Positions 1-64,000 of a stretch of DNA of 64,000 nt are shown in pieces. Position 1 is the first letter of the stretch. Each line of letters begins with the position of its first letter. Position numbers and translations under genes: made by a program. The DNA is from Candidatus Aquiluna sp. UB-MaderosW2red (GTDB taxonomy: Bacteria; Actinomycetota; Actinomycetes; Actinomycetales; Microbacteriaceae), in NCBI RefSeq assembly GCF_900100865.1, contig NZ_LT627734.1, positions 62,001 to 126,000 of the forward strand. The letters run 5' to 3'. The notes beneath the pieces are model-generated. The model made no database searches. It was not told where the DNA came from and worked only from the letters and a program-made list of their open reading frames with translations.

Positions 1-1
1 A

Positions 2-112
2 TATGCACAAGGCTTCCAAGAGGCTCGCACGCTGGCCTATGAGGGCATGGCGAGAATCCATTTAGCAGGCGGTCACTTCCGGAACGACATAGGTCTGAAG
101 GTGAGTCACTAA
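2..112 (+). CDS. purD: PurD (phosphoribosylamine-glycine ligase), C-terminal end only
   Basis: Thirty-six codons are open from the window edge to a TAA at 110-112. The peptide carries the usual PurD ending, with ARTLAYEGMARI followed by FRNDIG; this part of the family closes the ATP-grasp C-terminal domain. PurD joins glycine to phosphoribosylamine in IMP synthesis. The next gene, purC, begins on the base after the stop codon, which supports a purD-purC operon. The rest of the gene lies outside the window, so the call rests on this tail and on its neighbour. Confidence 0.8.
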   Translation, partial: YAQGFQEARTLAYEGMARIHLAGGHFRNDIGLKVSH

Positions 113-964
113 TTGGAGATTCCCGGCTTTAGACATATATATTCAGGCAAGGTTAGGGAACTATACGAGCCAATAAACCCAGATTTTTCGCACTTGGTTT
201 TGATTATTGCAACCGACCGAGTCAGCGCATTCGACCACATTTTGGAGCCAGAAATTCCTGGCAAAGGAGAAAACCTAACCGCCCTCACAAACTTCTGGTT
301 CGATTATTTAGAAGATAAAAATCACCGCTCGAGTGAGCTCGAGGTGCCCGAGTATCTGGCGGGCCGCGGCATGATCGCTAAGCGCCTGCAGATGTATCCG
401 ATTGAGTGCGTGGTGCGCGGCTACCTATCGGGTTCCGGTTGGTTGGAATACCAAGAATCAGGAGGGGTTTGTGGCATTGAGCTACCCGCGGGCCTGCAGT
501 TTGGCGACCGGCTCCCGCACCCAATCTTCACCCCCGCCTTCAAGGCAGCCCAGGGCGATCACGATGAGAATATATCGTTTGAGAAAACCATTGAGCTGGT
601 AGGTGCCGCGATTGCAGAGCAGCTAAGAGACGCCAGCATCTCGATATTTATCAAAGCCAGCCAAAAAGCGGCACGCGCCGGGATAATTTTGGCCGATACC
701 AAGTTTGAGTTTGGAAATGACCCGAAGACCAACTTATTGACCCTGGGAGATGAGGTGCTTACCCCCGACTCATCAAGATACTGGTCCAAGGAGCTCTTTG
801 ATCAGGGCATTAGAAACCAGAGCTTCGATAAGCAAATCATTAGAAACTGGCTGTCGGCGAATTGGGATAAATCCGGCACTCCACCGGCATTACCAAGTGA
901 GATTGTGCAAGAAACTGCCAGTCAGTATGAGCTTCTCAAAAAATTAATAACCTCAGTTTCCTAA
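113..964 (+). CDS. purC: Phosphoribosylaminoimidazole-succinocarboxamide synthase (SAICAR synthetase)
   Basis: PurC joins aspartate to CAIR using ATP in de novo purine synthesis, in the cytoplasm. The 283-residue length is normal. Visible family motifs are IYSGKVREL near residue 10, ATDRVSAFDH near 33, IPGKGENLT near 48 and the substrate-loop region ECVVRGYLSGSGW near 100. Near 190 there is ILADTKFEFG and near 215 GDEVLTPDSSRYW. The start is a TTG directly after the purD stop, with AAGGTGAG a few bases upstream as a ribosome site; no better ATG keeps the N-terminal motif. It is probably co-transcribed with purD. PurS, purQ and purL lie 16 kb further on as a separate operon. Confidence 0.97.
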   Translation: MEIPGFRHIYSGKVRELYEPINPDFSHLVLIIATDRVSAFDHILEPEIPGKGENLTALTNFWFDYLEDKNHRSSELEVPEYLAGRGMIAKRLQMYPIECVVRGYLSGSGWLEYQESGGVCGIELPAGLQFGDRLPHPIFTPAFKAAQGDHDENISFEKTIELVGAAIAEQLRDASISIFIKASQKAARAGIILADTKFEFGNDPKTNLLTLGDEVLTPDSSRYWSKELFDQGIRNQSFDKQIIRNWLSANWDKSGTPPALPSEIVQETASQYELLKKLITSVS

Positions 965-1035
965 TGCCTTGCTAGGTTAGAGACATCTAGGCGCAGTGTG
1001 GTGCCGCATAATTTACTCGGCAATCAAAGGCCCCT

Positions 1036-2571
1036 ATGAAGAATCTTAAAACTCAGTTCGCTCTGCTATTTAAAGCAACCGATCCCAGGTACCGGCCAAG
1101 GCCCAGTGTTAAAGAGGCCCTTAGAAACCCAAAGATCTTGCTCAGGGAGGTGCTCGCAGGGCTCGTCGTGGCCCTTGCCTTGATACCAGAGGCAATCTCA
1201 TTCAGCATCTTGGCTGGGGTTGACCCAAGGGTGGGGCTCTTCTCTTCGTTTGTAATGGCAATCACAACTTCAATTTTGGGTGGCCGGCCGGCTATGATTT
1301 CGGCTGCCACTGGAGCGGTTGCGCTGGTGATTGCCCCGGTGGCAAGAGATTACGGCCTAGATTATTTTTTGGCCACCGTAGTTCTGGCCGGTATTTTTCA
1401 GTTATTACTCGCGGCAATGGGTGCGGCAAAGCTCATGCGCTTTATCCCGCGCAGCGTGATGATCGGCTTTGTTAATTCGCTAGCCATTTTGATTTTCTTG
1501 GCGCAATTACCGCACCTTTTAGGGGTTCCGCTAGCGGTCTATTTCTTGGTCGCACTTGGAATCTTGGTGATGGTGTTCATGCCAAAACTGACCAGGGTGA
1601 TTCCAGCTCCCCTGGTGGCCATTGTTTTGGTCACGGCCATCGTGCTTCTGACTGCGATTCAGGTTCCGAGAGTGGGCGATGAGGGAGAGCTACCCCAGAC
1701 CCTCCCTGAATTACTGATTCCAGATGTGCCAATAAACCTGGAAACCTTCAACATCATCGCCCCGTATGCCCTGGCCATGGCCTTGGTTGGGCTACTGGAG
1801 TCGCTGATGACCGCAAAGTTGGTTGATGAAATAACCGATACCCACTCGCACAAGACCAGGGAGTCATTTGCTCAAGGAGTAGGAAACGTACTTTCGGGCA
1901 TCTTTGGGGGAATGGGTGGCTGCGCAATGATTGGCCAGACCATGATTAACGTCAAGGCCTCCGGCGCCCGAACCAGAATCTCGACTTTCCTAGCGGGTGT
2001 GTTTTTACTCTTGCTGGTGGTGGGGCTCGGCGACTTAGTTGCCCAGGTTCCAATGGCGGCACTTGTTGCCGTGATGGTGATGGTTTCGGTCGGAACCTTC
2101 AATTGGCACAGCATTTTGCCTAAGACTCTGGCGAGAATGCCAAAGTCGGAGACTGCGGTCATGCTGGCCACCGTCGCGGTTGTGGTTTATAGCCACAACC
2201 TAGCTATTGGCGTAATAGTGGGTGTGGTGTTTGCAATGGTTGCCTTTGCCAGAAGGGTTGCCCACTTCGCCAGTGTCACAAGAACCGTTGGCGGCTCGGG
2301 GCAAACTGCTGCAGCTTTATACACCGTAGAAGGCGAGCTATTTTTCGCATCAAGCAATGATTTGACCACGATGTTTGAATATTCCGAGGACCCCAAGAAC
2401 ATTGTGATTGATGTCACCAACTCCCACTTCTGGGATGCTTCAACGATTGCGGCTATTGATTCGATAACAGAAAAGTACGAAGGCTTGGGCAAGAGCGTCT
2501 ACATCAGAGGCATGAACGAAGCCAGCAAAAAACTCCACACACGACTTGCAGGAACGTTCATGAACGAATAG
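1036..2571 (+). CDS. SulP/SLC26-family inorganic anion transporter
   Basis: This 511-residue membrane protein has about ten to twelve hydrophobic segments, beginning near residue 35 after a basic N-terminus. The first transmembrane block contains LIPEAISFSILAGVDPRVGLF, the SulP signature, and GRPAMISAATGAVAL follows. A STAS-like soluble domain occupies roughly residues 415-511 (VEGELFFASSNDL, then VIDVTNSHFWDASTIAAID). Bacterial SulP proteins move sulfate, bicarbonate or dicarboxylates; the sequence does not show which. It starts at ATG 1036 after AAAGG. It sits between purC and gcvT in the same direction, 28 bp before gcvT, so it may share a transcript with the glycine cleavage genes. Confidence 0.92.
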   Translation: MKNLKTQFALLFKATDPRYRPRPSVKEALRNPKILLREVLAGLVVALALIPEAISFSILAGVDPRVGLFSSFVMAITTSILGGRPAMISAATGAVALVIAPVARDYGLDYFLATVVLAGIFQLLLAAMGAAKLMRFIPRSVMIGFVNSLAILIFLAQLPHLLGVPLAVYFLVALGILVMVFMPKLTRVIPAPLVAIVLVTAIVLLTAIQVPRVGDEGELPQTLPELLIPDVPINLETFNIIAPYALAMALVGLLESLMTAKLVDEITDTHSHKTRESFAQGVGNVLSGIFGGMGGCAMIGQTMINVKASGARTRISTFLAGVFLLLLVVGLGDLVAQVPMAALVAVMVMVSVGTFNWHSILPKTLARMPKSETAVMLATVAVVVYSHNLAIGVIVGVVFAMVAFARRVAHFASVTRTVGGSGQTAAALYTVEGELFFASSNDLTTMFEYSEDPKNIVIDVTNSHFWDASTIAAIDSITEKYEGLGKSVYIRGMNEASKKLHTRLAGTFMNE

Positions 2572-2599
2572 TGTCAGGGACTTTGGTTAGGCTTTTTAC

Positions 2600-3691
2600 A
2601 TGCTAACTACACCGCTATATGCAAAGCACCAATCCCTTGGAGCAAGCTTCACCGATTTCGGTGGCTGGAGTATGCCAATCCGATACGGATCTGACCTGGA
2701 TGAGCACCACGCGGTGCGAAACTCGGCAGGTCTTTTTGACATCAGCCACATGGGCGAACTCCGTGTAATAGGCGATGCCGCAAGCTTTCTCGATTACGCA
2801 CTCACGGGGAAGCTCTCCGAACTAAAAAATGGCAAAGCTAAATACACCTTTATTACCGATGGTCAAGGCAATGTGATCGACGATCTAATCGTTTATCGAA
2901 TGGCCGATGAGGATTTCCTCATAGTCGCAAATGCCTCAAACCGGCATGCGGTGCTTTTGGCGCTGATGGATCGCGCCGAGAATTTTGATGTCGATATTAG
3001 AGACGAATCTGAGGACTGGGCGCTGCTAGCGATACAGGGTCCAAAGGCGGCATATATTTTGCAAGCACTCACCGCCACAGATCTAAGCGCCATCAAGTAC
3101 TACTCGATCGATAAGGCCAAACTCGCAAACCACGAAGTGCTTTTGGCCCGAACCGGATACACCGGCGAGGACGGCTTTGAGGTCTTTATAAAAAGCGAGG
3201 CGGCAGAAGCGCTTTGGGATCTACTAATGAGTCAAGGTGGGCAAGAGTTATGTGCTTGCGGGCTGGCCTGCAGAGACACGCTGCGCCTCGAAGCAGGTAT
3301 GCCGCTTTATGGTCACGAGCTCAACATTGAGACCAACCCCTACCAAGCCGGATTGGGCAGGGCTGTGCGGTTGGATAAAGAAGACTTCCTAGGTCGGGGG
3401 GCACTGTTTATTGCATCCACTCAAACCCCCAAAACCAAGCTTTATGGCCTCAAGGGTCAGGGTAAAAGAGCAGCTCGGGCCGATTACCAGTTATACCTTC
3501 CCGAGGGCACTGAACCGATTGGAATTGTTACCTCGGGGGCCCTGTCACCCACTCTTGGATATCCAATTGCTATGGCTTTTCTAGATGGGCAATTAAATCT
3601 TGAAATTGGTAGCAAAATAGAGGCAGATGTGCGCGGCACACGGGTGGGCTACGAAGTTGTTGAGCTACCTTTTTATAAGCGCGGAAAGTAG
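2600..3691 (+). CDS. gcvT: Aminomethyltransferase, T-protein of the glycine cleavage system
   Basis: GcvT transfers the aminomethyl unit from lipoyl-GcvH to tetrahydrofolate, giving methylene-THF and ammonia. The 363-residue length fits. Family features are the start LYAKHQSLGASFTDFGGW, HHAVRNSAGLFDISHMGE near residue 36, the folate-domain motif RTGYTGEDGFEVF near 180 and CRDTLRLEAGMPLYGHEL near 218. The C-terminal barrel contains GIVTSGALSPTLG. It is the first of three adjacent glycine cleavage genes, only 7 bp before gcvH. No glycine riboswitch fits in the 28-bp gap upstream. Confidence 0.97.
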   Translation: MLTTPLYAKHQSLGASFTDFGGWSMPIRYGSDLDEHHAVRNSAGLFDISHMGELRVIGDAASFLDYALTGKLSELKNGKAKYTFITDGQGNVIDDLIVYRMADEDFLIVANASNRHAVLLALMDRAENFDVDIRDESEDWALLAIQGPKAAYILQALTATDLSAIKYYSIDKAKLANHEVLLARTGYTGEDGFEVFIKSEAAEALWDLLMSQGGQELCACGLACRDTLRLEAGMPLYGHELNIETNPYQAGLGRAVRLDKEDFLGRGALFIASTQTPKTKLYGLKGQGKRAARADYQLYLPEGTEPIGIVTSGALSPTLGYPIAMAFLDGQLNLEIGSKIEADVRGTRVGYEVVELPFYKRGK

Positions 3692-3698
3692 ATAAGAA

Positions 3699-4070
3699 TT
3701 GGGAAATCCGACACACCTCAGTTACACCAAAGAGCACGAGTGGGTTCTGGTCGAAGGCGATGTGGCAACCATCGGCATTACTAAATATGCCGCAGATGCC
3801 CTCGGTGAGATTGTTTATGTAGACCTTCCGAAACTCGGCTCTAGCACAACCCATATGAAAATTTGTGGCGAAATCGAATCCACCAAATCTGTTGGAGAGC
3901 TCTACGCCCCGATGGATGGCGAAGTGGTTGGTGCCAATACTGCACTTTCGAATGCTCCCGATTTGGTTAATAGCGACCCTTATGGCGAGGGTTGGTTGGT
4001 GAAGATAAAATTCACGGCCCTACCTGAGCTAATGACCGCGAGTGACTACGACGCATTGGTTGGAGACTAA
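3699..4070 (+). CDS. gcvH: Glycine cleavage system H protein (lipoyl carrier)
   Basis: GcvH shuttles the methylamine intermediate between GcvP and GcvT on a lipoyl-lysine arm. The 123-residue protein has the expected HEWVLVEGDVATIGIT near residue 12, DLPKLGS near 43, and the lipoylation site EIESTKSVGELYAP near 58, in which the lysine is the attachment point. NSDPYGEGWLVKI near 90 is also typical. The only start that keeps the N-terminal HLSYTKEHEW block is TTG 3699, 7 bp after gcvT. The gene stops on the base before the GTG of gcvP, so translation of the two is coupled. Confidence 0.97.
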   Translation: MGNPTHLSYTKEHEWVLVEGDVATIGITKYAADALGEIVYVDLPKLGSSTTHMKICGEIESTKSVGELYAPMDGEVVGANTALSNAPDLVNSDPYGEGWLVKIKFTALPELMTASDYDALVGD

Positions 4071-6920
4071 GTGACTCAGCAGCATCACCAATTCCAGTTT
4101 CGCCACATCGGTCCAAATGCGTCAGAGCAGCAAGAAATGCTCGATTATCTGGGCATGGCTTCACTCGCGGAGCTAATGGAGAAGGCCCTGCCCGAAGCGA
4201 TTCACTATCGCGGTGCAAGTTTGCTACCGGAGGCCATAAGTGAGGACGATGCTTTAGGCCGTCTGCACGAAATTGCCAGCAAAAACCGCATCACACAGAG
4301 TTTTATGGGCTTGGGTTATTACGGCACCAGAACCCCCGGGGTGATTAAGCGCAACGTCTTAGAGAACCCGAGTTGGTACACCGCCTACACCCCCTACCAG
4401 CCAGAAATTAGTCAGGGTCGACTAGAGGCGCTAATCAACTATCAAACCATGGTCACCGAACTCACCGGCATGAAGACCTCGAACGCTTCGATGCTTGATG
4501 AGTCAACCGCAGTGGTTGAGGCCATGATGATTGCAAAGCGCTCAGCGGCCTCGGAATCCAACGTGTTTTTTGCAGACTCAGATCTTTTCCCTCAAACCAA
4601 GGCGCTTTTGGAGCACCGTGCTGAACCACTTGGCATCGTAATTCGCTACTTTGATGCGGCCAATAACCAAGAGCTCGATGAAGAGTGCTTTGGGGCGGTT
4701 GTGCAGTATCCGGGAGCCTCTGGTCGAATCGTTGAATTTGAAAACCTCTTTGCCAAAGTCCACGAATTTGGCGGGCTGGCAATCGCCACCGCCGACCTAA
4801 TGGCGCTGACCCTGATTACTCCCCCGGGAGAAAAGGGTGCCGATGTGGTTTGCGGAACCACCCAGAGATTCGGAATTCCAATGGGCTTCGGAGGGCCGCA
4901 CGCCGGCTACCTGGCGGTTCGCGAGAAACTAGAGCGCACCATGCCCGGTCGCCTAGTCGGGGTATCGGTGGATGCTGAAGGAGCCCCGGCATACCGCCTA
5001 ACCTTGCAAACTAGAGAACAACACATCAGGCGCGAAAAGGCCACTTCAAACATTTGCACGGCGCAAGTCCTGCTGGCCGTAATGGCTGGCATGTATGCGG
5101 TTTATCACGGCCCAAAAAACCTAAAAGCAATCGCGCTTGAAATTCACCATAAAACCAGCGCCCTGGCCAAGGTCCTAGTAGAAGTCGGGCTTGAGCTTGA
5201 ACACAGCCATTTCTTCGACACGATTCGAGTTCTCACCCCAAATGCCAACGAGTTCTATGAGGCCGCCAGACAAAAAGATTTGACCATGCTCTTGGTTGAT
5301 GATGAGATCCTGGGCATTTCGGTAGACGAATCAACTTCTTGGCATCACCTAGCCGAACTCGCCGCCGCATTTGGTGCTCGCGCTCCAAGGGGAGAAGATG
5401 CCACCGACCAGCTAAAGAGCCACCGTCAGTCGGCCTATCTCGAGCACCCAGTATTCAACACTCACCATTCTGAAACCGGCATGATGCGCTACCTCAAGCG
5501 CTTAGCCGACTTCGACTACGCACTTGATCGCGGAATGATTCCGCTTGGCTCCTGCACCATGAAGCTCAACTCGGTCACCGAGATGGAAGCAGTTACCTGG
5601 CCAGAATTCGCCAACCTTCACCCGTTTGCTCCGGCCGAAGACACCCAAGGCTACATGGAACTCATCACCGAGCTCTCGAGCTGGCTCAGCGACATCACCG
5701 GCTACGAGGCAGTGTCACTTCAGCCAAACGCTGGAAGTCAGGGTGAGCTTGCCGGCCTACTGGCAATCCGCGGCTACCACCGCTCACGTGGTGATTTCCA
5801 AAGAAGCATCTGCCTAATTCCTTCCAGCGCCCACGGCACCAATGCCGCGAGCGCCGTATTGGCTGGAATGGACGTTGTGGTTGTGCAGTGTGATGAAGAC
5901 GGCAACGTGGACTTTCATGACCTCACAAGAAACATTGCCGAGGCTGGCGACAGACTCGCAGCGCTAATGATCACCTACCCATCAACCCACGGCGTTTACG
6001 AAGAGGCAGTAGTTGAGATCTGCGATTTGGTTCACTCCGCAGGGGGCCAGGTCTACATCGACGGCGCTAATACCAACGCGGTGGTCGGCTATGCGAAGTT
6101 TGGCGATTTTGGTGGAGATGTTTCGCACCTAAATCTCCACAAAACCTTCTGCATCCCGCACGGCGGTGGTGGACCCGGTGTTGGTCCGGTAGTTGCAAGA
6201 AGTCACCTGCAAGAATTCCTTCCCGGCCATTCAATGGCCCAAGCCGAATTACCGAAATACGGCCCGGTCTCTGGTGCTCCCTTTGGTTCTGCAAGCATCC
6301 TCCCGATCTCCTGGGCCTATGTCCAGATGATGGGGAATGAGGGACTGATGAATGCAACCGCGGTCGCCGTTCTGAGCGCAAACTATGTGGCAAAGAAGCT
6401 GGCCGACGCCTTCCCGCTCTTATACACCGGCAAGAACGGCCTCATCGCCCACGAAGCCATCATTGACATTCGCCCGCTTCAGAATGAGGCCGGGGTTGGT
6501 AATGATGATGTTGCAAAGAGACTGATTGATTACGGCTTCCACGCACCAACCATGAGCTTCCCAGTTTCTGGAACCCTAATGATTGAGCCAACCGAGTCCG
6601 AACCGAAGCAGGAGATTGATCGTTTTATCGATGCCATGCTCGCGATTAGGGCCGAGGCTCAAAAGGTCCAGGATGGCGATTGGCCAAAGGACAACAACCC
6701 CTTGGTAAATGCCCCACACACCGCTAGTCAAATGGCTGGTGAATGGGATCACCCATACACAAGACAAGAGGCTGTTTACCCTGCAGGTGCCGAACCCAAG
6801 GGCAAGTATTGGCCGCCGGTCCGAAGAATTGATGGGGCATTCGGGGATAGAAACCTCACCTGCACCTGCCCACCGATTGAGAGCTTCATAACCACTCCCA
6901 GCCGTATCTCTAGTAGCTAA
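4071..6920 (+). CDS. gcvP: Glycine dehydrogenase (decarboxylating), P-protein, single-chain form
   Basis: GcvP decarboxylates glycine with pyridoxal phosphate and passes the methylamine group to GcvH. At 949 residues it is the full-length fused form, not the split gcvPA/gcvPB type. The N-terminal half shows FRHIGPN and [16 protein letters not shown]. The catalytic C-terminal half has [12 protein letters not shown] and the cofactor lysine in [16 protein letters not shown] near residue 690. The GTG start abuts the gcvH stop. With gcvT and gcvH this gives the specific proteins of the complex; the shared lipoamide dehydrogenase would be elsewhere. Confidence 0.98.
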
Positions 6921-6998
6921 AGCCAATGTCCGCCCAACTGAGCTCAAAAACATAAATTTCGGTTTTGAGTTGAGTAATTTGACCAGATTGAGGCCCCA

Positions 6999-8375
6999 AT
7001 GACCATGAAGACTGTAAACCCTGCCACCGAAGAAACAGAGTTCGAGGTTGATCTGCACACACCTCAAGAGGTTGAGGCCCGCTTGAAATTGGCCCAAGAG
7101 GCTCACGAAACACTTCGTGCCATGAGCTTCTCCGAGCGTGCGGTTTTGATGATGGCGGCTGCAGACATAATCGAAGCTGAGGTTGAAGCAACCGCAATCA
7201 TCCTGACTCGTGAAATGGGTAAGCCCATATCTCAATCCAGGGGTGAGGTCTTGAAGTGTGCGAAAAACATGCGCTTCTATGCTGCGAAATCTGAAGAATT
7301 TTTGGCGCCCCAGAAATTAGCAGATCCTTCCCAAGTCGGAGCAAGTTCAGCCATGGGAATTTGGCAGCCACTGGGAGTCGTGTTGGCCGTAATGCCCTGG
7401 AACTTTCCGCTCTGGCAAGTGATCAGGTTTGCTGCTCCCGCCCTAATGGCGGGTAACTCGGGGGTTTTGAAGCACGCTTCTAACGTGCCCCAAACTGCCC
7501 TTTACCTAGATGACCTGTTCACCCGCGCCGGTTTTCCAAAGGGTGCTTTTTCAACCCTAATGATTTCGGCTTCTTCGGTTGCCGCAGTAATTGATGACTG
7601 GAGAATTAGAGCCGTAACCCTCACCGGGTCAGAGCCTGCGGGACGCGCGGTTGCGGCCCAAGCCGGCGGTCAAATAAAGCCATCGGTTATGGAACTTGGG
7701 GGCTCGGACGCTTTTATTGTGACATCGAATGCGGACGTGGAAGCGGCTGCTGCCATCGCCGTGACGGCTCGAATCAATAACAATGGGCAGTCTTGCGTAG
7801 CCGGAAAACGCTTTTTAGTATTTGCAGATGTTTACGACCAGTTTCTCGAGAGTTTTGTGGCGAAGATGAAGGCCCTAAAGATGGGCGACCCCCTTGATGA
7901 AACCACTCAGCTTGGACCCCTTGCTACCAAAAATGGCAAGAGAGACATCATCGAGCTAGTGGAGGACGCCAAGTCCAAGGGTGCCAGGATATTGTGCGGA
8001 GGTGAGACTCCCGAGGGTCCCGGTTACTTCTACCCCGCAACAGTTATTGATCAGCTCACCGATGACATGAAGTTGGTCATGGAAGAGGCTTTTGGTCCAG
8101 TGGCAAGCGTTTATCGAGTCGCAAATAAAGAGGAGGCAATCAAGATTGCCAACCAAACCACCTTTGGACTCTCCTCTGCAATCTGGAGCCAGGATGCTTC
8201 AGAGCAGGATTACTTTATTGAGCACCTTGCAGCTGGAGCGGTATTTGTGAACGGAATGACCGTCTCGTACCCCGAATTAGCTTTTGGTGGTATCAAGGAT
8301 TCAGGCTTTGGGCGAGAGTTATCGGATGCCGGGATAAAGGAGTTCTGCAACCTGAAGACGGTTTGGAAGGCTTAG
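6999..8375 (+). CDS. NAD(P)-dependent succinate-semialdehyde dehydrogenase-type aldehyde dehydrogenase
   Basis: This 458-residue aldehyde dehydrogenase has PWNFPLWQV near residue 130, a cofactor-binding loop TLTGSEPAGRAVA near 209, the general-base glutamate in VMELGGSD near 229 and the catalytic cysteine in NNGQSCVAGKRF near 263. The overall pattern matches the shorter succinate-semialdehyde dehydrogenase group more than the betaine-aldehyde or methylmalonate types. Substrate identity is an inference from overall pattern. It starts at ATG 6999 after TTGAGG and stands 78 bp after gcvP, so it may be a separate transcription unit. No aminobutyrate transaminase gene lies beside it. Confidence 0.88.
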   Translation: MTMKTVNPATEETEFEVDLHTPQEVEARLKLAQEAHETLRAMSFSERAVLMMAAADIIEAEVEATAIILTREMGKPISQSRGEVLKCAKNMRFYAAKSEEFLAPQKLADPSQVGASSAMGIWQPLGVVLAVMPWNFPLWQVIRFAAPALMAGNSGVLKHASNVPQTALYLDDLFTRAGFPKGAFSTLMISASSVAAVIDDWRIRAVTLTGSEPAGRAVAAQAGGQIKPSVMELGGSDAFIVTSNADVEAAAAIAVTARINNNGQSCVAGKRFLVFADVYDQFLESFVAKMKALKMGDPLDETTQLGPLATKNGKRDIIELVEDAKSKGARILCGGETPEGPGYFYPATVIDQLTDDMKLVMEEAFGPVASVYRVANKEEAIKIANQTTFGLSSAIWSQDASEQDYFIEHLAAGAVFVNGMTVSYPELAFGGIKDSGFGRELSDAGIKEFCNLKTVWKA

Positions 8376-8409
8376 CTAAAGCATGGGCTGTTTGGGCCTT
8401 TTTGCATTA

Positions 8410-8790
8410 TCAAAATGCACCTGGTCGCGGCACCAAGTGACTTTTAATTATTTTCGCGGCCATTTCCAAGGTCAGGGCATCCGTGGCTAGGCCAATTGTC
8501 ATGTCGAAGGCTTCGTCGCTCGTCATATCGTGCAGGTAGCCATTAGCTGCGATAAAAGAGACAAACAGCAACCAGCCAGTTCTCTTGTTCCCGTCCATCA
8601 ATGGACGATTTTTTATGAGTGAGTGCATCATGGCGGCGGCCTTGGTGGACAGGTCCGGATAGGCGTCTTCTCCAAATAAAGAGGTCTTTGGCCTTGCCAA
8701 AGCAGAATCTAAAAGGCCGATATCTTTGACTCGAAAGCCTAGAAACGCGATTTGTTCTAGTGCGTCCTCAAGATCGAGGTAGACGGTCAC
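8410..8790 (-). CDS. Doc-type Fic-domain toxin, with Arg in place of the motif His
   Basis: The 126-residue protein starts MTVYLDLEDAL and carries SLIKNRPLMDGNKRTGWLLF near residue 57, the core of death-on-curing (Doc) toxins. Doc proteins of phage P1 type phosphorylate elongation factor Tu and arrest translation. In the family the loop usually reads H-x-(F/L)-x-(D/N)-(G/A)-N-K-R; here the first position is Arg, so activity may be altered. Its start overlaps the upstream antitoxin gene by 4 nt (ATGA), the normal layout of a toxin-antitoxin operon. Confidence 0.87.
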   Translation of the reverse strand: MTVYLDLEDALEQIAFLGFRVKDIGLLDSALARPKTSLFGEDAYPDLSTKAAAMMHSLIKNRPLMDGNKRTGWLLFVSFIAANGYLHDMTSDEAFDMTIGLATDALTLEMAAKIIKSHLVPRPGAF

Positions 8791-8993
8791 GCGTCAGCAA
8801 GCCTCTCCATTAGGTCTTTATCGTGAGTCATTACATATTTGCGAGCAAATTCAAGATCACGCTTTTTCCTAGAGTGATTCTCGGCCATTAGCATGGCCTC
8901 GATAAGCGCTTTCTGCTTGGAAAGGTTTAGCTGTTTCGCCAACCTCTCTAGGATTATCTCTTCGTCCGGGGTTAGTCGTATTGTCATGGCCAT
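8787..8993 (-). CDS. Probable antitoxin of the Doc toxin (ribbon-helix-helix-like)
   Basis: A small protein lies directly before the Doc gene and overlaps it by 4 nt. Its N-terminus MTIRLTPDEEIILERLAKQ reads like a CopG/ribbon-helix-helix DNA-binding strand and helix; the basic C-terminal part (HSRKKRDLEFARKYV) would bind and neutralise the toxin. Such antitoxins usually repress their own promoter. The reading frame is open up to 9035, but the conserved part begins at the ATGs at 8993 or 8987. I chose 8993; neither has a strong ribosome site. The pairing is inferred from position. Confidence 0.72.
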   Translation of the reverse strand: MAMTIRLTPDEEIILERLAKQLNLSKQKALIEAMLMAENHSRKKRDLEFARKYVMTHDKDLMERLADA

Positions 8994-9125
8994 GAGGGTA
9001 ATGGTATCAAGATGACACCACTTCGCAAATATCACATCTGTGGATAACTTTAGGATTTGGATTGCTGTGGAGAACTCTATGAGTTAGCAAAAGCCTGGCG
9101 GCTCAAAACGTCTTACCAAAGCACT

Positions 9126-10625
9126 TCAGCGTTGCGGCTTCAAGAGCTCCTCGGCGTCTGTTAGCTCTTGACTCAGATCACGGTCCGGTCCACTTCCTGG
9201 CACCTTTTCACGAAGTATCTGAATTAATGCTCCGGTTACTGGGGCTGGCCGAAGCGGTGCCCTGAGCTCTACCGCCCTGGCGGCCGCTACCAACTCGATT
9301 GCAAAAATGCGCCTGAGGTTATCGATTGCCTTGCGCAGTTTTCTAGCGGCATGCCAACCCATTGAAACGTGGTCCTCTTGCATTGCAGAGGATGGAATTG
9401 AGTCAACGCTCGCTGGAACTGCCAGCCTCTTATTCTCCGAGACCATGGCCGCCTGGGTGTATTGGGCAATCATGAGCCCGGAATCCACGCCGGCATCTTG
9501 AGCCAAAAAGTGCGGCAATCCACGGTTTCTTGAAACATCCAAGAACCTATCGGTTCTTCGTTCAGAAATGGAACCGAGGTCGGCAATCGCGATCGCTAGA
9601 AAGTCCAGCACATAACCCACTGGGGCTCCGTGGAAGTTACCGTTTGAGGTGATTTCTCCGGAAGCCAGGACTACCGGATTATCGATGATTGCCCTGATCT
9701 CGCGCTCGGCGACTAGGCGTGCGTGGCTGATGGTGTCTCTAACCGCCCCGGAGACCTGGGGGGCGCAGCGTAGTGAGTAGGAGTCCTGCACGACCCCATC
9801 GCCATGGCGATGGGAGGCTACGATCTCACTGCCTTGCAGTGCTGCATACATATTTGCAGCACTAACTGCTTGGCCAGGGTGTGGCCGAAGTGGCTCGTGT
9901 AGTTCGGGCCTCAGGGTCTGATCGGTGCCGAGCTGCCCCTCAACACTCATTGCAGCAATAACATCGCCCTGGTCGAGCAAAAGGTCTAAGTCACTCAGTG
10001 CCAAAGCCAACATCCCCAGCATGCCGTCGGTGCCATTGATCAATGCAAGGCCTTCTTTTTCTTTGAGCTCAACCGGATCAATGCCGGCAGTTCGCAATAG
10101 TTCAAGCACCGGGCGCTCTAGGCCATCTGGCCCAAAAGCTCTTCCTTCACCCATTAGCACCATGGCGCAGTGGGCCAGTGGCGCCAAGTCTCCCGAACAC
10201 CCTAAAGAGCCATACTCCAAAACCCTTGGAGTGATCCCCGCGTTCAATAAAGCGGCATAGTTCTGGGCAATGATTGGCCGCACCCCGGTTTGACCAGAGC
10301 ACATTGTTTTGAGCCTGAGGAACATCAGCGCTCGGACGACCTCAACTTCAATGGGATCGCCCATGCCGGCGGCATGAGAACGAATCAATGACTTCTGCAG
10401 CTGAGAGCGGTCATTTGGTGAAATATGCTTTTGAGCTAAAGCACCGAACCCAGTTGATATCCCATAAACCGGGGTTTCGGAAGCGGCTAGGTTTTCGATG
10501 TGCGCCCTGGTTTTGGCCATGGCATCCAGCGACTCTTGGCTAATCTCTACTTTCGCCAAGTTTCGAGCCACTGCCACGGTCTCTTCGAGAGTGGGTGGCC
10601 TAAGCGAGAGAACTACCTGATTCAT
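9126..10625 (-). CDS. hutH: Histidine ammonia-lyase
   Basis: HutH removes ammonia from L-histidine to give urocanate, the first step of the hut pathway. The 499-residue length is normal. The self-formed MIO cofactor arises from the tripeptide in EYGSLGCSGDLAPLAH near residue 145; it is Cys-Ser-Gly here instead of the commoner Ala-Ser-Gly, a variant known in actinobacterial enzymes. YGISTGFGAL near 59 and QDSYSLRCAPQ near 285 are further family blocks. The ATG directly follows the hutI stop codon, so hutU-hutI-hutH form one operon. Confidence 0.97.
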   Translation of the reverse strand: MNQVVLSLRPPTLEETVAVARNLAKVEISQESLDAMAKTRAHIENLAASETPVYGISTGFGALAQKHISPNDRSQLQKSLIRSHAAGMGDPIEVEVVRALMFLRLKTMCSGQTGVRPIIAQNYAALLNAGITPRVLEYGSLGCSGDLAPLAHCAMVLMGEGRAFGPDGLERPVLELLRTAGIDPVELKEKEGLALINGTDGMLGMLALALSDLDLLLDQGDVIAAMSVEGQLGTDQTLRPELHEPLRPHPGQAVSAANMYAALQGSEIVASHRHGDGVVQDSYSLRCAPQVSGAVRDTISHARLVAEREIRAIIDNPVVLASGEITSNGNFHGAPVGYVLDFLAIAIADLGSISERRTDRFLDVSRNRGLPHFLAQDAGVDSGLMIAQYTQAAMVSENKRLAVPASVDSIPSSAMQEDHVSMGWHAARKLRKAIDNLRRIFAIELVAAARAVELRAPLRPAPVTGALIQILREKVPGSGPDRDLSQELTDAEELLKPQR

Positions 10626-11789
10626 TTATTTCCTTTCAAAAACTTTTTTACCAGCAACAAATGTTTGAGTCACAAGCTGGACTCCCGGGCGATAGGCAAA
10701 ATAGAAGTGGTTCGGGGCATCGAGCACGGCAAAATCAGCCCGGTTGCCCTCAGTTATATTGCCCAGAGTGTCATCCCTAAGAGCATTCGCACCGCCTATT
10801 GTGGCGGCATAAAAAGCCTGGTCCACGCTCAAGCCCATCTCTCTAACTGCAACCGCTATGCAAAAACCCATCGATGTGGTGAAACTCGATCCCGGGTTGC
10901 AATCGGTAGCAATCGCTATCCGAGCCCCGGCATTCAGCAAGCGCCCTGCGTTTGGATACGCAGACCTAGTAGAAAACTCGGCGCCGGGCAGAAAGGTCGC
11001 AACCGTATTGCCCCCCGCCAAAAGGTCAACGTCGTGATCGCTTAAATGAGTGCAATGATCAGCTGAAGCGCAGTCCAACTCGATAGCCAAATCAATCGCC
11101 CCAATGTTGCGAATCTGGTTGGCGTGGATTCTTGGTTTGAGGCCCCTGGCAATTCCAGCCAATAACACCCGACGGCTTTGCTCAAGATCAAAGGCACCTT
11201 CATCGCAAAAAACATCAATCCACTTTGCCAAGGGTGCAGCCGCCTCTAACATCTCACCGGTCACCAAATCAACATAACTATCGGGGTTTGCCCCTAGAGG
11301 AACCAAGTGAGCGCCCAAAAAAGTTGTGTCCTCGGTGAATTCGCGAGCCACCTCCAGCGAGATCCGCTCGGTTTCAACATCGAGACCGTAGCCGCTTTTT
11401 GCCTCAAAATGCGTTATTCCACCGGCGAATAGTTCGCTCTGGAGTCTTTGCAGGTTGGCTCGAAGTTCGTTTTTGGATGCCGCACGAGTAGCCGTCACGG
11501 TCGAGTTGATGCCGCCGGCCTGATAGGTTTCTCCCGCCATTCGCGCGGCGAACTCGAGTTCTCTCGAGCCTGCAAAAACAGGATGAGCGTGAGAATCAAC
11601 AAAGCCGGGTATTACACAACCGCCTTCAACATCAAGCCGAGCATCGCAAGCCGGAGCCTTTGACTCCTCACCGACCCAAATAATTTTGTCACCCTCAACT
11701 GCGAAGGCATGCTTTTTCTTTTGGTGGACAACTCCCCACATCGAGTCATTGATGATCAATGACCCGATGTTGCCCACAAGATAAGCCAC
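10626..11789 (-). CDS. hutI: Imidazolonepropionase
   Basis: HutI opens the ring of imidazolone propionate to formiminoglutamate, the third step of histidine breakdown. It is a 387-residue metal-dependent amidohydrolase. The first metal-binding motif is GFVDSHAHPVFAG near residue 60, with EAKSGYGLD near 138 and ADHCTHLSDHD near 240, and IATDCNPGSS near 290 supplies a late Asp ligand region. It begins with GTG, 2 bp after hutU, and touches hutH at its end. Confidence 0.96.
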   Translation of the reverse strand: MAYLVGNIGSLIINDSMWGVVHQKKKHAFAVEGDKIIWVGEESKAPACDARLDVEGGCVIPGFVDSHAHPVFAGSRELEFAARMAGETYQAGGINSTVTATRAASKNELRANLQRLQSELFAGGITHFEAKSGYGLDVETERISLEVAREFTEDTTFLGAHLVPLGANPDSYVDLVTGEMLEAAAPLAKWIDVFCDEGAFDLEQSRRVLLAGIARGLKPRIHANQIRNIGAIDLAIELDCASADHCTHLSDHDVDLLAGGNTVATFLPGAEFSTRSAYPNAGRLLNAGARIAIATDCNPGSSFTTSMGFCIAVAVREMGLSVDQAFYAATIGGANALRDDTLGNITEGNRADFAVLDAPNHFYFAYRPGVQLVTQTFVAGKKVFERK

Positions 11790-11791
11790 TA

Positions 11792-13453
11792 TTACTCGGT
11801 ATCTAGCATTGGAACGTGAACGTGCTTTTGTCTTGCAACATCTTTTGCCAGATCGTATCCAGCATCAGCGTGTCTAATGACACCCATGCCGGGGTCATTG
11901 GTTAGCACTCGCGCGAGTTTCTGAGCTGCCAACTCGGTTCCGTCAGCCACTGAAACCTGGCCGGCGTGAATCGATCTACCCATGCCAACCCCGCCGCCAT
12001 GGTGAATCGAAACCCAGGAGGCGCCGGAGGCGGTGTTCAGCATCGCGTTGAGAAGCGGCCAGTCTGCAATTGCATCGGAACCATCCAGCATCGATTCGGT
12101 CTCTCTATATGGCGATGCCACCGAACCGCAGTCCAAGTGATCTCTACCGATAACTATCGGTGCCGAAACCTCGCCCTTTCGAACCAACTCGTTGAAAGCG
12201 AGGCCAGCCTTATCGCGCTCCCCATATCCCAACCAGCAGATTCTCGCCGGCAAGCCTTGAAAGGCGACTCGGTCTTGCGCGAGATTAATCCAACGTCTCA
12301 GGTGCTTATTTTCTGGAAATAGTTCGAGCACTGCTTGGTCGGTGCGATAAATGTCTTTCGGATCTCCCGAAAGTGCTACCCACCTGAAAGGCCCCTTGCC
12401 CTCACAAAATAATGGCCGAATATAAGCCGGTATGAAGCCGGGGAACTTAAAGGCGTTTGAATACCCACCCTGTCGGGCTTCGTCTCTGATCGAGTTTCCA
12501 TAATCAAAAACCTCGGCTCCCATTTCCATAAAGCCAACCATCGCCTCAACGTGCTTGGCCATAGAGGCCTGCGCTCTTTTGGTGAAGTCTTCTGGGTTAG
12601 ATTCCGCATACTCTCGGGCCTGATCGAGCTCAACACCTTCGGGGATGTAATACATCGGATCGTGGGCCGAGGTTTGATCAGTCACGATATCAAAAGGAAC
12701 TTCTCTTTTTAGTAGCTCGGGGAACACTGTTGCAGCATTGCCGACAAGACCAACTGAGATGGCTTTATTTTGAGCTTTATACCTCACGACTCGCTCGATG
12801 GCATCATCGATATTGTCTGCAATCTCATCCAGGTAGCGAGTCTCGATGCGACGACGGAGCCTGGACTCATCAATATCCACTATCAAACAGGTACCCTCAT
12901 TCATCGTGACAGCAAGCGGTTGGGCACCACCCATGCCACCGCAGCCGCCGGTGAGGGTCAGCGTGCCTTTTAGGGTTCCACCAAACTTCTTTTCCGCAAC
13001 TTGAGCAAAAGTCTCATAGGTGCCCTGCAGAATTCCCTGGGTGCCGATGTATATCCAGGAACCCGCGGTCATCTGCCCATACATTGTTAGGCCAAGCTGC
13101 TCGAGTCTTCTAAATTCCGGCCAAGTGGCCCAGTCCCCCACAAGATTTGAGTTGGCGATTAGCACTCTCGGGGCCCACTCATGGGTCTGAAAGACACCGA
13201 CCGGCTTGCCGGATTGAACCAGCATCGTCTCGTCGTTTTTTAGATTTGTGAGGGTCTTAACGATGGCGTCAAAGCTCTCCCAATTTCTGGCAGCCTTACC
13301 GTTGCCGCCATAAACAATTAGCTGGTCTGGGTGTTCGGCAACCGCCGGGTCCAAATTATTATGCAGCATTCGAATCGCTGCTTCTTGCTGCCAGCCTTGG
13401 GCGGTGAGGTTACTGCCGGTTGCGGCGTGGAGGATGCGCGTCCTTGCGTTCAT
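11792..13453 (-). CDS. hutU: Urocanate hydratase (urocanase)
   Basis: HutU adds water to urocanate using a tightly bound NAD, giving imidazolone propionate. The 553-residue protein is full length. Family blocks include [11 protein letters not shown] and [14 protein letters not shown] near residues 32-56, [20 protein letters not shown] near 165-185 (the NAD-binding glycine stretch) and [15 protein letters not shown] near 485. I chose ATG 13453; the frame is open to a TTG at 13459. It is the first gene of the hutU-hutI-hutH operon and diverges from the IclR regulator, so the 80-bp gap holds both promoters. Confidence 0.97.
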
Positions 13454-13506
13454 AATCAAATTTCACTTGAAAATACCCTCAGAAACAATCGCAATTTAGC
13501 CTCAAG

Positions 13507-13524
13507 TGTCTGAAATCTCAGACA
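13507..13524. promoter_or_regulatory. Perfect inverted repeat, likely hut operator
   Basis: TGTCTGA-AATC-TCAGACA is a perfect 7-bp inverted repeat with a 4-bp spacer. It lies in the gap between divergent hutU and the IclR-family gene, 10 bp before the regulator's start. IclR proteins bind such short palindromes as dimers. Autoregulation and control of hutU-I-H from this site are inferred from its position. Confidence 0.65.
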
Positions 13525-13534
13525 TAATCTAGGC

Positions 13535-14305
13535 ATGACTAGAGTGCCTGCGGCCGCAAGAACACTCGCGCTCCTGCAGACCCTTGCCCAAATTGGCCAG
13601 CCCGCTTCAGCCGACCGCTTAGCAAAACGATTAAACATCCCACGTTCCTCTTGTTACCAGCTTCTGGAGGTGTTGGAAGAAGCGGGATTTGCAATCCACT
13701 ATGAAAAAGAAAAGCGCTGGGGCCTAGGGCTTTCCGCTTGGGAATTAGGCAGCGCTTATCGCCGCCACGAGCCGCTAGAAAGGCTGGCAAGACCGGCACT
13801 TAGAGAACTGGTCGCCAGCTATCAGCCCAAAACCGCAGTGGTTGGGCACCTGGGGGTGCTGGATGGTTCAGATGTGCTTTATCTATTAGAGGAGCGCCCA
13901 GCAAAATCTCTCAAGCTAGTAACAGATATTGGAGTCAGGCTGCCGGCACACCTAACCGCCTCCGGTAGATCAATGCTTGCCTTTTTGGAAACCAAACAAC
14001 TCAATGCATCCTTTTCTAATAAACAACTGGCCACAAGAACACAACTCGGTCCGAAGAATATCAAAGAGCTCCTGGGGGCCCTTGAAGTTGAGCGCAATCA
14101 GGGCTTTGCCTTAGAAGTTGATGAGGTGAGCTTGGGTTACGCCTCGGTTGGTGTGGCGATCAGAGACGGTCTCGGTCACCCCATTGCTGGCATCGCCCTT
14201 ACGCTTCAGTCAATTGAACTCGGAAAGCTAGAGTTAGCTGAAATAGCAAAGCGGCTATCTGGTGCGGCAGCAGAAACATCGAGAAAGTTTGGTCATCATG
14301 GCTGA
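13535..14305 (+). CDS. IclR-family transcriptional regulator, probable hut regulator
   Basis: The 256-residue protein has an N-terminal winged helix (residues 5-70; RTLALLQTLAQIG, then SADRLAKRLNIPRSSCYQLL) and an IclR effector-binding domain (about 80-250; VRLPAHLTASGRSMLAFL, GYASVGVAIRDGLGHPIAGI). It sits between the divergent hutU-I-H operon and hutG and overlaps hutG by 8 nt. A repressor that responds to histidine or urocanate is the natural reading, but the ligand is not visible in the sequence. The perfect palindrome just upstream is a likely binding site. Confidence 0.93.
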   Translation: MTRVPAAARTLALLQTLAQIGQPASADRLAKRLNIPRSSCYQLLEVLEEAGFAIHYEKEKRWGLGLSAWELGSAYRRHEPLERLARPALRELVASYQPKTAVVGHLGVLDGSDVLYLLEERPAKSLKLVTDIGVRLPAHLTASGRSMLAFLETKQLNASFSNKQLATRTQLGPKNIKELLGALEVERNQGFALEVDEVSLGYASVGVAIRDGLGHPIAGIALTLQSIELGKLELAEIAKRLSGAAAETSRKFGHHG

Positions 14306-15182
14306 GGACATCAAATGGCAAAGAGCTAGCTCACTGATTTCAACTGCAGCCTCGCCAATCGGTTTACTAGATATCCCGGCTCATAAAACCTCAATCAGTC
14401 CAACCAACGCTCACCTCACCCCAACTGCAATTAGAGAAGCGCTCAAGAGATACTCCACCTTTAGCTATTCGACTGGAACCGATTTAGCCACCATCTCGAT
14501 TCAAGATTTGGGTCGGATTCAGGACCCGGATCAAAACGAGCAAATCACAATTGAAACTATTCGGTCTCAAAACAAGGAGCTGCTGATTGCACTGGGCGGA
14601 GATAACTCCATAACTTTTGCCGCAGCGCTTGGAGTTTTCGGGACTGATTTACCAAGTGCCACGCTCATCACTTTGGATGCCCACCACGATCTAAGAGATG
14701 GCCTCTCAAACGGCAGCCCAGTGAGAAGGCTCATCGAGGCCGGGCTTAATCCCAAAAATATTATTCAAATTGGCATAAATGACTTTTCTAATTCCAACGA
14801 ATATGCCCAACTAGCCAAGGATCTTGGCATCCGAGTCATCTCGCGCACCAGCTTGGCCCAGATGGGCATCGAACAAGCCTGCGAACTAGCCCTAGCGAAC
14901 GCCAAGGGCCCAATATTTATAGATGTCGATGTCGATGTTTGCGATTTGAGCGTTGCCCCTGGCTGCCCAGCAGCAGCCCCGGGGGGAATTAGCGCCCTCG
15001 AACTTCGCCAAGCGGTTCGCACTCTTTTAAAAAGCTCTAAAGTTCGCGGGATGGACATCACCGAAATCGATGCATCACGGGACACCGAGGACCAAAGAAC
15101 AATCCGCTTAGGGGCGCTTGTAGTTTTGGAGGCGTTAGCAGGCTACCTAAATCGTGGCGTCCTTGATCCAGGCAAAATCTAG
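14298..15182 (+). CDS. hutG: Formimidoylglutamase of the arginase/agmatinase family
   Basis: This 294-residue ureohydrolase most likely splits formiminoglutamate to glutamate and formamide, the last hut step. Metal-binding motifs are LDAHHDLRD near residue 126 and IDVDVDVCDLSVAPG near 210; a third block is ALGGDNSIT near 96. In most arginase-family enzymes this last motif ends in His (GGDH), a manganese ligand; here it is Asn. The ATG at 14298 overlaps the iclR stop by 8 nt. Position in the hut locus supports the function over arginase or agmatinase. The 3' end overlaps the convergent PIN gene by 36 bp. Confidence 0.85.
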   Translation: MAEDIKWQRASSLISTAASPIGLLDIPAHKTSISPTNAHLTPTAIREALKRYSTFSYSTGTDLATISIQDLGRIQDPDQNEQITIETIRSQNKELLIALGGDNSITFAAALGVFGTDLPSATLITLDAHHDLRDGLSNGSPVRRLIEAGLNPKNIIQIGINDFSNSNEYAQLAKDLGIRVISRTSLAQMGIEQACELALANAKGPIFIDVDVDVCDLSVAPGCPAAAPGGISALELRQAVRTLLKSSKVRGMDITEIDASRDTEDQRTIRLGALVVLEALAGYLNRGVLDPGKI

Positions 15183-15527
15183 ACTCAACAGGCGGCGGTC
15201 AGCGGTATAAAAATTCATGCCCTCCGAGCCGGCCTGCGAAATAAGCAGTCGATCAATTGAATCCGTGTTTAGAAGGGTCCCAAACCGCTTGGCCTGCATT
15301 GAATGCGAACCGTAGAGCGGAAGTTCGCTGAGCCCAAAAGACTCAATGACTTTTATTAGATCTTCTGGAAGCTGGTAGCCCAGCTTTCGTTCTACTTGAG
15401 AAAGTTCAAAGATGCTCAGTGGCGAAAAAAATGCCTGCCCAATTCGGTCAAACCTTCTGGCAAGGTCTTTACCAATATTTTTTGGCTGAAACAAGAACCA
15501 TGCCAGCACGTGCGTATCGAGAAGCAT
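15147..15527 (-). CDS. PIN-domain ribonuclease toxin (VapC type)
   Basis: A 126-residue PIN domain protein. The N-terminal MLLDTHVLAWFL supplies the first catalytic Asp, LSIFELSQ near residue 38 the Glu, and TDSIDRLLISQA near 88 plus FYTADRRLL near 107 the later acidic residues. VapC toxins cleave tRNA or rRNA when freed from antitoxin. It overlaps the upstream antitoxin gene by one base (TGATG). Its last 36 bp lie inside the end of hutG on the other strand. Confidence 0.9.
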   Translation of the reverse strand: MLLDTHVLAWFLFQPKNIGKDLARRFDRIGQAFFSPLSIFELSQVERKLGYQLPEDLIKVIESFGLSELPLYGSHSMQAKRFGTLLNTDSIDRLLISQAGSEGMNFYTADRRLLSLDFAWIKDATI

Positions 15528-15784
15528 CAGAGTTCAATCTGGTCCAGGTTTTGCTGCCAGGCGTCAAATTCATCGCCCATGTCAAAAAACTCTGGAGTGA
15601 GCTCAGGCCAGTTTTTTGCTTCAGTTGCCAACGCTCCAAGTTCAAGTCTGGGCTTTTCCAGGCCCTTAATCTCTGCGATGGGTATTCCGTGTCTTGTGAT
15701 CACTATCTGATTTCCCTCCAATGCCTCATCAAGTAATTTTGATAACTCGGTTTTAGCCTGATATACGCTCACTAGCTTTCTCAT
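15527..15784 (-). CDS. Phd/YefM-type antitoxin of the PIN toxin
   Basis: The 85-residue protein reads MRKLVSVYQAKTELSKLLDE followed by a GNQIVITRHGIPIAEI block, which is the Phd/YefM DNA-binding domain; the acidic tail (FFDMGDEFDAWQQNL) would cover the toxin. The frame is open further up to 15964, but the conserved region begins at ATG 15784, which I take as the start. Just upstream are two copies of AGTTTGACT in tandem flanked by TATAAAT, a plausible autoregulatory site. Confidence 0.88.
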   Translation of the reverse strand: MRKLVSVYQAKTELSKLLDEALEGNQIVITRHGIPIAEIKGLEKPRLELGALATEAKNWPELTPEFFDMGDEFDAWQQNLDQIEL

Positions 15785-16017
15785 TCTGCAATTATAAATA
15801 AGTTTGACTAGTTTGACTATAAATACTCTGTGATCAGAAGTGTGCCAAATTTGACTGTGTGCTTTAGGAGATGACGGATCCGGATCACTCCTTATTCTTA
15901 GTTGCTGGCGACAACGACGAAAATCAGGCCTTACCCCCAAGCTTTTCGAGACACTGGTTTTCAACAGATGTCTAAAGTGGTAAGAATTCCAAAACTGTCA
16001 AGCCCTAGCATCACTTC

Positions 16018-16254
16018 ATGTCTCGCCTCAACAATTGGCCCAAGCACCCGAATAAGGACCTCGAAAAACTCATGAGGGAATTAGATCTGGCTAATTGGAT
16101 TGTCGTCAAGAGAAAAAAATACTATCGGGCGGAATGCCCATGCGGGCAGCACGCCAAGATGATTCACATGACCCCTTCCAGCGCTTATTATGTAAATCAG
16201 TTGAGGCAATTTTTGAGGAACCGCACCTGCTATGAGAATGGAGGCTCAAGATGA
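16018..16254 (+). CDS. HicA-like small basic protein, putative toxin
   Basis: The 78-residue protein starts MSRLNNWPKHPNKDLEKLMR and contains YYRAECPCGQHAKMIHMTPS, then a helix ending LRQFLRNR. The order of a helix, a strand pair ending in a His near residue 50, and a C-terminal helix recalls HicA RNA-binding toxins, with an added CxCG element. The next gene overlaps it by 4 nt (ATGA), as in small two-gene modules. Toxin function is an inference; I do not know a characterised relative. Confidence 0.6.
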   Translation: MSRLNNWPKHPNKDLEKLMRELDLANWIVVKRKKYYRAECPCGQHAKMIHMTPSSAYYVNQLRQFLRNRTCYENGGSR

Positions 16255-16538
16255 GCGTTCGAGTGAGTTTAGATTTTCTTGCTCCAGCTGACCTGGATCT
16301 CGAGACTGCATTTGACCAGCTATCCGACCTGCTGGAGGAATTTGATGGCAAAGAACTTCTGGACCTGGATGCTGGACTTTCCAGGGACATGCGCCTAATT
16401 CATATTTCGGCAGAATCTTCTGGTGCCGATTTCGGTTCCACCGACCTAAGAATTAGAGCGGCGTTGGTGCTTCTCATTTCCGAGGTTTCTCCAAAGTTCG
16501 AACTTGTTAAGACATCCTCATTTTTGGCAGTGGCCTGA
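16251..16538 (+). CDS. Small acidic partner of the HicA-like protein, unknown function
   Basis: This 95-residue acidic protein (SDLLEEFDGKELLDLDAGLS, then STDLRIRAALVLLIS) is translationally coupled to the upstream HicA-like gene by an ATGA overlap. It does not look like a standard HicB antitoxin; no RNase-H-like or ribbon-helix-helix motif is apparent. A role as antitoxin or cofactor is suggested only by pairing, size and charge. The 125 bp that follow hold the purS leader. Confidence 0.55.
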   Translation: MSVRVSLDFLAPADLDLETAFDQLSDLLEEFDGKELLDLDAGLSRDMRLIHISAESSGADFGSTDLRIRAALVLLISEVSPKFELVKTSSFLAVA

Positions 16539-16663
16539 GCGTCCCTAGTCAAGCTTCGAAATAGATGCGGGCCAGCAATCGCCTAAACTAATGATTTAGC
16601 GCAGTGCTGCGACAAAACCCATCCATCCCGAAACTGGTTAGACCAGCAAACCGAAGGGGAACA

Positions 16664-16912
16664 GTGCCAAAGATAATCGTTGAGATCATGCCCAAGCAGG
16701 ATATTTTAGACCCTCAGGGAAAAGCAGTCTCTAACGCACTGCACCGAGCCGGAAATAAGAGCATCTCAAACGTTCGCATCGGCAAACGAATCGAACTTCA
16801 CTTCGAAAACGAAATAACAGACGCGGACCTAGAAAACGCTAAGGAGTTAGCCCAAAGCTTTCTGTCCAACGATGTGATTGAAGACGTTGTGAACGTCTTC
16901 AAAGAGGTTTAA
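16664..16912 (+). CDS. purS: Phosphoribosylformylglycinamidine synthase subunit PurS
   Basis: PurS is the small bridging subunit that lets ammonia pass from PurQ to PurL. The 82-residue protein starts [20 protein letters not shown] and contains [12 protein letters not shown], the normal family pattern. The start is GTG 16664, preceded by the strong ribosome site GAAGGGGA; the frame is open further upstream but that part is unlike PurS. Five bases separate it from purQ. Confidence 0.96.
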
Positions 16913-16917
16913 CCCTT

Positions 16918-17613
16918 ATGAAAATTGGCGTAATCACATACCCGGGAACCCTCGATGACCGCGATGCCCAAAGAGCCATTCGGCTAGCGGGCGGAACGCC
17001 GGTTCCGCTCTGGCATGCCGATAGCGATCTAAAAAAAGTTGACGCTGTTGTGTTGCCAGGTGGGTTTAGCTACGGAGACTATTTACGCTGTGGCGCTATC
17101 GCCGCCCAAGCTCCCGCAACCCAGGAAGTAGTAAAACTGGCAGCCCAGGGGCTGCCAGTGCTTGGCATTTGCAACGGCTTCCAGGTGCTAGTCGAGGCGC
17201 ACTTATTGCCCGGCGGGCTAATCAGAAACGAGAAGCAGCACTTTATCTGCCGCGACCAAAAGCTGCGCGTTGAGAATAACCAAACCGCGTGGACCAACCT
17301 TTTTGAAAAGGACCAAGAAATCACCATTCCCTTGAAAAACGGTGAGGGTGGCTACATCGCATCTGAAGAGACCCTCAAGATGCTCGAAGCCGAGAACCGA
17401 GTGGTCTTCCGCTACCTAGACCTAAACCCGAATGGTTCTATGAATGACATTGCCGGGCTCACAAATGAGCGTGGCAATGTTTTGGGCCTCATGCCCCACC
17501 CCGAGCACGCGGTGGAGCCCGGCTTTGGACCCGACACTGAGATTGCAATGCGCTCCGGAACAGATGGCCTAAAGTTTTTTGAAAGTGTTTTGAAGGCATT
17601 GGTGAACGCATAA
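16918..17613 (+). CDS. purQ: Phosphoribosylformylglycinamidine synthase subunit PurQ (glutaminase)
   Basis: PurQ is the class I glutamine amidotransferase subunit that supplies ammonia to PurL. The 231-residue protein has [17 protein letters not shown] near residue 44, the nucleophile cysteine in [10 protein letters not shown] near 84, and the HPE of the triad in [11 protein letters not shown] near 190. It lies between purS and purL; its stop codon shares one base with the purL start (TAATG). Confidence 0.98.
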
Positions 17614-19916
17614 TGACGACCGAGATTTCGAAAAAACCCATAAACGTAGACACCGTTACCCAAGCCTCTCAAGAGCCAGAGAAGTCCCAACCCTGGGCTG
17701 AGCTAGGCCTCAAACAAGACGAGTATCTGGAAATCAAAAACATTTTGGGCAGACGCCCAACCTCATCCGAGCTAGCAATGTATTCGGTGATGTGGTCTGA
17801 GCACTGCAGCTATAAGTCCTCCAAGATCTACCTCCGTCAATTTGGCGAGAAGGTCACCCCTGAGATGAAAAAACACCTCATGGTGGGCATGGGTGAGAAC
17901 GCCGGTGTGGTGGATATCGGTGAGGGCCTAGCCGTCACCTTCAAGGTTGAGAGCCACAACCACCCAAGCTATATCGAACCCTTTCAAGGCGCTGCCACCG
18001 GGGTCGGTGGCATCGTTAGGGACATTCTGACTATGGGGGCCAGGCCCATTGCAGTAATGGATCAGCTTCGCTTTGGAGCTCCAGAACATCCCGACACCGC
18101 CAGAGTGGTTCACGGGGTAGTTGACGGCATCAGCTTCTATGGCAACTGCCTAGGTCTTCCTAACATCGGTGGCGAAACAGTCTTTGACAGCGTCTATCAG
18201 GGCAACCCCCTAGTAAATGCCCTATCAATCGGTTCGATGAAGCACGAAGACATCAAGCTTGCCAAAGCATCAAACCCCGGCGACCTAGTAATTCTTTTCG
18301 GAGCCAGAACCGGCGCCGATGGAATCGGCGGGGTTTCCGTCCTAGCCTCAGAGACTTTTGATGCCTCGGGTCCAACCAAACGCCCAGCGGTTCAGGTCGG
18401 CGACCCATTTGCCGAGAAGGTTTTGATTGAGTGCTGCTTAGAGCTCTTTCACGCTGGCGTAGTTGCCGGTATTCAAGATCTAGGTGGTGCAGGTATTTCT
18501 TGCGCGACATCGGAGCTTGCATCAAACGGCGGCAAGGGCATGCGAGTGCAATTGCAGAACGTGCTTCTAAGAGATGAATCGCTCACCCCCGAAGAGATTC
18601 TGATGTCGGAGTCTCAAGAGCGCATGTGTGCGATTGTGCCGGTAGACAAGCTCGAGTCTTTCGAAAAGATTGTAAATAAGTGGGAAGTTGAATACTCGGT
18701 TCTTGGAGATGTAATCGACGAGGACCGTCTCTATATCAACTGGGGCGATCAAGAGATCGTGAACGTGCCACCAAGGACTGTGGCTCACGATGGCCCGGTC
18801 TATGAGCGCCCAGTTTCATACCCAAGCTACCAAGACGCGCTAAATGCCAACTCCTCAAAGAGCCTCAAGCGAGCCGAGACCCCAGCCGAGCTCGCAGAGC
18901 AATTGCTCAAGCTAATCTCCAGCCCGAACCAAGCCGATAAGTCTTGGATCACGGCGCAATACGACCACTACGTGATGGGTAACACGGCCCTAGCAATGCC
19001 GGATGATTCCGGCATGGTTCGAGTTTCTGAGACCACCGGTTTGGGTGTCGCGCTAGCTACCGATGCCAATGGCAAGTACTGCTTCCTAAACCCCTACGAA
19101 GGCGCACGCCAGGCACTGGCCGAGGCCTATCGAAACGTTGCGGTTACCGGAGCGGTTCCAAGGGCGGTCACAAACTGTTTGAACTTCGGAAGCCCTGAAA
19201 ACCCAGAGGTGATGTGGCAATTCAAAGAGGCCACGGCGGGGTTAGCTGATGCATGTCTAGAACTTGGCATCCCAGTCACCGGCGGAAACGTTAGCTTCTA
19301 TAACCAATCTGGCGATCAAGCCATCTACCCAACCCCGGTGGTTGGAGTCCTCGGTGTCATCGACAACGTGGCAAGAAGAATCCCTTCCGGTTGGCAAGAC
19401 GATGGCAACAACATCTATTTGCTTGGCACAAGCTACGACGAACTAGACGGTTCGGCTTGGGCCAAGGACCTCTATGACCACCTAGGTGGTCAACCACCAA
19501 AGGTTGACCTCAAAAAAGAGAAACAACTCGGAGACCTCCTGCATGGCGCAGCCATGCAGGGCATCATCGAATCCGCCCACGATGTCTCCGAAGGAGGCCT
19601 CGGTATTGCAGTTATCGAGTCGGCGCTCAGGTTTAATGTTGGAGCCAGGGTTTGGTTCACCGAGGTTATGGAGCGCGACAACATTGATGCCACCGCCGTC
19701 TTATTCTCAGAGTCTCAGGCCAGAGTCATTGTGACTGTTGGCCGCGAGGATGACGTGAAGTTCCAGGCGCTTTGTGAAGCAAGGGGTGTTCCTTGCCTAA
19801 GAATCGGCGTAACAGACAAATCTTCAGATTCAATCGAAATCAAAGACTTAGCCATCTTCTCACTCAATGAGGTTCGTGAGGCTTGGAGAAAGACTTTGCC
19901 TGAGTTATTCGGATAA
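17613..19916 (+). CDS. purL: Phosphoribosylformylglycinamidine synthase subunit PurL
   Basis: PurL uses ATP to convert FGAR to FGAM with ammonia from PurQ. The 767-residue length is that of the small, three-subunit form. Motifs include [12 protein letters not shown] near residue 51, [20 protein letters not shown] near 109, [14 protein letters not shown] near 289 and the second-half block [15 protein letters not shown] near 655. It ends the purS-purQ-purL operon. Its last 53 bp overlap the 3' end of the convergent Abi-like gene. Confidence 0.98.
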
Positions 19917-20559
19917 GTATTTCCGGAGTCCTGGAGTTCTTCCTTATGAAATCAGCTAATCGGCGGTCAATGTCGTTAGCGACCATGATGACCAAGTCAA
20001 AGTCGTCTTGAAGATTTCTGTGCAGAATTCTATGTTGATGGGCAATTCTGTTCCTAAGAGCCTTGATTCGGGCCAGCCTGTCTCCTAAAGCGGAAATGCT
20101 TCTTCCATTAACGCCCAAAAATATGCCTCGAAGATCTAAATTTAGCCTCAAGAAACGTTTTCCTAGCAAAGCAGTCCAAAAGCCCAAGGTGAGTTCTGCC
20201 AAGACATCCTCATGAGTTACCCGTGGCTTGTCGCGAACTACTTGAAGCTTTGCGGACTTTATCTTTTCCAATAGGTGGGCGCCTCCAAGATTCCTAATCT
20301 CACCAGATGGGTCATCCAGCCATGAGCCGCAGAAGCCCTGATTTGCCAGTCTTTCAACTAAGGCTGAGTCCAAGAGGTTCCTCAGGGCAAGCTCAACATG
20401 CGAAACGTCTTCGAGGATAGAAGCGCCAAGCTCCTGGTTCCACTTAGAAATCTTCCAGAGTGGTTCTTTCGGCGCGACCAATTGCAATGCTTGGCTCCGC
20501 GAGACACCCAGCCAAGTTTCAAGCAGCTGATTTTCCAACGATTGACTTGAATCATCCAT
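19864..20559 (-). CDS. Abi-like (AbiD/AbiF-type) HEPN protein
   Basis: The 231-residue protein has the features of the Abi-like family linked to abortive phage infection. An all-helical body includes [15 protein letters not shown] near residue 53 and [13 protein letters not shown] near 126. The HEPN-type RNase motif is [10 protein letters not shown] near 167, giving R-x4-H. HEPN proteins often cleave RNA. Its 3' end runs 53 bp into purL, which suggests insertion tight against the pur operon. A nucleotidyltransferase gene lies upstream on the same strand across 340 bp of repeats, and the AbiE pair beyond that. Defence function is inferred from family and context. Confidence 0.75.
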
Positions 20560-20575
20560 TGCATTACTCTTTCTT

Positions 20576-20634
20576 CATAGCTCCGGAACAGGTCCCTGTA
20601 ACACGAAAGTGTCGATCAAACCCCCGGGGTTCTT
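20576..20634. repeat. 59-bp direct repeat, copy A
   Basis: This segment matches 20814-20872 at about 55 of 59 positions. It contains ACAC-GAAA-GTGT, a short stem with a GNRA-type tetraloop, and a near-palindrome AACCCC-C-GGGGTT at its end. The two copies bracket a 179-bp unit that includes another possible stem (TCTGCT and AGCAGA around 20645-20665). No open frame of interest lies in the unit. It sits between the Abi-like and nucleotidyltransferase genes. Confidence 0.85.
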
Positions 20635-20813
20635 CACTTTAAGGTCTGCTCTTAAGAAGCAGAAGCCCCGATTGTCATCCTGTGGAGAACCAGCGAAGTC
20701 GAGGCTCTCGCAATTCAGGAAACAGACTCGGATAGGGGCTCTTTACTGGCAGCCCGAGTTCTTGGGTCTAGACACTCTTGACGGCTCCAGCTTTATCGCA
20801 TTAGGCTCACTTC

Positions 20814-20872
20814 CATAACCCCGGAACAGGTCCCTATAACACGAAAGTGTCGATCAAACCCCTGGGGTTCTT
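20814..20872. repeat. 59-bp direct repeat, copy B
   Basis: Second copy of the repeat at 20576-20634, same orientation, differing by four substitutions. The GAAA-loop stem and the AACCCC-T-GGGGTT element are retained. It ends in a T-rich stretch 26 bp from the 3' end of the nucleotidyltransferase gene. It could be a mobile mini-element or a duplicated structured RNA; neither is shown. Confidence 0.85.
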
Positions 20873-20898
20873 ACCTTTTTGACCCGAGACACGGATTT

Positions 20899-21414
20899 CT
20901 AAGCCAAATTCCCAACCAACTGAATCATGGGTCTAGATTGCACAGTTTTTACAAAACCCAATTCTTTCGAATCCCACTCTTCCTCGCCTAAGTTATTCAC
21001 ATTCACCCGCTTGCCAATTAGTGTTGAGGCTTCGCGCGCGATTTCGAATGCCAAAGACCGAACAAAGCTCCCTATGAGCAAAACATCCACATCACCCGGA
21101 TCGGCCCCTGACTCCCCCATGTATCTAGCGGCCCAGGATCCATAAATGAAAGCGGCCTTCAGCCCCTCGACTAAATCGAATTTGCCCCTAAGCACTTCAA
21201 GGGCCCCGAAGGAATAGAGCACTATTTCTGAAAGCGGGGCATAAAGAGGGTGTTCGATATTGACCTTCACCAACCTAAGATTCCCAGTCGCCCTCACCAA
21301 AACGATTCCTGCATCTTGCAATCGACGAACATCTCTCAACGCGGTCGGAAGTGACGTGCCAACTCTTTTAGCTAGGTCACTTACGCTGAGCTCACGCCAA
21401 GGATGGGCAAACAA
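20899..21414 (-). CDS. Winged-helix nucleotidyltransferase-fold protein
   Basis: The 171-residue protein joins an N-terminal winged helix (ELSVSDLAKRVGTSLPTALR, then VRRLQDAGIVLV, residues 8-45) to a minimal nucleotidyltransferase core with AAFIYGSWAARY near residue 90 and DVDVLLIGSF near 107. Such proteins act as regulators or as the antitoxin half of HEPN/MNT pairs, where they modify the HEPN partner. A HEPN Abi-like gene does lie downstream on the same strand, though across repeats. The best start is a TTG at 21414; a stop lies six codons upstream. It diverges from the AbiE pair. Confidence 0.75.
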   Translation of the reverse strand: MFAHPWRELSVSDLAKRVGTSLPTALRDVRRLQDAGIVLVRATGNLRLVKVNIEHPLYAPLSEIVLYSFGALEVLRGKFDLVEGLKAAFIYGSWAARYMGESGADPGDVDVLLIGSFVRSLAFEIAREASTLIGKRVNVNNLGEEEWDSKELGFVKTVQSRPMIQLVGNLA

Positions 21415-21442
21415 CGCTTGAAGGCAATATCAGGGATTATTT

Positions 21443-21460
21443 GTATCTCACTGGTGATAC
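21443..21460. promoter_or_regulatory. Inverted repeat in divergent promoter of the AbiE locus
   Basis: GTATC and GATAC form 5-bp arms around an 8-bp centre, and CAC-TG-GTG continues the symmetry with a small offset. The element lies in the 55-bp gap between the divergent nucleotidyltransferase gene and abiEi. AbiEi proteins repress their own operon through inverted repeats, so this is a candidate site. Confidence 0.45.
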
Positions 21461-21469
21461 GTTTATTCC

Positions 21470-22150
21470 ATGAAATCAGTCTCTGCCATTAAAGCACTGT
21501 CGGAAGTCACCGCCTGGCAGTGGGGGTTGGTGACCGTTTCGCAAGCTCAGATTCTCGGGGTTTCAAGACTCAACCTTTCGAGGCTAAGCGCAGCTGGACT
21601 TCTAAAAAGAATCCGGCAGGGCGTCTACTTGGATTGCTCGGCTCCGGATTCATGGCTCACTCCCCTCAGGGCCCAATGGCTCAGCTTCAAGCCAGACACT
21701 TTGGCATTTCAAAGGCTAGAGGCAATCCACACAGAATTAGTAGTCGGGTCCAGAAGCGCATGTTGGGTTTGGGGGGTTGGGGATTTTGATGAGCGTCCCT
21801 ACACTTTTTATTCAACCAGCCGGGTCAAGCGCGACATCGATGGCGTCAAAACAATCACGATGAAGCTTGAACCGATGGACATCACAATCGTTGAGGGACT
21901 CCCGGTCACAACCCAGACCCGCACAATCATCGATCTAATGCGCGAGGGTTTTGACCTCGGTGGGGTGGGCCAGGTGATCAACGAATTTGGCTACGAACAT
22001 ATCAACTTCGAGCGCCTGAGAACCAACGCTCAGAGCCTGAAGATGCACTACGGTCTCAAAAAAAAGGGATTTATAGATCAAATTGAGGACTTCCAGGCAC
22101 AAGCGAGAACTGTTCGATTGCAGAGTCTCGGTCTTATAGACATCAACTAG
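21470..22150 (+). CDS. AbiEi-type antitoxin (type IV toxin-antitoxin)
   Basis: The 226-residue protein starts with a winged-helix segment (TVSQAQILGVSRLNLSRLSA, then GLLKRIRQGVYL, residues 22-54), the AbiEi antitoxin signature, followed by the AbiEi C-terminal region with VWGVGDFDERPYTFY and TTQTRTIIDLMREGFD near 145. AbiEi represses the operon and counters the AbiEii nucleotidyltransferase. The partner gene follows after 105 bp. The pair confers abortive phage resistance in lactococci and streptococci; that role here is inferred. Confidence 0.88.
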   Translation: MKSVSAIKALSEVTAWQWGLVTVSQAQILGVSRLNLSRLSAAGLLKRIRQGVYLDCSAPDSWLTPLRAQWLSFKPDTLAFQRLEAIHTELVVGSRSACWVWGVGDFDERPYTFYSTSRVKRDIDGVKTITMKLEPMDITIVEGLPVTTQTRTIIDLMREGFDLGGVGQVINEFGYEHINFERLRTNAQSLKMHYGLKKKGFIDQIEDFQAQARTVRLQSLGLIDIN

Positions 22151-22255
22151 GATCTGGGGCCACTGGGCGGAACTCGCATGCCTGTGGAAAACCAAACACT
22201 GAATTCTCAATTCATAGCTAAATTTCAAAATGCATGATTTGAGAAGGATTTATTT

Positions 22256-23149
22256 ATGGCATCCAACTACTCGACCCCGGCCGCCCTCAAGCAATCCTTC
22301 GATGCCAGGCTTAGAAACTCAAACATAACGGCCAGCCAACTTGTTGGAGCCTGGCATTTATTGACTCTGGACCGGTTTTTATGTCGAATATTCTTCGAAC
22401 CTGAGTCTCCCTATCTACTCAAGGGTGGCTTTGGGATGCTTGCTCGCACAGCAAACGCGCGCTTCACTAAGGACCTAGACCTAAGTTTGAAAATTTCTGA
22501 CTTCGAAAAAGTGATCTCTGAGATCACAGAGCTCGCTAGGAGGGACTTGAGGGATTATTTTCGCTTTGAATATAGGTCTCACAGCTCCCTTGCCGCAACG
22601 GATTCCCAGCCTGACAGGGAGGCAAGACGAATATTTTTTGATGTCAGCTTTGGCGGCAGGCCGGAACAGGCAATCAAGATTGACTTGTCAGTTGATCAAG
22701 TTTTGCCAAGGGAGATAAAAAGAACCCCTCCGGCCGGCAGGGTCTTATTGCCCGGCCTGGAGGTATGTGACTATTTGCTATACCCCCTCGAGAATCAAAT
22801 CGCAGATAAAGTCTGTGCTTCATTGGCCACCTATCGAGGTGTCAGTTCTTCAAGAATTAAGGACTTTGTCGACTTGGTTATTATTTTGGAAAACTTTCAA
22901 ATTACCAGGGGCAGGATGTGGTCAGAGATCAAGGCGGAAGCCCAAATCAGGTCGATAGAACTGGGGATTCAATATGTTCCCCCAGGCCATTGGCAAGCGA
23001 CCTATGCCAAGGCGTCCAATTCTTCAAAGATGTCTTCGGAGCATCGAGACTGGGACTCAGCTCTAGATGCTGTCAGCCGCTTTGTCGATTTCGCCAATGA
23101 CACCAAAATGACAGCCATCTGGGATCCTGCCCAAAGTCGTTGGGTTTAG
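22256..23149 (+). CDS. AbiEii-type nucleotidyltransferase toxin
   Basis: The 297-residue protein has the AbiEii/AbiGii layout: YLLKGGFGMLAR near residue 52, then ARFTKDLDLSLKI near 67 with the paired catalytic aspartates, and YPLENQIADKVCA near 175. Characterised relatives transfer nucleotides to tRNA acceptor ends and stop growth. The start ATG follows GAGAAGGA. It is the second gene of the AbiE pair. Confidence 0.9.
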   Translation: MASNYSTPAALKQSFDARLRNSNITASQLVGAWHLLTLDRFLCRIFFEPESPYLLKGGFGMLARTANARFTKDLDLSLKISDFEKVISEITELARRDLRDYFRFEYRSHSSLAATDSQPDREARRIFFDVSFGGRPEQAIKIDLSVDQVLPREIKRTPPAGRVLLPGLEVCDYLLYPLENQIADKVCASLATYRGVSSSRIKDFVDLVIILENFQITRGRMWSEIKAEAQIRSIELGIQYVPPGHWQATYAKASNSSKMSSEHRDWDSALDAVSRFVDFANDTKMTAIWDPAQSRWV

Positions 23150-23307
23150 AGGTCTAGCTTCGAAGTCAAACGTTTATTAAACCCACCGGTACTTGGCATT
23201 TAGGATTCCTGACCAGTCCAGGTGAGTCTGGCCCTCAGGCACTTATCTAGGCAGCCCTCTGTTAGCGTGAAAAGGGAACAACACAACCAGATCGAGAAGG
23301 AGAAGCC

Positions 23308-24342
23308 ATGAAAGCCATTCAATATCGAGAAGTAGGAAAAGGCCCCGAGCTAGTAGAGATCGAAAAACCCGAACCCAAAGCCGGCCAAATTCGCCTGAAG
23401 GTAACCGCAGCTGGGCTCTGCCACTCCGACTGGTTCCTGATGAATCTACCAAAAGAGCAATATGCCTATGGCTTACCACTAACCCTGGGCCACGAAGGTG
23501 TCGGTGTTATCGACAAACTTGGCGAAGGTGTCGAAGGGGTTGATCTCGGTGACCCATATGCGATTTACGGCCCATGGGGCTGTGGCCTTTGCCACACCTG
23601 CGCCCAGGGTCAAGAGAACTACTGCCCTCACGCAGCAGAACTTGGCATTACCCCTCCGGGTCTTGGTGCCCCGGGGGCTATGGCGGAGTTTGTCATCGTT
23701 GACGATAAGCGTCACCTAGTTCCACTAGGGGATCTTGACCCAGTACAAACTGTCTCACTAACCGATGCCGGACTCACCCCGTATCACGCCATCACAGCAG
23801 CCATGCATAAACTCACCCCCGGCTCAACAGCAGTAGTAATCGGTGTGGGTGGGCTAGGCCATGTTGGTGTGCAGATATTGCGTGCACTAACTCAGGCCAC
23901 CATCATCGCACTGGACATCACCGAGGATAAGCTCGCCCTGGCCCGTGAAGTCGGAGCCCACCACACGATCATCTCCTCAGATGGTGCAGTTGAGAAGGTG
24001 CGAGAACTAACAAATGGGCTAGGGGCTGAAGCAGTCTTTGACTTTGTCGGAGCAGACCCAACCACCGATATGGCAAGGCAGATGGTAGCCACCAACGGCT
24101 TTATCCACATCGTAGGAATCGGTGGCGGAACCCTAGCAACCGGCTTTTTCTCAACCCCATTTGGAGCCAATGTCCGATCCCCCTACTGGGGCTCTCGCAG
24201 CGAGCTCATGGAAGTTCTAGAACTAGCCAAAGCAGGCTCACTATCGGTCCATGTTGAGAAATTCAGCATTGAACAAGCAGTCGATGCTTACCAAAAGCTC
24301 CATAAGGGCGAGATCCGTGGCCGAGCAGTAATCGCCTTCTAA
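23308..24342 (+). CDS. Zinc-dependent alcohol dehydrogenase (MDR family)
   Basis: The 344-residue protein is a medium-chain dehydrogenase. Catalytic zinc ligands are in AGLCHSDWFL near residue 36 and LGHEGVGVID near 60. The structural zinc site is the run CGLCHTCAQGQENYC near 92. The NAD(P)-binding glycine motif is VIGVGGLGHVGVQ near 177. It oxidises alcohols or reduces aldehydes; the substrate is not evident. GAGAAGGAG precedes the ATG. It is monocistronic, ending at a strong terminator. Confidence 0.95.
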   Translation: MKAIQYREVGKGPELVEIEKPEPKAGQIRLKVTAAGLCHSDWFLMNLPKEQYAYGLPLTLGHEGVGVIDKLGEGVEGVDLGDPYAIYGPWGCGLCHTCAQGQENYCPHAAELGITPPGLGAPGAMAEFVIVDDKRHLVPLGDLDPVQTVSLTDAGLTPYHAITAAMHKLTPGSTAVVIGVGGLGHVGVQILRALTQATIIALDITEDKLALAREVGAHHTIISSDGAVEKVRELTNGLGAEAVFDFVGADPTTDMARQMVATNGFIHIVGIGGGTLATGFFSTPFGANVRSPYWGSRSELMEVLELAKAGSLSVHVEKFSIEQAVDAYQKLHKGEIRGRAVIAF

Positions 24343-24354
24343 GAAATCAGCAAA

Positions 24355-24403
24355 ACAAAACCTCCCCTTAGGGTCATCGATACCTAGGGGAGGTTTTGTT
24401 TTT
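24355..24403. terminator. Rho-independent terminator, probably bidirectional
   Basis: A 14-bp perfect stem pairs 24355-24368 with 24386-24399, followed by a T tract and preceded by an A tract, so it can serve both directions. It lies between the 3' ends of the alcohol dehydrogenase and the convergent GNAT gene. Confidence 0.93.
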
Positions 24404-24456
24404 AGGCAATTTTTCTCGAAAGTGCTTCAAGCCCCAATAGGCCAGGTCCGGATTCC

Positions 24457-25044
24457 CTACCCGTTCCTACCCATATAGAAAGACTCAGGAGCTTCCCCGA
24501 CAATCTCGAACCCAAGATGATGGTAGACCGAGATGGCATTGGTGTTTTCTCTGCTGACGTCCAAATGGACGCCGACCTGCGCTGCTTCAACAAACTTATC
24601 GATTAGGTGTCTGGCCAGACCACCACCTTGAGCCCTGGGCAAAAAATCAATGTGGAAGTGCGCGGGGTATTTTCTAACTACTTCGGCTGGTGCAGTCGAG
24701 GGGTTGTGCAAAAGATCAATCAGCTTGCCATTCCAGTCGCTGCGGCCAGTAAGTGGGTACTGTTCTCGAAGAGCGGGCCACCAATTAGCTTCGCACCAAT
24801 GCCAAAAATCCAAGCTATTGTTCGTCCCCATAAAGTATCCCGCCACCCCTTGTTCATCAACAACCATTGAGGCTAATTCTGGATGACGAACTAGATAAGG
24901 CCCCACGTAAACATGGCCTAGCAGGTCGGGATTGATGCCTAAACTGGGCACAACTCCGACCGGTTCTGAGGTTTCCAAGCAGACCGCATAGGCACCCGGC
25001 AGGTGTGAAAAATTGAAGTCTACGATTTGTACCACAGGCAACAT
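24457..25044 (-). CDS. GNAT protein resembling the HAT-like domain of O-GlcNAcase
   Basis: The 195-residue protein has the pattern of bacterial acetyltransferases related to the C-terminal HAT-like domain of animal O-GlcNAcase. Blocks are VGVVPSLG then LLGHVYVGPYLVRHPELASM near residues 29-62, QGVAGYFMGTN near 66 and YPAHFHIDFLPRAQGGGLAR near 125. The late block ISVYHHLGFEIVG near 170 is the usual GNAT ending. I chose ATG 25044; the frame is open to 25083. Its substrate is unknown. It diverges from the amino-sugar operon, which encodes a GH84 O-GlcNAcase homologue. Confidence 0.8.
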   Translation of the reverse strand: MLPVVQIVDFNFSHLPGAYAVCLETSEPVGVVPSLGINPDLLGHVYVGPYLVRHPELASMVVDEQGVAGYFMGTNNSLDFWHWCEANWWPALREQYPLTGRSDWNGKLIDLLHNPSTAPAEVVRKYPAHFHIDFLPRAQGGGLARHLIDKFVEAAQVGVHLDVSRENTNAISVYHHLGFEIVGEAPESFYMGRNG

Positions 25045-25183
25045 AGTAGAGCGCTCAACAAATTGGTTACCTAGGTGGAGCACAAATTTTACAAAAGTGG
25101 TTCACTCTAATAAATATCTGCATGCCGCTAATTAATCTATCAAAAAGCTCAAGGCATTACATTTGCGGGGCTCAGCGACCAAA

Positions 25184-25227
25184 AAGTGGTCTACATTGTG
25201 ATGCCTAATTGTTACCAAGTGGTCTAC
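25184..25227 (+). promoter_or_regulatory. Tandem AAGTGGTCTAC operators, DasR/NagR-like
   Basis: AAGTGGTCTAC occurs at 25184-25194 and 25217-25227, exactly 33 bp apart, three helical turns. Partial copies (AAGTGG) lie at 25095 and 25242. The core TGGTCTA is half of the TGGTCTAGACCA site bound by DasR/NagR GntR regulators. The GntR gene follows 45 bp on, so autoregulation and control of the amino-sugar operon are likely. Confidence 0.75.
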
Positions 25228-25271
25228 TTTTCACCTTGACTAAGTGGCCACAAGTCGGCTGTACTCCTGCA

Positions 25272-26027
25272 ATGGACACAATTACTCGCTCGCTTCCTCG
25301 CAATCGCAGTGCGGTGAGAACTCAGCTGCAAGGGTTGATATCGCAAATGCGCGTAGGTGACAGGCTGCCGAGCGAGCGAGAACTCAGTGAGCAATGGAAC
25401 ATTGCCCGCATGACAGTTCGACGAGCTCTCGATGAACTTTTTAAAGAGGGGGCAATCGAAAGACGGCACGGGTCTGGCACCTTCGTTGCGCCAAGGCCCT
25501 TTGTTCGCGCCCTCGGCCTAACCTCGTTTTCCGAAGACATGAGAGAGCGCGGCCTGGTTCCAGGAAGCAAATTACTCTCTTTTTCAACCGGAGTCGCCGA
25601 TTCCAAGATAGCGAAGCGTCTGCAGGTTCCAATCGGCACTCAGGTTTATAAGTTCACTCGACTGAGGCTGGCAAGTGGTGAGCCATTAGCTTTAGAAACA
25701 GTCTGGGTAAAGCAAGAACTCGTACCAGGGCTCAGTGAATACGACTTGGGGGGCTCGCTCTACAAAGCTCTCGCCGATAAATACCGCATCGCAGTTGGTG
25801 CGGCCACGGTGACTATCGGGCCGATCGTTCCTGAGCCAAAAGTACAGAGCCTGCTAGGAATTGGCAGCACCCAGGGTTGCCTATTGGTTGAGATGGTCTC
25901 CTCTGATGTCAGGGGCGGGGTCATCATGTACGCACGCTGCACCTACCGTGGCGACAAATATCAGCTAACTGCCGAGGTGTCCGGGGCTGCCTTTGCCAGG
26001 GAATCTTTGCGCAGGCCTCCCGCATGA
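25272..26027 (+). CDS. GntR-family (HutC/DasR-like) transcriptional regulator
   Basis: The 251-residue protein has a GntR winged helix (about residues 10-75; MRVGDRLPSERELSEQWNIA, ARMTVRRALDELF, RRHGSGTFVA) and a UTRA effector domain (LGLTSFSEDMRERGLVPGSK, then the PLALETVWV region). DasR-type members sense glucosamine phosphates. The frame opens at 25209, but the conserved region begins at ATG 25272. It overlaps the kinase gene by 4 nt (ATGA), so it heads the operon. The AAGTGGTCTAC repeats upstream match its predicted binding class. Confidence 0.92.
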   Translation: MDTITRSLPRNRSAVRTQLQGLISQMRVGDRLPSERELSEQWNIARMTVRRALDELFKEGAIERRHGSGTFVAPRPFVRALGLTSFSEDMRERGLVPGSKLLSFSTGVADSKIAKRLQVPIGTQVYKFTRLRLASGEPLALETVWVKQELVPGLSEYDLGGSLYKALADKYRIAVGAATVTIGPIVPEPKVQSLLGIGSTQGCLLVEMVSSDVRGGVIMYARCTYRGDKYQLTAEVSGAAFARESLRRPPA

Positions 26028-26950
26028 GTGGGCTTGTGCTGGCCGTGGATGGTGGCCAATCCGGCATCCGAATGCGATTGAGTGATTCAAAAAAAGTGAT
26101 AGAAACCCAGGGTGCGAGCAGGCTAGAGGGTGATGTCATGACCCGAGTTCACGACCTTGTGGTTAAAGCGATGAGTCAGGAACTCACCAAAGACCTCGAC
26201 ACCGTGGTTTTGGGCCTGAGTACCTCTCCCACTGCTGGCGAGGATTCAGTGAGACTCGCAAGAAAACTTGGCGAATCACTCGGCGCCAGACGTGTCCTAG
26301 TAACCGATGACGGGGTCACGCATCACGCATCACACTTTGAGGGCTTGCCAGGAATTGTCCTGGCTATTGGCACGGGCGTTGCGTGTGTTGGGGTCGGTAA
26401 TAAGCAAGACGCCATTGTCTCGGTAAGTGGCTACGGCTACCTGCTAGGCGATGACGGTGGGGCTTTTTCGATTGGCAGACACGCGTTAAGAGTCGTGCTG
26501 GATGCACGCTTCAAAGATTCCAAGAGTTCTATTTCTCAGCTTGCACAAGATCACTTTGGCCCCTTGGTTGATCTTGCCGCCGAAGTTCATTCACGCCCAA
26601 GAGCAGTCAATGAAATCGCCCATTTTGCCCTGGAGGTCCTAAGGCTTGCGGATAGTGACGAGCAGGCCCGGCAAATCATTGACCACGCTTCTGGTGAGCT
26701 TGCCCAAAGCGTGCAGCGCGGCATAGTGGCTGCTCATCTAGCGCCAGAGAGCGCGGAACTGGTTTGGTCTGGGAGATTATTTGCCCACTCGCCTCTTGCG
26801 TGCGAGTCACTGGAGCGTGCCCTCATCGAACTAATTCCCGAGCTGAAAATTCGCCAAGAAGAAAGCAACCCTCTGCAAGGGGGTGTCTGGCTCGGACAGA
26901 CGGCAGATTTTGGTCCATATAAAAACTCGATTCAGACCTGGGGTGCCTAG
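26024..26950 (+). CDS. BadF/BadG-type ATPase, probable N-acetylglucosamine kinase
   Basis: The 308-residue protein has the actin-like ATPase fold of the BadF/BadG/BcrA/BcrD group that includes GlcNAc kinases. Phosphate-1 motif is LAVDGGQSGIRMRL near residue 5; phosphate-2 is LAIGTGVACVGV near 112; GYLLGDDGGAFSIGRHAL near 138 is the sugar-kinase block with the catalytic acid region. It most likely phosphorylates the amino sugar released by the GH84 enzyme. ATGA overlap with the regulator and close spacing to the SIS gene show one operon. Confidence 0.85.
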   Translation: MSGLVLAVDGGQSGIRMRLSDSKKVIETQGASRLEGDVMTRVHDLVVKAMSQELTKDLDTVVLGLSTSPTAGEDSVRLARKLGESLGARRVLVTDDGVTHHASHFEGLPGIVLAIGTGVACVGVGNKQDAIVSVSGYGYLLGDDGGAFSIGRHALRVVLDARFKDSKSSISQLAQDHFGPLVDLAAEVHSRPRAVNEIAHFALEVLRLADSDEQARQIIDHASGELAQSVQRGIVAAHLAPESAELVWSGRLFAHSPLACESLERALIELIPELKIRQEESNPLQGGVWLGQTADFGPYKNSIQTWGA

Positions 26951-26965
26951 GTGGAAAGGAAAAAA

Positions 26966-27721
26966 GTGAGCGACACAAACATTGGGGAGGCGAGTATCGC
27001 CAAGGAATACCTGCGTGGTCTGCAAGATGCCCTCGGCAGGCTGCTGATTGAGCAGGATTCATCGATTCAACTCGGTGCCACTTTAATTGCCAGCACAGTA
27101 GCTTCAGGGGGAACAATCCACGCCTTTGGAACCGGACACTCCCACATGCTTGCTGAAGAGCTGTTCTATCGAGCCGGCGGTCTGGTAGCGGTGAACCCGA
27201 TAATTTTTGATGGCCTCTTGATGCACCACGATCCACTTTTGAGTACCCGGCTCGAAAGGCTCCCGGGTCTAGCAAAAGCACTTTTAGACAGTCACGACCT
27301 AAAAGGTAACGACGTGGCAATCATCGCCTCCAACTCTGGTGCAAACGCTGCCGTTTGCGAAATGGCAGAGGCAATGCAGGCTGCGGGTGTGCCGGTAATT
27401 GCAATCACAAGCCTCGACCACGCTACATCTAAGGATGCTCGCACCAGTGATCGACTTCGGCTTCACGAAATTGCTCAGGTGGTTATTGATAACGGTGGCG
27501 TACTCGGCGACGCCTCTGTGCATATCAAAGGCTTTGACAAAAAAGTCGCACCCACATCAACCGTCATTGGTGCTGCAATTATCAATGCCATGGTCGCGCA
27601 GAGTGTGGCCAACTTAGTTTCCGAAGGATTCCACCCCGCTGTCTACACCAGCAGTAATACCGAAGGTGGGGATGCTCAAAACGCTGAGTACCGCCACACT
27701 AACGGCCAAGGGGTTGTGTGA
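26966..27721 (+). CDS. SIS-domain sugar-phosphate protein
   Basis: The 251-residue protein has a SIS fold: GTIHAFGTGHSHMLAEELFY near residue 36, VAIIASNSGANAAVCEMAEA near 104 and PVIAITS near 127. These bind phosphosugars and act as isomerases, etherases or regulators. Relatives lie beside sugar ABC transporters. GTG 26966 follows AAAGGA at good spacing and is preferred over GTG 26951. Its stop overlaps the GH84 start by one base (TGATG). Whether it is a deaminase-like isomerase or an etherase cannot be decided here. Confidence 0.82.
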   Translation: MSDTNIGEASIAKEYLRGLQDALGRLLIEQDSSIQLGATLIASTVASGGTIHAFGTGHSHMLAEELFYRAGGLVAVNPIIFDGLLMHHDPLLSTRLERLPGLAKALLDSHDLKGNDVAIIASNSGANAAVCEMAEAMQAAGVPVIAITSLDHATSKDARTSDRLRLHEIAQVVIDNGGVLGDASVHIKGFDKKVAPTSTVIGAAIINAMVAQSVANLVSEGFHPAVYTSSNTEGGDAQNAEYRHTNGQGVV

Positions 27722-29109
27722 TGCGCTCAGTCCAAAAAAATTATCTCTCCGAAGAAGCCTTCGCCATTCGGGGAGTAATCGAGGGATTTTACGGACCCCC
27801 TTGGTCCCATAAAGAGCGACTTGATTTTTTGAACTTTATGGCGCAGCACAACATGAATATGTTTATTTTCTCCCCCAAAGATGAGCCCCTTTTGCGCTAT
27901 GAGTGGGCAAAGCTTCCCAGTGAGTCTTGGACCAAGCGCGTGCAAGAACTTAGAACTCGCTCCGAGGAACTAGGAATTAGGTTTGCAGTAGCCGTCTCAC
28001 CTGGACTTTCAATTCGATACTCGAATGAAGATGATCGTGCTAAATTGATGGGCAAATTGCACTTCCTAGCCAACATGGGTGTGCGCGATTTTGGCCTGTT
28101 TTTGGATGACATTCCGTCCGCGCTCCAATGGCCTGAGGACCAAAAGACCTACAGCTCACTCGCTCAAGCACATCGCTCACTAGTACTTGCCGTGCACGAG
28201 TCGCTGAGTGCAATCGAGGAATTCTCCCTAATGGTCTGCCCTGAAACCTACTGGGGATCGGGGAAGGAGCAGTATCTTGCGGAGCTGAGTCAGGGTCTTC
28301 CCTCAGAAATTAATATCATGTGGACCGGAAAGTCGATCTGCTCGGCCACGTTAGAAGCGGCTGACGCACTAACTTTCGCCGAAACCACCGGTCGGCCACC
28401 GCTTTACTGGGACAACTACCCCGTGAATGATGTTGCGATGTCTCATGAACTACACCTTGGGCCTTACGAGCGCCGAGAGCCTGCACTTCACAACACGAGC
28501 CGTGGCATCCTGGTGAACGCAATGCAGATGGCAGAGGCATCCAAGATTGCGATTGCCACTGCTGGTGATTTTCTTGCTGATCCCTATGGTTACGAGTCTG
28601 AGGAAAGCTGGGTTCGGGCAATTGACAAAATCACTAGCAATCCAAAAGACGCAGAGGCATTCCGTGCTTTCGCCAGCAACTCCAGGTCTTCATGTCTCTC
28701 GCTTAGCGATGCTCGGGAAGTTGACCAAGCACTTGCAGCACTCGAATTCTCAAATGTCTCCGGTGTCATAGAGCCTGGCATTGAGGCAATAACCGCACTC
28801 GCAAACAAGTTTGAGGACTCCTCAGCTCATTTATTATCGGAGAATTTTGGCAATCAGGCCTTGATCGACCAGTGCCGTCCTTGGTTGGACGCTTTCAGAA
28901 TTGGCGCAGAGATGCTGCGTCATTTGGCCAAGTTGGCGCAAGCGCGTCAGCTGGATTCGGTTCAAGCATCGGAGCTTGAACCGAACATTACCCGGTTGCG
29001 CGCCACGGGCAAAAGGGTTTTCGGCGACTCTCTAGACATGTTCGTTGAGCATCTCATGAGCGAGTCGCTGGCCAGTGCAAAAACCCCACTACAGAATGAG
29101 GAGCGATAG
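27721..29109 (+). CDS. GH84 beta-N-acetylglucosaminidase (O-GlcNAcase-like), cytoplasmic
   Basis: The 462-residue enzyme has GH84 hallmarks: RGVIEGFYGPPWSHKERLDF near residue 17, the catalytic Asp pair in FGLFLDDIPSAL near 125, MWTGKSI near 200 and YWDNYPVND near 230. GH84 enzymes remove terminal GlcNAc by a substrate-assisted mechanism. There is no signal peptide or transmembrane segment, so it should act inside the cell. Many bacterial GH84 enzymes are secreted. Coding within an ABC import operon fits hydrolysis of imported GlcNAc-containing oligomers or glycopeptides. A helical C-terminal region (about 300-450) follows the barrel. Confidence 0.9.
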   Translation: MRSVQKNYLSEEAFAIRGVIEGFYGPPWSHKERLDFLNFMAQHNMNMFIFSPKDEPLLRYEWAKLPSESWTKRVQELRTRSEELGIRFAVAVSPGLSIRYSNEDDRAKLMGKLHFLANMGVRDFGLFLDDIPSALQWPEDQKTYSSLAQAHRSLVLAVHESLSAIEEFSLMVCPETYWGSGKEQYLAELSQGLPSEINIMWTGKSICSATLEAADALTFAETTGRPPLYWDNYPVNDVAMSHELHLGPYERREPALHNTSRGILVNAMQMAEASKIAIATAGDFLADPYGYESEESWVRAIDKITSNPKDAEAFRAFASNSRSSCLSLSDAREVDQALAALEFSNVSGVIEPGIEAITALANKFEDSSAHLLSENFGNQALIDQCRPWLDAFRIGAEMLRHLAKLAQARQLDSVQASELEPNITRLRATGKRVFGDSLDMFVEHLMSESLASAKTPLQNEER

Positions 29110-29111
29110 GA

Positions 29112-30410
29112 ATGATAAAGATCAAAAGCACTGCAGTGGTTGCCTTAGCGGCAGCGTCTGCCCTAGTTCTCGGAGCATGTGCATCGAGTTCTGACACAAC
29201 CGGAGATAACGAAGCCGGTACGAATACCGAAAGCGTTACAGCAGGCACATTGCGCTTGGCAATGGGCTCCCCTGGGGAGGCTCAGATTGCTGTTTGGGAC
29301 CAGGTTGCGGCTCAGTTCGAGATAGCAAACCCTGGTATCAATGTAGAAATTAACTATGTCGATGATGACCTCTACCAGACCATTGGTTTGCCAAACCTGC
29401 TTTCGGGTCGTGATGCGCCAGACATTTACTTTGAATGGGCTGGTAGCAGACTTGCCGAAAGGTATGAGGGCGGCTATGCAGCAGACCTAACCTCCTACAT
29501 GACCGATGGGGTGCTCTCAGGAATCTGGGAAGATTCCGCCTTCTCCTCAGGTGAGATCGACGGCAAGCTCTTGCTAGCCCCTCACAAAGCTGATGTCACC
29601 AACGTGCTTTGGTACAACGTCGACATGTTCAATGAGCTTGGCATTACCCCTCCAGAAACTTGGAGCGATCTAATGGAGACCTGCAAGGTAGTTTCTGTCG
29701 CAGGCTACACCCCAATTGCTTCGGGCAATAAGGACTTCTGGGCCGCAGGTAACTGGCTTGGGCACCTGACCTCTCGAGTCGTTGGTGAAGATGTCTATGA
29801 TTCGGCATTGGCGCAGCGCACCTCTTTCAACACACCTGAGTGGGTAGAAGCCTTTGGCTACATCAAAGAGCTTGCCGATAATGGGTGCGTAAATGAAAGC
29901 GCGAACGCCATTGCAGACAACGAGGGTGCTCAACTGTTCTTCCAAGGTGAAGCGGCTATGCACCCAATTGGTTCATGGTTGGTTAGCTGGGCAATCGATG
30001 AAGCACCGGATCTCAACTTCGACTACGTGAACCTACCCGCAATGCCCAATGGCGCCGGCGATCAAGGCAGCGTTATTGGAGTTGTGACGGGATACGTAAT
30101 CAACGAAAAGAGCCCAATGAAAGACAAGGCTGCTGAGTTCTTAGCACTAGCAAATAATGCTGAATTCGTGGCTAAGTTCATCGATGCCGAAGCCGTGCCA
30201 TTGGCGATCTCAGCTGCAAACGCGGAGCTCGACGACAGAACAGCAAGGTTGAACACCATGCTGGCGTCTTCTGACACAATCGTTGGACCGCCAGACACTG
30301 ACTACGACCTCAAGGTTGCCGACTTCTTCTACCGCGCCGTTGCTGCTGTGATGGGTGGAGTCAGTACTCCCGAGGAGGCAGCAGCTGAACTGGCTGCAGC
30401 AATCGAATAA
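29112..30410 (+). CDS. Sugar ABC transporter substrate-binding lipoprotein
   Basis: The 432-residue protein begins with a lipoprotein signal (hydrophobic stretch, lipobox LGAC with Cys near residue 23, then a Ser/Thr linker). The mature part is a family 1 solute-binding protein: LRLAMGSPGEAQIAVWDQVA, then LLSGRDAPDIYFEWAG near 98 and WYNVDMFNELGITPPETWSD near 166. It is anchored outside the membrane and would deliver an amino-sugar oligomer or related carbohydrate to the two permeases. It starts 2 bp after the GH84 stop. Confidence 0.93.
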   Translation: MIKIKSTAVVALAAASALVLGACASSSDTTGDNEAGTNTESVTAGTLRLAMGSPGEAQIAVWDQVAAQFEIANPGINVEINYVDDDLYQTIGLPNLLSGRDAPDIYFEWAGSRLAERYEGGYAADLTSYMTDGVLSGIWEDSAFSSGEIDGKLLLAPHKADVTNVLWYNVDMFNELGITPPETWSDLMETCKVVSVAGYTPIASGNKDFWAAGNWLGHLTSRVVGEDVYDSALAQRTSFNTPEWVEAFGYIKELADNGCVNESANAIADNEGAQLFFQGEAAMHPIGSWLVSWAIDEAPDLNFDYVNLPAMPNGAGDQGSVIGVVTGYVINEKSPMKDKAAEFLALANNAEFVAKFIDAEAVPLAISAANAELDDRTARLNTMLASSDTIVGPPDTDYDLKVADFFYRAVAAVMGGVSTPEEAAAELAAAIE

Positions 30411-30420
30411 TAAGTTGAAC

Positions 30421-30457
30421 TGCAGAGTGGGCTTGCATCAGCCAAGCACACTCTGCA
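30421..30457 (+). promoter_or_regulatory. Intercistronic stem-loop between binding-protein and permease genes
   Basis: Positions 30421-30435 pair with 30443-30457 over 15 positions with one G/A mismatch and a 7-nt loop. No T tract follows, so it is not a classical terminator. A hairpin in this place is known in other sugar operons to protect the upstream binding-protein mRNA and raise its level over the permeases; that effect is inferred here. Confidence 0.8.
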
Positions 30458-30475
30458 CCATCCGAAGGTGAACAC

Positions 30476-31360
30476 ATGAAACCGCAGAAACCCTGGGTTC
30501 CATTTCTTTTTGTCGCGCCTGCTTTGACATTTTTTGTCTTCGCGGTGTTGGTGCCGATGATTGCGACTGCTGGGTTTAGCTTCACGGATTGGAATGGTTT
30601 CGGTGAGTTCAACTTCGTAGGGTTTGCCAACTACATTGAATTAGCCTCCGATAATATTTTTGCAAAATCTTTCACAAACGTTTTTTTATATATCCTGGCT
30701 ACCTTGGTTCTTGAGGTACTGGTGGGCCTCTTTCTAGCCGGCCTAATCAGCGTTCAAAGATCAGGTTCATTATGGTTCCGCGTTGCTCTCTTCGCCCCGG
30801 TAATGCTTCCCATGGTCGTAGTGGCCGTGTTGTGGTCTTTTATCTACAACCCCGACTTTGGATTAGTCAATAGTGTTTTGAGCGCTGCTGGCCTAGAAGA
30901 TTTCACCCGCATCTGGCTGGGTGACCCAGATACAGCGTTATGGGCAATCAGCCTGGTTTCGGGTTGGGTTTTTTCAGGTTTCTTTATGGTCATTTTTTAC
31001 TCCGCCTTACAGCAGGTCCCCACAGAACTTTCTGAGGCTGCCAGAATCGATGGCGCCGGCGAGTGGAGAATCTTTTGGAGCGTCAAGATTCCATTCATCC
31101 GCAATGCGATCGAAGTAGGAGTGCTGCTTTGCATCACCGGAGCCTTTCAGGGGTTCGATTTATTCTTCGTGCTCACCAATGGCGGCCCCTTTAATGCCAC
31201 CGAGATTCCAACCACTCTTTTGGTTCGCACCGTGTTTAGAAACGCAGATGTTGGCTACGGATCGGCTATGGCGGTCGTTTTGACGCTGGTGATTCTGATC
31301 GTTGGATGGATGTTTTTGAGAATTCGAAAGTGGAACGACCAGAAGGAGCTGCGCACATGA
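30476..31360 (+). CDS. Sugar ABC transporter permease (MalF/UgpA type)
   Basis: The 294-residue protein has six hydrophobic segments, starting FLFVAPALTFFVFAVLVPMI near residue 10. The binding-protein-dependent permease EAA loop appears as ELSEAARIDGAGEWRIFWSV near 184; it contacts the ATPase. It forms the membrane channel with the next gene product, with which it overlaps by 4 nt (ATGA). No ATPase gene follows. Confidence 0.94.
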   Translation: MKPQKPWVPFLFVAPALTFFVFAVLVPMIATAGFSFTDWNGFGEFNFVGFANYIELASDNIFAKSFTNVFLYILATLVLEVLVGLFLAGLISVQRSGSLWFRVALFAPVMLPMVVVAVLWSFIYNPDFGLVNSVLSAAGLEDFTRIWLGDPDTALWAISLVSGWVFSGFFMVIFYSALQQVPTELSEAARIDGAGEWRIFWSVKIPFIRNAIEVGVLLCITGAFQGFDLFFVLTNGGPFNATEIPTTLLVRTVFRNADVGYGSAMAVVLTLVILIVGWMFLRIRKWNDQKELRT

Positions 31361-32235
31361 CAGTGACAACGGAAACGACTACGACTCAATTACAGCGTCG
31401 CCCCAAAGTGGCATTGCGCAACAGGGTTCCTCAGCTAATAGGAACGCTGGGTTTAACCCTAATCGCAATCATCTACGCCTTCCCGCTTGTATGGATGACG
31501 GTGTCGGGGCTCAAAACCAATCAGCAGATTTTCCGAGAGCCTTTTGCTCTGCCCGAAACCTGGGACTTTTCGATTTGGATCGAAGCCTGGCAGGTTGGAA
31601 ACATCGGGCAATATGCCCTTAACAGCACCATCACAACCAGTGTCACGGTTCTAGTCATTCTTCTGGCCGGCTCTGCCGCCGCGTTTGCTTTTGCCCGTTA
31701 TCAGTTTCGCGGCAGAGGAATGCTTATGGGTCTGCTCTCACTCGGCCTGCTGCTGCCATTGCAGTCCTATTTCATAGCGCAAAGCAGCATGTTTAATGCT
31801 CTTTATATAACCAACACCAGGTGGGCACTGATAATCCCCTATATCGCCATGGGCCTTCCATTGGCAACCTACCTACTAACCGTCTACCTCAAGGCTCTGC
31901 CCGACGAGCTTTTTGAAGCAGCGCGGATGGAGGGAGCAAACGATTTCACCATCTACCGCTTGATTGCCATGCCGCTTCTAAAGCCGGGTCTTGCGACGGT
32001 AGGGATCTTTTCAGCGCTCGCATCCTGGAACGAGTTTTTGTTGGCGCTTTTATATATCCAAGACGACGCGCTGAAAACCATACCCACCGGTCTGCTGGCG
32101 TTTTCAAGTCGATACGTTACTGATTACGGCCTCTTATTCGCCGCCCTCACAATCATCACCTTGCCCATGATCGCCATCTACATAGCGTTCAACAAACAAA
32201 TCGTGGAAGGCCTAACTGCAGGCAGTCTCAAGTAA
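31357..32235 (+). CDS. Sugar ABC transporter permease (MalG/UgpE type)
   Basis: The 292-residue membrane protein has the EAA loop ELFEAARMEGANDFTIYRLI near residue 185, and a C-terminal FNKQIVEGLTAGSLK typical of MalG-type permeases. The start at ATG 31357 overlaps the upstream stop. It is the last gene of the amino-sugar operon. The transporter lacks its own ATP-binding subunit here, so it probably uses a shared MsiK-like ATPase encoded elsewhere, as in Streptomyces. Confidence 0.94.
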   Translation: MTVTTETTTTQLQRRPKVALRNRVPQLIGTLGLTLIAIIYAFPLVWMTVSGLKTNQQIFREPFALPETWDFSIWIEAWQVGNIGQYALNSTITTSVTVLVILLAGSAAAFAFARYQFRGRGMLMGLLSLGLLLPLQSYFIAQSSMFNALYITNTRWALIIPYIAMGLPLATYLLTVYLKALPDELFEAARMEGANDFTIYRLIAMPLLKPGLATVGIFSALASWNEFLLALLYIQDDALKTIPTGLLAFSSRYVTDYGLLFAALTIITLPMIAIYIAFNKQIVEGLTAGSLK

Positions 32236-32270
32236 TTAATTAGGTAGTTGACGCCGCACCGGGCCGTCCA

Positions 32271-33476
32271 TCACTTCACAGCGCGTGTGCCTCGAAGCGC
32301 CCTTGCCAAGTACCCCGACAGAATAAGCGCCAAAACCGGATACAACATCGCATAGGTCAAAGTGACCTGATCAGAGAGCACCCCAACCACAGTGGGCCCG
32401 ACAAAATAAGCCCCAATTGAAATAACCCCAACTCGGGCAATGCCGACCGAAGGCGCCACCCCTGGCAAATTGGCAGCGCCCAATATAAACGCCGGAAACA
32501 TCGGGCCAATCGCTAGCCCTGCAAAAAAGAACCCGGTGTTCACCAAAATGATGGCCAATAGCGGGAAGGGTCCTGATAACCAGATACCCAACAGCATCAA
32601 AATCCCCCAGCTAGTTCCCCCAACAACACCCAAGAACCTAACGACCTTATAGGGGCCAAACTTCTCGAGCCAGCGGTCACCCAAGAACCTAGAGATGATC
32701 ATTGCTAACGCGAAGGTGGCAAAAGCCGAAGCGTAATAACCAACCGAAACGTTCATCTCGTCCCTGAGCAGCAAGGCACCCCAGTCGGCCGCAGAACCCT
32801 CGGCGATAAAGGTTCCAGTGGCACCAATACCCAGTATCCAAAGCGGCAATGATGCCTTGCCAAACCAAGCCACCGAGCTAGTAGTGACCGAAGAACCATC
32901 GCCTCGGTGTTCATCTAACTCGGGCGGCAACAACCTGATTGAAATTACCGAAAATGCCACCAGCCCAATACTTGCCACCCAGATCAAGTTGGCTGCGGGT
33001 GACATTACAAAACTAAGACCGGCTCCAAGCAATGTGGCAACAAGTGTCCCCACGCTCCACATGCCGTGAAAAGAAGCTATGTAGCGCTTGGCTAAGTGCT
33101 TTTCAATTGCCACCGCCTGCGCATTACCCCCAACATCTAATGCGGCATACCCAAACCCCATCACAAAAAGCCCGATCACCAAAACCAGCGGTGAGCTACT
33201 CAAGCCCATCAGAATCACACCAAGTGGCACAATCACCTGAGCCAAATACATCAGCGGCCTTGAACCAAAACGGTGTATTAGCCGGCCAGAGAGCTGGGCT
33301 CCAAACACTGCCCCAACTGAGCTGGCAATAAGCACCAATCCAAACTGGGTATCAGATAACCCATTAGCCATCTTTATCTCAGGAATCCTAGGTATCCATG
33401 CCATAGACACCACGCCCATAACAAAGAACATCAACCAGAGCGCATTGCGCGCTTTGGTTGCCTGGATTGTGATCAC
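32271..33476 (-). CDS. MFS transporter, sugar-efflux/FucP-like group
   Basis: About 401 residues with twelve hydrophobic segments. The early block WIPRIPEIKMANGLSDTQFG and the QLSGRLIHRFGSRPLMYLAQ loop match MFS proteins of the bypass-of-stop/FucP-like group. Substrate is not known. The frame is open to 33590, but membrane homology begins at a GTG at 33476, 11 bp after the HTH fragment's stop, so I chose that start with moderate trust. It converges on the amino-sugar operon and is not part of it. Confidence 0.82.
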   Translation of the reverse strand: MITIQATKARNALWLMFFVMGVVSMAWIPRIPEIKMANGLSDTQFGLVLIASSVGAVFGAQLSGRLIHRFGSRPLMYLAQVIVPLGVILMGLSSSPLVLVIGLFVMGFGYAALDVGGNAQAVAIEKHLAKRYIASFHGMWSVGTLVATLLGAGLSFVMSPAANLIWVASIGLVAFSVISIRLLPPELDEHRGDGSSVTTSSVAWFGKASLPLWILGIGATGTFIAEGSAADWGALLLRDEMNVSVGYYASAFATFALAMIISRFLGDRWLEKFGPYKVVRFLGVVGGTSWGILMLLGIWLSGPFPLLAIILVNTGFFFAGLAIGPMFPAFILGAANLPGVAPSVGIARVGVISIGAYFVGPTVVGVLSDQVTLTYAMLYPVLALILSGYLARALRGTRAVK

Positions 33477-33486
33477 AGACAAGAGA

Positions 33487-33708
33487 TTAGCTGTTGACAA
33501 TGCCGAAGTTGACCCTGATACCCAAAGCCTGAGCATAAGCAAGTATCGAATCAACAGTCGGCGTGTAAGTAGCCTTCTCAAACTGAGCAACGGCAGGCTG
33601 GGGTTTTCTCAGCCTTTCCCATAAAACCCGCTGAGTCAGTTCAAGACAGTGAGGTAACTGCAAATAAGGATATATTTTCAGGGCCTCGAATTGATTCTTT
33701 GAAAGCAA
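33487..33708 (-). pseudogene. XRE-type helix-turn-helix fragment
   Basis: A 73-codon frame ends with LRKPQPAVAQFEKATYTPTV and a SILAYAQALGIRV tail, the recognition-helix half of XRE/HigA-type regulators. The segment before it (LELTQRVLWERL) looks like a worn first helix, and the N-terminus is not like a normal start of this family. It may be a remnant of an antitoxin or a short regulator of the MFS gene that begins 11 bp later. Confidence 0.45.
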
Positions 33709-33713
33709 AAATC

Positions 33714-34727
33714 TTATGTGCGGGCATTGCCCCTTGGTCGAAGAACGTATTCCTTGGTAACTGCATCCGTGAGGTACTCCATGTAAAAATCAGGATGTTC
33801 GCCGGTGAACTTTTTTAGGTCAAATTCCTGCTTAGAGTCTTGGTACCTCTTCCAGCTACAAACGCCTTCAATGGCTTCATTCACTCCGCATGCAACTTTC
33901 ATTTGCGCGGTTGCATACTTCAGATCCCAATCCGCAAGGGCCTTAAGCTGCGTCACTAACATTGTCGGCTCCGAAATCTTGTATGCGTCTGAGGTTCCGC
34001 CGATGGCAGACATGAGACTTTGAATTTCGGTAATAGCTAACTCGAATTCCGCGCCGAGACCTTCCGAGGCCTCAACCTTTTTGTTGGAAAGGAACCTGCT
34101 GTACCAAAATGGCTCCAACTCCAAGTACTTCGAATAGACCTCAGGGTGCTTGTCAGCAAAGGCGGCCTCATCGAATTTTGGTTTGTAGGTTCGATTTTGG
34201 ACTGTGCCGACGTCCTCCCCTTCGCGGACCGCCTCTTTTAGCTTCTCGTTTATGTCAGATTCAATCTTCTTACAAAATGCCATCTTCGCCGTTGCGTCCG
34301 CGAGCCTCGTTGCAATTTCCAAATCGGAATCAGTCGCCTTTACAGTCTCCCCGTTGGAAGCACTTTTTTGAAAATTATCGGCCTGGACGAAAACGAATGC
34401 CAGCTTTTCAGCGTCAATTGCTAGGGCTCGCGTATCCGAAATGACTTGCAGGAGTTGTTTGTCCGACTCAAAGGAGAACCACTCACCACCAACTCGATTA
34501 GAGGCATACCTGCGATGCAACTGAGCTTCCACAAGCGACACAGCATCGGTGGCAACAATGTGACCTTCAGGGATTAATAACCTTCTGGGGTTCCCTGTTT
34601 GATGTTCACTTAGTCTTGTGGCGCTTACCCGAGGAGACTTGACTAACCCAATTTTTACAAATGGACTTAACTGCTCCCCTTCAGACACCTCACGCACAAA
34701 ATATATTTCTCCGGCTTCATAACTCAT
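33714..34727 (-). CDS. T5orf172 (GIY-YIG-like) domain protein
   Basis: The 337-residue protein opens with a T5orf172 domain: GEIYFVREVSEG near residue 6, FVKIGLVKS near 23, LSEHQTGNPRRLL near 39 and LHRRYASNRVGGEWFSFE near 71. These domains belong to the GIY-YIG nuclease superfamily. The rest (about 110-337) is helical and unknown, with two PEVYSKYLELE-like and PDFYMEYLTDA-like segments suggesting an internal repeat. It is common in phage and accessory DNA. Function is not known. Confidence 0.7.
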   Translation of the reverse strand: MSYEAGEIYFVREVSEGEQLSPFVKIGLVKSPRVSATRLSEHQTGNPRRLLIPEGHIVATDAVSLVEAQLHRRYASNRVGGEWFSFESDKQLLQVISDTRALAIDAEKLAFVFVQADNFQKSASNGETVKATDSDLEIATRLADATAKMAFCKKIESDINEKLKEAVREGEDVGTVQNRTYKPKFDEAAFADKHPEVYSKYLELEPFWYSRFLSNKKVEASEGLGAEFELAITEIQSLMSAIGGTSDAYKISEPTMLVTQLKALADWDLKYATAQMKVACGVNEAIEGVCSWKRYQDSKQEFDLKKFTGEHPDFYMEYLTDAVTKEYVLRPRGNART

Positions 34728-34763
34728 GGTTTCCCCTCAATAAGCCCTAATTTAGTTCCATTC

Positions 34764-35240
34764 TTAGATTACTAGCGCAAAGTCGGACTTAAGATATCGA
34801 ACAGAGCTACCAGAGCGTGCCATCAAAAGTGCGATTGCACTCGGCTGAGAAACAACTAGTACGGCCTTGAATTTACTCACCAGGCTTTGCACGAAGGGAG
34901 CCAAGCCACCATCACCGCTGGCAATAACTACTCCATCAAAACGACTCTCTAGATCATCCTCGAGCATGGCCTTAGCCAACAAGATATCGGCCCCATCATG
35001 ACCCTCTTTGCAACCGTGCCAAGCATTGGGCCAACCAAAAACTGCCGATTGCACGTTGTTTTTAGAACTCACTGTGACATAAAACAGATCACTGGGGCCA
35101 GGCTTAACTAACTCAAAGTACTCGCTTCTTACCTGCTGGACCTGTTGAAGAGTCGGGTTGCTGTTCATGCAAAGGTTCTCGATGTCAATCAGGTGGATAG
35201 TGCGGTTTCTTCTCAGACTAGCCTTTGACTTTTTATTCAT
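34764..35240 (-). CDS. NYN-domain (PIN-like) protein
   Basis: The 158-residue protein has IHLIDIENLCMNSN near residue 15, GHDGADILLAKAML near 78 and FDGVVIASGDGGLAPFVQSL near 98, which are the acidic active-site blocks of NYN/LabA-like RNases. Start ATG 35240 follows GGAGGGGAAC; an earlier ATG at 35252 has no ribosome site. It diverges from the large nuclease-helicase gene across 130 bp. RNA cleavage is inferred from the fold. Confidence 0.78.
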   Translation of the reverse strand: MNKKSKASLRRNRTIHLIDIENLCMNSNPTLQQVQQVRSEYFELVKPGPSDLFYVTVSSKNNVQSAVFGWPNAWHGCKEGHDGADILLAKAMLEDDLESRFDGVVIASGDGGLAPFVQSLVSKFKAVLVVSQPSAIALLMARSGSSVRYLKSDFALVI

Positions 35241-35374
35241 GTTCCCCTCCATCTCTAGTTGTTAGATGAATCTTGCACTGGGGGTCTGACGTTTTATCTA
35301 TGCAGCAATCGAACCAACGAGCTCGGGGTGCAAGGCAGGATCTAAAGGTCACACCCTCCTGCGATACTTTCCCC

Positions 35375-38300
35375 ATGCATAAAAATGGGGATTTATGGTT
35401 CTTCAATACTCGCGATCTGATGCGAGCGGCCACTTGCGAACACTGCACCACCCTCTCGGTATTCCACGCACTCCAAGTGCCCGAGGTTGAGCTAAGGCTC
35501 GCTCCCGAAATCAAAAAACAAAAAGAGCGGCGCGCTAAAGGGGAAGATAAATCACTGCCCCAAAAATACGGCGATGCCTTTGAGCTCAAGCTCACCGAAG
35601 AGCTAACAACTTCACTGCCTCAAGGTGCAGTTGCTAGACCCGAGAAGGATGGCGACGTAGCTCAGACCCTGGAGCTCATGCACCAAGGAGTGCCGATCAT
35701 CTACCAGGGCGGGCTTGAACATAGAGCACCCCACTCAGTGTTCAAAGGCAAGCCGGACTTCTTGGTCAAACAAGGCTGGCTCTTGGAGTTTGTTGATGGC
35801 CTACTCACCGCAAGACTTCAACAAGAAATACCTGGCCCGCCTAAATACATAGTTTGGGATGCCAAATACTCCTCTCACCCAAAACCCGAATACGCTCTCC
35901 AAGTTGCCATTTATGTGGAAGCCCTTGATGCCCAAGGACTAAAAGCTCCAAACTCTCGGCACGGCCTGATTCTTGGCAACCGCACCATGATGAGCTTTCA
36001 AGAAGGCGAAATAGTCCCCGCCACCAGAATCGCAAGACAAGAATTGGAGCAGGCAATAGCCAGAGTCTCTGGCTCCGCAAAAGATTCTCAATTAGAGAGC
36101 TTCACCTGGCACTGCGCCTCAAACCGCGACTGCGAGATCTGCGAATACCCAGAACTGTGTAAAGACGATCGCGAAGCAACAAAAGACCTTCTCTTAGTTG
36201 CAGGGCTAGGCAAAAACCTCAGGGCCAAACTGAATGCCGCAGGCATTCAGAACCTCAGTGAACTAGCTCGAAGCCCGCTTGAGAAGGTGCCCGATGTGAC
36301 AAAGGCGACCTTTTCAAAGATGCAAAAACAAGCCGCTCTGCAACTTTTGAGCATGGAAACAAATCAACCTGAGCATGAACTTCTAGAAGACCCACTTCTG
36401 CAATTCCTCCCAAGGCCAAGTGCCGGTGATGTCTTTTTCGACATGGAGGGCTTCCCTTATTTCCCTGATGGCGGCCTCGAATACCTATTTGGCAACTGGA
36501 CCAGAGACTCAGGTTTCACAGACTTTTGGGCGGTGGACAGGGCTGAAGAAAAACAAGCATTCATACAGTTCATGACCTGGCTGATGGACCGCATGGACAA
36601 ACATCCCGATGCTCATATCTTTCACTACGCCTCCTATGAGAAAACGGCACTTCTAAAACTTGCTAATCGCCACGGAGTGATGGGGCCAGAGGTTAGAAGG
36701 CTCGAGCAAGATAAAAGACTGGTTGACCTTTACCCAATAGTCACCAAGAGCCTAAGAATCGGCGAACCTAAATACTCAATCAAAAACCTTGAGCGCCACT
36801 ACGGCTTCAAAAGAGAATCAGAAGTTACCAATGCCAGCGCCAGCATCGATGAGTACGCCCAGTGGCGCGATTTAGTTGCTGGCTCAATAGACCTGACCCT
36901 TGGCGACCAAGAGCAAGAGGACCTCGGCCTAAGGGCCCAGAATCTCTACCACGCATTGCACGACTACAACAAAGAAGACGTAATCTCCACAATGGAGCTC
37001 TACGATTGGCTCCTCACAATGCCAGGAGCCGCCAGCCGCTTCGGAGAAGACGGCAAGTTCCAAGAGGACGACTCCGAGGAAAACCCAAGCGCTTCGGCCT
37101 TAGAGCTCCAAGAGCTCGAAGCCAAAACCGCTCGATTCTTTCTGCCGCTAAAAAATTGGCCATGGGGAGAATCGATCGAATTAGACATCAAAGCGAAGGT
37201 CTGGGAAACCCTTGCCCACTCAATACTTTTCTACCGACGCGAAGACGTAATGTTTTGGGCAGACCTACAGATTCGCATGAACCAAGACGAAGAGGCCTTC
37301 GAAAAGGACCGCGAAGCACTTCTAATATCCGATGTGACCCAGATAAATCGGAGCGAAAAGCTAAATAAAAAGGGCAACCTAGTTCACGTTGTCAGCTACC
37401 AGGCCAATTACCCAAAAGAGTCGATCTACAACCCTTCACCCGGTGATGAAATAATCATCAGGTTCCCAATTGGTGCAGGGCTTCAAAACAGAAACTTTGG
37501 CAAAGTGACCGAAGTAGCCCAGGGGCTAATCACCTTTTCCAGAGACACCCAAGACCCGGATGATTTGTTCTATCAACCAGATGCCCTAATTAAGTTTCAA
37601 AGGTTCCTAGCCAAATCCAAACAGGATGAGCTCAATAACCTAGCGGAGCGAATAACAGAGGTTTGGGGTTCCCCGAGTAACCCAGCACCCACTAAAAACT
37701 CCGCAATGGATCTACTCCTAAGACGCCGGCCTCGCCTAATAGGCGATGGCCAGTTAGCGCAGGCTGACCCGAGCAACTATCTCCCCGCACTAATTGAGAG
37801 CGTGGGGAAAATGGACAACACCGTCTTAGCGGTGCAGGGTCCTCCAGGAAGTGGCAAGACCTACCTGGCATCTCACCTTATTGCTCACCTACTAGCAGCT
37901 GGGAAATCAGTAGCGGTTGGATCCAACTCACACGCCGTGGTCGAGAACGTTCTAAAAGCGGCAATGGAAGCGGGGGTCAACCCAGCCCAAATATTCAAAG
38001 CCAAAAAGACCAAAGACACCGCAGAGTACCCCTGGGTAACGGCCTCAAGTGCCGGAACCATCGGCAAAAAGATTGCCAGGGCAAACCATGCCGTACTTGT
38101 CGGCGGCACCGCATTTGCCCTGAGCAATAAAGAGGTACGCAGCAACCACTTTGACTATTTGATCATCGACGAGGCAGCCCAGTTCTCGCTGGTGGATGCA
38201 TTGGCCGTCTCCGGGATTGCCGACAACATGATTCTTTTTGGTGACCCTCAACAGCTTCCACAGGTGGTTCAAGCCACCCACCCCGGTGGCTTGGAGAACT

Positions 38301-38938
38301 CGGCCCTGGGCCACTACATGGGTGATTACGAAATTCTCCCTAAAGGCATGGGTTACTTTGTCGAAGTAACCAGAAGACTGCACCCAAACATTAATGCCCC
38401 AGTCTCCTGGCTCTCATATGAAAACAAACTGAGATCTCACCCCGACACCAATAAGCACATCATTCAGGGCATAGCCCCTGGTCTCTATAAAGCCCCAATC
38501 AACCACACCGGCAACTCAACCTTTAGCCCTCAAGAAGTGACCAAGGTCATAGAACTGGTTGAGAAACACATCAACGAGGTTGGCGCAGAAGAGATTCTGA
38601 TTGTCGCTCCATTCAACGCCCAGGTGAACGCGATTCGCAAAGCCCTGGATAAAGCCAACCACCAAGAAGTTGCCGTTGGCACGGTAGATAAGTTCCAAGG
38701 CCAAGAAGGCCTGGTTGTGATCTACAGCTTCACATCAAGCTCATCCCAAGACGCCCCAAGAGGCCTTGGATTCTTATTGGATCGCAACAGAATGAACGTT
38801 GCAATCAGTAGAGCCAAGAGCGTCTGCTACTTGGTCTACTCAACCAACCTGCCCAAAGCAGTCTTCAGCTCATTAGAGGATGTGAAGGGTATTAGTAGGT
38901 TGGCTGGGCTGTTGGGGATGGCGAAAGAGCTGGACTGA
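35375..38938 (+). CDS. TM0106-type RecB-like nuclease fused to SF1 helicase
   Basis: A 1187-residue protein with three parts. First, a RecB/Cas4-like nuclease: GKPDFLV then IVWDAKYSS and QVAIYVEAL near residues 125-185, with a cysteine cluster (CASNRDCEICEYPELC) near 247 that may hold an iron-sulfur cluster. Second, an RNase H-like exonuclease region: VFFDMEGFPYF near 353, HYASYEKTALL near 416. Third, an SF1 helicase: GPPGSGKTYLA near 825, IIDEAAQF near 930, FGDPQQLP near 952 and VDKFQGQEG near 1107. It likely processes DNA ends. The frame opens at 35273, but the domain begins at ATG 35375. Confidence 0.88.
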   Translation: MHKNGDLWFFNTRDLMRAATCEHCTTLSVFHALQVPEVELRLAPEIKKQKERRAKGEDKSLPQKYGDAFELKLTEELTTSLPQGAVARPEKDGDVAQTLELMHQGVPIIYQGGLEHRAPHSVFKGKPDFLVKQGWLLEFVDGLLTARLQQEIPGPPKYIVWDAKYSSHPKPEYALQVAIYVEALDAQGLKAPNSRHGLILGNRTMMSFQEGEIVPATRIARQELEQAIARVSGSAKDSQLESFTWHCASNRDCEICEYPELCKDDREATKDLLLVAGLGKNLRAKLNAAGIQNLSELARSPLEKVPDVTKATFSKMQKQAALQLLSMETNQPEHELLEDPLLQFLPRPSAGDVFFDMEGFPYFPDGGLEYLFGNWTRDSGFTDFWAVDRAEEKQAFIQFMTWLMDRMDKHPDAHIFHYASYEKTALLKLANRHGVMGPEVRRLEQDKRLVDLYPIVTKSLRIGEPKYSIKNLERHYGFKRESEVTNASASIDEYAQWRDLVAGSIDLTLGDQEQEDLGLRAQNLYHALHDYNKEDVISTMELYDWLLTMPGAASRFGEDGKFQEDDSEENPSASALELQELEAKTARFFLPLKNWPWGESIELDIKAKVWETLAHSILFYRREDVMFWADLQIRMNQDEEAFEKDREALLISDVTQINRSEKLNKKGNLVHVVSYQANYPKESIYNPSPGDEIIIRFPIGAGLQNRNFGKVTEVAQGLITFSRDTQDPDDLFYQPDALIKFQRFLAKSKQDELNNLAERITEVWGSPSNPAPTKNSAMDLLLRRRPRLIGDGQLAQADPSNYLPALIESVGKMDNTVLAVQGPPGSGKTYLASHLIAHLLAAGKSVAVGSNSHAVVENVLKAAMEAGVNPAQIFKAKKTKDTAEYPWVTASSAGTIGKKIARANHAVLVGGTAFALSNKEVRSNHFDYLIIDEAAQFSLVDALAVSGIADNMILFGDPQQLPQVVQATHPGGLENSALGHYMGDYEILPKGMGYFVEVTRRLHPNINAPVSWLSYENKLRSHPDTNKHIIQGIAPGLYKAPINHTGNSTFSPQEVTKVIELVEKHINEVGAEEILIVAPFNAQVNAIRKALDKANHQEVAVGTVDKFQGQEGLVVIYSFTSSSSQDAPRGLGFLLDRNRMNVAISRAKSVCYLVYSTNLPKAVFSSLEDVKGISRLAGLLGMAKELD

Positions 38939-38956
38939 AGGCTAGATCGGGACTTA

Positions 38957-39059
38957 TTATTCTGATGAAAACTGAGCAGAAGTGAACCTCGCCATAGCGA
39001 GCGCCACTGCTTCAAAGTTCAGTCCAGGAATACCATCAGATAAAAAGGCGTCTTCTACC
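38957..39059 (-). pseudogene. Relic of N-formylglutamate amidohydrolase (3' end only)
   Basis: On the minus strand this reads DAFLSDGIPGLNFEAVALAM, matching DTFLIAGVPGPSFEKTALAI near the C-terminus of the intact hydrolase at 44101-44889. Only about 33 codons remain, ending at a stop at 38957-38959. It lies downstream of the smaller cassette genes (39364 and 40067), the same order as in the intact cassette. Confidence 0.75.
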
Positions 39060-39363
39060 AAGGTGTATCAAAGTACCCACCGCAGGCGGCCTTCGGCTGA
39101 CTGGAGGATGTGAAGTCGGTTAGCATGCTGGAGAGGCGTAAGGGTGGGGGCCTCCGGTAGGAAATCTCTGCGCTGCCCAAGCGCTACTTAGGTCGGGGAT
39201 GCAAAAGAGTTGACGGTAATCATATTCCTGGGGCTGGTCCCGAGTCTTGGCAAACTGAAGTGCACGCACGCAAAGCAATCGCGTTGGCACAAATGGGCGC
39301 ATTGCCACCCCAGAAACAGCACTCCAGGAGCGAAAGTGTAATTAGCTCAAGATGAATAGAATC
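39060..39363. other. Gap with possible gene relics
   Basis: No intact gene is seen. On the plus strand 39101-39120 reads LEDVKSV, like LEDVKGI at the end of the nuclease-helicase, suggesting a copied tail. A frame open from 39161 to a stop at 39353-39355 reads protein-like (for example KRVDGNHIPGAGPESWQTEV) and lacks a start codon and known relatives. Both may be remnants. Confidence 0.3.
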
Positions 39364-39732
39364 CTAAAATTGATCCCCGCCGATTGACCTCTCGATTTCA
39401 TCGGCGGCATTAGCTGCAAGCCTCAAGCCGAATGCAATCTCCGACTCGTCTACATCAGCGATTGGCACGACGTGAATAAGTGCATAGAAGCCGGCCAGCG
39501 TCGACAACCCTAGAATAGTGCCTTCTGCTAATTTCAAAGCAATGCCTGGAGTTAGATCACTCTCACGAGCAAATGGACCGGCGATCATGATTAGCTCGTC
39601 TGTGATGGAGACCCAAAGCCTGTGACGCCTTCCGCCCTCGATGTCGAATTCGAACTCATACAGCGTTTCGCTCTTTTGCTCAAACTTGTAGTGTCTCGAA
39701 ACAAAATTCAGTACTTCCATCCTTGTTGCCAT
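39364..39732 (-). CDS. Unknown 122-aa protein, cassette copy 1
   Basis: A soluble protein of unknown function, starting MATRMEVLNFVSRHYKFE. It is paralogous to the 122-residue protein at 45281-45649: both have an early FxFDI/FSMEI strand, a late H-V-V/N-V-F segment and the shared DESEI followed by a helix with AANAADEIE or AVEADDLE. The pattern of strands then helices recalls YbjN/CesT-like chaperone folds, but this is a guess. A clear ribosome site (GGAGG) precedes the ATG. It follows the large protein gene at 40067-41845. Confidence 0.75.
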   Translation of the reverse strand: MATRMEVLNFVSRHYKFEQKSETLYEFEFDIEGGRRHRLWVSITDELIMIAGPFARESDLTPGIALKLAEGTILGLSTLAGFYALIHVVPIADVDESEIAFGLRLAANAADEIERSIGGDQF

Positions 39733-40066
39733 GGATCCTCCGATCGATTGAATGTGGCAAAAATCTTTCTAAGACTATGGCACTTAGAAGTCCAACAACA
39801 CTGCTTATTATTGAAGTTACTAAAGTCTCCAAGTAAATTTGGAAACTGAATCCGAGTTATGGCCTTTGCCCTGGGAAAACGGTCAGGCACGTGCACATCA
39901 ACATCGAGGCCTAGAACTTACCCTTCCAGGGAGAACCCAAGTGGCATCAGCGATCCCGCTTCTGGATTACGGCAGAAGAATTTGAGCTCAACGTACCCGT
40001 ATACCCAAGTTTGAATCTGCCACCAACTAGCACTAATAAGGCGTACTCGGATTCAATCGGAAACCT
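39733..40066. other. Intergenic, 334 bp, no gene recognised
   Basis: No supported coding sequence, RNA or terminator was found between the large and small genes of cassette copy 1. The ribosome site for the small gene lies at its low-coordinate end. Confidence 0.5.
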
Positions 40067-41845
40067 TTAACCTCTAGGTCTTCCACAGTACGAGCAAAAT
40101 TGCCCCGCGAATCCCTCGAATTTCGTCCCGCAATTTGAGCAATACCGAGGAGCAACTGAAGATGTTTCACTCGCTGGCTGGCTGGATTCTTCACTTATAT
40201 TCGCGTCAAATCCGGATCCCCCTTTTTGACCTGTTGCAGAGTCGTAGCCGCCAGACTCAGCGCACTTGACTCGATACTTGCCTGCAAGGACTTCGTCGTC
40301 TTGCACCACAAAAATTTCAGCCAGGTAGTAACACGCTTCGCTTTCCGCATGCACGTCCCCACTTTGGAGCACGAGTTCGAACTTCTCTTTTGCATCGTCA
40401 AGTCTGCCTTGAAGAAATAAGGAAATGCCCCAGTTGGACAGCGCGTTGATTGACTCTCTTCCCATCTTCATTAGGTACGCGCCTTCAAGGATGCTCTCAG
40501 CCAATTGCCAGTTCTGTTCCCTAATGAGCCAGCGAAAAACTAGCGAATTTACGCAAGCTGGCACCATAGGCCCGGCACCATCGTAAGAAACCCATTCGAA
40601 TAAACGTCGTGCAGTGTCTAGGTCTCCTGCCGAGTCAGCACTGCTTGCCAACTGAGCTTGAGTGTTGGTCTCATGCATCAAGAATCCTATTCGCGTGGTT
40701 GGCACCCACCGAGAAAAGCCTCCTAGTCCCTCATTTGGCGAACCAGGAAAGCTCAGCCCCACGGCCGAAAGCAGGAGAGTGTCAAAGTCGGACTGGGATC
40801 CAGAGCTATTTGCATTTAGATAGCCATCTTCAAGTATTGAGCTGATCTTTACCAGGCCAGTTGACATTGTCTTCAAGTTTTTCAGAAGTGATAATTTGTT
40901 TGTTGTGCTGAAACTCCAACCAAAGTGAATGACGTTTGGCATAAACGTTGACGTAACTAGTAACTCTGCTCCAGTATCTTGAAATACGCCTCGAGCTTCC
41001 TCGTACCTTGCGTTGACGATAAAAGGTCTCGGTCTGTCTTCCGTGAGGACCGCTTCGAACGCAGACTGCCTAGGAAAAGAAAGAAAGCTCGAAGGAAATG
41101 GGGTTTCTGCCAAGTAAAAGAGACTCTTGGCCAGGACTGGTATGTATATTTCTGTCGACCATTGGCCGAAACTTAAAGCCCCTTGGTCTATTTCGGACTG
41201 GGGTATCTCAACGCCATCAAATGTCCCGGAGTCATTCTGCAGCCAGTTCTGAGTCAAGTGTTCAAATGGCCTTGTGGCGACTAGTGCTGGTGTGAACCAA
41301 ACGCAAGTTTCCCTACCATTGCCATCAACATAAACACGGAACTTTTGATGCACAGGCATCCCGAAGAAGTTTGTCCACTCAGCAACTCCTTCTATGCGGG
41401 ATTCCGGAATCTCAATCGACTCCAAAGGGCTGATTGGAAAACGTGTTTCGTAGAACCAAGAGACCCCCGCCTCCTGAAGCACATCAATCAGAGCAGTTCC
41501 GACTTGGGTCTGATCAATGTCCGTCTGGGCCCCAAGGTTACTGAAGTTGATGGTCATTCCCGGCAGAACCTTGGGCTCTTCAGCGGCAAAATAGTAAGGA
41601 GCAAAAGTTTCAAGGTGCGGTTCCGAGTAGGCAAGAGCCTCAGGTGACAAAGTTGCACTTATTGGAACTGGACTGTATTCAGCGAACCACGAATCCGCTA
41701 ACCGGCCAACAATTCTTTTGGACACGTTTTGCCAGGTCAGGCTTCCTTCTGCAAATCCATCCGGAATCTGCGGCTCATTCCTTTCGCCAAAACCACCGCC
41801 AAAAGAAGGCATCCCCTTTGGACCTCTATTCGAAAAAAAAGACAC
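40067..41845 (-). CDS. Large cassette protein, copy 1, with C-terminal double zinc ribbon
   Basis: A 592-residue protein of unknown function. It is clearly paralogous to the middle of the 998-residue protein at 45895-48891: both have FGW after a short V-I/V-V strand (near residue 312), EDGY(L/V)N near 338, DGAGP near 422, and a helical repeat region with SNWGISLFLQGRLDDA near 460 that looks TPR-like. The last 25 residues form a paired zinc ribbon (CSNCGTKFEG then CSYCGRPRG). GTG 41845 has the best spacing to GGGGG; a TTG at 41851 is the alternative. No signal peptide is seen. Confidence 0.78.
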   Translation of the reverse strand: MSFFSNRGPKGMPSFGGGFGERNEPQIPDGFAEGSLTWQNVSKRIVGRLADSWFAEYSPVPISATLSPEALAYSEPHLETFAPYYFAAEEPKVLPGMTINFSNLGAQTDIDQTQVGTALIDVLQEAGVSWFYETRFPISPLESIEIPESRIEGVAEWTNFFGMPVHQKFRVYVDGNGRETCVWFTPALVATRPFEHLTQNWLQNDSGTFDGVEIPQSEIDQGALSFGQWSTEIYIPVLAKSLFYLAETPFPSSFLSFPRQSAFEAVLTEDRPRPFIVNARYEEARGVFQDTGAELLVTSTFMPNVIHFGWSFSTTNKLSLLKNLKTMSTGLVKISSILEDGYLNANSSGSQSDFDTLLLSAVGLSFPGSPNEGLGGFSRWVPTTRIGFLMHETNTQAQLASSADSAGDLDTARRLFEWVSYDGAGPMVPACVNSLVFRWLIREQNWQLAESILEGAYLMKMGRESINALSNWGISLFLQGRLDDAKEKFELVLQSGDVHAESEACYYLAEIFVVQDDEVLAGKYRVKCAESGGYDSATGQKGGSGFDANISEESSQPASETSSVAPRYCSNCGTKFEGFAGQFCSYCGRPRG

Positions 41846-42052
41846 TTTCAAATCCCCCTAGATGTCAACGTGCTTTCACCCGCAACAGTCAGCTCCTAAC
41901 GCTTAGAGAAGCGACTTGGACATTCGTTGAAGCGTCCCTCTGGGCCTGATTCAATGACTTAGACCAGGGCTAAAGATGAACGCACGGGCCTGACCGTCCT
42001 TGGACTTAGCATCGTGACGATGATTATAACCAGTGCCAAGAGGTTCTACTAG

Positions 42053-42238
42053 CTATGTTCTGCGCCCATCCCTCCAGCGCAAGTATTCGCGGGCAGCCGC
42101 GGTACTGAAATTCAAATCTTGGAGGGTTCACCAATCTTCAAAGCCAACTGAATTCGGATCTCTAGTGCTGAAGCGCTCCGCCCGCATGCGAAACTCAGCG
42201 ATAAGTCCAGACCCTAAGTCATCGCCCAGCACTGACCG
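42053..42238 (-). pseudogene. Coding-like extension in frame behind the 112-aa gene
   Basis: Reading on past the TGA of the 112-residue gene in the same frame gives 36 residues such as GDDLGSGLIAEFRMRAERFS, another TGA at 42128-42130, then STAAAREYLRWRDGRRT to a TAG at 42053. The composition looks like protein. It may be the decayed tail of a longer gene. The rest of 41846-42052 shows nothing recognisable apart from the start of the neighbouring gene. Confidence 0.35.
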
Positions 42239-42577
42239 TCATTTGGGGCTGTTCACCCGAAACAAGACATTCCCCTCATTGGGGAAAAGCCCGGCCTCTA
42301 AGAACTGCTCTTGGGCCCAGTGGATATCTTTGCCTGCCATGTACTGAGTTGCCACCGAGACCTGGAAGGTCCTTATGTCTTCTCCTATTTGGTGAGACTC
42401 AGGAGACCCCATTAGGTAAAGGTGTGGTCGGTCATTACCTGCGAGTCTGGATTTTCTGGAAGTAAAAACTACTGACACGTATTCCCCAGGAGTGAAGTTT
42501 TTTGCCTCCTGTGTCATGGCTTCAACAACTGGCTGCCAAATGGTTCCGGCAAGCTCTGGTTCAAAGTCCTTGGTCAT
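42239..42577 (-). CDS. Unknown 112-aa protein coupled to the TPR gene
   Basis: A small soluble protein beginning MTKDFEPELAGTIWQPVVEA, with YVSVVFTSRKSRL near residue 33 and HWAQEQFLEAGLFPN near 85. No family is recognised. Its ATG overlaps the TPR gene stop by 4 nt, so the two are co-translated. The stop may be a recent nonsense change, since the same frame stays protein-like beyond it. Confidence 0.65.
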   Translation of the reverse strand: MTKDFEPELAGTIWQPVVEAMTQEAKNFTPGEYVSVVFTSRKSRLAGNDRPHLYLMGSPESHQIGEDIRTFQVSVATQYMAGKDIHWAQEQFLEAGLFPNEGNVLFRVNSPK

Positions 42578-43815
42578 TTATCGGACTCGGGAACGATGAT
42601 GTTTAAAGTCTCAGCCATTTTTTCCAACATTAGATTCTTCACCTTTTCAAGCTTGTCTAACTCGGGCTGATTCTCACCCCAGTCCTTGGAATCAATCTCA
42701 TCGAGCACAGCCTTGGCTTCCTGGTGGCGACCCATGAGAAATAGCGCTTCTGCCAAACTGGCTTTTGAGGACCTAATCAGCGACCTGTTTTCGATCACCG
42801 CTGCCCGCTCGATAACGTCCCGGAAGATTTCGGCAGCGGCTTCGTGTAGCTTCAGGCCCATGAACTTCTCGGCGGTCAAAAGATCCACGTAACAAACATT
42901 ATGTAATTCACCAGCATGCTCAAAATAGGCCCGAATTCGATCAGTCCTTCGGCTGAGTTCGTCTACTTGATCGTCATCGTCTAATCGATGCAGGGCGGTA
43001 ATTAACTCAAGCTCTGCAAGAGCTGCCCCAGAAAACTCCTTGGCCTCTTTGAGCTTTCTAATCGCAAACTTCAAGGGCTTTCTAGCCTTGGCGTTATTAC
43101 CAGCCAGCACGTGGGTCCAACCCAATCTGTAGTTCATGTGCACAATTCGCTCTTCCACCTCCATGAATTCGAAAGTAGCTAGCGCATCCTTGATGTGAGC
43201 CAAAGCTTGTTCGTAATCACCAAGCTCAATCAGAGCCGAAGCCATCCGATCTTTAGCCCTGGCGGCGCCAAAGGCGTCGCCAGCAGATTGGAAAATGTTG
43301 TAGGCCCGAAGAAAGCTTGCCAGCGAACTGGTTTTCATGCCTTTTACCCCGTAGAGCTCGCCCTGGCTCAGAGAATTAATACCGGCTGAATAAAACTCCT
43401 CGAGCTCCGCAAAAGTATCAATCGCAAGTCCATAGATCTCGATTGCTTCGTCTGGGCGCTCAAGTGCGGCGAGGGTGTCCCCCAAAGGTCCCGCAGAAAA
43501 CGCGATGACTCTCGAGTCGTTAATTTCTGTGCCGATTGCTAATGAGCGCTCTAGGGCTTCCAAAGCATCTACATACTCCTTGAGAGAATAAAGGCAGTAC
43601 CCAAAGCTGTAGTTGGCTTTACCCGCCTCGGCATTTCGATCTTGCTGAATATAAAGATCGTATGAGGAACCAAATAGATTCTTGGCTAGAGCCCAGTCCT
43701 CAGCCTTGAGCTTTCTATCACCAAGCTCCATAAGGGAGTCAGCTCTATCAAAGAGATCATCGGATCTTGATCGATCCCAGAGCTCTTCGTCAGACAGGTC
43801 CTCATAAACGCTCAT
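42574..43815 (-). CDS. Tetratricopeptide-repeat protein
   Basis: A 413-residue helical protein built almost entirely of TPR-like units. Clear units include AKANYSFGYCLYSLKEYVDA-type helices near residue 63, PLGDTLAALERPDEAIEIYG near 108, MASALIELGDYEQALAHIKD near 190 and SLAEALFLMGRHQEAKAVLD near 355. No enzymatic domain is seen, so it is probably a scaffold or binding protein. Both ends overlap neighbouring genes by 4 nt, placing it in a three-gene operon between the two cassette copies. Confidence 0.88.
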   Translation of the reverse strand: MSVYEDLSDEELWDRSRSDDLFDRADSLMELGDRKLKAEDWALAKNLFGSSYDLYIQQDRNAEAGKANYSFGYCLYSLKEYVDALEALERSLAIGTEINDSRVIAFSAGPLGDTLAALERPDEAIEIYGLAIDTFAELEEFYSAGINSLSQGELYGVKGMKTSSLASFLRAYNIFQSAGDAFGAARAKDRMASALIELGDYEQALAHIKDALATFEFMEVEERIVHMNYRLGWTHVLAGNNAKARKPLKFAIRKLKEAKEFSGAALAELELITALHRLDDDDQVDELSRRTDRIRAYFEHAGELHNVCYVDLLTAEKFMGLKLHEAAAEIFRDVIERAAVIENRSLIRSSKASLAEALFLMGRHQEAKAVLDEIDSKDWGENQPELDKLEKVKNLMLEKMAETLNIIVPESDK

Positions 43816-43955
43816 CGAACCCTCTTTTCCAAAAGGGTTCGAGGATTCACCTTCGCAGAAATCTTCTTGATTTCGAGGTAACGCTCAATGGGATTAGTTG
43901 TGGTGCGCTGCATCGGCTTATAGAACTGCTGACGCCCGGCTTTAGTGCTATTCAT
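43812..43955 (-). CDS. Small basic 47-aa protein heading the TPR operon
   Basis: A 47-codon gene starting MNSTKAGRQQFYKPMQRTTT and ending in a Lys/Arg-rich tail (RTLLEKRVR). The ribosome site AAGAGGGG precedes its ATG, and its TGA overlaps the TPR start by 4 nt. Coupling and the strong ribosome site support real translation. It could be a leader peptide or a small partner protein; no family is recognised. Confidence 0.7.
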   Translation of the reverse strand: MNSTKAGRQQFYKPMQRTTTNPIERYLEIKKISAKVNPRTLLEKRVR

Positions 43956-44000
43956 TTGCCCCTCTTTTCTTCCCCTAAACCAAAAGATTAAGCCCGGGCT

Positions 44001-44017
44001 CTGACATTTTTGGTTTG
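44001..44017. repeat. 17-bp repeat CTGACATTTTTGGTTTG, copy 1
   Basis: The same 17 bases occur at 49136-49152. Both copies lie just beyond the 3' end of an N-formylglutamate amidohydrolase gene or relic, so they probably mark the 3' edge of the duplicated unit. Confidence 0.8.
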
Positions 44018-44100
44018 GTTTTCAAAGTGGAATCGCTTGGATTCCGCATCCTGACATAGAGACTCGGATTACCCCGAAGCTGGGGCCATCCGAGTGGCCA

Positions 44101-44889
44101 CTACTGGCTGGCGCTACTGAGCCCATCAATCAGCTGTGCGATGGCGAGCGCCGTTTTCTCAAAGCTTGGTCCAGGGACACCAGCAATCAAAAAGGTGTCT
44201 CTTCTTAGCTCCAACATGATCGACTGCACCCTGGGCTCTTTGCCATAAAACACAAGCGGCACATAAGTACCAACAAAAGGAGTGTTTATGTCAATGTCCC
44301 CTAAACCAGACAGCTCTCCGGTGGCGAGGGCAACAAGAGCTTCTGGGGTGTGAAAGTCATCAACCCCGAGACAAACTGCCGGTCTTGCTGATTCTTTATA
44401 GAGCTCATAATCCGATGCCACAACAGGATATGAATGCAGGTCAATAATCACAACATGGCCCAATGCTTCCAGGCGCTCGGCAACGAGCGCTTGGAAGGCC
44501 AATGAATACGGCTTGAAGTAGGTGTCGATAACCTCCTGAGATTCAGATTCGGGGATATCACGCAAAGGCTTCTGGTCACTGGTCTTTGAGTAAACAACCC
44601 CCATGCCAACCTGGTTCATAACCTCGGTGTCATCTGGGAATCGCTCAGGATCAAACACCAACCTAGAGAGCGTGTTCTCAAAGATCCAAGGAGTCACCTT
44701 GGCTTTTTGAGAAGCGAGTCTTGCCAACTGATCGGTTAGCCCATCGGTCATTAGGTCCAACTCCTGCTGCAGCTCTTGGGCCGAGAGCAGCAACTGCTGG
44801 GCTATGTGATCGGGGATGTGAGTGCTTGCGTGTGGGACGTGAATGATCACGGGAGATAGTGAGTCTCCGGGTATTAGGTTCCAGTTCAT
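44101..44889 (-). CDS. N-formylglutamate amidohydrolase-family protein (intact copy)
   Basis: The 262-residue protein matches the N-formylglutamate amidohydrolase family: IIHVPHASTHIPDHI near residue 15, FENTLSRLVFDPERFPDD near 69, VIIDLHSYPV near 147 and MLELRRDTFL near 227. The family is zinc-dependent and cleaves N-formylglutamate or similar acyl amino acids. The hut pathway at 9-15 kb uses hutG and would not need it, and the cassette context suggests another substrate. Two decayed copies exist nearby. A 141-bp leader conserved with one of them precedes the ATG. Confidence 0.85.
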   Translation of the reverse strand: MNWNLIPGDSLSPVIIHVPHASTHIPDHIAQQLLLSAQELQQELDLMTDGLTDQLARLASQKAKVTPWIFENTLSRLVFDPERFPDDTEVMNQVGMGVVYSKTSDQKPLRDIPESESQEVIDTYFKPYSLAFQALVAERLEALGHVVIIDLHSYPVVASDYELYKESARPAVCLGVDDFHTPEALVALATGELSGLGDIDINTPFVGTYVPLVFYGKEPRVQSIMLELRRDTFLIAGVPGPSFEKTALAIAQLIDGLSSASQ

Positions 44890-45030
44890 TGGGTCTTGCC
44901 TCTTTCATTACCAGTGGGCCATCTGGCCCATCTACTTTTGTCAATTTCTTGACCTACTCATTTCCCTTTGCACCTTCGCCGATGGTCGGCAGGTTGCACG
45001 CTGAAGGCGGGAAGCCTTTTTATTCAGCCA
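44890..45030 (-). promoter_or_regulatory. Conserved 141-bp leader, candidate structured RNA, copy 1
   Basis: This segment differs from 51177-51317 at only 3 of 141 positions, although the following genes differ much more. It can fold: stem AAGGC/GCCTT (45004-45018), stem GCCGA/TCGGC (44978-44990) inside TGCACCT/AGGTTGCA, and a 7-bp stem TGGGCCA/TGGCCCA (44915-44930) near the start codon. The loop of the first stem could pair with TTCCC at 44962-44966 as a pseudoknot. It does not match a riboswitch class I can name. Positions 45031-45280 hold nothing recognised beyond an imperfect inverted repeat near 45037-45052. Confidence 0.5.
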
Positions 45031-45280
45031 TCTTCTAAAGCCCCTTGGGACTTGAGTGGATTTTTATTTAGTTATTAATGAAATCTTGGTGGCTTAGAAG
45101 GACTAAGTCAAGAACATTATTTTGTGTGCTGGGTGAGGCCCTTGTCTCAGCAATCTTCGATGAAACTGAAAGTTGAACCAAGGAAAATTGCAACCTGAAA
45201 GAGTGGGAAGGCTCGATTGTACCGAATCCTGATGGTCCCCAGGGGGTCCTGATAAAACTTACTTTCAGATCTGAAGTTTC

Positions 45281-45649
45281 CTAAAATTCATCTTGGAAGC
45301 CGAGTTGAGCCTCGAGATCGTCTGCCTCAACCGCAAGCTTTAAAAAGGCATTCCTTATTTCACTCTCGTCGATGTCTTCGACGAAAACGTTGTGCTTCAG
45401 GCTGTAAGCCCCTCCTGCGGTAACGATACCGAACATAGATGTGTTAGCGGATAAAACCCCGTCTGCATCGATCCTATTCGCCCAAACCACTGGGGCAGTC
45501 AATTGAAGTGCGTTGCCTTGAACGCCTGCATAAACCTTATGAGTTCTACCTCTGGTTGTCTCGATCTCCATAGAGAAAAATCGGTTACCCTCATCTGTTA
45601 CTGCGTACTTATTAAATATAAAATCATAAACCTCTTGCTCGGTTGCCAC
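45281..45649 (-). CDS. Unknown 122-aa protein, cassette copy 2
   Basis: Paralogue of the protein at 39364-39732, same length, starting with GTG (MATEQEVYDFIFNKY) after a G-rich ribosome site. Shared features are the FFSMEIE strand near residue 24 and DIDESEIRNAFLKLAVEADD near 94. The N-terminal 100 residues of the adjacent 998-residue protein appear to be the same domain in fused form. It lies between that gene and the intact amidohydrolase. Function is unknown. The 245 bp upstream (45650-45894) hold no recognised gene. Confidence 0.75.
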   Translation of the reverse strand: MATEQEVYDFIFNKYAVTDEGNRFFSMEIETTRGRTHKVYAGVQGNALQLTAPVVWANRIDADGVLSANTSMFGIVTAGGAYSLKHNVFVEDIDESEIRNAFLKLAVEADDLEAQLGFQDEF

Positions 45650-45894
45650 AGAAAACCCCCTTCATCAAGCTCTACATCTACCAAACGACAGACTTAATCA
45701 GATCCTAGCAAGGTCCAGAAAAGTAGCGTCTTTGGCTCGTGTCCCCAAAGTAGCGCTAAATGATGGTCTTGAGGAATGTGCGCCTAGTCAAGTCTCTGAC
45801 ACCTAAAGAGTCGGCGATGCTTTTCGCACCCTTAAATGGGACCAATGGTTTCTCGATTAAAGCGAAAATAACAAGACCAGAATGGAATGTGCCT

Positions 45895-48891
45895 CTAAGC
45901 CTCTTCGGAATCCCCTCGGATGCTTTTGGCCTTAGTATCCCACCACTCGTGTTCAGTGGCATAGGAGGCCATGTTTGAAATGACATCCGCAATGGTTTCC
46001 TCTACGTCAAATTCATCCTCACACCATAACTCAGCAATGAGAATCGCCCATTCGTTGTCGGTCAGATGTTTTCGAAATTCGATCTCAATAGCCTCTCTTG
46101 GATATCCAGCCGCTATGCCGAGAGTCTTGGCGGTTTCGATGAGGTCATCATCACCAATTTCCTCAAGTTCGTGCCAGCGCAGCATCTTTATCGACCATTG
46201 GTCAAAAGCTTCCAACAAGTGGGCTTCCACGCGAGTAAAGCAATCAAGCAATGCCTCTCGGAGTTTTGGTCTTGAAATTAAAGTGCTATTGGTTGCAGTC
46301 AGACCAGGGTGGAAAAACCCGTGTCGGATTGTGGTGAGGAGAGGGACGAGATTTTGATGGTCACCATCATAAAAACGCTGAACCGAGCCCCGTAACTGAG
46401 GGCTAGTTGCCAAGGATATGAGTTTTTCTCGGAAGTGCTTCCATGACGGCTCCGACGCCAGCGATTTCGACAGATCGCCATCATTCACAATCACTGTTCC
46501 CTTTCCGGAGAGTCGCTCCCAAGCTTCGAGCGCCGCGATCAGCAGTGAGATTTTAAGCATTACGTAGTAAGAGTCTGTGCTCTCTTTGCCACCCTCAAAG
46601 GTGGCTGTAGAAAGGTTTTGAGCCAGTTTTAGCTTGACCCCAAAGTTAGACACAAGCTGTCTAAGAATGGAATTCTCAGGGATCGCTGGGAAGACGCGAC
46701 CAAAACTCAGAGTTTCGCTCACTTCGGAGGGTCCCGCCAAGAAATCCGCATCTAAATTGTTTTCTTCAAGAAATTGGTTTGTTTGGTGCGTAGTTGTTTT
46801 ATTTGCTGGCGTACCCAGAAGTCCCGGGCCGAGCTGATAACCACCGGCTAGCACGCAGCGCTCTTGGAAGCTCTTCGAGAGCTCAAGGTTTCCTCGGCCC
46901 TTTTCTATGAGGCTCATGAAAAAACTGGCTTCTCTATCCGAAAACTTGTCTTCGCGCGCGAGGGCAGACGTGAATGCTTTGGAACTTGAATCAAGCTCAC
47001 CCAAAATGTAGTAGGCCACCCCGAGGTTGGAAAGCGCATTAGTTGACTGATTTAGCATTCTTTGGTCGACAGCCTGGTGGGCGAAGTATTCAATCTCTCG
47101 GATTAACTCGGGGTTTTGAGACAGCTCAGGAATCAAGAACCTGTATATGTAAGTGTTTATCCCATGCACCAAAAATGGTCCGGCACCGTCTCTAACTAGC
47201 TGGACTAGCTTTTCACGCGCACCTACATCATTCTCGACATTTAAAAACTCCCCCACCTCAACGAGAAGCTGTCTGGTCTGATCCATGAGGCCACCCACCT
47301 GAGTAACCGGAATCCATTGAGGTGCTGCCACGCGACTGCTCCTTGATGCCCCCTCTACAAGTTTGGCGCACGGATTCCCGAGCGCATCGTCCCAAGGGGC
47401 GGTAAAGTTCGGATCCCGGAAATTGACATAACCGTCTTCGACAGTTGTTGCCGCTGCGGTGCAGCCGTTGACAAGCAAAGGGAGGATCTGGCTCAAAAAT
47501 GGAAGTGAATCTTGCGTCAGTTTCCAACCAAACTGGACAACCTGAGGAAATATGGTGCTCTCAAAAACGTTTGAACTGCCTGCACCTTGAGAACCATTTA
47601 TTCTTGAAAAACCGCTTGCCTCTGCATGGTTCTTTATGGTGAAAAACGGCACCGGTCTGGCTTCATGTGGGATTTGCGGAAACGCCAAGTCCCTGCTCAA
47701 AGTCATAAGCTGACTGCCGGGCAATGGCGTCTCGCACATGAACGCAAGCTGCTTCATGAATACTGGCAGCTGGAGTTTGGTTGAAAGCTGACCCAGACTA
47801 AAGCCCCCTGCTTTTGTATCCAGGTTGATGGTCGAGATCTTGCCGTCTTCGTCCTCAACCTCAAAATAATCCACCCCATCGATTGGGACTGTGGTGGCCA
47901 AAAGATCCACAAACCAGTAGGCGGTTTCTTGACCCTCTTTATTGATGTGAACCTCAAGCGATTGATAAAACGGTGTCCCTGCAGCTGTCACCCACTGACC
48001 CTGAAGGCGGTGTTTGTTGTCTACCTCAATCTGACTCTCGTGAGAGGCTGCCCAGGTTGTTTTGTAGCTGGCCTTCAATTCCTCCGACTCCAGTGCCCGA
48101 AGGAACTCTTTGCCAATGGCAGTTTCTGGAATACTTTGAATGTCCCCCTGCTCGGCCTCGTCAATCTCAAATTTCGAAACCATCTTCAGATCTTGAGCTG
48201 CCACATGAGAAAGGCGGCCTGCAACGTCACCCATGGCTGAGAGGCGATGCTGGTGCACTTCTGATGCTGGCTTTGGGACAAAAAGCTCAAACCACGCATC
48301 AGCATTCGCATCAACAAGCACTAGGTTCTGTCGATACCACGTCGAATTTTCTGCACTGGGCTCTTGCTCATCCGATGTTATTGTCTCTCCTTGTTTGGAT
48401 GCTGTGTCTAAGGTTCGGCTCACTGGCTCAACTTGGATGCTGTGATTAGATTCGACGGATGAGGCGGAGCCTTGGGTAAGTTCTTCCTTCTTGAGAAAAT
48501 GGCGCGTACCAAGAATTTCAAACTCGCGCTTTCCAGCCTGTGAAACAATCATTTCAAGCAACAATTTGGAAGCCTCGGGGTTCGCAATTATCTGGCTGTA
48601 ATTCAACACATTGTGGTAAGTCATGGCAACTCCCATCTTGCCAATTCCCATTGCACCCAATTCAGCAGCCAAGTTTTCAACTTGGTCCATCTCGCAAACG
48701 GGAGCATCGATAAAAAGAGACTTCGCTGTAAACGTCAAGTAGAGAGGTCGCGAATAGACATGGCCGTCAATTGAAACATCGAGGTATCCGAATAGACGAT
48801 CCGAGGACGCTGGATTGAACTCAGTCTCAATGTCAATCCAGCTAAGGAGAAGCTTTTTTGATTCTTCCCTCGCAAATGATTCGTCTTCCAA
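45895..48891 (-). CDS. Large cassette protein, copy 2, with extra N- and C-terminal domains
   Basis: A 998-residue protein of unknown function. Residues 1-110 resemble the neighbouring 122-residue protein. Residues about 215-690 are paralogous to the 592-residue protein at 40067 (FGWKL near 455, EDGYVN near 484, DGAGPF near 565, NALSNLGVAYYILGELDSSS near 612). Instead of a zinc ribbon the C-terminal third is helical and carries TTIRHGFFHPGL near 853, an R-x4-H pattern like HEPN RNase-type domains, followed by an acidic tail. The start is a TTG with GGGGG four bases before it; the frame stays open upstream without ATG. Confidence 0.75.
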   Translation of the reverse strand: MEDESFAREESKKLLLSWIDIETEFNPASSDRLFGYLDVSIDGHVYSRPLYLTFTAKSLFIDAPVCEMDQVENLAAELGAMGIGKMGVAMTYHNVLNYSQIIANPEASKLLLEMIVSQAGKREFEILGTRHFLKKEELTQGSASSVESNHSIQVEPVSRTLDTASKQGETITSDEQEPSAENSTWYRQNLVLVDANADAWFELFVPKPASEVHQHRLSAMGDVAGRLSHVAAQDLKMVSKFEIDEAEQGDIQSIPETAIGKEFLRALESEELKASYKTTWAASHESQIEVDNKHRLQGQWVTAAGTPFYQSLEVHINKEGQETAYWFVDLLATTVPIDGVDYFEVEDEDGKISTINLDTKAGGFSLGQLSTKLQLPVFMKQLAFMCETPLPGSQLMTLSRDLAFPQIPHEARPVPFFTIKNHAEASGFSRINGSQGAGSSNVFESTIFPQVVQFGWKLTQDSLPFLSQILPLLVNGCTAAATTVEDGYVNFRDPNFTAPWDDALGNPCAKLVEGASRSSRVAAPQWIPVTQVGGLMDQTRQLLVEVGEFLNVENDVGAREKLVQLVRDGAGPFLVHGINTYIYRFLIPELSQNPELIREIEYFAHQAVDQRMLNQSTNALSNLGVAYYILGELDSSSKAFTSALAREDKFSDREASFFMSLIEKGRGNLELSKSFQERCVLAGGYQLGPGLLGTPANKTTTHQTNQFLEENNLDADFLAGPSEVSETLSFGRVFPAIPENSILRQLVSNFGVKLKLAQNLSTATFEGGKESTDSYYVMLKISLLIAALEAWERLSGKGTVIVNDGDLSKSLASEPSWKHFREKLISLATSPQLRGSVQRFYDGDHQNLVPLLTTIRHGFFHPGLTATNSTLISRPKLREALLDCFTRVEAHLLEAFDQWSIKMLRWHELEEIGDDDLIETAKTLGIAAGYPREAIEIEFRKHLTDNEWAILIAELWCEDEFDVEETIADVISNMASYATEHEWWDTKAKSIRGDSEEA

Positions 48892-49135
48892 AATGCCCCC
48901 AAGTTGGTTGTGTTCCGCAATTTTAATTCTATACGCCCTCGCGATTGACTGGATGAACTTAGTCCCTGTGTTTTCTCAAAAGCTGCGAGCCCGCTATCAG
49001 CATTCCAAATGACTAGGTGAGTTGGGGGCTGTGTGAGTTAAGCCTGGCAGGGTAGTTAGGCTGGCTTTGGGTTTACTCGATAGCTATTCATTTGAACCCC
49101 CAATTTCGATTGAAGCTAGACGGCAGAAGAGGGGG

Positions 49136-49152
49136 CTGACATTTTTGGTTTG
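49136..49152. repeat. 17-bp repeat CTGACATTTTTGGTTTG, copy 2
   Basis: Identical to 44001-44017, lying 19 bp beyond the stop of the decayed amidohydrolase copy. The remainder of 48892-49170 is the promoter side of the 998-residue protein gene and shows no other gene. Confidence 0.8.
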
Positions 49153-49170
49153 ACCCAGGCTGAACTGAGA

Positions 49171-49560
49171 TCATCTCTCTGAACCCCCTTCATCCGATTT
49201 GAGTGAAAGCGCATCAAGCAGGTCCGGAATTGCAGCCGTTTTTGGCTCAAAGCCTTGAGCAGGTCTACCAGCGGTCAAGAAGGTTTCTCTTCTTATTTCC
49301 AACATGGCTGACTGCACGCGTTGATCTTTTCCATAGAAGGCAAGTGGGGCATAGGTGCACACAAACAGTGTGTTGATGCCTACCTCTCCAAGCGCAGAAA
49401 AAGCATTTCTTGCCAAATCAACCAAATTGTCTGAGGTGCGAAAATTATCAACCCCCAGACAATGCGCTGGTCTGGCTGATTCCTTCTAAGGCTCGTAATC
49501 AGTTGGCGCAACTGGGTATGAGTGCAAATCAATTATCATCGCCTGACCCATCCAGGCTGG
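49171..49560 (-). pseudogene. Decayed N-formylglutamate amidohydrolase, 3' half
   Basis: The minus strand reads AMIIDLHSYPVAPTDYEP, then a TAG at 49486-49488, then KESARPAHCLGVDNF and the rest of the C-terminal domain (CTYAPLAFYGKDQRVQSAML) to the end. This matches the intact copy at 44101 across its last 125 residues with one nonsense codon and clear divergence. The 5' half lies at 50898-51176, with about 45 codons missing between. The gene is dead. Confidence 0.85.
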
Positions 49561-49576
49561 TAGGCCGGTCGAATGG

Positions 49577-49822
49577 TTACTTGAGCGGAGGCTGAGGCAG
49601 TGGTCGGCTCTTGACGAAAATCGACGCGGGCCAAGAGCGCGCCTTGGCCATTTGCCTAGAAATTGCCAGGTGCCATCTGAAAAACTCATTGTTCGAATAT
49701 TTATGATCAATTCTTGAGCTTGCACAAACCTTACAGACTTTCCAGTTTGAAGGACTGTCAGATATACCCAAGGGTGAATACGTGAAGTATGCGTCACACA
49801 GCGAGCAAATTTCTCTATCCAT
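49577..49822 (-). CDS. Small protein with two CxxC pairs
   Basis: An 81-residue protein starting MDREICSLCDAYFTYSPLG with a second pair in WKVCKVCASSRIDHKYSNN, the spacing of a small zinc ribbon that could bind nucleic acid. It lies inside the segment that splits the decayed amidohydrolase. No strong ribosome site is seen, so expression is uncertain. No relative is recognised. The 337 bp that follow to 50159 hold no supported gene. Confidence 0.5.
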   Translation of the reverse strand: MDREICSLCDAYFTYSPLGISDSPSNWKVCKVCASSRIDHKYSNNEFFRWHLAISRQMAKARSWPASIFVKSRPLPQPPLK

Positions 49823-50159
49823 GCCTTTTACTATGACAGGAGCTTTAGGTGACTATTTAAAGTTATCCAAGGGTTTGTGATGGGGCCGCGATGTTGACTA
49901 CTGTCGGGAGGACAGCAAGTCGCAATGCGCAGTCACTTTTTAGGAGTGGGGCTGACATTCCGAATAAAAGCATTTCGGGGGCTTGAGCCCTGCGCCAAAA
50001 TAACTTGTATTGCTGCTCCCATTCATCTCTACTGCGAAAAACTGACTGGCGATCTCGCAGCTCCAGGGCTGCGAAAGGGTCTTGACAAATTAGAAAAGCC
50101 ACTGGTTCTCTGCTTGTTTTGCGTGTGATAATGAAGCCCAGACTAAGTAAAGGGGCGGA

Positions 50160-50306
50160 ATGAAGTTTTTGGTTATGAGTGCTGATATCTATGAGGTTGA
50201 GGCCGAAGACATTGACAAGGCGTGCGACAAAGTCGCAGAGTTCCTGAGCGGCGAGAAGCACGATGATGTTGTATTCGTTGAGTACTACGTTTCTGAAGCA
50301 CCCTAG
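50160..50306 (+). CDS. Small acidic 48-aa protein
   Basis: A 48-codon gene starting MKFLVMSADIYEVEAEDIDK, with a second half GEKHDDVVFVEYYVSEAP. AAGGGGCGG lies just before the ATG as a good ribosome site. The composition and strand-helix-strand look suggest a real small folded protein. No family is recognised. It lies in the segment that interrupts the decayed amidohydrolase. Confidence 0.6.
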   Translation: MKFLVMSADIYEVEAEDIDKACDKVAEFLSGEKHDDVVFVEYYVSEAP

Positions 50307-50420
50307 GACTCCTAAACTTTGAATCGGCAGGAGGGGCCAATGGAGCAGCTCCTACTGGTCAATTCGAAAGAAGATTTTCTGCACATTTAGGCGGCGCCCA
50401 AAGGGGGTTGCAGTTAGAAG

Positions 50421-50890
50421 ATGTCTTCTCATCTATTCTCGTTTTTTTCAGGGGCAGGATTCCTCGACCTTGATTTTGAATCCAAAGGCTTCATTGTGGC
50501 AGCTAAACGAAATCTACGAACCCTTCGCAAATGCATACGAAAGATCACGGCAAGCTATGCAAATCTCTCCACAGCCTTTTGGACTTGATGTTGGCTCAAT
50601 CGAAACCAATTCGAGACTAAAAGACTTTCCAAGCTAAAGGGTCAGATTCAAGATGTGAGAAGAACTGGCGAATTATCTGGGTTCATCGGAGGGCCTTCCT
50701 GCCCAGATTTCTCCGTTGCTGGCAAAAATGCAGGAAGTGAGGATGAGACTGGGAGGCTGTCTAAGTCTTATCTTGACCTGACGATTTGAGCCAGGCCAGA
50801 CTTCTTCCTCTTTGAGAACGTGAAGGGCTTGTGGCGAACTTCAAGCCATCGAGCCTTTTACGAGGAATTAAAGTCTGAACTTCGGGGTTC
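50421..50890 (+). pseudogene. Decayed DNA (cytosine-5) methyltransferase, 5' part
   Basis: Methyltransferase motifs appear in order but in shifted frames. Motif I is HLFSFFSGAGFLDLDFE from the ATG at 50421; a frame change near 50500 leads to LNEIYEPFANAYERS. A second change near 50635 leads to GFIGGPSCPDFSVAGKNAG (motif IV with the catalytic Pro-Cys). A TGA near 50788 precedes ARPDFFLFENVKGLW (motif VI, ENV). The gene then stops abruptly at the border with the amidohydrolase relic, so the target-recognition part and motifs VIII-X are absent. It cannot be functional. Confidence 0.88.
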
Positions 50891-50897
50891 AATTCAC

Positions 50898-51176
50898 CTG
50901 GTTCATAACTTCGGTGTCATCTGGGAATCGTTCCGGGTCAAAAACCAAACGAGAAAGCTTGTTCTCAAAGATCCAAGGCTTCGCCCTGGCTCTTTGAGAA
51001 GCGAGTCTTGCCAACTGATCGGTTAGCCCATCGGTCATCAGATCTAACTCTTGCTGCAGCTCATTGGCTGAGAGCAGCAACTGCTGGGCTATGTGATCGG
51101 GGATATTGGTGCTTGCGTGAGGAACGTGAATGATCACTGGAGACAAAGAGTCTCCAGTGACTATGCTCCAGTTCAT
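50898..51176 (-). pseudogene. Decayed N-formylglutamate amidohydrolase, 5' part
   Basis: The first 93 codons match the intact copy closely, starting MNWSIVTGDSLSPVIIHVPH and running to FPDDTEVMNQV, where homology stops at the junction with the methyltransferase relic. About one residue in nine differs from the copy at 44101. Its 3' half lies 1.3 kb away. The upstream 141 bp are nearly identical to the leader of the intact gene. Confidence 0.9.
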
Positions 51177-51317
51177 TGGGTCTTGCCTCTTTCATTACCA
51201 GTGGGCCTTCTGGCCCATCTACTTTTGTCAATTTCTTGACCTACTCATTTTCCTTTGCACCTTCGCCGATGGTCGGCAGGTTGCACGCTGAAGGCGGGAA
51301 GCCTTTTTGTTCAGCCA
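51177..51317 (-). promoter_or_regulatory. Conserved 141-bp leader, candidate structured RNA, copy 2
   Basis: This copy differs from 44890-45030 at three positions. One change alters the start-proximal stem loop (TGGGCC-TTCT-GGCCCA) while keeping six pairs. Unlike copy 1, a 25-codon frame starting MAEQKGFPPSACNLP runs through it; copy 1 has a stop at codon 4, so that frame is not conserved. Confidence 0.5.
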
Positions 51318-51324
51318 TTTTCTT

Positions 51325-51340
51325 GAACCCCTAGGGGTTC
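51325..51340. repeat. 16-bp perfect palindrome
   Basis: GAACCCCTAGGGGTTC lies at the far edge of the second leader copy. The equivalent place in copy 1 has a weaker inverted repeat (AAGCCCC and GGGACTT). It may be a terminator for the upstream gene, part of the leader RNA, or a border element. Confidence 0.7.
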
Positions 51341-51413
51341 GAGTTGGCTAGAGTCTGCCAACTCTCAAAGCGTGACCCCGTTGGGGTTACAACGCTCCAT
51401 AAGCAGGTCAGAC

Positions 51414-51914
51414 TCAATCCGTTGTTGGGCCTTCGGGACGATCATCTGATTTACCCAAAGATTCAGTGATTTCGGATTCCATTTCCTCATCCCGGCCCCA
51501 CGTGAACTCAGATGCGACACTGAAAAAATGGAAACCGCTCCAACCCTGAAGCTCCCAATCGTTGTCATTCTCAATCTCAGATACAGAAATATCTTGATCT
51601 TGGAGCCACTTTTGAACAAGGGGATACTCCCATGCAAATCCGTCATCGGAATCCCAATCAGTGTTTCCACCTTCACCAGCCGAATTGATATCCGTGTCAA
51701 AGCTCCAGAGCTCGTATGGACCTTCCAGGTAAGGGAGCAATTCGTCAGGGGAGCAATGATCCCAGTACTCCCCCTCGTTCGGTGGATTGTGAGAACCACG
51801 CACAGCCCGCAGCACTTGACCCGGGGCAGCTTCTGTCCACAGTGCCTTTTCGGACATTGTGATGAATTCGACCAACCCAGTTAATCTCGACGTGTAAAAA
51901 ACAATTGTGGCCAT
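51414..51914 (-). CDS. Unknown acidic 166-aa protein
   Basis: A soluble acidic protein starting MATIVFYTSRLTGLVEFITM, rich in Trp, Asp and Glu, with WDSDDGFAWEYPLVQKWLQD near residue 86 and HFFSVASEFTWGRDEEME near 128. GGGGGATAAAG precedes the ATG as a ribosome site. No family is recognised. It lies upstream of the second leader and the split amidohydrolase on the same strand. It could be an immunity-like or phage-derived protein; nothing in the sequence decides this. Confidence 0.55.
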   Translation of the reverse strand: MATIVFYTSRLTGLVEFITMSEKALWTEAAPGQVLRAVRGSHNPPNEGEYWDHCSPDELLPYLEGPYELWSFDTDINSAGEGGNTDWDSDDGFAWEYPLVQKWLQDQDISVSEIENDNDWELQGWSGFHFFSVASEFTWGRDEEMESEITESLGKSDDRPEGPTTD

Positions 51915-52343
51915 CTTTATCCCCCATGTCCCGTATTTCCCCCGAGAAGACTATCGCCAGTCTCAGACTTTTAATTATATGCCTGTGGATCCAGGCACTA
52001 GGCCGCCGCTAGCTGCGGAGAACGGGGCCGTTTGCAATGCAATGAGACTTGGCTCCCTGGTAAAGCTTCGTCGCTTCCAGTGCGGCAATAATCCATGGAG
52101 TCAGATCGGCCAACGCGCTTACATGATCGAGCCATGGTTGAATCTCGAAATTGGCCCTGTTGACTTTTGTCACAGCGATTCGATTTGAAGATCTGTATTT
52201 GATTACCCCAGAAAGAATCGGACGAGCAAGGAAATTCCCCTTCTCAATAGCCTCAAAGTCTGTCCTATGATGAGAGAAGACAGCTGATCAGACATTAGCG
52301 ACAGCGCCTGAGTTCAGCCGTTATCCGACAGTTTGGGGGCAAC
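51915..52343. other. Intergenic, 429 bp, no supported gene
   Basis: Frames are open here in places (for example on the plus strand to 52188), but none has a ribosome site, family match or convincing composition. The end of the stretch is the likely promoter region of the EVE-HNH gene. Confidence 0.4.
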
Positions 52344-53264
52344 ATGTCTTATTGGTGGGTAAACCAAAAACAGACTCACCGGCAAGAGATTGCCGGTGGC
52401 TTTATGTGGTCACCAAAGAAGAATGCAGATGGTGGCAAGAACCCCTATTACGACTTTATGACCCAAATTCAGCCAGGTGACATTGTTTTTTCATTTGCCA
52501 ATGCCGACATAATCGCAATCGGTGTTGCAACATCGATTGCCTACACAGCCAATAAGCCAACAGACTTTGGTAATGCTGGAGCAACCTGGTCCCAGGATGG
52601 CTGGGCGGTGGATGTTGATTTTCAAAGAGCAGAAAGCCCAATCACTCCGAAGCTCCACATGAATCTAATTGCCCCACTACTTCCCGAGAAGTACTCGCCG
52701 ATTCGGGCCAATGGAAACGGCAATCAGGTCTACCTGACTTCAATCTCAGCTGAACTTGGTTCGCTCTTGCTTGGCCTACTGGGTTCCCCAGAACTGAATT
52801 CTGAAGTTACAAACCTTGAAGATTTGGCATTCGACGAGCAAGAGCAACTCATAATCCAAGACAGCATGCTGGATCAAACAATGAAGGCCTCTTTAGTTCT
52901 TGCAAGACGAGGTCAAGGAAAGTTCAGAAAGCGAGTTGAGTTCTTCGAAGGAAGCTGCCGAGTGACTGGGGTCACTTCATCAAAACTTCTAATCGCCAGC
53001 CATATTAAACCCTGGGCAACCTCTTCAAACGAAGAAAGGCTTAATGGGCACAACGGCCTATTCCTCTCCCCTCACATAGACAAACTTTTTGACTCAGGAC
53101 TGATGTCCTTTGAAGACAGCGGGGAAATGCTCTTCTCTGACACTTTAGATGTCGATGTACTAACCCGCTGGAAGATTGACCCAACTAAGAAGGTAAAGAA
53201 GTTCGGTCAGGACCAGGCTTACTTCCTGGAGCATCACAGGGAATCAGTGTTTCAGCAGAGCTGA
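52344..53264 (+). CDS. EVE-like domain fused to HNH endonuclease
   Basis: The 306-residue protein has an N-terminal EVE/PUA-like module (residues 1-125; SYWWVNQKQTHRQEIAGGF, then MTQIQPGDIVFSFANADIIA). The C-terminal HNH_2 nuclease includes CRVTGVTSSKLLIASHIKPW near residue 207 and LNGHNGLFLSPHIDKLFDSG near 233. EVE domains recognise modified cytosines, and EVE-HNH proteins are thought to be modification-dependent restriction enzymes. All nuclease residues look intact. The dead cytosine methyltransferase 1.5 kb away and a decayed gene just downstream suggest the remains of a restriction island. Confidence 0.85.
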   Translation: MSYWWVNQKQTHRQEIAGGFMWSPKKNADGGKNPYYDFMTQIQPGDIVFSFANADIIAIGVATSIAYTANKPTDFGNAGATWSQDGWAVDVDFQRAESPITPKLHMNLIAPLLPEKYSPIRANGNGNQVYLTSISAELGSLLLGLLGSPELNSEVTNLEDLAFDEQEQLIIQDSMLDQTMKASLVLARRGQGKFRKRVEFFEGSCRVTGVTSSKLLIASHIKPWATSSNEERLNGHNGLFLSPHIDKLFDSGLMSFEDSGEMLFSDTLDVDVLTRWKIDPTKKVKKFGQDQAYFLEHHRESVFQQS

Positions 53265-53281
53265 AAACGAAGGGAATTACC

Positions 53282-53780
53282 ATGCCTCACAAGAATGACA
53301 CTTAGCTAACCGGTGCTGCCGGAGAGCACCTGGTCCTTTCCAGACTGCTCTCTCGCGGTGCTTTAGCTGCACAAGCACCCAGAGGCGCTCGAAGGGCCGA
53401 ACATATTCGTTATCTTTCTTGACGATCGCGGACCATGCTTTCTGCAGGTCAAATCAAGAGCAGGCCGGGGGAGTTCTCGGTTGGCATATGCAAGAAAAAC
53501 ACGAAAGCAGACGGAATCAGATTTGTTTTTTGTTTTGTAGATTTTGAACCAGATCAGCCGAGAGCTTTTGTTATGCCCGCCTCGATTGCCGCTGAAGCAA
53601 TAAGGCTGGACCATTCAACATGGCGTGCAACTCCAGGGAAAAGCGGCCAGGCCCACAACGAGACCAAATTTCCGAAGACTGAGGAACGACTCTCTAGGAA
53701 AACCAGAGAACTGGCTGGATGAGTATCTTGAGAGATGGGGGCTTATAGACGCCGCTGGCGGAGTCCGACTGATCTCATAA
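53282..53780 (+). pseudogene. Decayed restriction-associated hypothetical gene
   Basis: The frame begins MPHKNDT at 53282, then a TAG, then LTGAAGEHLVLSRLLSRGAL. Further on FLQVKSRAG, SDLFFVFVDFEPDQPRAFVM-like text and DHSTWRATPGKSGQAHN appear in other frames, and the tail reads NWLDEYLERWGLIDAAGG to a TAA at 53780. One nonsense codon and at least two frame changes show it is dead. The GE...QVKSR arrangement resembles a PDDEXK-like nuclease fold; that assignment is tentative. Confidence 0.7.
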
Positions 53781-54144
53781 CATTCTGTTCCTTAGTTATC
53801 TGTCAGTCGATATGCTTCCCTTGGTTTTGCATTTCCAGCGCAGTATTTCAATTAGAGAGCCCTTGCCTTGCAGTTCAACCACGTGCTGTCCAGTCTTAGC
53901 ATTGAACGGAATCAAGTTTCATCTTTGAGGAATCCCTTTGGGCTGTTACGAATTTTTCTCTCGTCCCGGCTTTTAGAAATACAGCTCCATTGGCGGCTAT
54001 CTTGGAAGATATTTCTCCAAAGATTTTAGCGGCACCGTCTAAATTTGAAGAAAGCGATAGGGATGAGCAATAGTCAACAGTGATAAAGGTTCACTCACGG
54101 GGATCTAGCCAGGGAGATTCACCTCTAAACTCTCGGACCCTTTG
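53781..54144. other. Intergenic, 364 bp, no gene recognised
   Basis: No coding sequence, RNA gene or repeat could be supported. This is the border between the decayed restriction region and the catabolic island. Confidence 0.4.
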
Positions 54145-54966
54145 CTACCCTTGAAGTCTTAGCCGGAGTGCCTTTACGGCCGACATTAATTCAGCAACCC
54201 TCGCCCGGTCCACCTCGTTCTTGAACGCCCCATCTTTTTTGAAAAATGTACCTACCACAGCAGCATCAGCGACACTCAACTGCTCAGCGGCGTTATCCGC
54301 CCGCATCCCGGTATTCACGATTACTGGCACATTCGCCGCCGCGTTCTTAACTTTTATGAGCACTTGACTGTCGGTTGATGAGCCGGCTGTCAGACCGGAA
54401 ACACACAAAGCGTCGGGCAGAGTTGCAAATACAGTAGTCTTCGTCACTTGTTCGATGTCTCTGTGCGCCAGATAGGTAGCAGATTCTGGAACAATATTGA
54501 ATAACAGCTTGACATCTCCTGCTCCAATCCGTGATCGGTGACGGGCTGCTTGCCCAACATTGGTGTTCCACAGACCAAAATCGCTGGCATAAACTCCCGT
54601 GAAGATTTCTCGAACAAATTTTGCTCCTGAAGCTGCAGCGAGGTCAATTGATGCCACCCCGTCCCACAGAACGTTCACTCCAAAGGGAACTTGGATCTCC
54701 CTCGATAGCTGCCCAATCACATTCGCCATTGCTATGGCAGTGATGGGTTCCGTCTTGGTCAAATACGGAAGGCTGAACTCGTTTGAAAACATCACGCCAT
54801 CGACCCCGCCAGACTGAAGGGCCTCAAGCTCTCGGGCCGCTCGTGAAATCACTGCAGCCATGCCGGCTGTTTGATCAAATCCTGGATCTCCAGGAAGCGC
54901 CGAAAGATGAAGCATCGCAATAACAGGTTTTTTGACACTGAACATGTCGTCTAGCCAGGTGTTCAT
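54145..54966 (-). CDS. BtpA/SgcQ-family TIM-barrel protein
   Basis: The 273-residue protein matches the BtpA/SgcQ family: VIAMLHLSALPGDPGFD near residue 15, GGVDGVMFSNEFSLPYL near 51, VPFGVNVLWDGVASIDLAAA near 90 and VPVIVNTGMRADNA near 208. BtpA was linked to photosystem I in cyanobacteria; SgcQ-type members occur in carbohydrate operons and probably act as aldolase-like barrels. The start ATG 54966 follows AAGGAGC; an earlier ATG at 54996 lacks one. It diverges from the DeoR regulator and probably belongs to the same pathway as the kinase and dehydrogenase. Confidence 0.87.
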   Translation of the reverse strand: MNTWLDDMFSVKKPVIAMLHLSALPGDPGFDQTAGMAAVISRAARELEALQSGGVDGVMFSNEFSLPYLTKTEPITAIAMANVIGQLSREIQVPFGVNVLWDGVASIDLAAASGAKFVREIFTGVYASDFGLWNTNVGQAARHRSRIGAGDVKLLFNIVPESATYLAHRDIEQVTKTTVFATLPDALCVSGLTAGSSTDSQVLIKVKNAAANVPVIVNTGMRADNAAEQLSVADAAVVGTFFKKDGAFKNEVDRARVAELMSAVKALRLRLQG

Positions 54967-55051
54967 GGGCTGCTCCTTCGGGGTTTTGGACCGCATGTTT
55001 CACACGATACGTTAAATAGTCTCATAGATAATGCCGATTTACGTAATCTTT

Positions 55052-55075
55052 ACACAAATGTAATGCATTTTGTGT
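55052..55075. promoter_or_regulatory. Inverted repeat, candidate DeoR operator
   Basis: ACACAAA (55052-55058) and TTTGTGT (55069-55075) are perfect 7-bp arms with a 10-bp spacer, in the 142-bp gap between the divergent btpA-like and deoR-like genes. Regulators of the DeoR family use such sites; the assignment rests on position. Confidence 0.55.
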
Positions 55076-55108
55076 GATTTTTTCAAATAATTCGGCTAGT
55101 TTGTTCAC

Positions 55109-55897
55109 ATGGATGTTAAAGAGCGCAGAAAATTTATCGCCGAGCAAGTCGCAACTCTTGGTGAAGTGGAGTTTGCCCAACTTGCTGAAATTTGTGACGT
55201 CTCGGAAATGACCATTCGCCGAGATATTGAGACGTTGGAACAAGCAGGAGCCCTTCGGCGAGTGGTGGGAGGAGCCATTGCCGTCGGCGGAACAGCGCAA
55301 GAGCCCCCGTTCCAATCCCGTGCTTCTATTGCGGCGAAAGAAAAAGAACATATCGCCCGTGCCGTCGTGGACTTGCTTTCTTCCGGGGAGACGGTCATCT
55401 TAGATAGTGGGAGCACTGTGCTGAGCGTAGCGCGGGAAATTCGTCGTCGAGCAATCACCTTGACCGTCATTACACCCAGCGTCCTTGTCGCACTTGAGCT
55501 GTCCGATTGTGATGCGATCGATGTCCACCTTCTCGGCGGCTTGCTTCGACCAGGCGAACTAAGCCTCATTGGTCCCGACACCGTCGAGCAACTAAATCAA
55601 TTCAATTGCGACACTGCGGTGCTTGGGGTTGCTGGTGTAGATCTTGCAGGGGGCATCTCGGACTATCACCGTGACGAAGCGTATGTGAAAAAAGCCGCGA
55701 TACGTGCTGCTCGAAGGACGATTGTCGCAGCTGATCACTCGAAACTTGGCCGCTCGTCGTTGATCAAAATCGCGGGACTCGAGGAGATCTCGGTGATCGT
55801 GACCGATGGAAGCCTCCTGCACCCCACTCTTGTAGAGGCTCAGGCACGCGGAGTCTCGGTCACCGCAGTGCAGCCGAAAGAAGAAGTATCGCCATGA
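55109..55897 (+). CDS. DeoR-family transcriptional regulator
   Basis: The 262-residue protein has a DeoR helix-turn-helix (residues 5-60; FAQLAEICDVSEMTIRRDIE, then LRRVVGGA) and a phosphosugar-sensing domain (ILDSGSTVLSVAREI near 92, GVAGVDLAGGISDYH near 172, VAADHSKLGRSSL near 210). Such regulators respond to phosphorylated sugar intermediates, which fits the FGGY kinase gene that overlaps its end by 4 nt. Confidence 0.93.
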   Translation: MDVKERRKFIAEQVATLGEVEFAQLAEICDVSEMTIRRDIETLEQAGALRRVVGGAIAVGGTAQEPPFQSRASIAAKEKEHIARAVVDLLSSGETVILDSGSTVLSVAREIRRRAITLTVITPSVLVALELSDCDAIDVHLLGGLLRPGELSLIGPDTVEQLNQFNCDTAVLGVAGVDLAGGISDYHRDEAYVKKAAIRAARRTIVAADHSKLGRSSLIKIAGLEEISVIVTDGSLLHPTLVEAQARGVSVTAVQPKEEVSP

Positions 55898-57378
55898 CAC
55901 AGTTCACAATCGGAATCGACATTGGAACCACAGGAACCAAGTCCATACTTTTTGAGGCGGGCAAGGGGGTCGTGGCCACGGCAAATGCCGACACCACGTT
56001 GCACTCACCACAGGCTGGGTGGGCTGAGGCCGATACTGCTCAATGGCTTAGCAACGTCTACTCCAGCGTCCGCGAACTACTGGAGACAACCGGATGCGAC
56101 CCTCGGCAGGTTCTTGGCATATCCACCACTGGGATGGTTCCTGCGGTCGTGCTTATAGATGAGACCGGTTCCCCGCTTTCTCGTGCAGTGCTCCAAAACG
56201 ATGCCCGAGCAATTGTTGAAATAGCAGCCGTGGCAGCAGAGTTGCAGAGCCTGGATGTTGTGGAGGAAACCGGATCACCGCTTAGCCAGCAGTCGCTTGC
56301 TCCGACACTTCGTTGGTTTCAGCAGCACGAGCCAGACATTTGGTCCCGGACCAAAAAAGTCCTCGGCAGTTACGACTGGGTCCTGATGGCACTCGGTGCA
56401 GAGGTCCACGTGGAAAGAAACTGGGCGCTCGAATCCGGGCTCTTCCACATAGATGGCCGTATTCACGAGGACATACTCGCCGCCGCACGGATCCAGCCTT
56501 CGTTGTTGCCACCGGTGGTGTCCGCCGGAGAAGTGGTAGGAGCTTTGAGCGAGGAAAGTGCTGAGGCGATGGGACTTTTGCCGGGAACCCCGCTCATCGT
56601 GGGTGGAGCAGATCACGTCCTATCGGCCTATAGCGCGGGGGTATCTCAAGAGGGTGACTGGCTCGTGAAGTTGGGTGGGGCGGGAGACATTCTCGTCGCC
56701 ACTAATAAGCCTCTGGTCGACAAGCGCCTTTACCTCGATGCCCACCCTATTGAGGGCACGTGGCTCCCCAACGGGTGCATGGCGACCAGCGGTAGCTTGC
56801 TCCGCTGGTTTCAAGAACTTACCCAGATTGAGGATTTAGCTCGGATGGACGATGAAGCTGAGGCCTGCCTGCCCGCGGAGGTTTTATGTTTGCCGTACTT
56901 TTTGGGGGAAAAGAGTCCCCTACATGACCCGGATTTGCGAGGTGTGTTCTTTGGAATGCACCTGGGCACGACTCGAGCGGAGATGTATCGATCGGTGCTA
57001 GAGGCGATTGCTTTTGGCTTCCGCCACCACGTCGAGGTGCTCAAGGAACGTGGCATTCGATTTGACCGAGCGATGGTCACCAACGGTGGAAGTAAGTCAA
57101 CGCTCTGGAAGCAGATCCACGCCGACATTTTAGGCGTTGAAATGCATCCAGTCATCGATCACCCCGGGGCATCCCTTGGGGCAGCAGTGATTGCTGGTGT
57201 GGGAGTAGGAGTGCTTGACTCACTCGCATCCATTAGAAATTACGTACGCCTCGGAGACGCTATCCATCCGAACTTGAACAAAACCGCCATCTACAACGTG
57301 GCCTATGCGCAGTGGCGAGAGCTTGCCACTGTCACCACACCCGTTGCACATCAGTTATCAGAAAGGACGAGGCGATGA
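55894..57378 (+). CDS. FGGY-family carbohydrate kinase
   Basis: The 494-residue protein is a sugar kinase of the FGGY type: TIGIDIGTTGTKSILFEAG near residue 4 (phosphate 1), LGISTTGMVPAVVLID near 73, GGADHVLSAYSAGV near 236 and VTNGGSKSTLWKQIHADILG near 396 with the FGGY C-terminal block. It phosphorylates a sugar or polyol such as xylulose, gluconate or erythritol; which cannot be told. It is coupled by 4-nt overlaps to the regulator before and the dehydrogenase after. Confidence 0.93.
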   Translation: MTQFTIGIDIGTTGTKSILFEAGKGVVATANADTTLHSPQAGWAEADTAQWLSNVYSSVRELLETTGCDPRQVLGISTTGMVPAVVLIDETGSPLSRAVLQNDARAIVEIAAVAAELQSLDVVEETGSPLSQQSLAPTLRWFQQHEPDIWSRTKKVLGSYDWVLMALGAEVHVERNWALESGLFHIDGRIHEDILAAARIQPSLLPPVVSAGEVVGALSEESAEAMGLLPGTPLIVGGADHVLSAYSAGVSQEGDWLVKLGGAGDILVATNKPLVDKRLYLDAHPIEGTWLPNGCMATSGSLLRWFQELTQIEDLARMDDEAEACLPAEVLCLPYFLGEKSPLHDPDLRGVFFGMHLGTTRAEMYRSVLEAIAFGFRHHVEVLKERGIRFDRAMVTNGGSKSTLWKQIHADILGVEMHPVIDHPGASLGAAVIAGVGVGVLDSLASIRNYVRLGDAIHPNLNKTAIYNVAYAQWRELATVTTPVAHQLSERTRR

Positions 57379-58139
57379 CAAAGACAGTAGTAGTAACCGG
57401 AGGAGGGTCCGGTATCGGGCGCGCAATTTGCCAAGAACTCGCGGCTCTTGATTGGCGAGTTATTGTCACCGACATCCGACTCGACGCGGCTGATGAAACC
57501 AAGCTGCTGCTAGCCGGGGATGGGCATGAAGCCCATGGTTTTGACGTGACAGATCACACTGCCGCACACCTGCTGGCCACTGACATATCATCGCGCCATG
57601 GGCTAGACGCCTGGGTGAATAATGCCGGGGTGTCTCGAATGCGTCGTTTTGTGGACATCACTGAATCTGAGTACGACATCACGCTATCCGTCAACCTCAA
57701 AGGGGTCTTCGTCTGCGGCCAAGCCGCTGCCAAGGCCATGATCCAGCAAGGCCGTGGTGGGAAAATCGTGAACACCGCATCGATGGCCGGCAAACAGGGT
57801 GGGGTCCCTTTTCTCACCGACTACGTAGCCTCCAAGTTCGGTGTGATTGGGCTTACTCAGGCAATGGCGTTTGAACTATCGGAACACCGAATTAACGTCA
57901 ATTCAGTCTGCCCAGGGTTTGTTGCTACTCCCATGCAAGACCGAGAACTGGCATGGGAAGCGGAACTCAAAGGCAGCACCGTGGAGGAGGTACGCGCCTC
58001 ATGGATAGCCGACACCCCCCTTGGTCGATTGCAAGAACCAGGCGATGTCGCCAATGTGGTTGGTTTCCTCATTAGCAACAAGTCAGATTTCCTCACCGGT
58101 GAATCCATTTCCGCAAATGGAGGCGCATACATGGATTGA
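57375..58139 (+). CDS. Short-chain dehydrogenase/reductase
   Basis: The 254-residue enzyme has the classical SDR pattern: VVVTGGGSGIGRAI near residue 4 (nucleotide-binding), NNAGVS near 86, and the catalytic Tyr and Lys in LTDYVASKFG near 148, with NVNSVCPGFVATPM near 175. It oxidises a hydroxyl of a sugar, polyol or hydroxy acid. The start ATG 57375 overlaps the kinase stop, although the frame opens earlier. It probably provides or uses the keto sugar acted on by the kinase. Confidence 0.93.
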   Translation: MTKTVVVTGGGSGIGRAICQELAALDWRVIVTDIRLDAADETKLLLAGDGHEAHGFDVTDHTAAHLLATDISSRHGLDAWVNNAGVSRMRRFVDITESEYDITLSVNLKGVFVCGQAAAKAMIQQGRGGKIVNTASMAGKQGGVPFLTDYVASKFGVIGLTQAMAFELSEHRINVNSVCPGFVATPMQDRELAWEAELKGSTVEEVRASWIADTPLGRLQEPGDVANVVGFLISNKSDFLTGESISANGGAYMD

Positions 58140-58202
58140 TCCCCGAGAGGGAACCCGCCCGCAAAAGTGGAGTGGGAATCGCAACGAGAATATGGAGAGA
58201 TG

Positions 58203-59084
58203 ATGTCTGGAATGACTTTATCAAGGAAGATAAGGTTCCTGGTTTTACTGGGGGCCGCAACATTCACACTGGCCGCCTGTGCGACACCTTCTGAGCAAGC
58301 AACTACTGGAGGAACTCCGGAAACCGAACAGACAGAAGAGGCTGTCTCTGAGGTTTCAGTTCCGGCATACCTTGCCTCAGCGGGTGAGATTAAGTACTGC
58401 GCAACGCTTGACAACCCACCTCGCGGATCCCTTGACGAGGGCTCACGACCGGTTGGATTCGAAGTGGAGCTCGGTAAAGAGATGGCCGCACTGATGGGCC
58501 TCCGGGTCGAATGGGTGCAGCTGAAGTTTGACGGCATCATTGCCGCCTTACAGGCAAACCAGTGTGATGTTATTGTTCAGGAGCTCTTCATCCGTGAGGC
58601 GCGGCTTGAGATAATCGACATGATTCCCTTCTCGAACACCGGACAGCGACTCGTTATGGTCCCAGGTACTGCAGTTCCGGGAGACACACTCGCAGGTCTC
58701 GGTGGGGTCACTATTGCCGTTCCTAATGGAACAAGCATCGCGGGCCTGATCGAAGAAGCTAATGCGGCACTCGCAGCCGAGGGAAGTGAGCTGATTAATG
58801 TGCAGGTACTACCCACGACAACCGATACGTTCGCAGCTCTCGATGCCGGGACAGTCGACGTTGTGGCAACTACCACCACGGCTGCTGCTTACTACGTCGG
58901 ACTTAACCCCGACAAATTCGAGTTCCTTGGAGCTGCATTCGGTCTGATACAGACTGGTTTTGGCATCAATAAGGATAACCCTGAGCTAACTGCAGCTATC
59001 GAAGAGGCCTTCAACATTCTTGTTGAAAACGGAACCTACGACAGGCTGATTGCCGAGTTCAACTTGGAAGGGTCAGAGCTGTAA
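58203..59084 (+). CDS. Polar amino-acid-type ABC substrate-binding lipoprotein
   Basis: A family 3 solute-binding protein of about 293 residues with a lipoprotein signal (basic start, hydrophobic stretch, lipobox LAAC) and a Glu/Thr-rich linker. The mature part has IKYCATLDNPPRGS, GFEVELGKEMAALMGL and DVIVQELFIREARLEI, the usual ligand-domain blocks. Starts at 58200, 58203 and 58212 are possible; 58203 has the best spacing to GGAGAG. It is followed directly by two permease genes and an ATPase, so it feeds that transporter. Confidence 0.92.
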   Translation: MSGMTLSRKIRFLVLLGAATFTLAACATPSEQATTGGTPETEQTEEAVSEVSVPAYLASAGEIKYCATLDNPPRGSLDEGSRPVGFEVELGKEMAALMGLRVEWVQLKFDGIIAALQANQCDVIVQELFIREARLEIIDMIPFSNTGQRLVMVPGTAVPGDTLAGLGGVTIAVPNGTSIAGLIEEANAALAAEGSELINVQVLPTTTDTFAALDAGTVDVVATTTTAAAYYVGLNPDKFEFLGAAFGLIQTGFGINKDNPELTAAIEEAFNILVENGTYDRLIAEFNLEGSEL

Positions 59085-59903
59085 ATGTCCTTCGATTGGT
59101 CATTCTTTATTGAGAAGCTATTTTTCCCCAACGAATTTTATCTTTGGGGTCTGTTTAGAACCCTCACGATCGCAGTGCTTGCTCAATTGATGGGCATTGC
59201 GATCGGGCTGGTGGTGGGTTACGGACGACTGTCTCGATTTTCAGTAGTCCGGGCACTTAGCGGTTTTTACGTTTGGTTCATGCGTGGAATTCCCGTTTTA
59301 GTGTTACTCGTTCTTCTTTTTTCTGGATTGGCCGCAGCTGGATTCACAAGATTCCAAGATATCGAATTTGGTTTCCTAAACATTCCAGCCAATTATCAGG
59401 CTGCCGTAGTAGGCCTCGGAATCCATTCCGGGGCCTACATGGCAGAGATAATCAGAAACGGAATCCAGTCTGTCCTGCCGGGGCAAATCGAAGCGGCTAA
59501 GGCTTTAGGTTTCACCCCGGGTCAAATTGCTCGACGGGTTGTGATTGCTCAAGCCACACGCGTAATCGTTCCACCGACGGGAAATGAGTTCAATGGCCTC
59601 ATCAAGACCACATCTTTGGTCAGCGTGATTGGTGTGCAAGAGATTTTCCTCATTAGTCAGAGCGTGGCGTCCACAACCTTCAAAGTGTTCGAAATGATGA
59701 TTGTCGTCTCCATCTCTTACATCGTGCTGACGGGGCTCTGGACGGTGATTCAAGGTGTGCTCGAGATAAAGATCCGCGCCTTTCAGTCGGATACTCCAGC
59801 TTTCACATGGCGAGCCTCCATCAAACAGTACCTTCACCACACAACAAATGATCGCCTGCTCACTCAAGAGGGCCGTCAGTCCACCGAGTTGGGTCGACGA
59901 TGA
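59085..59903 (+). CDS. Amino-acid ABC transporter permease (HisM/GlnP type), copy 1
   Basis: The 272-residue membrane protein has the GlnP-type N-terminal region LWGLFRTLTIAVLAQLMGIA and the EAA loop QIEAAKALGFTPGQIARRVV near residue 137. It is a close paralogue of the next permease; both begin MSFDW and share the loop. It starts directly after the binding protein stop. A 113-bp gap separates it from copy 2. The products probably form a heterodimeric channel. Confidence 0.93.
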   Translation: MSFDWSFFIEKLFFPNEFYLWGLFRTLTIAVLAQLMGIAIGLVVGYGRLSRFSVVRALSGFYVWFMRGIPVLVLLVLLFSGLAAAGFTRFQDIEFGFLNIPANYQAAVVGLGIHSGAYMAEIIRNGIQSVLPGQIEAAKALGFTPGQIARRVVIAQATRVIVPPTGNEFNGLIKTTSLVSVIGVQEIFLISQSVASTTFKVFEMMIVVSISYIVLTGLWTVIQGVLEIKIRAFQSDTPAFTWRASIKQYLHHTTNDRLLTQEGRQSTELGRR

Positions 59904-60016
59904 AGCCTGCGCCATTCATTCTCCGCTATGAGGCCCTTAAGGGGCTAAGCGACATCCCCGTCGACTCGGCCCAAATGACTAACTTCAGCTCGCACAAAGA
60001 GGGGGCGGGAAGGTAA

Positions 60017-60814
60017 ATGTCTTTCGATTGGACTTTCTTTTTTGACAAACTGTTCTTCCCAGAAGAGGAATACCTTTGGGGGCTTTTTCGAACGATGACA
60101 ATCGCAATCTTCGCCATGCTTCTTGGCACTGCTATAGGTTTCATCGTGGGCTTCGGTAGACTCTCCAAAATTGCGATCATCAGGTCCCTGGCTGGCCTAT
60201 ACGTCTGGATCATCCGGGGGATACCGCCTCTGGTTATCCTGGTGCTGATATTTGTGGGCGCAGCAGCAGCAGGCCTCCCCCGCTTCGAGGAATTTTCGCT
60301 AGGCTCACTGGACGTCGCTGGTAACTATCAAGCTGCCGTAATCGGTCTGGCTATCCATACCGGGGCATACATGGCAGAGATCATCAGAAACGGGATTCAA
60401 TCTGTCCTTCCCGGACAGATTGAGGCCGCTAAGGCATTAGGGATGAGCCCAAGTGAAATTGCCCGTCGGATAGTGGTACCCCAGGCGACAAGGGTAATTA
60501 TTCCACCAGCAGGAAATGAGTTCAACGTTCTCATCAAGCTGACATCACTGGTAAGTGTTATTGGAGTGCAGGAGATATTCCTAATTTCTCAGAGTGTCGC
60601 CTCAAACACCTTCCGAGTATTCGAAATGATGATTATTGTATCCATTTCCTACCTGGTCCTCACAGGCTTTTGGTCAGTAGTTCAAGGCGTCGTTGAGATC
60701 AAAATCCGCGCCTTCGAAGCTCCGATACCCGCATACACCTGGAGGCAAGCAATCTCGCACTTTTTCAAAAAACCTGGCATCCCCGACCGGAAAGTGGTGA
60801 CAACTCGTGCCTAG
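60017..60814 (+). CDS. Amino-acid ABC transporter permease (HisM/GlnP type), copy 2
   Basis: A 265-residue paralogue of the upstream permease: MSFDWTFFFDKLFFPEEEYL at the start and QIEAAKALGMSPSEIARRIV in the EAA loop near 137. The similarity over the whole length suggests tandem duplication, since most such transporters carry more distantly related permease pairs. GGGGCGGGAAGG lies before the ATG. Its end overlaps the ATPase gene by 8 nt. Confidence 0.93.
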   Translation: MSFDWTFFFDKLFFPEEEYLWGLFRTMTIAIFAMLLGTAIGFIVGFGRLSKIAIIRSLAGLYVWIIRGIPPLVILVLIFVGAAAAGLPRFEEFSLGSLDVAGNYQAAVIGLAIHTGAYMAEIIRNGIQSVLPGQIEAAKALGMSPSEIARRIVVPQATRVIIPPAGNEFNVLIKLTSLVSVIGVQEIFLISQSVASNTFRVFEMMIIVSISYLVLTGFWSVVQGVVEIKIRAFEAPIPAYTWRQAISHFFKKPGIPDRKVVTTRA

Positions 60815-61574
60815 CAAACCCATAATCCAAGCCCAAAATATCCAGAAATGGTACGGCGACCTCCATGTCTTGAAAGGGGTCAACCTAGAAGTTAGTGAGG
60901 GCGAGGTCCTTTGCATCATTGGCCCGAGCGGTTCAGGTAAATCAACCTTCCTGCGTTGCATTAATCAGCTGGAGGAATATCAGGAAGGCTCGTTATTCGT
61001 GGGCGGCGAACTGATTGGCTTTCGGGATGTTTCCGGGAAAAGGGTCGCCCTCAAGGAATCGGACAAGACCCGTCAACGGCGAAAGTTGGGGATGGTCTTC
61101 CAGGGGTTCAACCTTTTTTGGCATAAGACTGTGATGGAGAACATGATTGAGGCTCCGATGCTCGTTCTGGGTGAACCCGAGGAAAAAGCCCGCCAAACTG
61201 CAACATCGCTATTGGCACGCGTGGGACTCTCGGGCAAGGAGAACGTGTTCCCTGGGAAACTTTCCGGAGGTCAGCAACAACGTGCTGCTATCGCACGAGC
61301 CTTAGCGATGAGTCCCGAGGTAATGCTTTTTGATGAGCCAACGAGTGCAATCGATCCTGAGACGACCGGTGAGGTACTCGAAGTGATGACCGAGCTAGCT
61401 AAATCAGGTATGACCATGATTGTCGTTACTCATGAGATGGGGTTTGCAAAGAGAGTTGGCGATCGTGCAGTCATGATGGAAGACGGTTTGGTGAAATATG
61501 AGGCGCCAACATCGGAGTTTTTTGATCGATCCCGAAACGCGCGGCTCGACGCCTTTCTTGCGAGCATGGAGTAA
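60807..61574 (+). CDS. Amino-acid ABC transporter ATP-binding protein (GlnQ type)
   Basis: The 255-residue ATPase has Walker A GPSGSGKSTFLRC near residue 38, the Q-loop in MVFQGFNLFWHKTVMEN near 97, signature KLSGGQQQRAAIARAL near 151, Walker B VMLFDEPTS near 171 and the switch His in VVTHEMGFAKRV near 205. It powers the transporter with the two permeases. The start is GTG 60807. Confidence 0.96.
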   Translation: MPSKPIIQAQNIQKWYGDLHVLKGVNLEVSEGEVLCIIGPSGSGKSTFLRCINQLEEYQEGSLFVGGELIGFRDVSGKRVALKESDKTRQRRKLGMVFQGFNLFWHKTVMENMIEAPMLVLGEPEEKARQTATSLLARVGLSGKENVFPGKLSGGQQQRAAIARALAMSPEVMLFDEPTSAIDPETTGEVLEVMTELAKSGMTMIVVTHEMGFAKRVGDRAVMMEDGLVKYEAPTSEFFDRSRNARLDAFLASME

Positions 61575-61577
61575 ATT

Positions 61578-63131
61578 TTGACCAAAACAGGCGCAATCGC
61601 AACCCCACATTACCTAGCTTCCGCCGCCGGGCAGAAAGTCCTGGACGCCGGCGGGTCGGCTGTCGATGCGACAATCGCAGCAGCAGCGGTTTTAGCAGTT
61701 GTGTACCCGCACATGACAGGCCTCGGGGGTGACTCATGGTCAATGCTGCGCACTGCCAGCGGGGAAACTCTGGCTGTGAATGGAACAGGCATGCACCCAC
61801 GCGGTATCGACATTGCCGAAATTCTTTCGCACAACGGCGAGGCAATGCCGCTATTCGGAGCTCCTTCCTCGCCTGTACCCGGCGCAGTAAAAGCGTGGTC
61901 CGCAATGCACGATCTGGCAGGAAAATTGGAATGGTCAGTTCTAATGGAGGACGCGATTTCACTCGCCGAAAATGGAGTTCAAGTTTCTCCGGCCCTCGCT
62001 CGAGACCTGAATCAGCTGTGGCCAGAAATCAGTCGGGACCGGGGGATTAGCGACACATTCTCGTCAACTCATTCCGGGCCCAAGCAGGCTGGTGATGCAC
62101 TTATTCAGGGAGCTCTGGCGTCGTCGCTGATCTCCATAGCCACGGAAGGTCCCAACGCTTTTTATTCAGGCAGCCTTGCAACCAGTCTCATCAAAGGGAT
62201 GAGGGCTCTTGGGTCCGCAGTCACCGATGAAGATTTTGCCCTTCAAGAATCTGAGACGCTTTCAGCCCTCAGCGTCGATTATCGCGGACACCGAATCTCA
62301 ACCGCTCCACCGAACTCTCAAGGATTTACTCTCGTCCAGATGCTCAATGTTTTGGAAAGGAGTGGCTTGGATATAGATGACCCAGTCTCCTTTGGCGAAG
62401 TGGCAACATTATTTTCACTTGGAAATTCCGAGCGGGATAACCACCTAGCGGATCCCCGCTTTACTCAGATTGCACTGGACTACTTACTTTCGGATGATTA
62501 TGCAGCGGACTTACTTCGGCGCTCCCGCGACGGCCACTTGGAGAAAATACAGCCTCAACCTCTGGCATCTGGTGACACTATTGGCATTGCCGCGATCGAC
62601 TCAACGGGCCTCGCTGTGTCAAGTCTGCACAGCATATTTTACGCGTTTGGGGCACGTGTAATGGACCCTGGCACGGGGATCATCCTTCAAAATCGCTCCT
62701 CATCTTTCTCACTCAAATCTGAGCACCCCGCTTTCCTCCGGCCCGGAAGTCGACCCCCCAGTACACTCCTCCCGGTGTTGGTCGACCATCCGGATGGACG
62801 CCTGTCTGCTGTAGCAACAATGGGTGGGCGCTCGCAAGCTCAGGTGCAAGCACAACTCATTAATCGACTAACAAAGAACCAATCCCCCGGAGATGTTGTT
62901 GCCCAGCACCGTTTTGTTGTTGGCGCTTTCGGCCCCCGCCTCGAAGACTCAGTGGTGACTGAAAAAAAACTTGGGGACGAGGAGTGTTTAGACGCTCGAA
63001 GACGAGGATTTCTTGTCATCGAGTCGGAGGGCTTCGACGACCGTTGCGGCCACGCCCAAATCGTTCAGTTCGGGCCCGACGGCTTTGCTCTGGGCACAGA
63101 CCCGCGCGCTGATGGGCAGAGAGTAGATTAA
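61578..63131 (+). CDS. Gamma-glutamyltransferase-family hydrolase
   Basis: A 517-residue protein of the gamma-glutamyltranspeptidase family. The N-terminal block AGGSAVDATIAAAAVLAVVYP followed by GLGGDSWSML is typical. The self-processing and nucleophile Thr is expected at SGDTIGIAAIDSTGLA near residue 333; the following SLHSIFYAFGARVMDPGTGI matches the family. No signal peptide is seen, so it probably acts inside the cell on an imported gamma-glutamyl or acyl compound. It starts with TTG 61578, 3 bp after the ATPase gene, and its stop overlaps the exporter start by one base. Confidence 0.9.
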   Translation: MTKTGAIATPHYLASAAGQKVLDAGGSAVDATIAAAAVLAVVYPHMTGLGGDSWSMLRTASGETLAVNGTGMHPRGIDIAEILSHNGEAMPLFGAPSSPVPGAVKAWSAMHDLAGKLEWSVLMEDAISLAENGVQVSPALARDLNQLWPEISRDRGISDTFSSTHSGPKQAGDALIQGALASSLISIATEGPNAFYSGSLATSLIKGMRALGSAVTDEDFALQESETLSALSVDYRGHRISTAPPNSQGFTLVQMLNVLERSGLDIDDPVSFGEVATLFSLGNSERDNHLADPRFTQIALDYLLSDDYAADLLRRSRDGHLEKIQPQPLASGDTIGIAAIDSTGLAVSSLHSIFYAFGARVMDPGTGIILQNRSSSFSLKSEHPAFLRPGSRPPSTLLPVLVDHPDGRLSAVATMGGRSQAQVQAQLINRLTKNQSPGDVVAQHRFVVGAFGPRLEDSVVTEKKLGDEECLDARRRGFLVIESEGFDDRCGHAQIVQFGPDGFALGTDPRADGQRVD

Positions 63132-63910
63132 TGAGCATTGAAATCATCGTCGTCATAGCGTTGGCGGGCCTCTTCGCAGGCGCACTAAACGCAGCAGCCG
63201 GGGGTGGCACACTGATCACGTTCCCGGTCCTTGTGTGGCTTGGTATCCCGCCCATAACGGCCAACATTTGCTCTTCTGTTGGCCTCCTTACCGGTTACCT
63301 TGGGGGTGGCCTTGCCTATCGACGGGAACTAAGCGCACAGAAACGGCGCATCGGCACATTCACCGCAGTGAGTATCGCCGGCGGTGTCTTGGGTGCAGTG
63401 CTTTTACTCACTACTTCAGAGACAATGTTTGATGGACTTGTGCCATTCCTCGTTCTCGGGGCAGCAGCTCTCCTCGGGTTCCAGCCGCTATTGAGTAAAA
63501 AGCTTGCACAGCGCCAAAGAAAGTTGGTTGTCCCTGTGGCGCGGCCCAAGTCCAACGCTGGAGTGTCTCTGTGGGCCCAAATTGGCGTGATGGTAGCCGC
63601 GGTCTATGGCTCCTATTTTGGAGGAGGCCTCGGCGTGATGCTGCTTGCCGTGCTGGCGCTAACGATTAGTGATGATTTGCAGAAACTAAATGGGCTAAAG
63701 ACTCTACTGTCGCTATTCATCAATTTCATCGGCGTAATGGTATTCATCTCAACCGCTAGCGTCGACTGGGCCATCGTTGCCATCCTCGCGCCAGCAGCAC
63801 TTATTGGAGGAACGTTGGGCGGCTCGATTGCACGGAAGCTTCCCCCAGCCGCCCTTCGGACCTCGGTGGTCGTTTTCGCCACTGTCTCAGGGCTGACGCT
63901 TCTTTTTTAG
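63131..63910 (+). CDS. TauE/SafE-family membrane exporter
   Basis: The 259-residue protein has about eight hydrophobic segments and the TauE/SafE pattern: LAGLFAGALNAAAGGGTLIT near residue 12, ANICSSVGLLTGYLGGGLAY near 44 and the second-half repeat AAVYGSYFGGGLGVMLLAVL near 157. Members export sulfite, sulfoacetate and related anions. It is coupled to the transferase gene by TAATG. It would expel an acidic product of the pathway; a sulfur compound is possible but not shown. The last 90 bp of the window hold no gene. Confidence 0.9.
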   Translation: MSIEIIVVIALAGLFAGALNAAAGGGTLITFPVLVWLGIPPITANICSSVGLLTGYLGGGLAYRRELSAQKRRIGTFTAVSIAGGVLGAVLLLTTSETMFDGLVPFLVLGAAALLGFQPLLSKKLAQRQRKLVVPVARPKSNAGVSLWAQIGVMVAAVYGSYFGGGLGVMLLAVLALTISDDLQKLNGLKTLLSLFINFIGVMVFISTASVDWAIVAILAPAALIGGTLGGSIARKLPPAALRTSVVVFATVSGLTLLF

Positions 63911-64000
63911 TAAACTTGCAAGTTGGATCTCGAATTATGAACACCCGCACTTCTCTGAACTGAACCCCAGCGCAAGGGTTTCCCGTTTCTTCTAGCGTAA

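Follow-up and report, generated by a model that had tools for sequence, protein, structure and literature searches.

An orphan gene pair beside a probably SAM-regulated amidohydrolase in a variable stretch of a Candidatus Aquiluna genome

In a 64,000-nt window (the whole stretch of DNA analysed here, on which all positions are counted) of contig NZ_LT627734.1 from Candidatus Aquiluna sp. UB-MaderosW2red, a gene for a large protein is twice followed by a gene for a 122-residue protein and by sequence of an N-formylglutamate amidohydrolase, which raises the question of whether the three genes form one system. A preliminary description had read the locus in this way, as a duplicated three-part cassette, and the five reading frames that it gave, with their order on the minus strand, agree with the list of open reading frames (ORFs). 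Our favoured explanation (probability roughly 0.6) is nevertheless that there is no three-gene system, and that a two-gene unit of large and small protein lies beside an independent, SAM-regulated metabolic amidohydrolase. The tempting three-gene system thereby splits into two testable things, the first an orphan pair of a TPR protein and a TY-chaperone with unlike C-terminal ends of the large protein, the second a hydrolase of the FGase family with relatives in amino-acid transporter operons led by SAM-IV riboswitches. The elements of the two units are as follows.

45895..48891, minus strand: large protein of copy 2, 998 aa (ORF)
45281..45649, minus strand: small protein of copy 2, 122 aa (ORF)
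44101..44889, minus strand: intact amidohydrolase, 262 aa, N-formylglutamate amidohydrolase family PF05013 (Pfam FGase, 4.8e-43)
40067..41851, minus strand: large protein of copy 1, 594 aa (ORF)
39364..39732, minus strand: small protein of copy 1, 122 aa (ORF)
38984..39061, minus strand: C-terminal hydrolase remnant after copy 1 (50% over 26 aa)

The two large proteins are 27% identical over 524 positions (E 1e-53) and the two small proteins 26% identical over 118 positions (E 3e-15), so that the members of each pair are paralogues of old standing. The hydrolase remnant behind copy 1 is real, since none of 200 codon-block shuffles gave as good a match, although it extends over 25-26 codons (50-52% identity; 63 nt at 73%) and not over the 33 previously assigned to it. 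A third, broken copy of the hydrolase, which had escaped the preliminary description, lies upstream of copy 2, and its start half belongs to a direct repeat spanning a leader RNA and the first 95 codons of the hydrolase.

50892..51176, minus strand: start half of the broken hydrolase, 87% identical to the intact copy
49204..49551, minus strand: end half of the broken hydrolase, with an internal stop, 60% identical to the intact copy
44609..45057, no strand assigned: first copy of the 449-bp direct repeat (89.5% identity)
50896..51344, no strand assigned: second copy of the 449-bp direct repeat (89.5% identity)

The end halves of the hydrolase share 66.5% identity at the DNA level. To judge from these identities, the recently duplicated part is the leader and the hydrolase start only (89.5%); a recent duplication of the large/small pair was considered and rejected at 27% identity. 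In the favoured reading the locus is a variable stretch of the genome, in which two old copies of the pair are interleaved with three hydrolase copies, one of them intact.

The leader RNA, likewise absent from the preliminary description, recurs before two of the hydrolase copies.

44929..45041, minus strand: SAM-IV-like leader of the intact hydrolase (Rfam RF00634, 24.3 bits, E 0.018 in 241 bases)
51216..51328, minus strand: SAM-IV-like leader of the broken hydrolase (Rfam RF00634, 26.4 bits, E 0.0061 in 241 bases)

Both leaders match the SAM-IV riboswitch model RF00634 over its full length (positions 1-116 of 116) and carry the core GCAACC...GGUGC, but their scores of 26.4 and 24.3 bits lie below the gathering score of 38 bits. 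As a check of our own, a model was built from five genuine SAM-IV RNAs. With default filters it gave no hit anywhere in the window (E 1); run without filters on stretches of 241 bases, it scored the leader of the broken copy at 14.3 bits and that of the intact copy at 11.5 bits. In single folds the order of hairpins, by reading, resembles that of genuine SAM-IV RNAs, whereas the consensus was poor when both leaders were folded jointly with three such RNAs, so that the agreement is confined to the single folds (L013, which is truncated, was left out of the joint fold, and L012 out of the SAM-IV alignment). The leader is predicted to be SAM-IV-like.

The intact hydrolase matches the Pfam family PF05013 over nearly its full length. 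It differs from HutG in scoring 44.2 bits against the equivalog TIGR02017 (cut-off 278.75), in its SAM-IV-like leader and in having three relatives that occur with amino-acid ABC transporters. For a gene-neighbourhood survey we took the best 80 of 341 hydrolase loci in the genome_contigs collection, 68 of which had about the full 6 kb of flank on both sides, and five loci from genomes of the family, 85 in all. A SAM-IV element was found near four of the 85, most of the others being from Streptomyces. Two of the four (L046 and L047) are family loci with SAM-IV at the gathering score before the hydrolase; the remaining three family loci are L050, which has no SAM-IV, and two with fewer than 400 bases of upstream sequence. 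The other two, L098 and L064, were found among the 80 by our own model, and Rfam, run on 11 of the 80, confirmed both. The row of genes in L098 is SBP_bac_3, permease, ABC_tran and FGase, and L064 has the same order; in L091 a permease and an ATPase precede the hydrolase, the locus beginning at a contig end. Two of the four SAM-IV-led relatives thus lie within amino-acid ABC-transporter operons, which suggests that the hydrolase probably serves SAM-regulated amino-acid salvage. On the strength of these two relatives, the enzyme would be made when S-adenosylmethionine is low and would release an amino acid, which may be methionine, from its N-formyl or N-acyl derivative. This context suggests that N-blocked amino acids, possibly N-formylmethionine, are salvaged under the control of SAM; no literature joining SAM-IV with formylglutamate was found among the matches listed.

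The same survey bears on the idea of a single system. Neither the large protein, the small protein nor the TPR gene described below was found at any of the 80 genome_contigs loci (tblastn, E 1e-4, available flanks), and neither large nor small protein at any of the five family loci (E 0.01; two of the five loci are short). The genes and order of the duplicated cassette therefore stand, but the amidohydrolase as its third member does not, the pair being absent at all 85 hydrolase loci in the flanks covered; by the measure that the preliminary description itself had set, homologues lying apart, its joining of the three into one system fails. Such a system, in which the hydrolase would remove or process a modification, the TY-chaperone would hold clients and the large protein would be the effector of a conflict system, appears quite improbable to us. 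It would account for the same order in both copies and for the real hydrolase remnant. It could also draw on L050, a hydrolase relative (36-37% identity) whose neighbours are genes for an ADP-ribosylglycohydrolase (ARG) and a phosphatase, TY-Chap2, SIR2 and NrtR; conflict systems of this kind, with ADP-ribosylglycohydrolase and TY-Chap2, are treated in PMC9503650, and the neighbourhood makes a link of hydrolase and chaperone in a conflict system not absurd. Set against this are, besides the survey, the hydrolase's own leader and the absence of the words formylglutamate and FGase from the main text of PMC9503650. The locus also differs from the ARG-centric TY-Chap systems in that the ARG, TY-Chap2, SIR2 and NrtR proteins of L050, like the vWA protein of L047, have no counterpart in the window at E 1e-3.

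Large and small protein as one unit remain a reasonable assumption, because the order of the two genes has been retained in both copies, although these have diverged to about 27% identity. The gaps between large and small gene are 245 and 334 bp, so that co-transcription is not evident and the gaps count against a tight operon. A consensus scan for sigma-70-like promoters gave two, against a mean of 9.9 in shuffles, that is, fewer than in shuffled sequence.

For the small protein of copy 2, which alone is covered by the structure prediction, AlphaFold2 with a two-sequence alignment gave a best model of pLDDT 84.5 (the other four 66.6-77.0). Its predicted order of helix, beta meander, helix, two strands and helix is that of the TY-chaperones. 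In Foldseek the best matches were type III secretion (T3SS) chaperones (E 1e-4, probability 1.00), with YbjN at E 0.025; the matches include HopA1-SchA, ExsC-ExsE, YopN-SycN-YscB, SigE, CesT and YbjN, with TM-scores mostly of 0.5-0.7. From the model, the predicted fold of the small protein is thus the TY-chaperone fold, named after type III secretion chaperones and YbjN and common to T3SS class I chaperones, YbjN and TY-Chap1-3. It differs from these in having no family-profile match, and its partner is an orphan TPR protein: the TY-Chap, YbjN and CesT families are absent at E 1 in Pfam and NCBIfam, NCBIfam gave no match at all, and the Pfam matches obtained (SFXNs 0.19, Phage_tail_NK 0.18) are at chance level. 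One relative of the small protein was found, in genome G246 (E 2e-10), with no large partner within the 12 kb examined of 35 kb. The neighbours of this relative, named by reading the sequence, are a gene for a methionyl-tRNA synthetase, an ORF resembling vWA and a small ORF resembling a zinc ribbon.

The large protein of copy 2 consists of an N-terminal part without a family, a TPR-like helical core (TPR_1, E 0.005, below the cut-off) and a C-terminal stretch with HEPN-like motifs. The core is common to copy 1, in which a zinc-ribbon-like C-terminus with CxxC...CxxC (DZR, E 0.056, below the cut-off) replaces the HEPN-like stretch. A second chaperone domain at the N-terminus was rejected, as 56 of 200 shuffles scored as well. 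The C-terminal stretch of copy 2 is predicted to be mainly helical and contains RHGFFH at 856, an Rx4H motif with a polar residue after the R that fits the HEPN pattern Rx4-6H as defined in PMC3710099; motifs of this type arise in 4.4% of shuffles, and a looser form in 12.4%. EAWER at 789 fits the upstream Ex3[KR], a common pattern with two more matches in the same stretch. In these features it resembles the HEPN ribonucleases of PMC3710099, from which it differs in the lack of a profile or PDB-sequence match: the C-terminal piece has no Pfam family at E 10, and its four weak PDB sequence matches include no HEPN. Its one Azospirillum plasmid match (E 0.3) stops before RHGFFH, and the structure model of the large protein (pLDDT 31) is too poor to place helices. 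The HEPN-RNase-like ending is a putative one, read from the motifs.

The DNA that separates the intact hydrolase from copy 1 contains a TPR gene, preceded by a short ORF, and a gene for a 112-aa protein.

43812..43955, minus strand: 47-aa ORF whose stop overlaps the start of the TPR gene that follows (read from sequence)
42574..43815, minus strand: TPR protein, 413 aa (TPR_12, 1.8e-21)
42239..42577, minus strand: 112-aa protein, its start overlapping the TPR stop, without a family (ORF and Pfam/NCBIfam search)

Orthologues of the TPR protein are present in two relatives (49% and 47% identity). Three of the 22 genus genomes, including its own, have the gene, and open frames that by eye are somewhat like the 47-aa ORF precede both orthologues. 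The TPR gene had no match in plasmids, and none was confirmed for the 112-aa gene in viral contigs. In relative G007 defence-type genes lie downstream of the same helicase, and in relative G010 the TPR orthologue is on a contig rich in defence-type genes.

It is possible, if unlikely, that the pair is a toxin-antitoxin or abortive-infection module, in which a HEPN-type ribonuclease would be the toxin, inhibited by the small protein. The Rx4H and Ex3R motifs, the small neighbour retained in both copies and the defence-type surroundings in the two relatives would fit such a module, but copy 1 retains its small partner without having the HEPN-like stretch, the C-terminal piece has no Pfam or convincing PDB match, the motif arises in 4.4% of shuffles, and PADLOC (2023) returned no family for either large or either small protein at E 0.1.

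Searches for the pair elsewhere were mostly negative. No genome other than its own yielded the large protein, the counts being one of 98 genomes of relatives, of 398 of the family, of 396 of the phylum and of 391 of the order (samples that overlap one another), and the protein was absent from all 21 other genomes of the genus. It was not confirmed in genome_contigs, with two peptide patterns as the only query, nor in plasmids, phages or viral contigs, and the small proteins were not confirmed in viral contigs; at E 10 the plasmid search gave three records for the large and five for the small protein of copy 1, all at E 5-10 and taken as chance. PHROGs gave no match below E 0.1. The pair may or may not serve in defence.

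The pair may also be a cytoplasmic scaffold-chaperone or regulatory pair, YbjN-like and without a part in defence, that stands in a variable stretch by chance. In its favour, YbjN-family proteins share the fold without known secretion (PMC5398634, PMC3575483), and the small-protein relative in G246 stands alone beside its methionyl-tRNA synthetase, vWA-like and zinc-ribbon-like neighbours. We hold this to be somewhat unlikely, since the absence of the large protein from the 21 other genus genomes and the broader samples, and the difference in C-terminal ends between the copies, are more typical of accessory conflict genes.

Within the favoured reading, of a two-gene unit beside an independent hydrolase, the unit of TPR protein and chaperone is possibly a conflict system. 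More tentatively than for the hydrolase, the TPR core of the large protein would act as a scaffold, the small protein would bind the large protein or peptide clients of the latter, and a swappable effector, as in conflict systems, could be formed by the C-terminus, which is HEPN-like in copy 2 and zinc-ribbon-like in copy 1. A more specific version, which seems to us fairly unlikely, is that the pair represents an undescribed conflict system with a swappable HEPN or zinc-ribbon end and a dedicated TY-chaperone guard, while the adjoining SAM-riboswitch hydrolase releases methionine from its N-formyl or N-acyl form. A single small actinobacterial genome would then maintain the pair in two diverged versions, and the adjacency of the pair to the hydrolase would reflect either coincidence or selection.

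The region is best read as a two-gene orphan unit, encoding a large protein and a small 122-aa protein, together with an independent hydrolase gene of the N-formylglutamate amidohydrolase family (FGase, PF05013), further copies of which, now broken, surround that unit. The window covers bases 62001-126000 of a single-contig genome of 1.66 Mb, and the five genes of the preliminary description are present as open frames with positions and strand as reported. Its proposal that large protein, small protein and hydrolase form a three-part system falls, and two clean hypotheses remain: a two-gene orphan unit and an independent hydrolase. The features are as follows.

51914-51414, minus: 166-aa ORF, first in 5'->3' order, before the leader of the broken hydrolase
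51328-51216, minus: SAM-IV-like leader, broken hydrolase copy
51176-50892, minus: hydrolase start half, broken copy
49551-49204, minus: hydrolase end half with stop, broken copy
48891-45895, minus: large protein 2
45649-45281, minus: small protein 2
45041-44929, minus: SAM-IV-like leader, intact hydrolase
44889-44101, minus: intact hydrolase
43955-43812, minus: 47-aa ORF
43815-42574, minus: TPR gene
42577-42239, minus: 112-aa gene
41851-40067, minus: large protein 1
39732-39364, minus: small protein 1
39061-38984, minus: hydrolase tail remnant
35273-38938, convergent with the preceding minus-strand genes: TM0106-type nuclease-helicase gene

The halves of the broken hydrolase are separated by about 1.3 kb in which no gene was recognised, and the 47-aa ORF, TPR gene and 112-aa gene overlap successively by a few bases. 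Nuclease-type genes (MUG113, weak NYN, HNH_2) lie on either side, at 33714-35252 and 52344-53264, as would suit an accessory stretch.

The cassette had been described as duplicated, and both the large proteins (524 aligned positions, 27% identity, E 1e-53) and the small proteins (118 positions, 26%, E 3e-15) do form paralogous pairs, but judged by sequence these are old paralogues, and the recent duplication comprises the leader and hydrolase start (449 bp, 89.5% identity). Because the end halves of the intact and broken hydrolase agree at only 232 of 349 nt (66.5%), the start region would have been copied or converted later. The hydrolase remnant reported behind copy 1 was confirmed (63 nt at 73% identity; 0 of 200 shuffles).

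Searches of 98 relatives and of family (398), phylum (396) and order (391) genomes, sets that overlap, detected the large protein in its own genome only, and the scans run on genome_contigs (a contig collection), plasmids, phages and viral contigs gave none. Its recognisable parts are a weak TPR, a CxxC...CxxC at the C-terminal end of copy 1 and, in copy 2, EAWER (789) and RHGFFH (856) within a stretch predicted, with low confidence, to be mainly helical. Both motifs agree with the HEPN hallmarks in PMC3710099, namely Rx4-6H in which R is followed by a polar residue, often accompanied by Ex3[KR]; 4.4% of shuffles of this C-terminal stretch contain R[NDH]x3H and 12.4% the looser form, and the stretch gave no profile match or convincing PDB match. 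For small protein 2 the best of five models reached pLDDT 84.5 (the others 66.6-77.0), and this predicted structure matches T3SS chaperones and YbjN. With both small proteins as queries and a threshold of E 0.1, 8 of the 398 family genomes gave matches; beyond the proteins' own genome only that in G246 was strong (E 2e-10), with G222 at E 0.002 and the other five above 0.03. The G246 gene is 1.2 kb away from the end of a 35-kb contig, and the first 12 kb, which include it, showed no large protein.

The hydrolase matches PF05013 (E 4.8e-43) and falls far below the HutG equivalog cut-off. Within the genus it is confined to its own genome (1 of 22), and matches occur in 7 of 199 family genomes, its own included; one of the other six reaches no better than E 4e-4. 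The best 80 of 341 relatives in genome_contigs are actinobacterial. In two of five clear family loci a SAM-IV riboswitch at gathering score lies upstream of the hydrolase (L046, 57.7 bits; L047, 74.3 bits), separated from it, by our own reading, by one short ORF; none precedes the L050 hydrolase, and L048 and L049 offered fewer than 400 bases upstream for the scan. Our own five-sequence SAM-IV model, run with default filters that may miss diverged SAM-IV, matched 2 of the best 80 (of 341) genome_contigs loci, L098 and L064, both confirmed by Rfam, to which 11 of the 80 were given. The gene order at L098:3307-6795 is SAM-IV, SBP_bac_3 protein, permease, ATPase and FGase, the last three overlapping; L064 has the same order, and in L091, where the contig begins, permease, ATPase and FGase are present. 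All three belong to uncultured actinobacteria, and their hydrolases share 48-50% identity with that of the window (best segment). ABC-transporter queries against the other 77 loci returned three ATPase matches only (30-37%). The combination of SAM-IV and amino-acid ABC transporter operon order would place these three relatives in SAM-controlled amino-acid uptake. Such operons, SAM-IV-led in two of three cases with the third at a contig end, suggest that N-blocked amino acids are taken up and hydrolysed under SAM regulation, and we infer N-formyl- or N-acyl-methionine as the hydrolase substrate.

The window's own leaders score 26.4 bits (broken copy) and 24.3 bits (intact copy) with Rfam SAM-IV (RF00634), under the cut-off of 38 bits; over 22 kb the former has E 0.56 and the latter is absent from the list at E 1. 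With default filters our model detected neither leader across the whole window; with filters off it scored them at 14.3 and 11.5 bits. Being copies of each other, the two count as one. Because a bona fide SAM-IV precedes four hydrolase relatives, the leader is likely a diverged SAM-IV.

The L050 hydrolase relative (36-37% identity) is surrounded, at L050:194-5511, by genes for TY-Chap2 (3.3e-61), ADP-ribosylglycohydrolase (ARG) with a weak phosphatase match, SIR2 and NrtR, a neighbourhood resembling the ARG-centric conflict systems of PMC9503650; the words FGase and formylglutamate are absent from the main text of that paper. Since an FGase relative sits here with TY-Chap2 and ARG genes, a hydrolase-chaperone link is conceivable, though improbable. 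The L050 TY-Chap2, ARG, SIR2 and NrtR proteins had no match near the best 80 of 341 genome_contigs hydrolases.

The TPR gene occurs in 3 of 22 genus genomes, its own included. In the relative G007 a purL gene (named by our own reading), the MFS gene and the helicase (57%) lie inside about 10 kb, with a DNA methylase and a DndH-like HerA ATPase downstream of the helicase, and some 30 kb further along the TPR orthologue (47%) adjoins an NYN gene (55%). An 18-kb contig of G010 carries the TPR orthologue (49%) and a helicase homologue that is more distant (31%), along with genes for an AAA_21 ATPase, a cytosine methylase and a Schlafen-group-3 helicase that weakly matches GIY-YIG. The TPR gene thus moves among defence-type neighbourhoods in its three genomes. 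No large protein, small protein or hydrolase was found in the G007 and G010 stretches. The purL-like and MFS genes are about 1 kb apart in G007, and the window has about 12 kb extra between them (19900-32270), including carbohydrate transport and glycosidase genes. The 166-aa ORF (51414-51914) weakly matches (20.5%, E 2e-5) a 445-aa protein at L036:10750-12087 that adjoins the helicase in G007.

Outside the window, the same genome has at C1:127000-137063 (L039:1000-11063) a series of genes headed by a SAM-IV riboswitch that is bona fide at 69.9 bits. The genes share one strand, are separated by short gaps or overlap, and encode in order a 151-aa protein, a DrmD-like helicase, a type III methyltransferase, a type III restriction enzyme and a 547-aa protein; this riboswitch apparently leads a restriction-modification operon. 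In four loci a protein family of ~130-150 aa (25-62% identity) directly follows or overlaps SAM-IV (L039:10500-10955, L037:434-877, L011:1644-2039 and L046:7413-8027). The L039 and L046 members have no Pfam match, and that of L046 lies between riboswitch and hydrolase.
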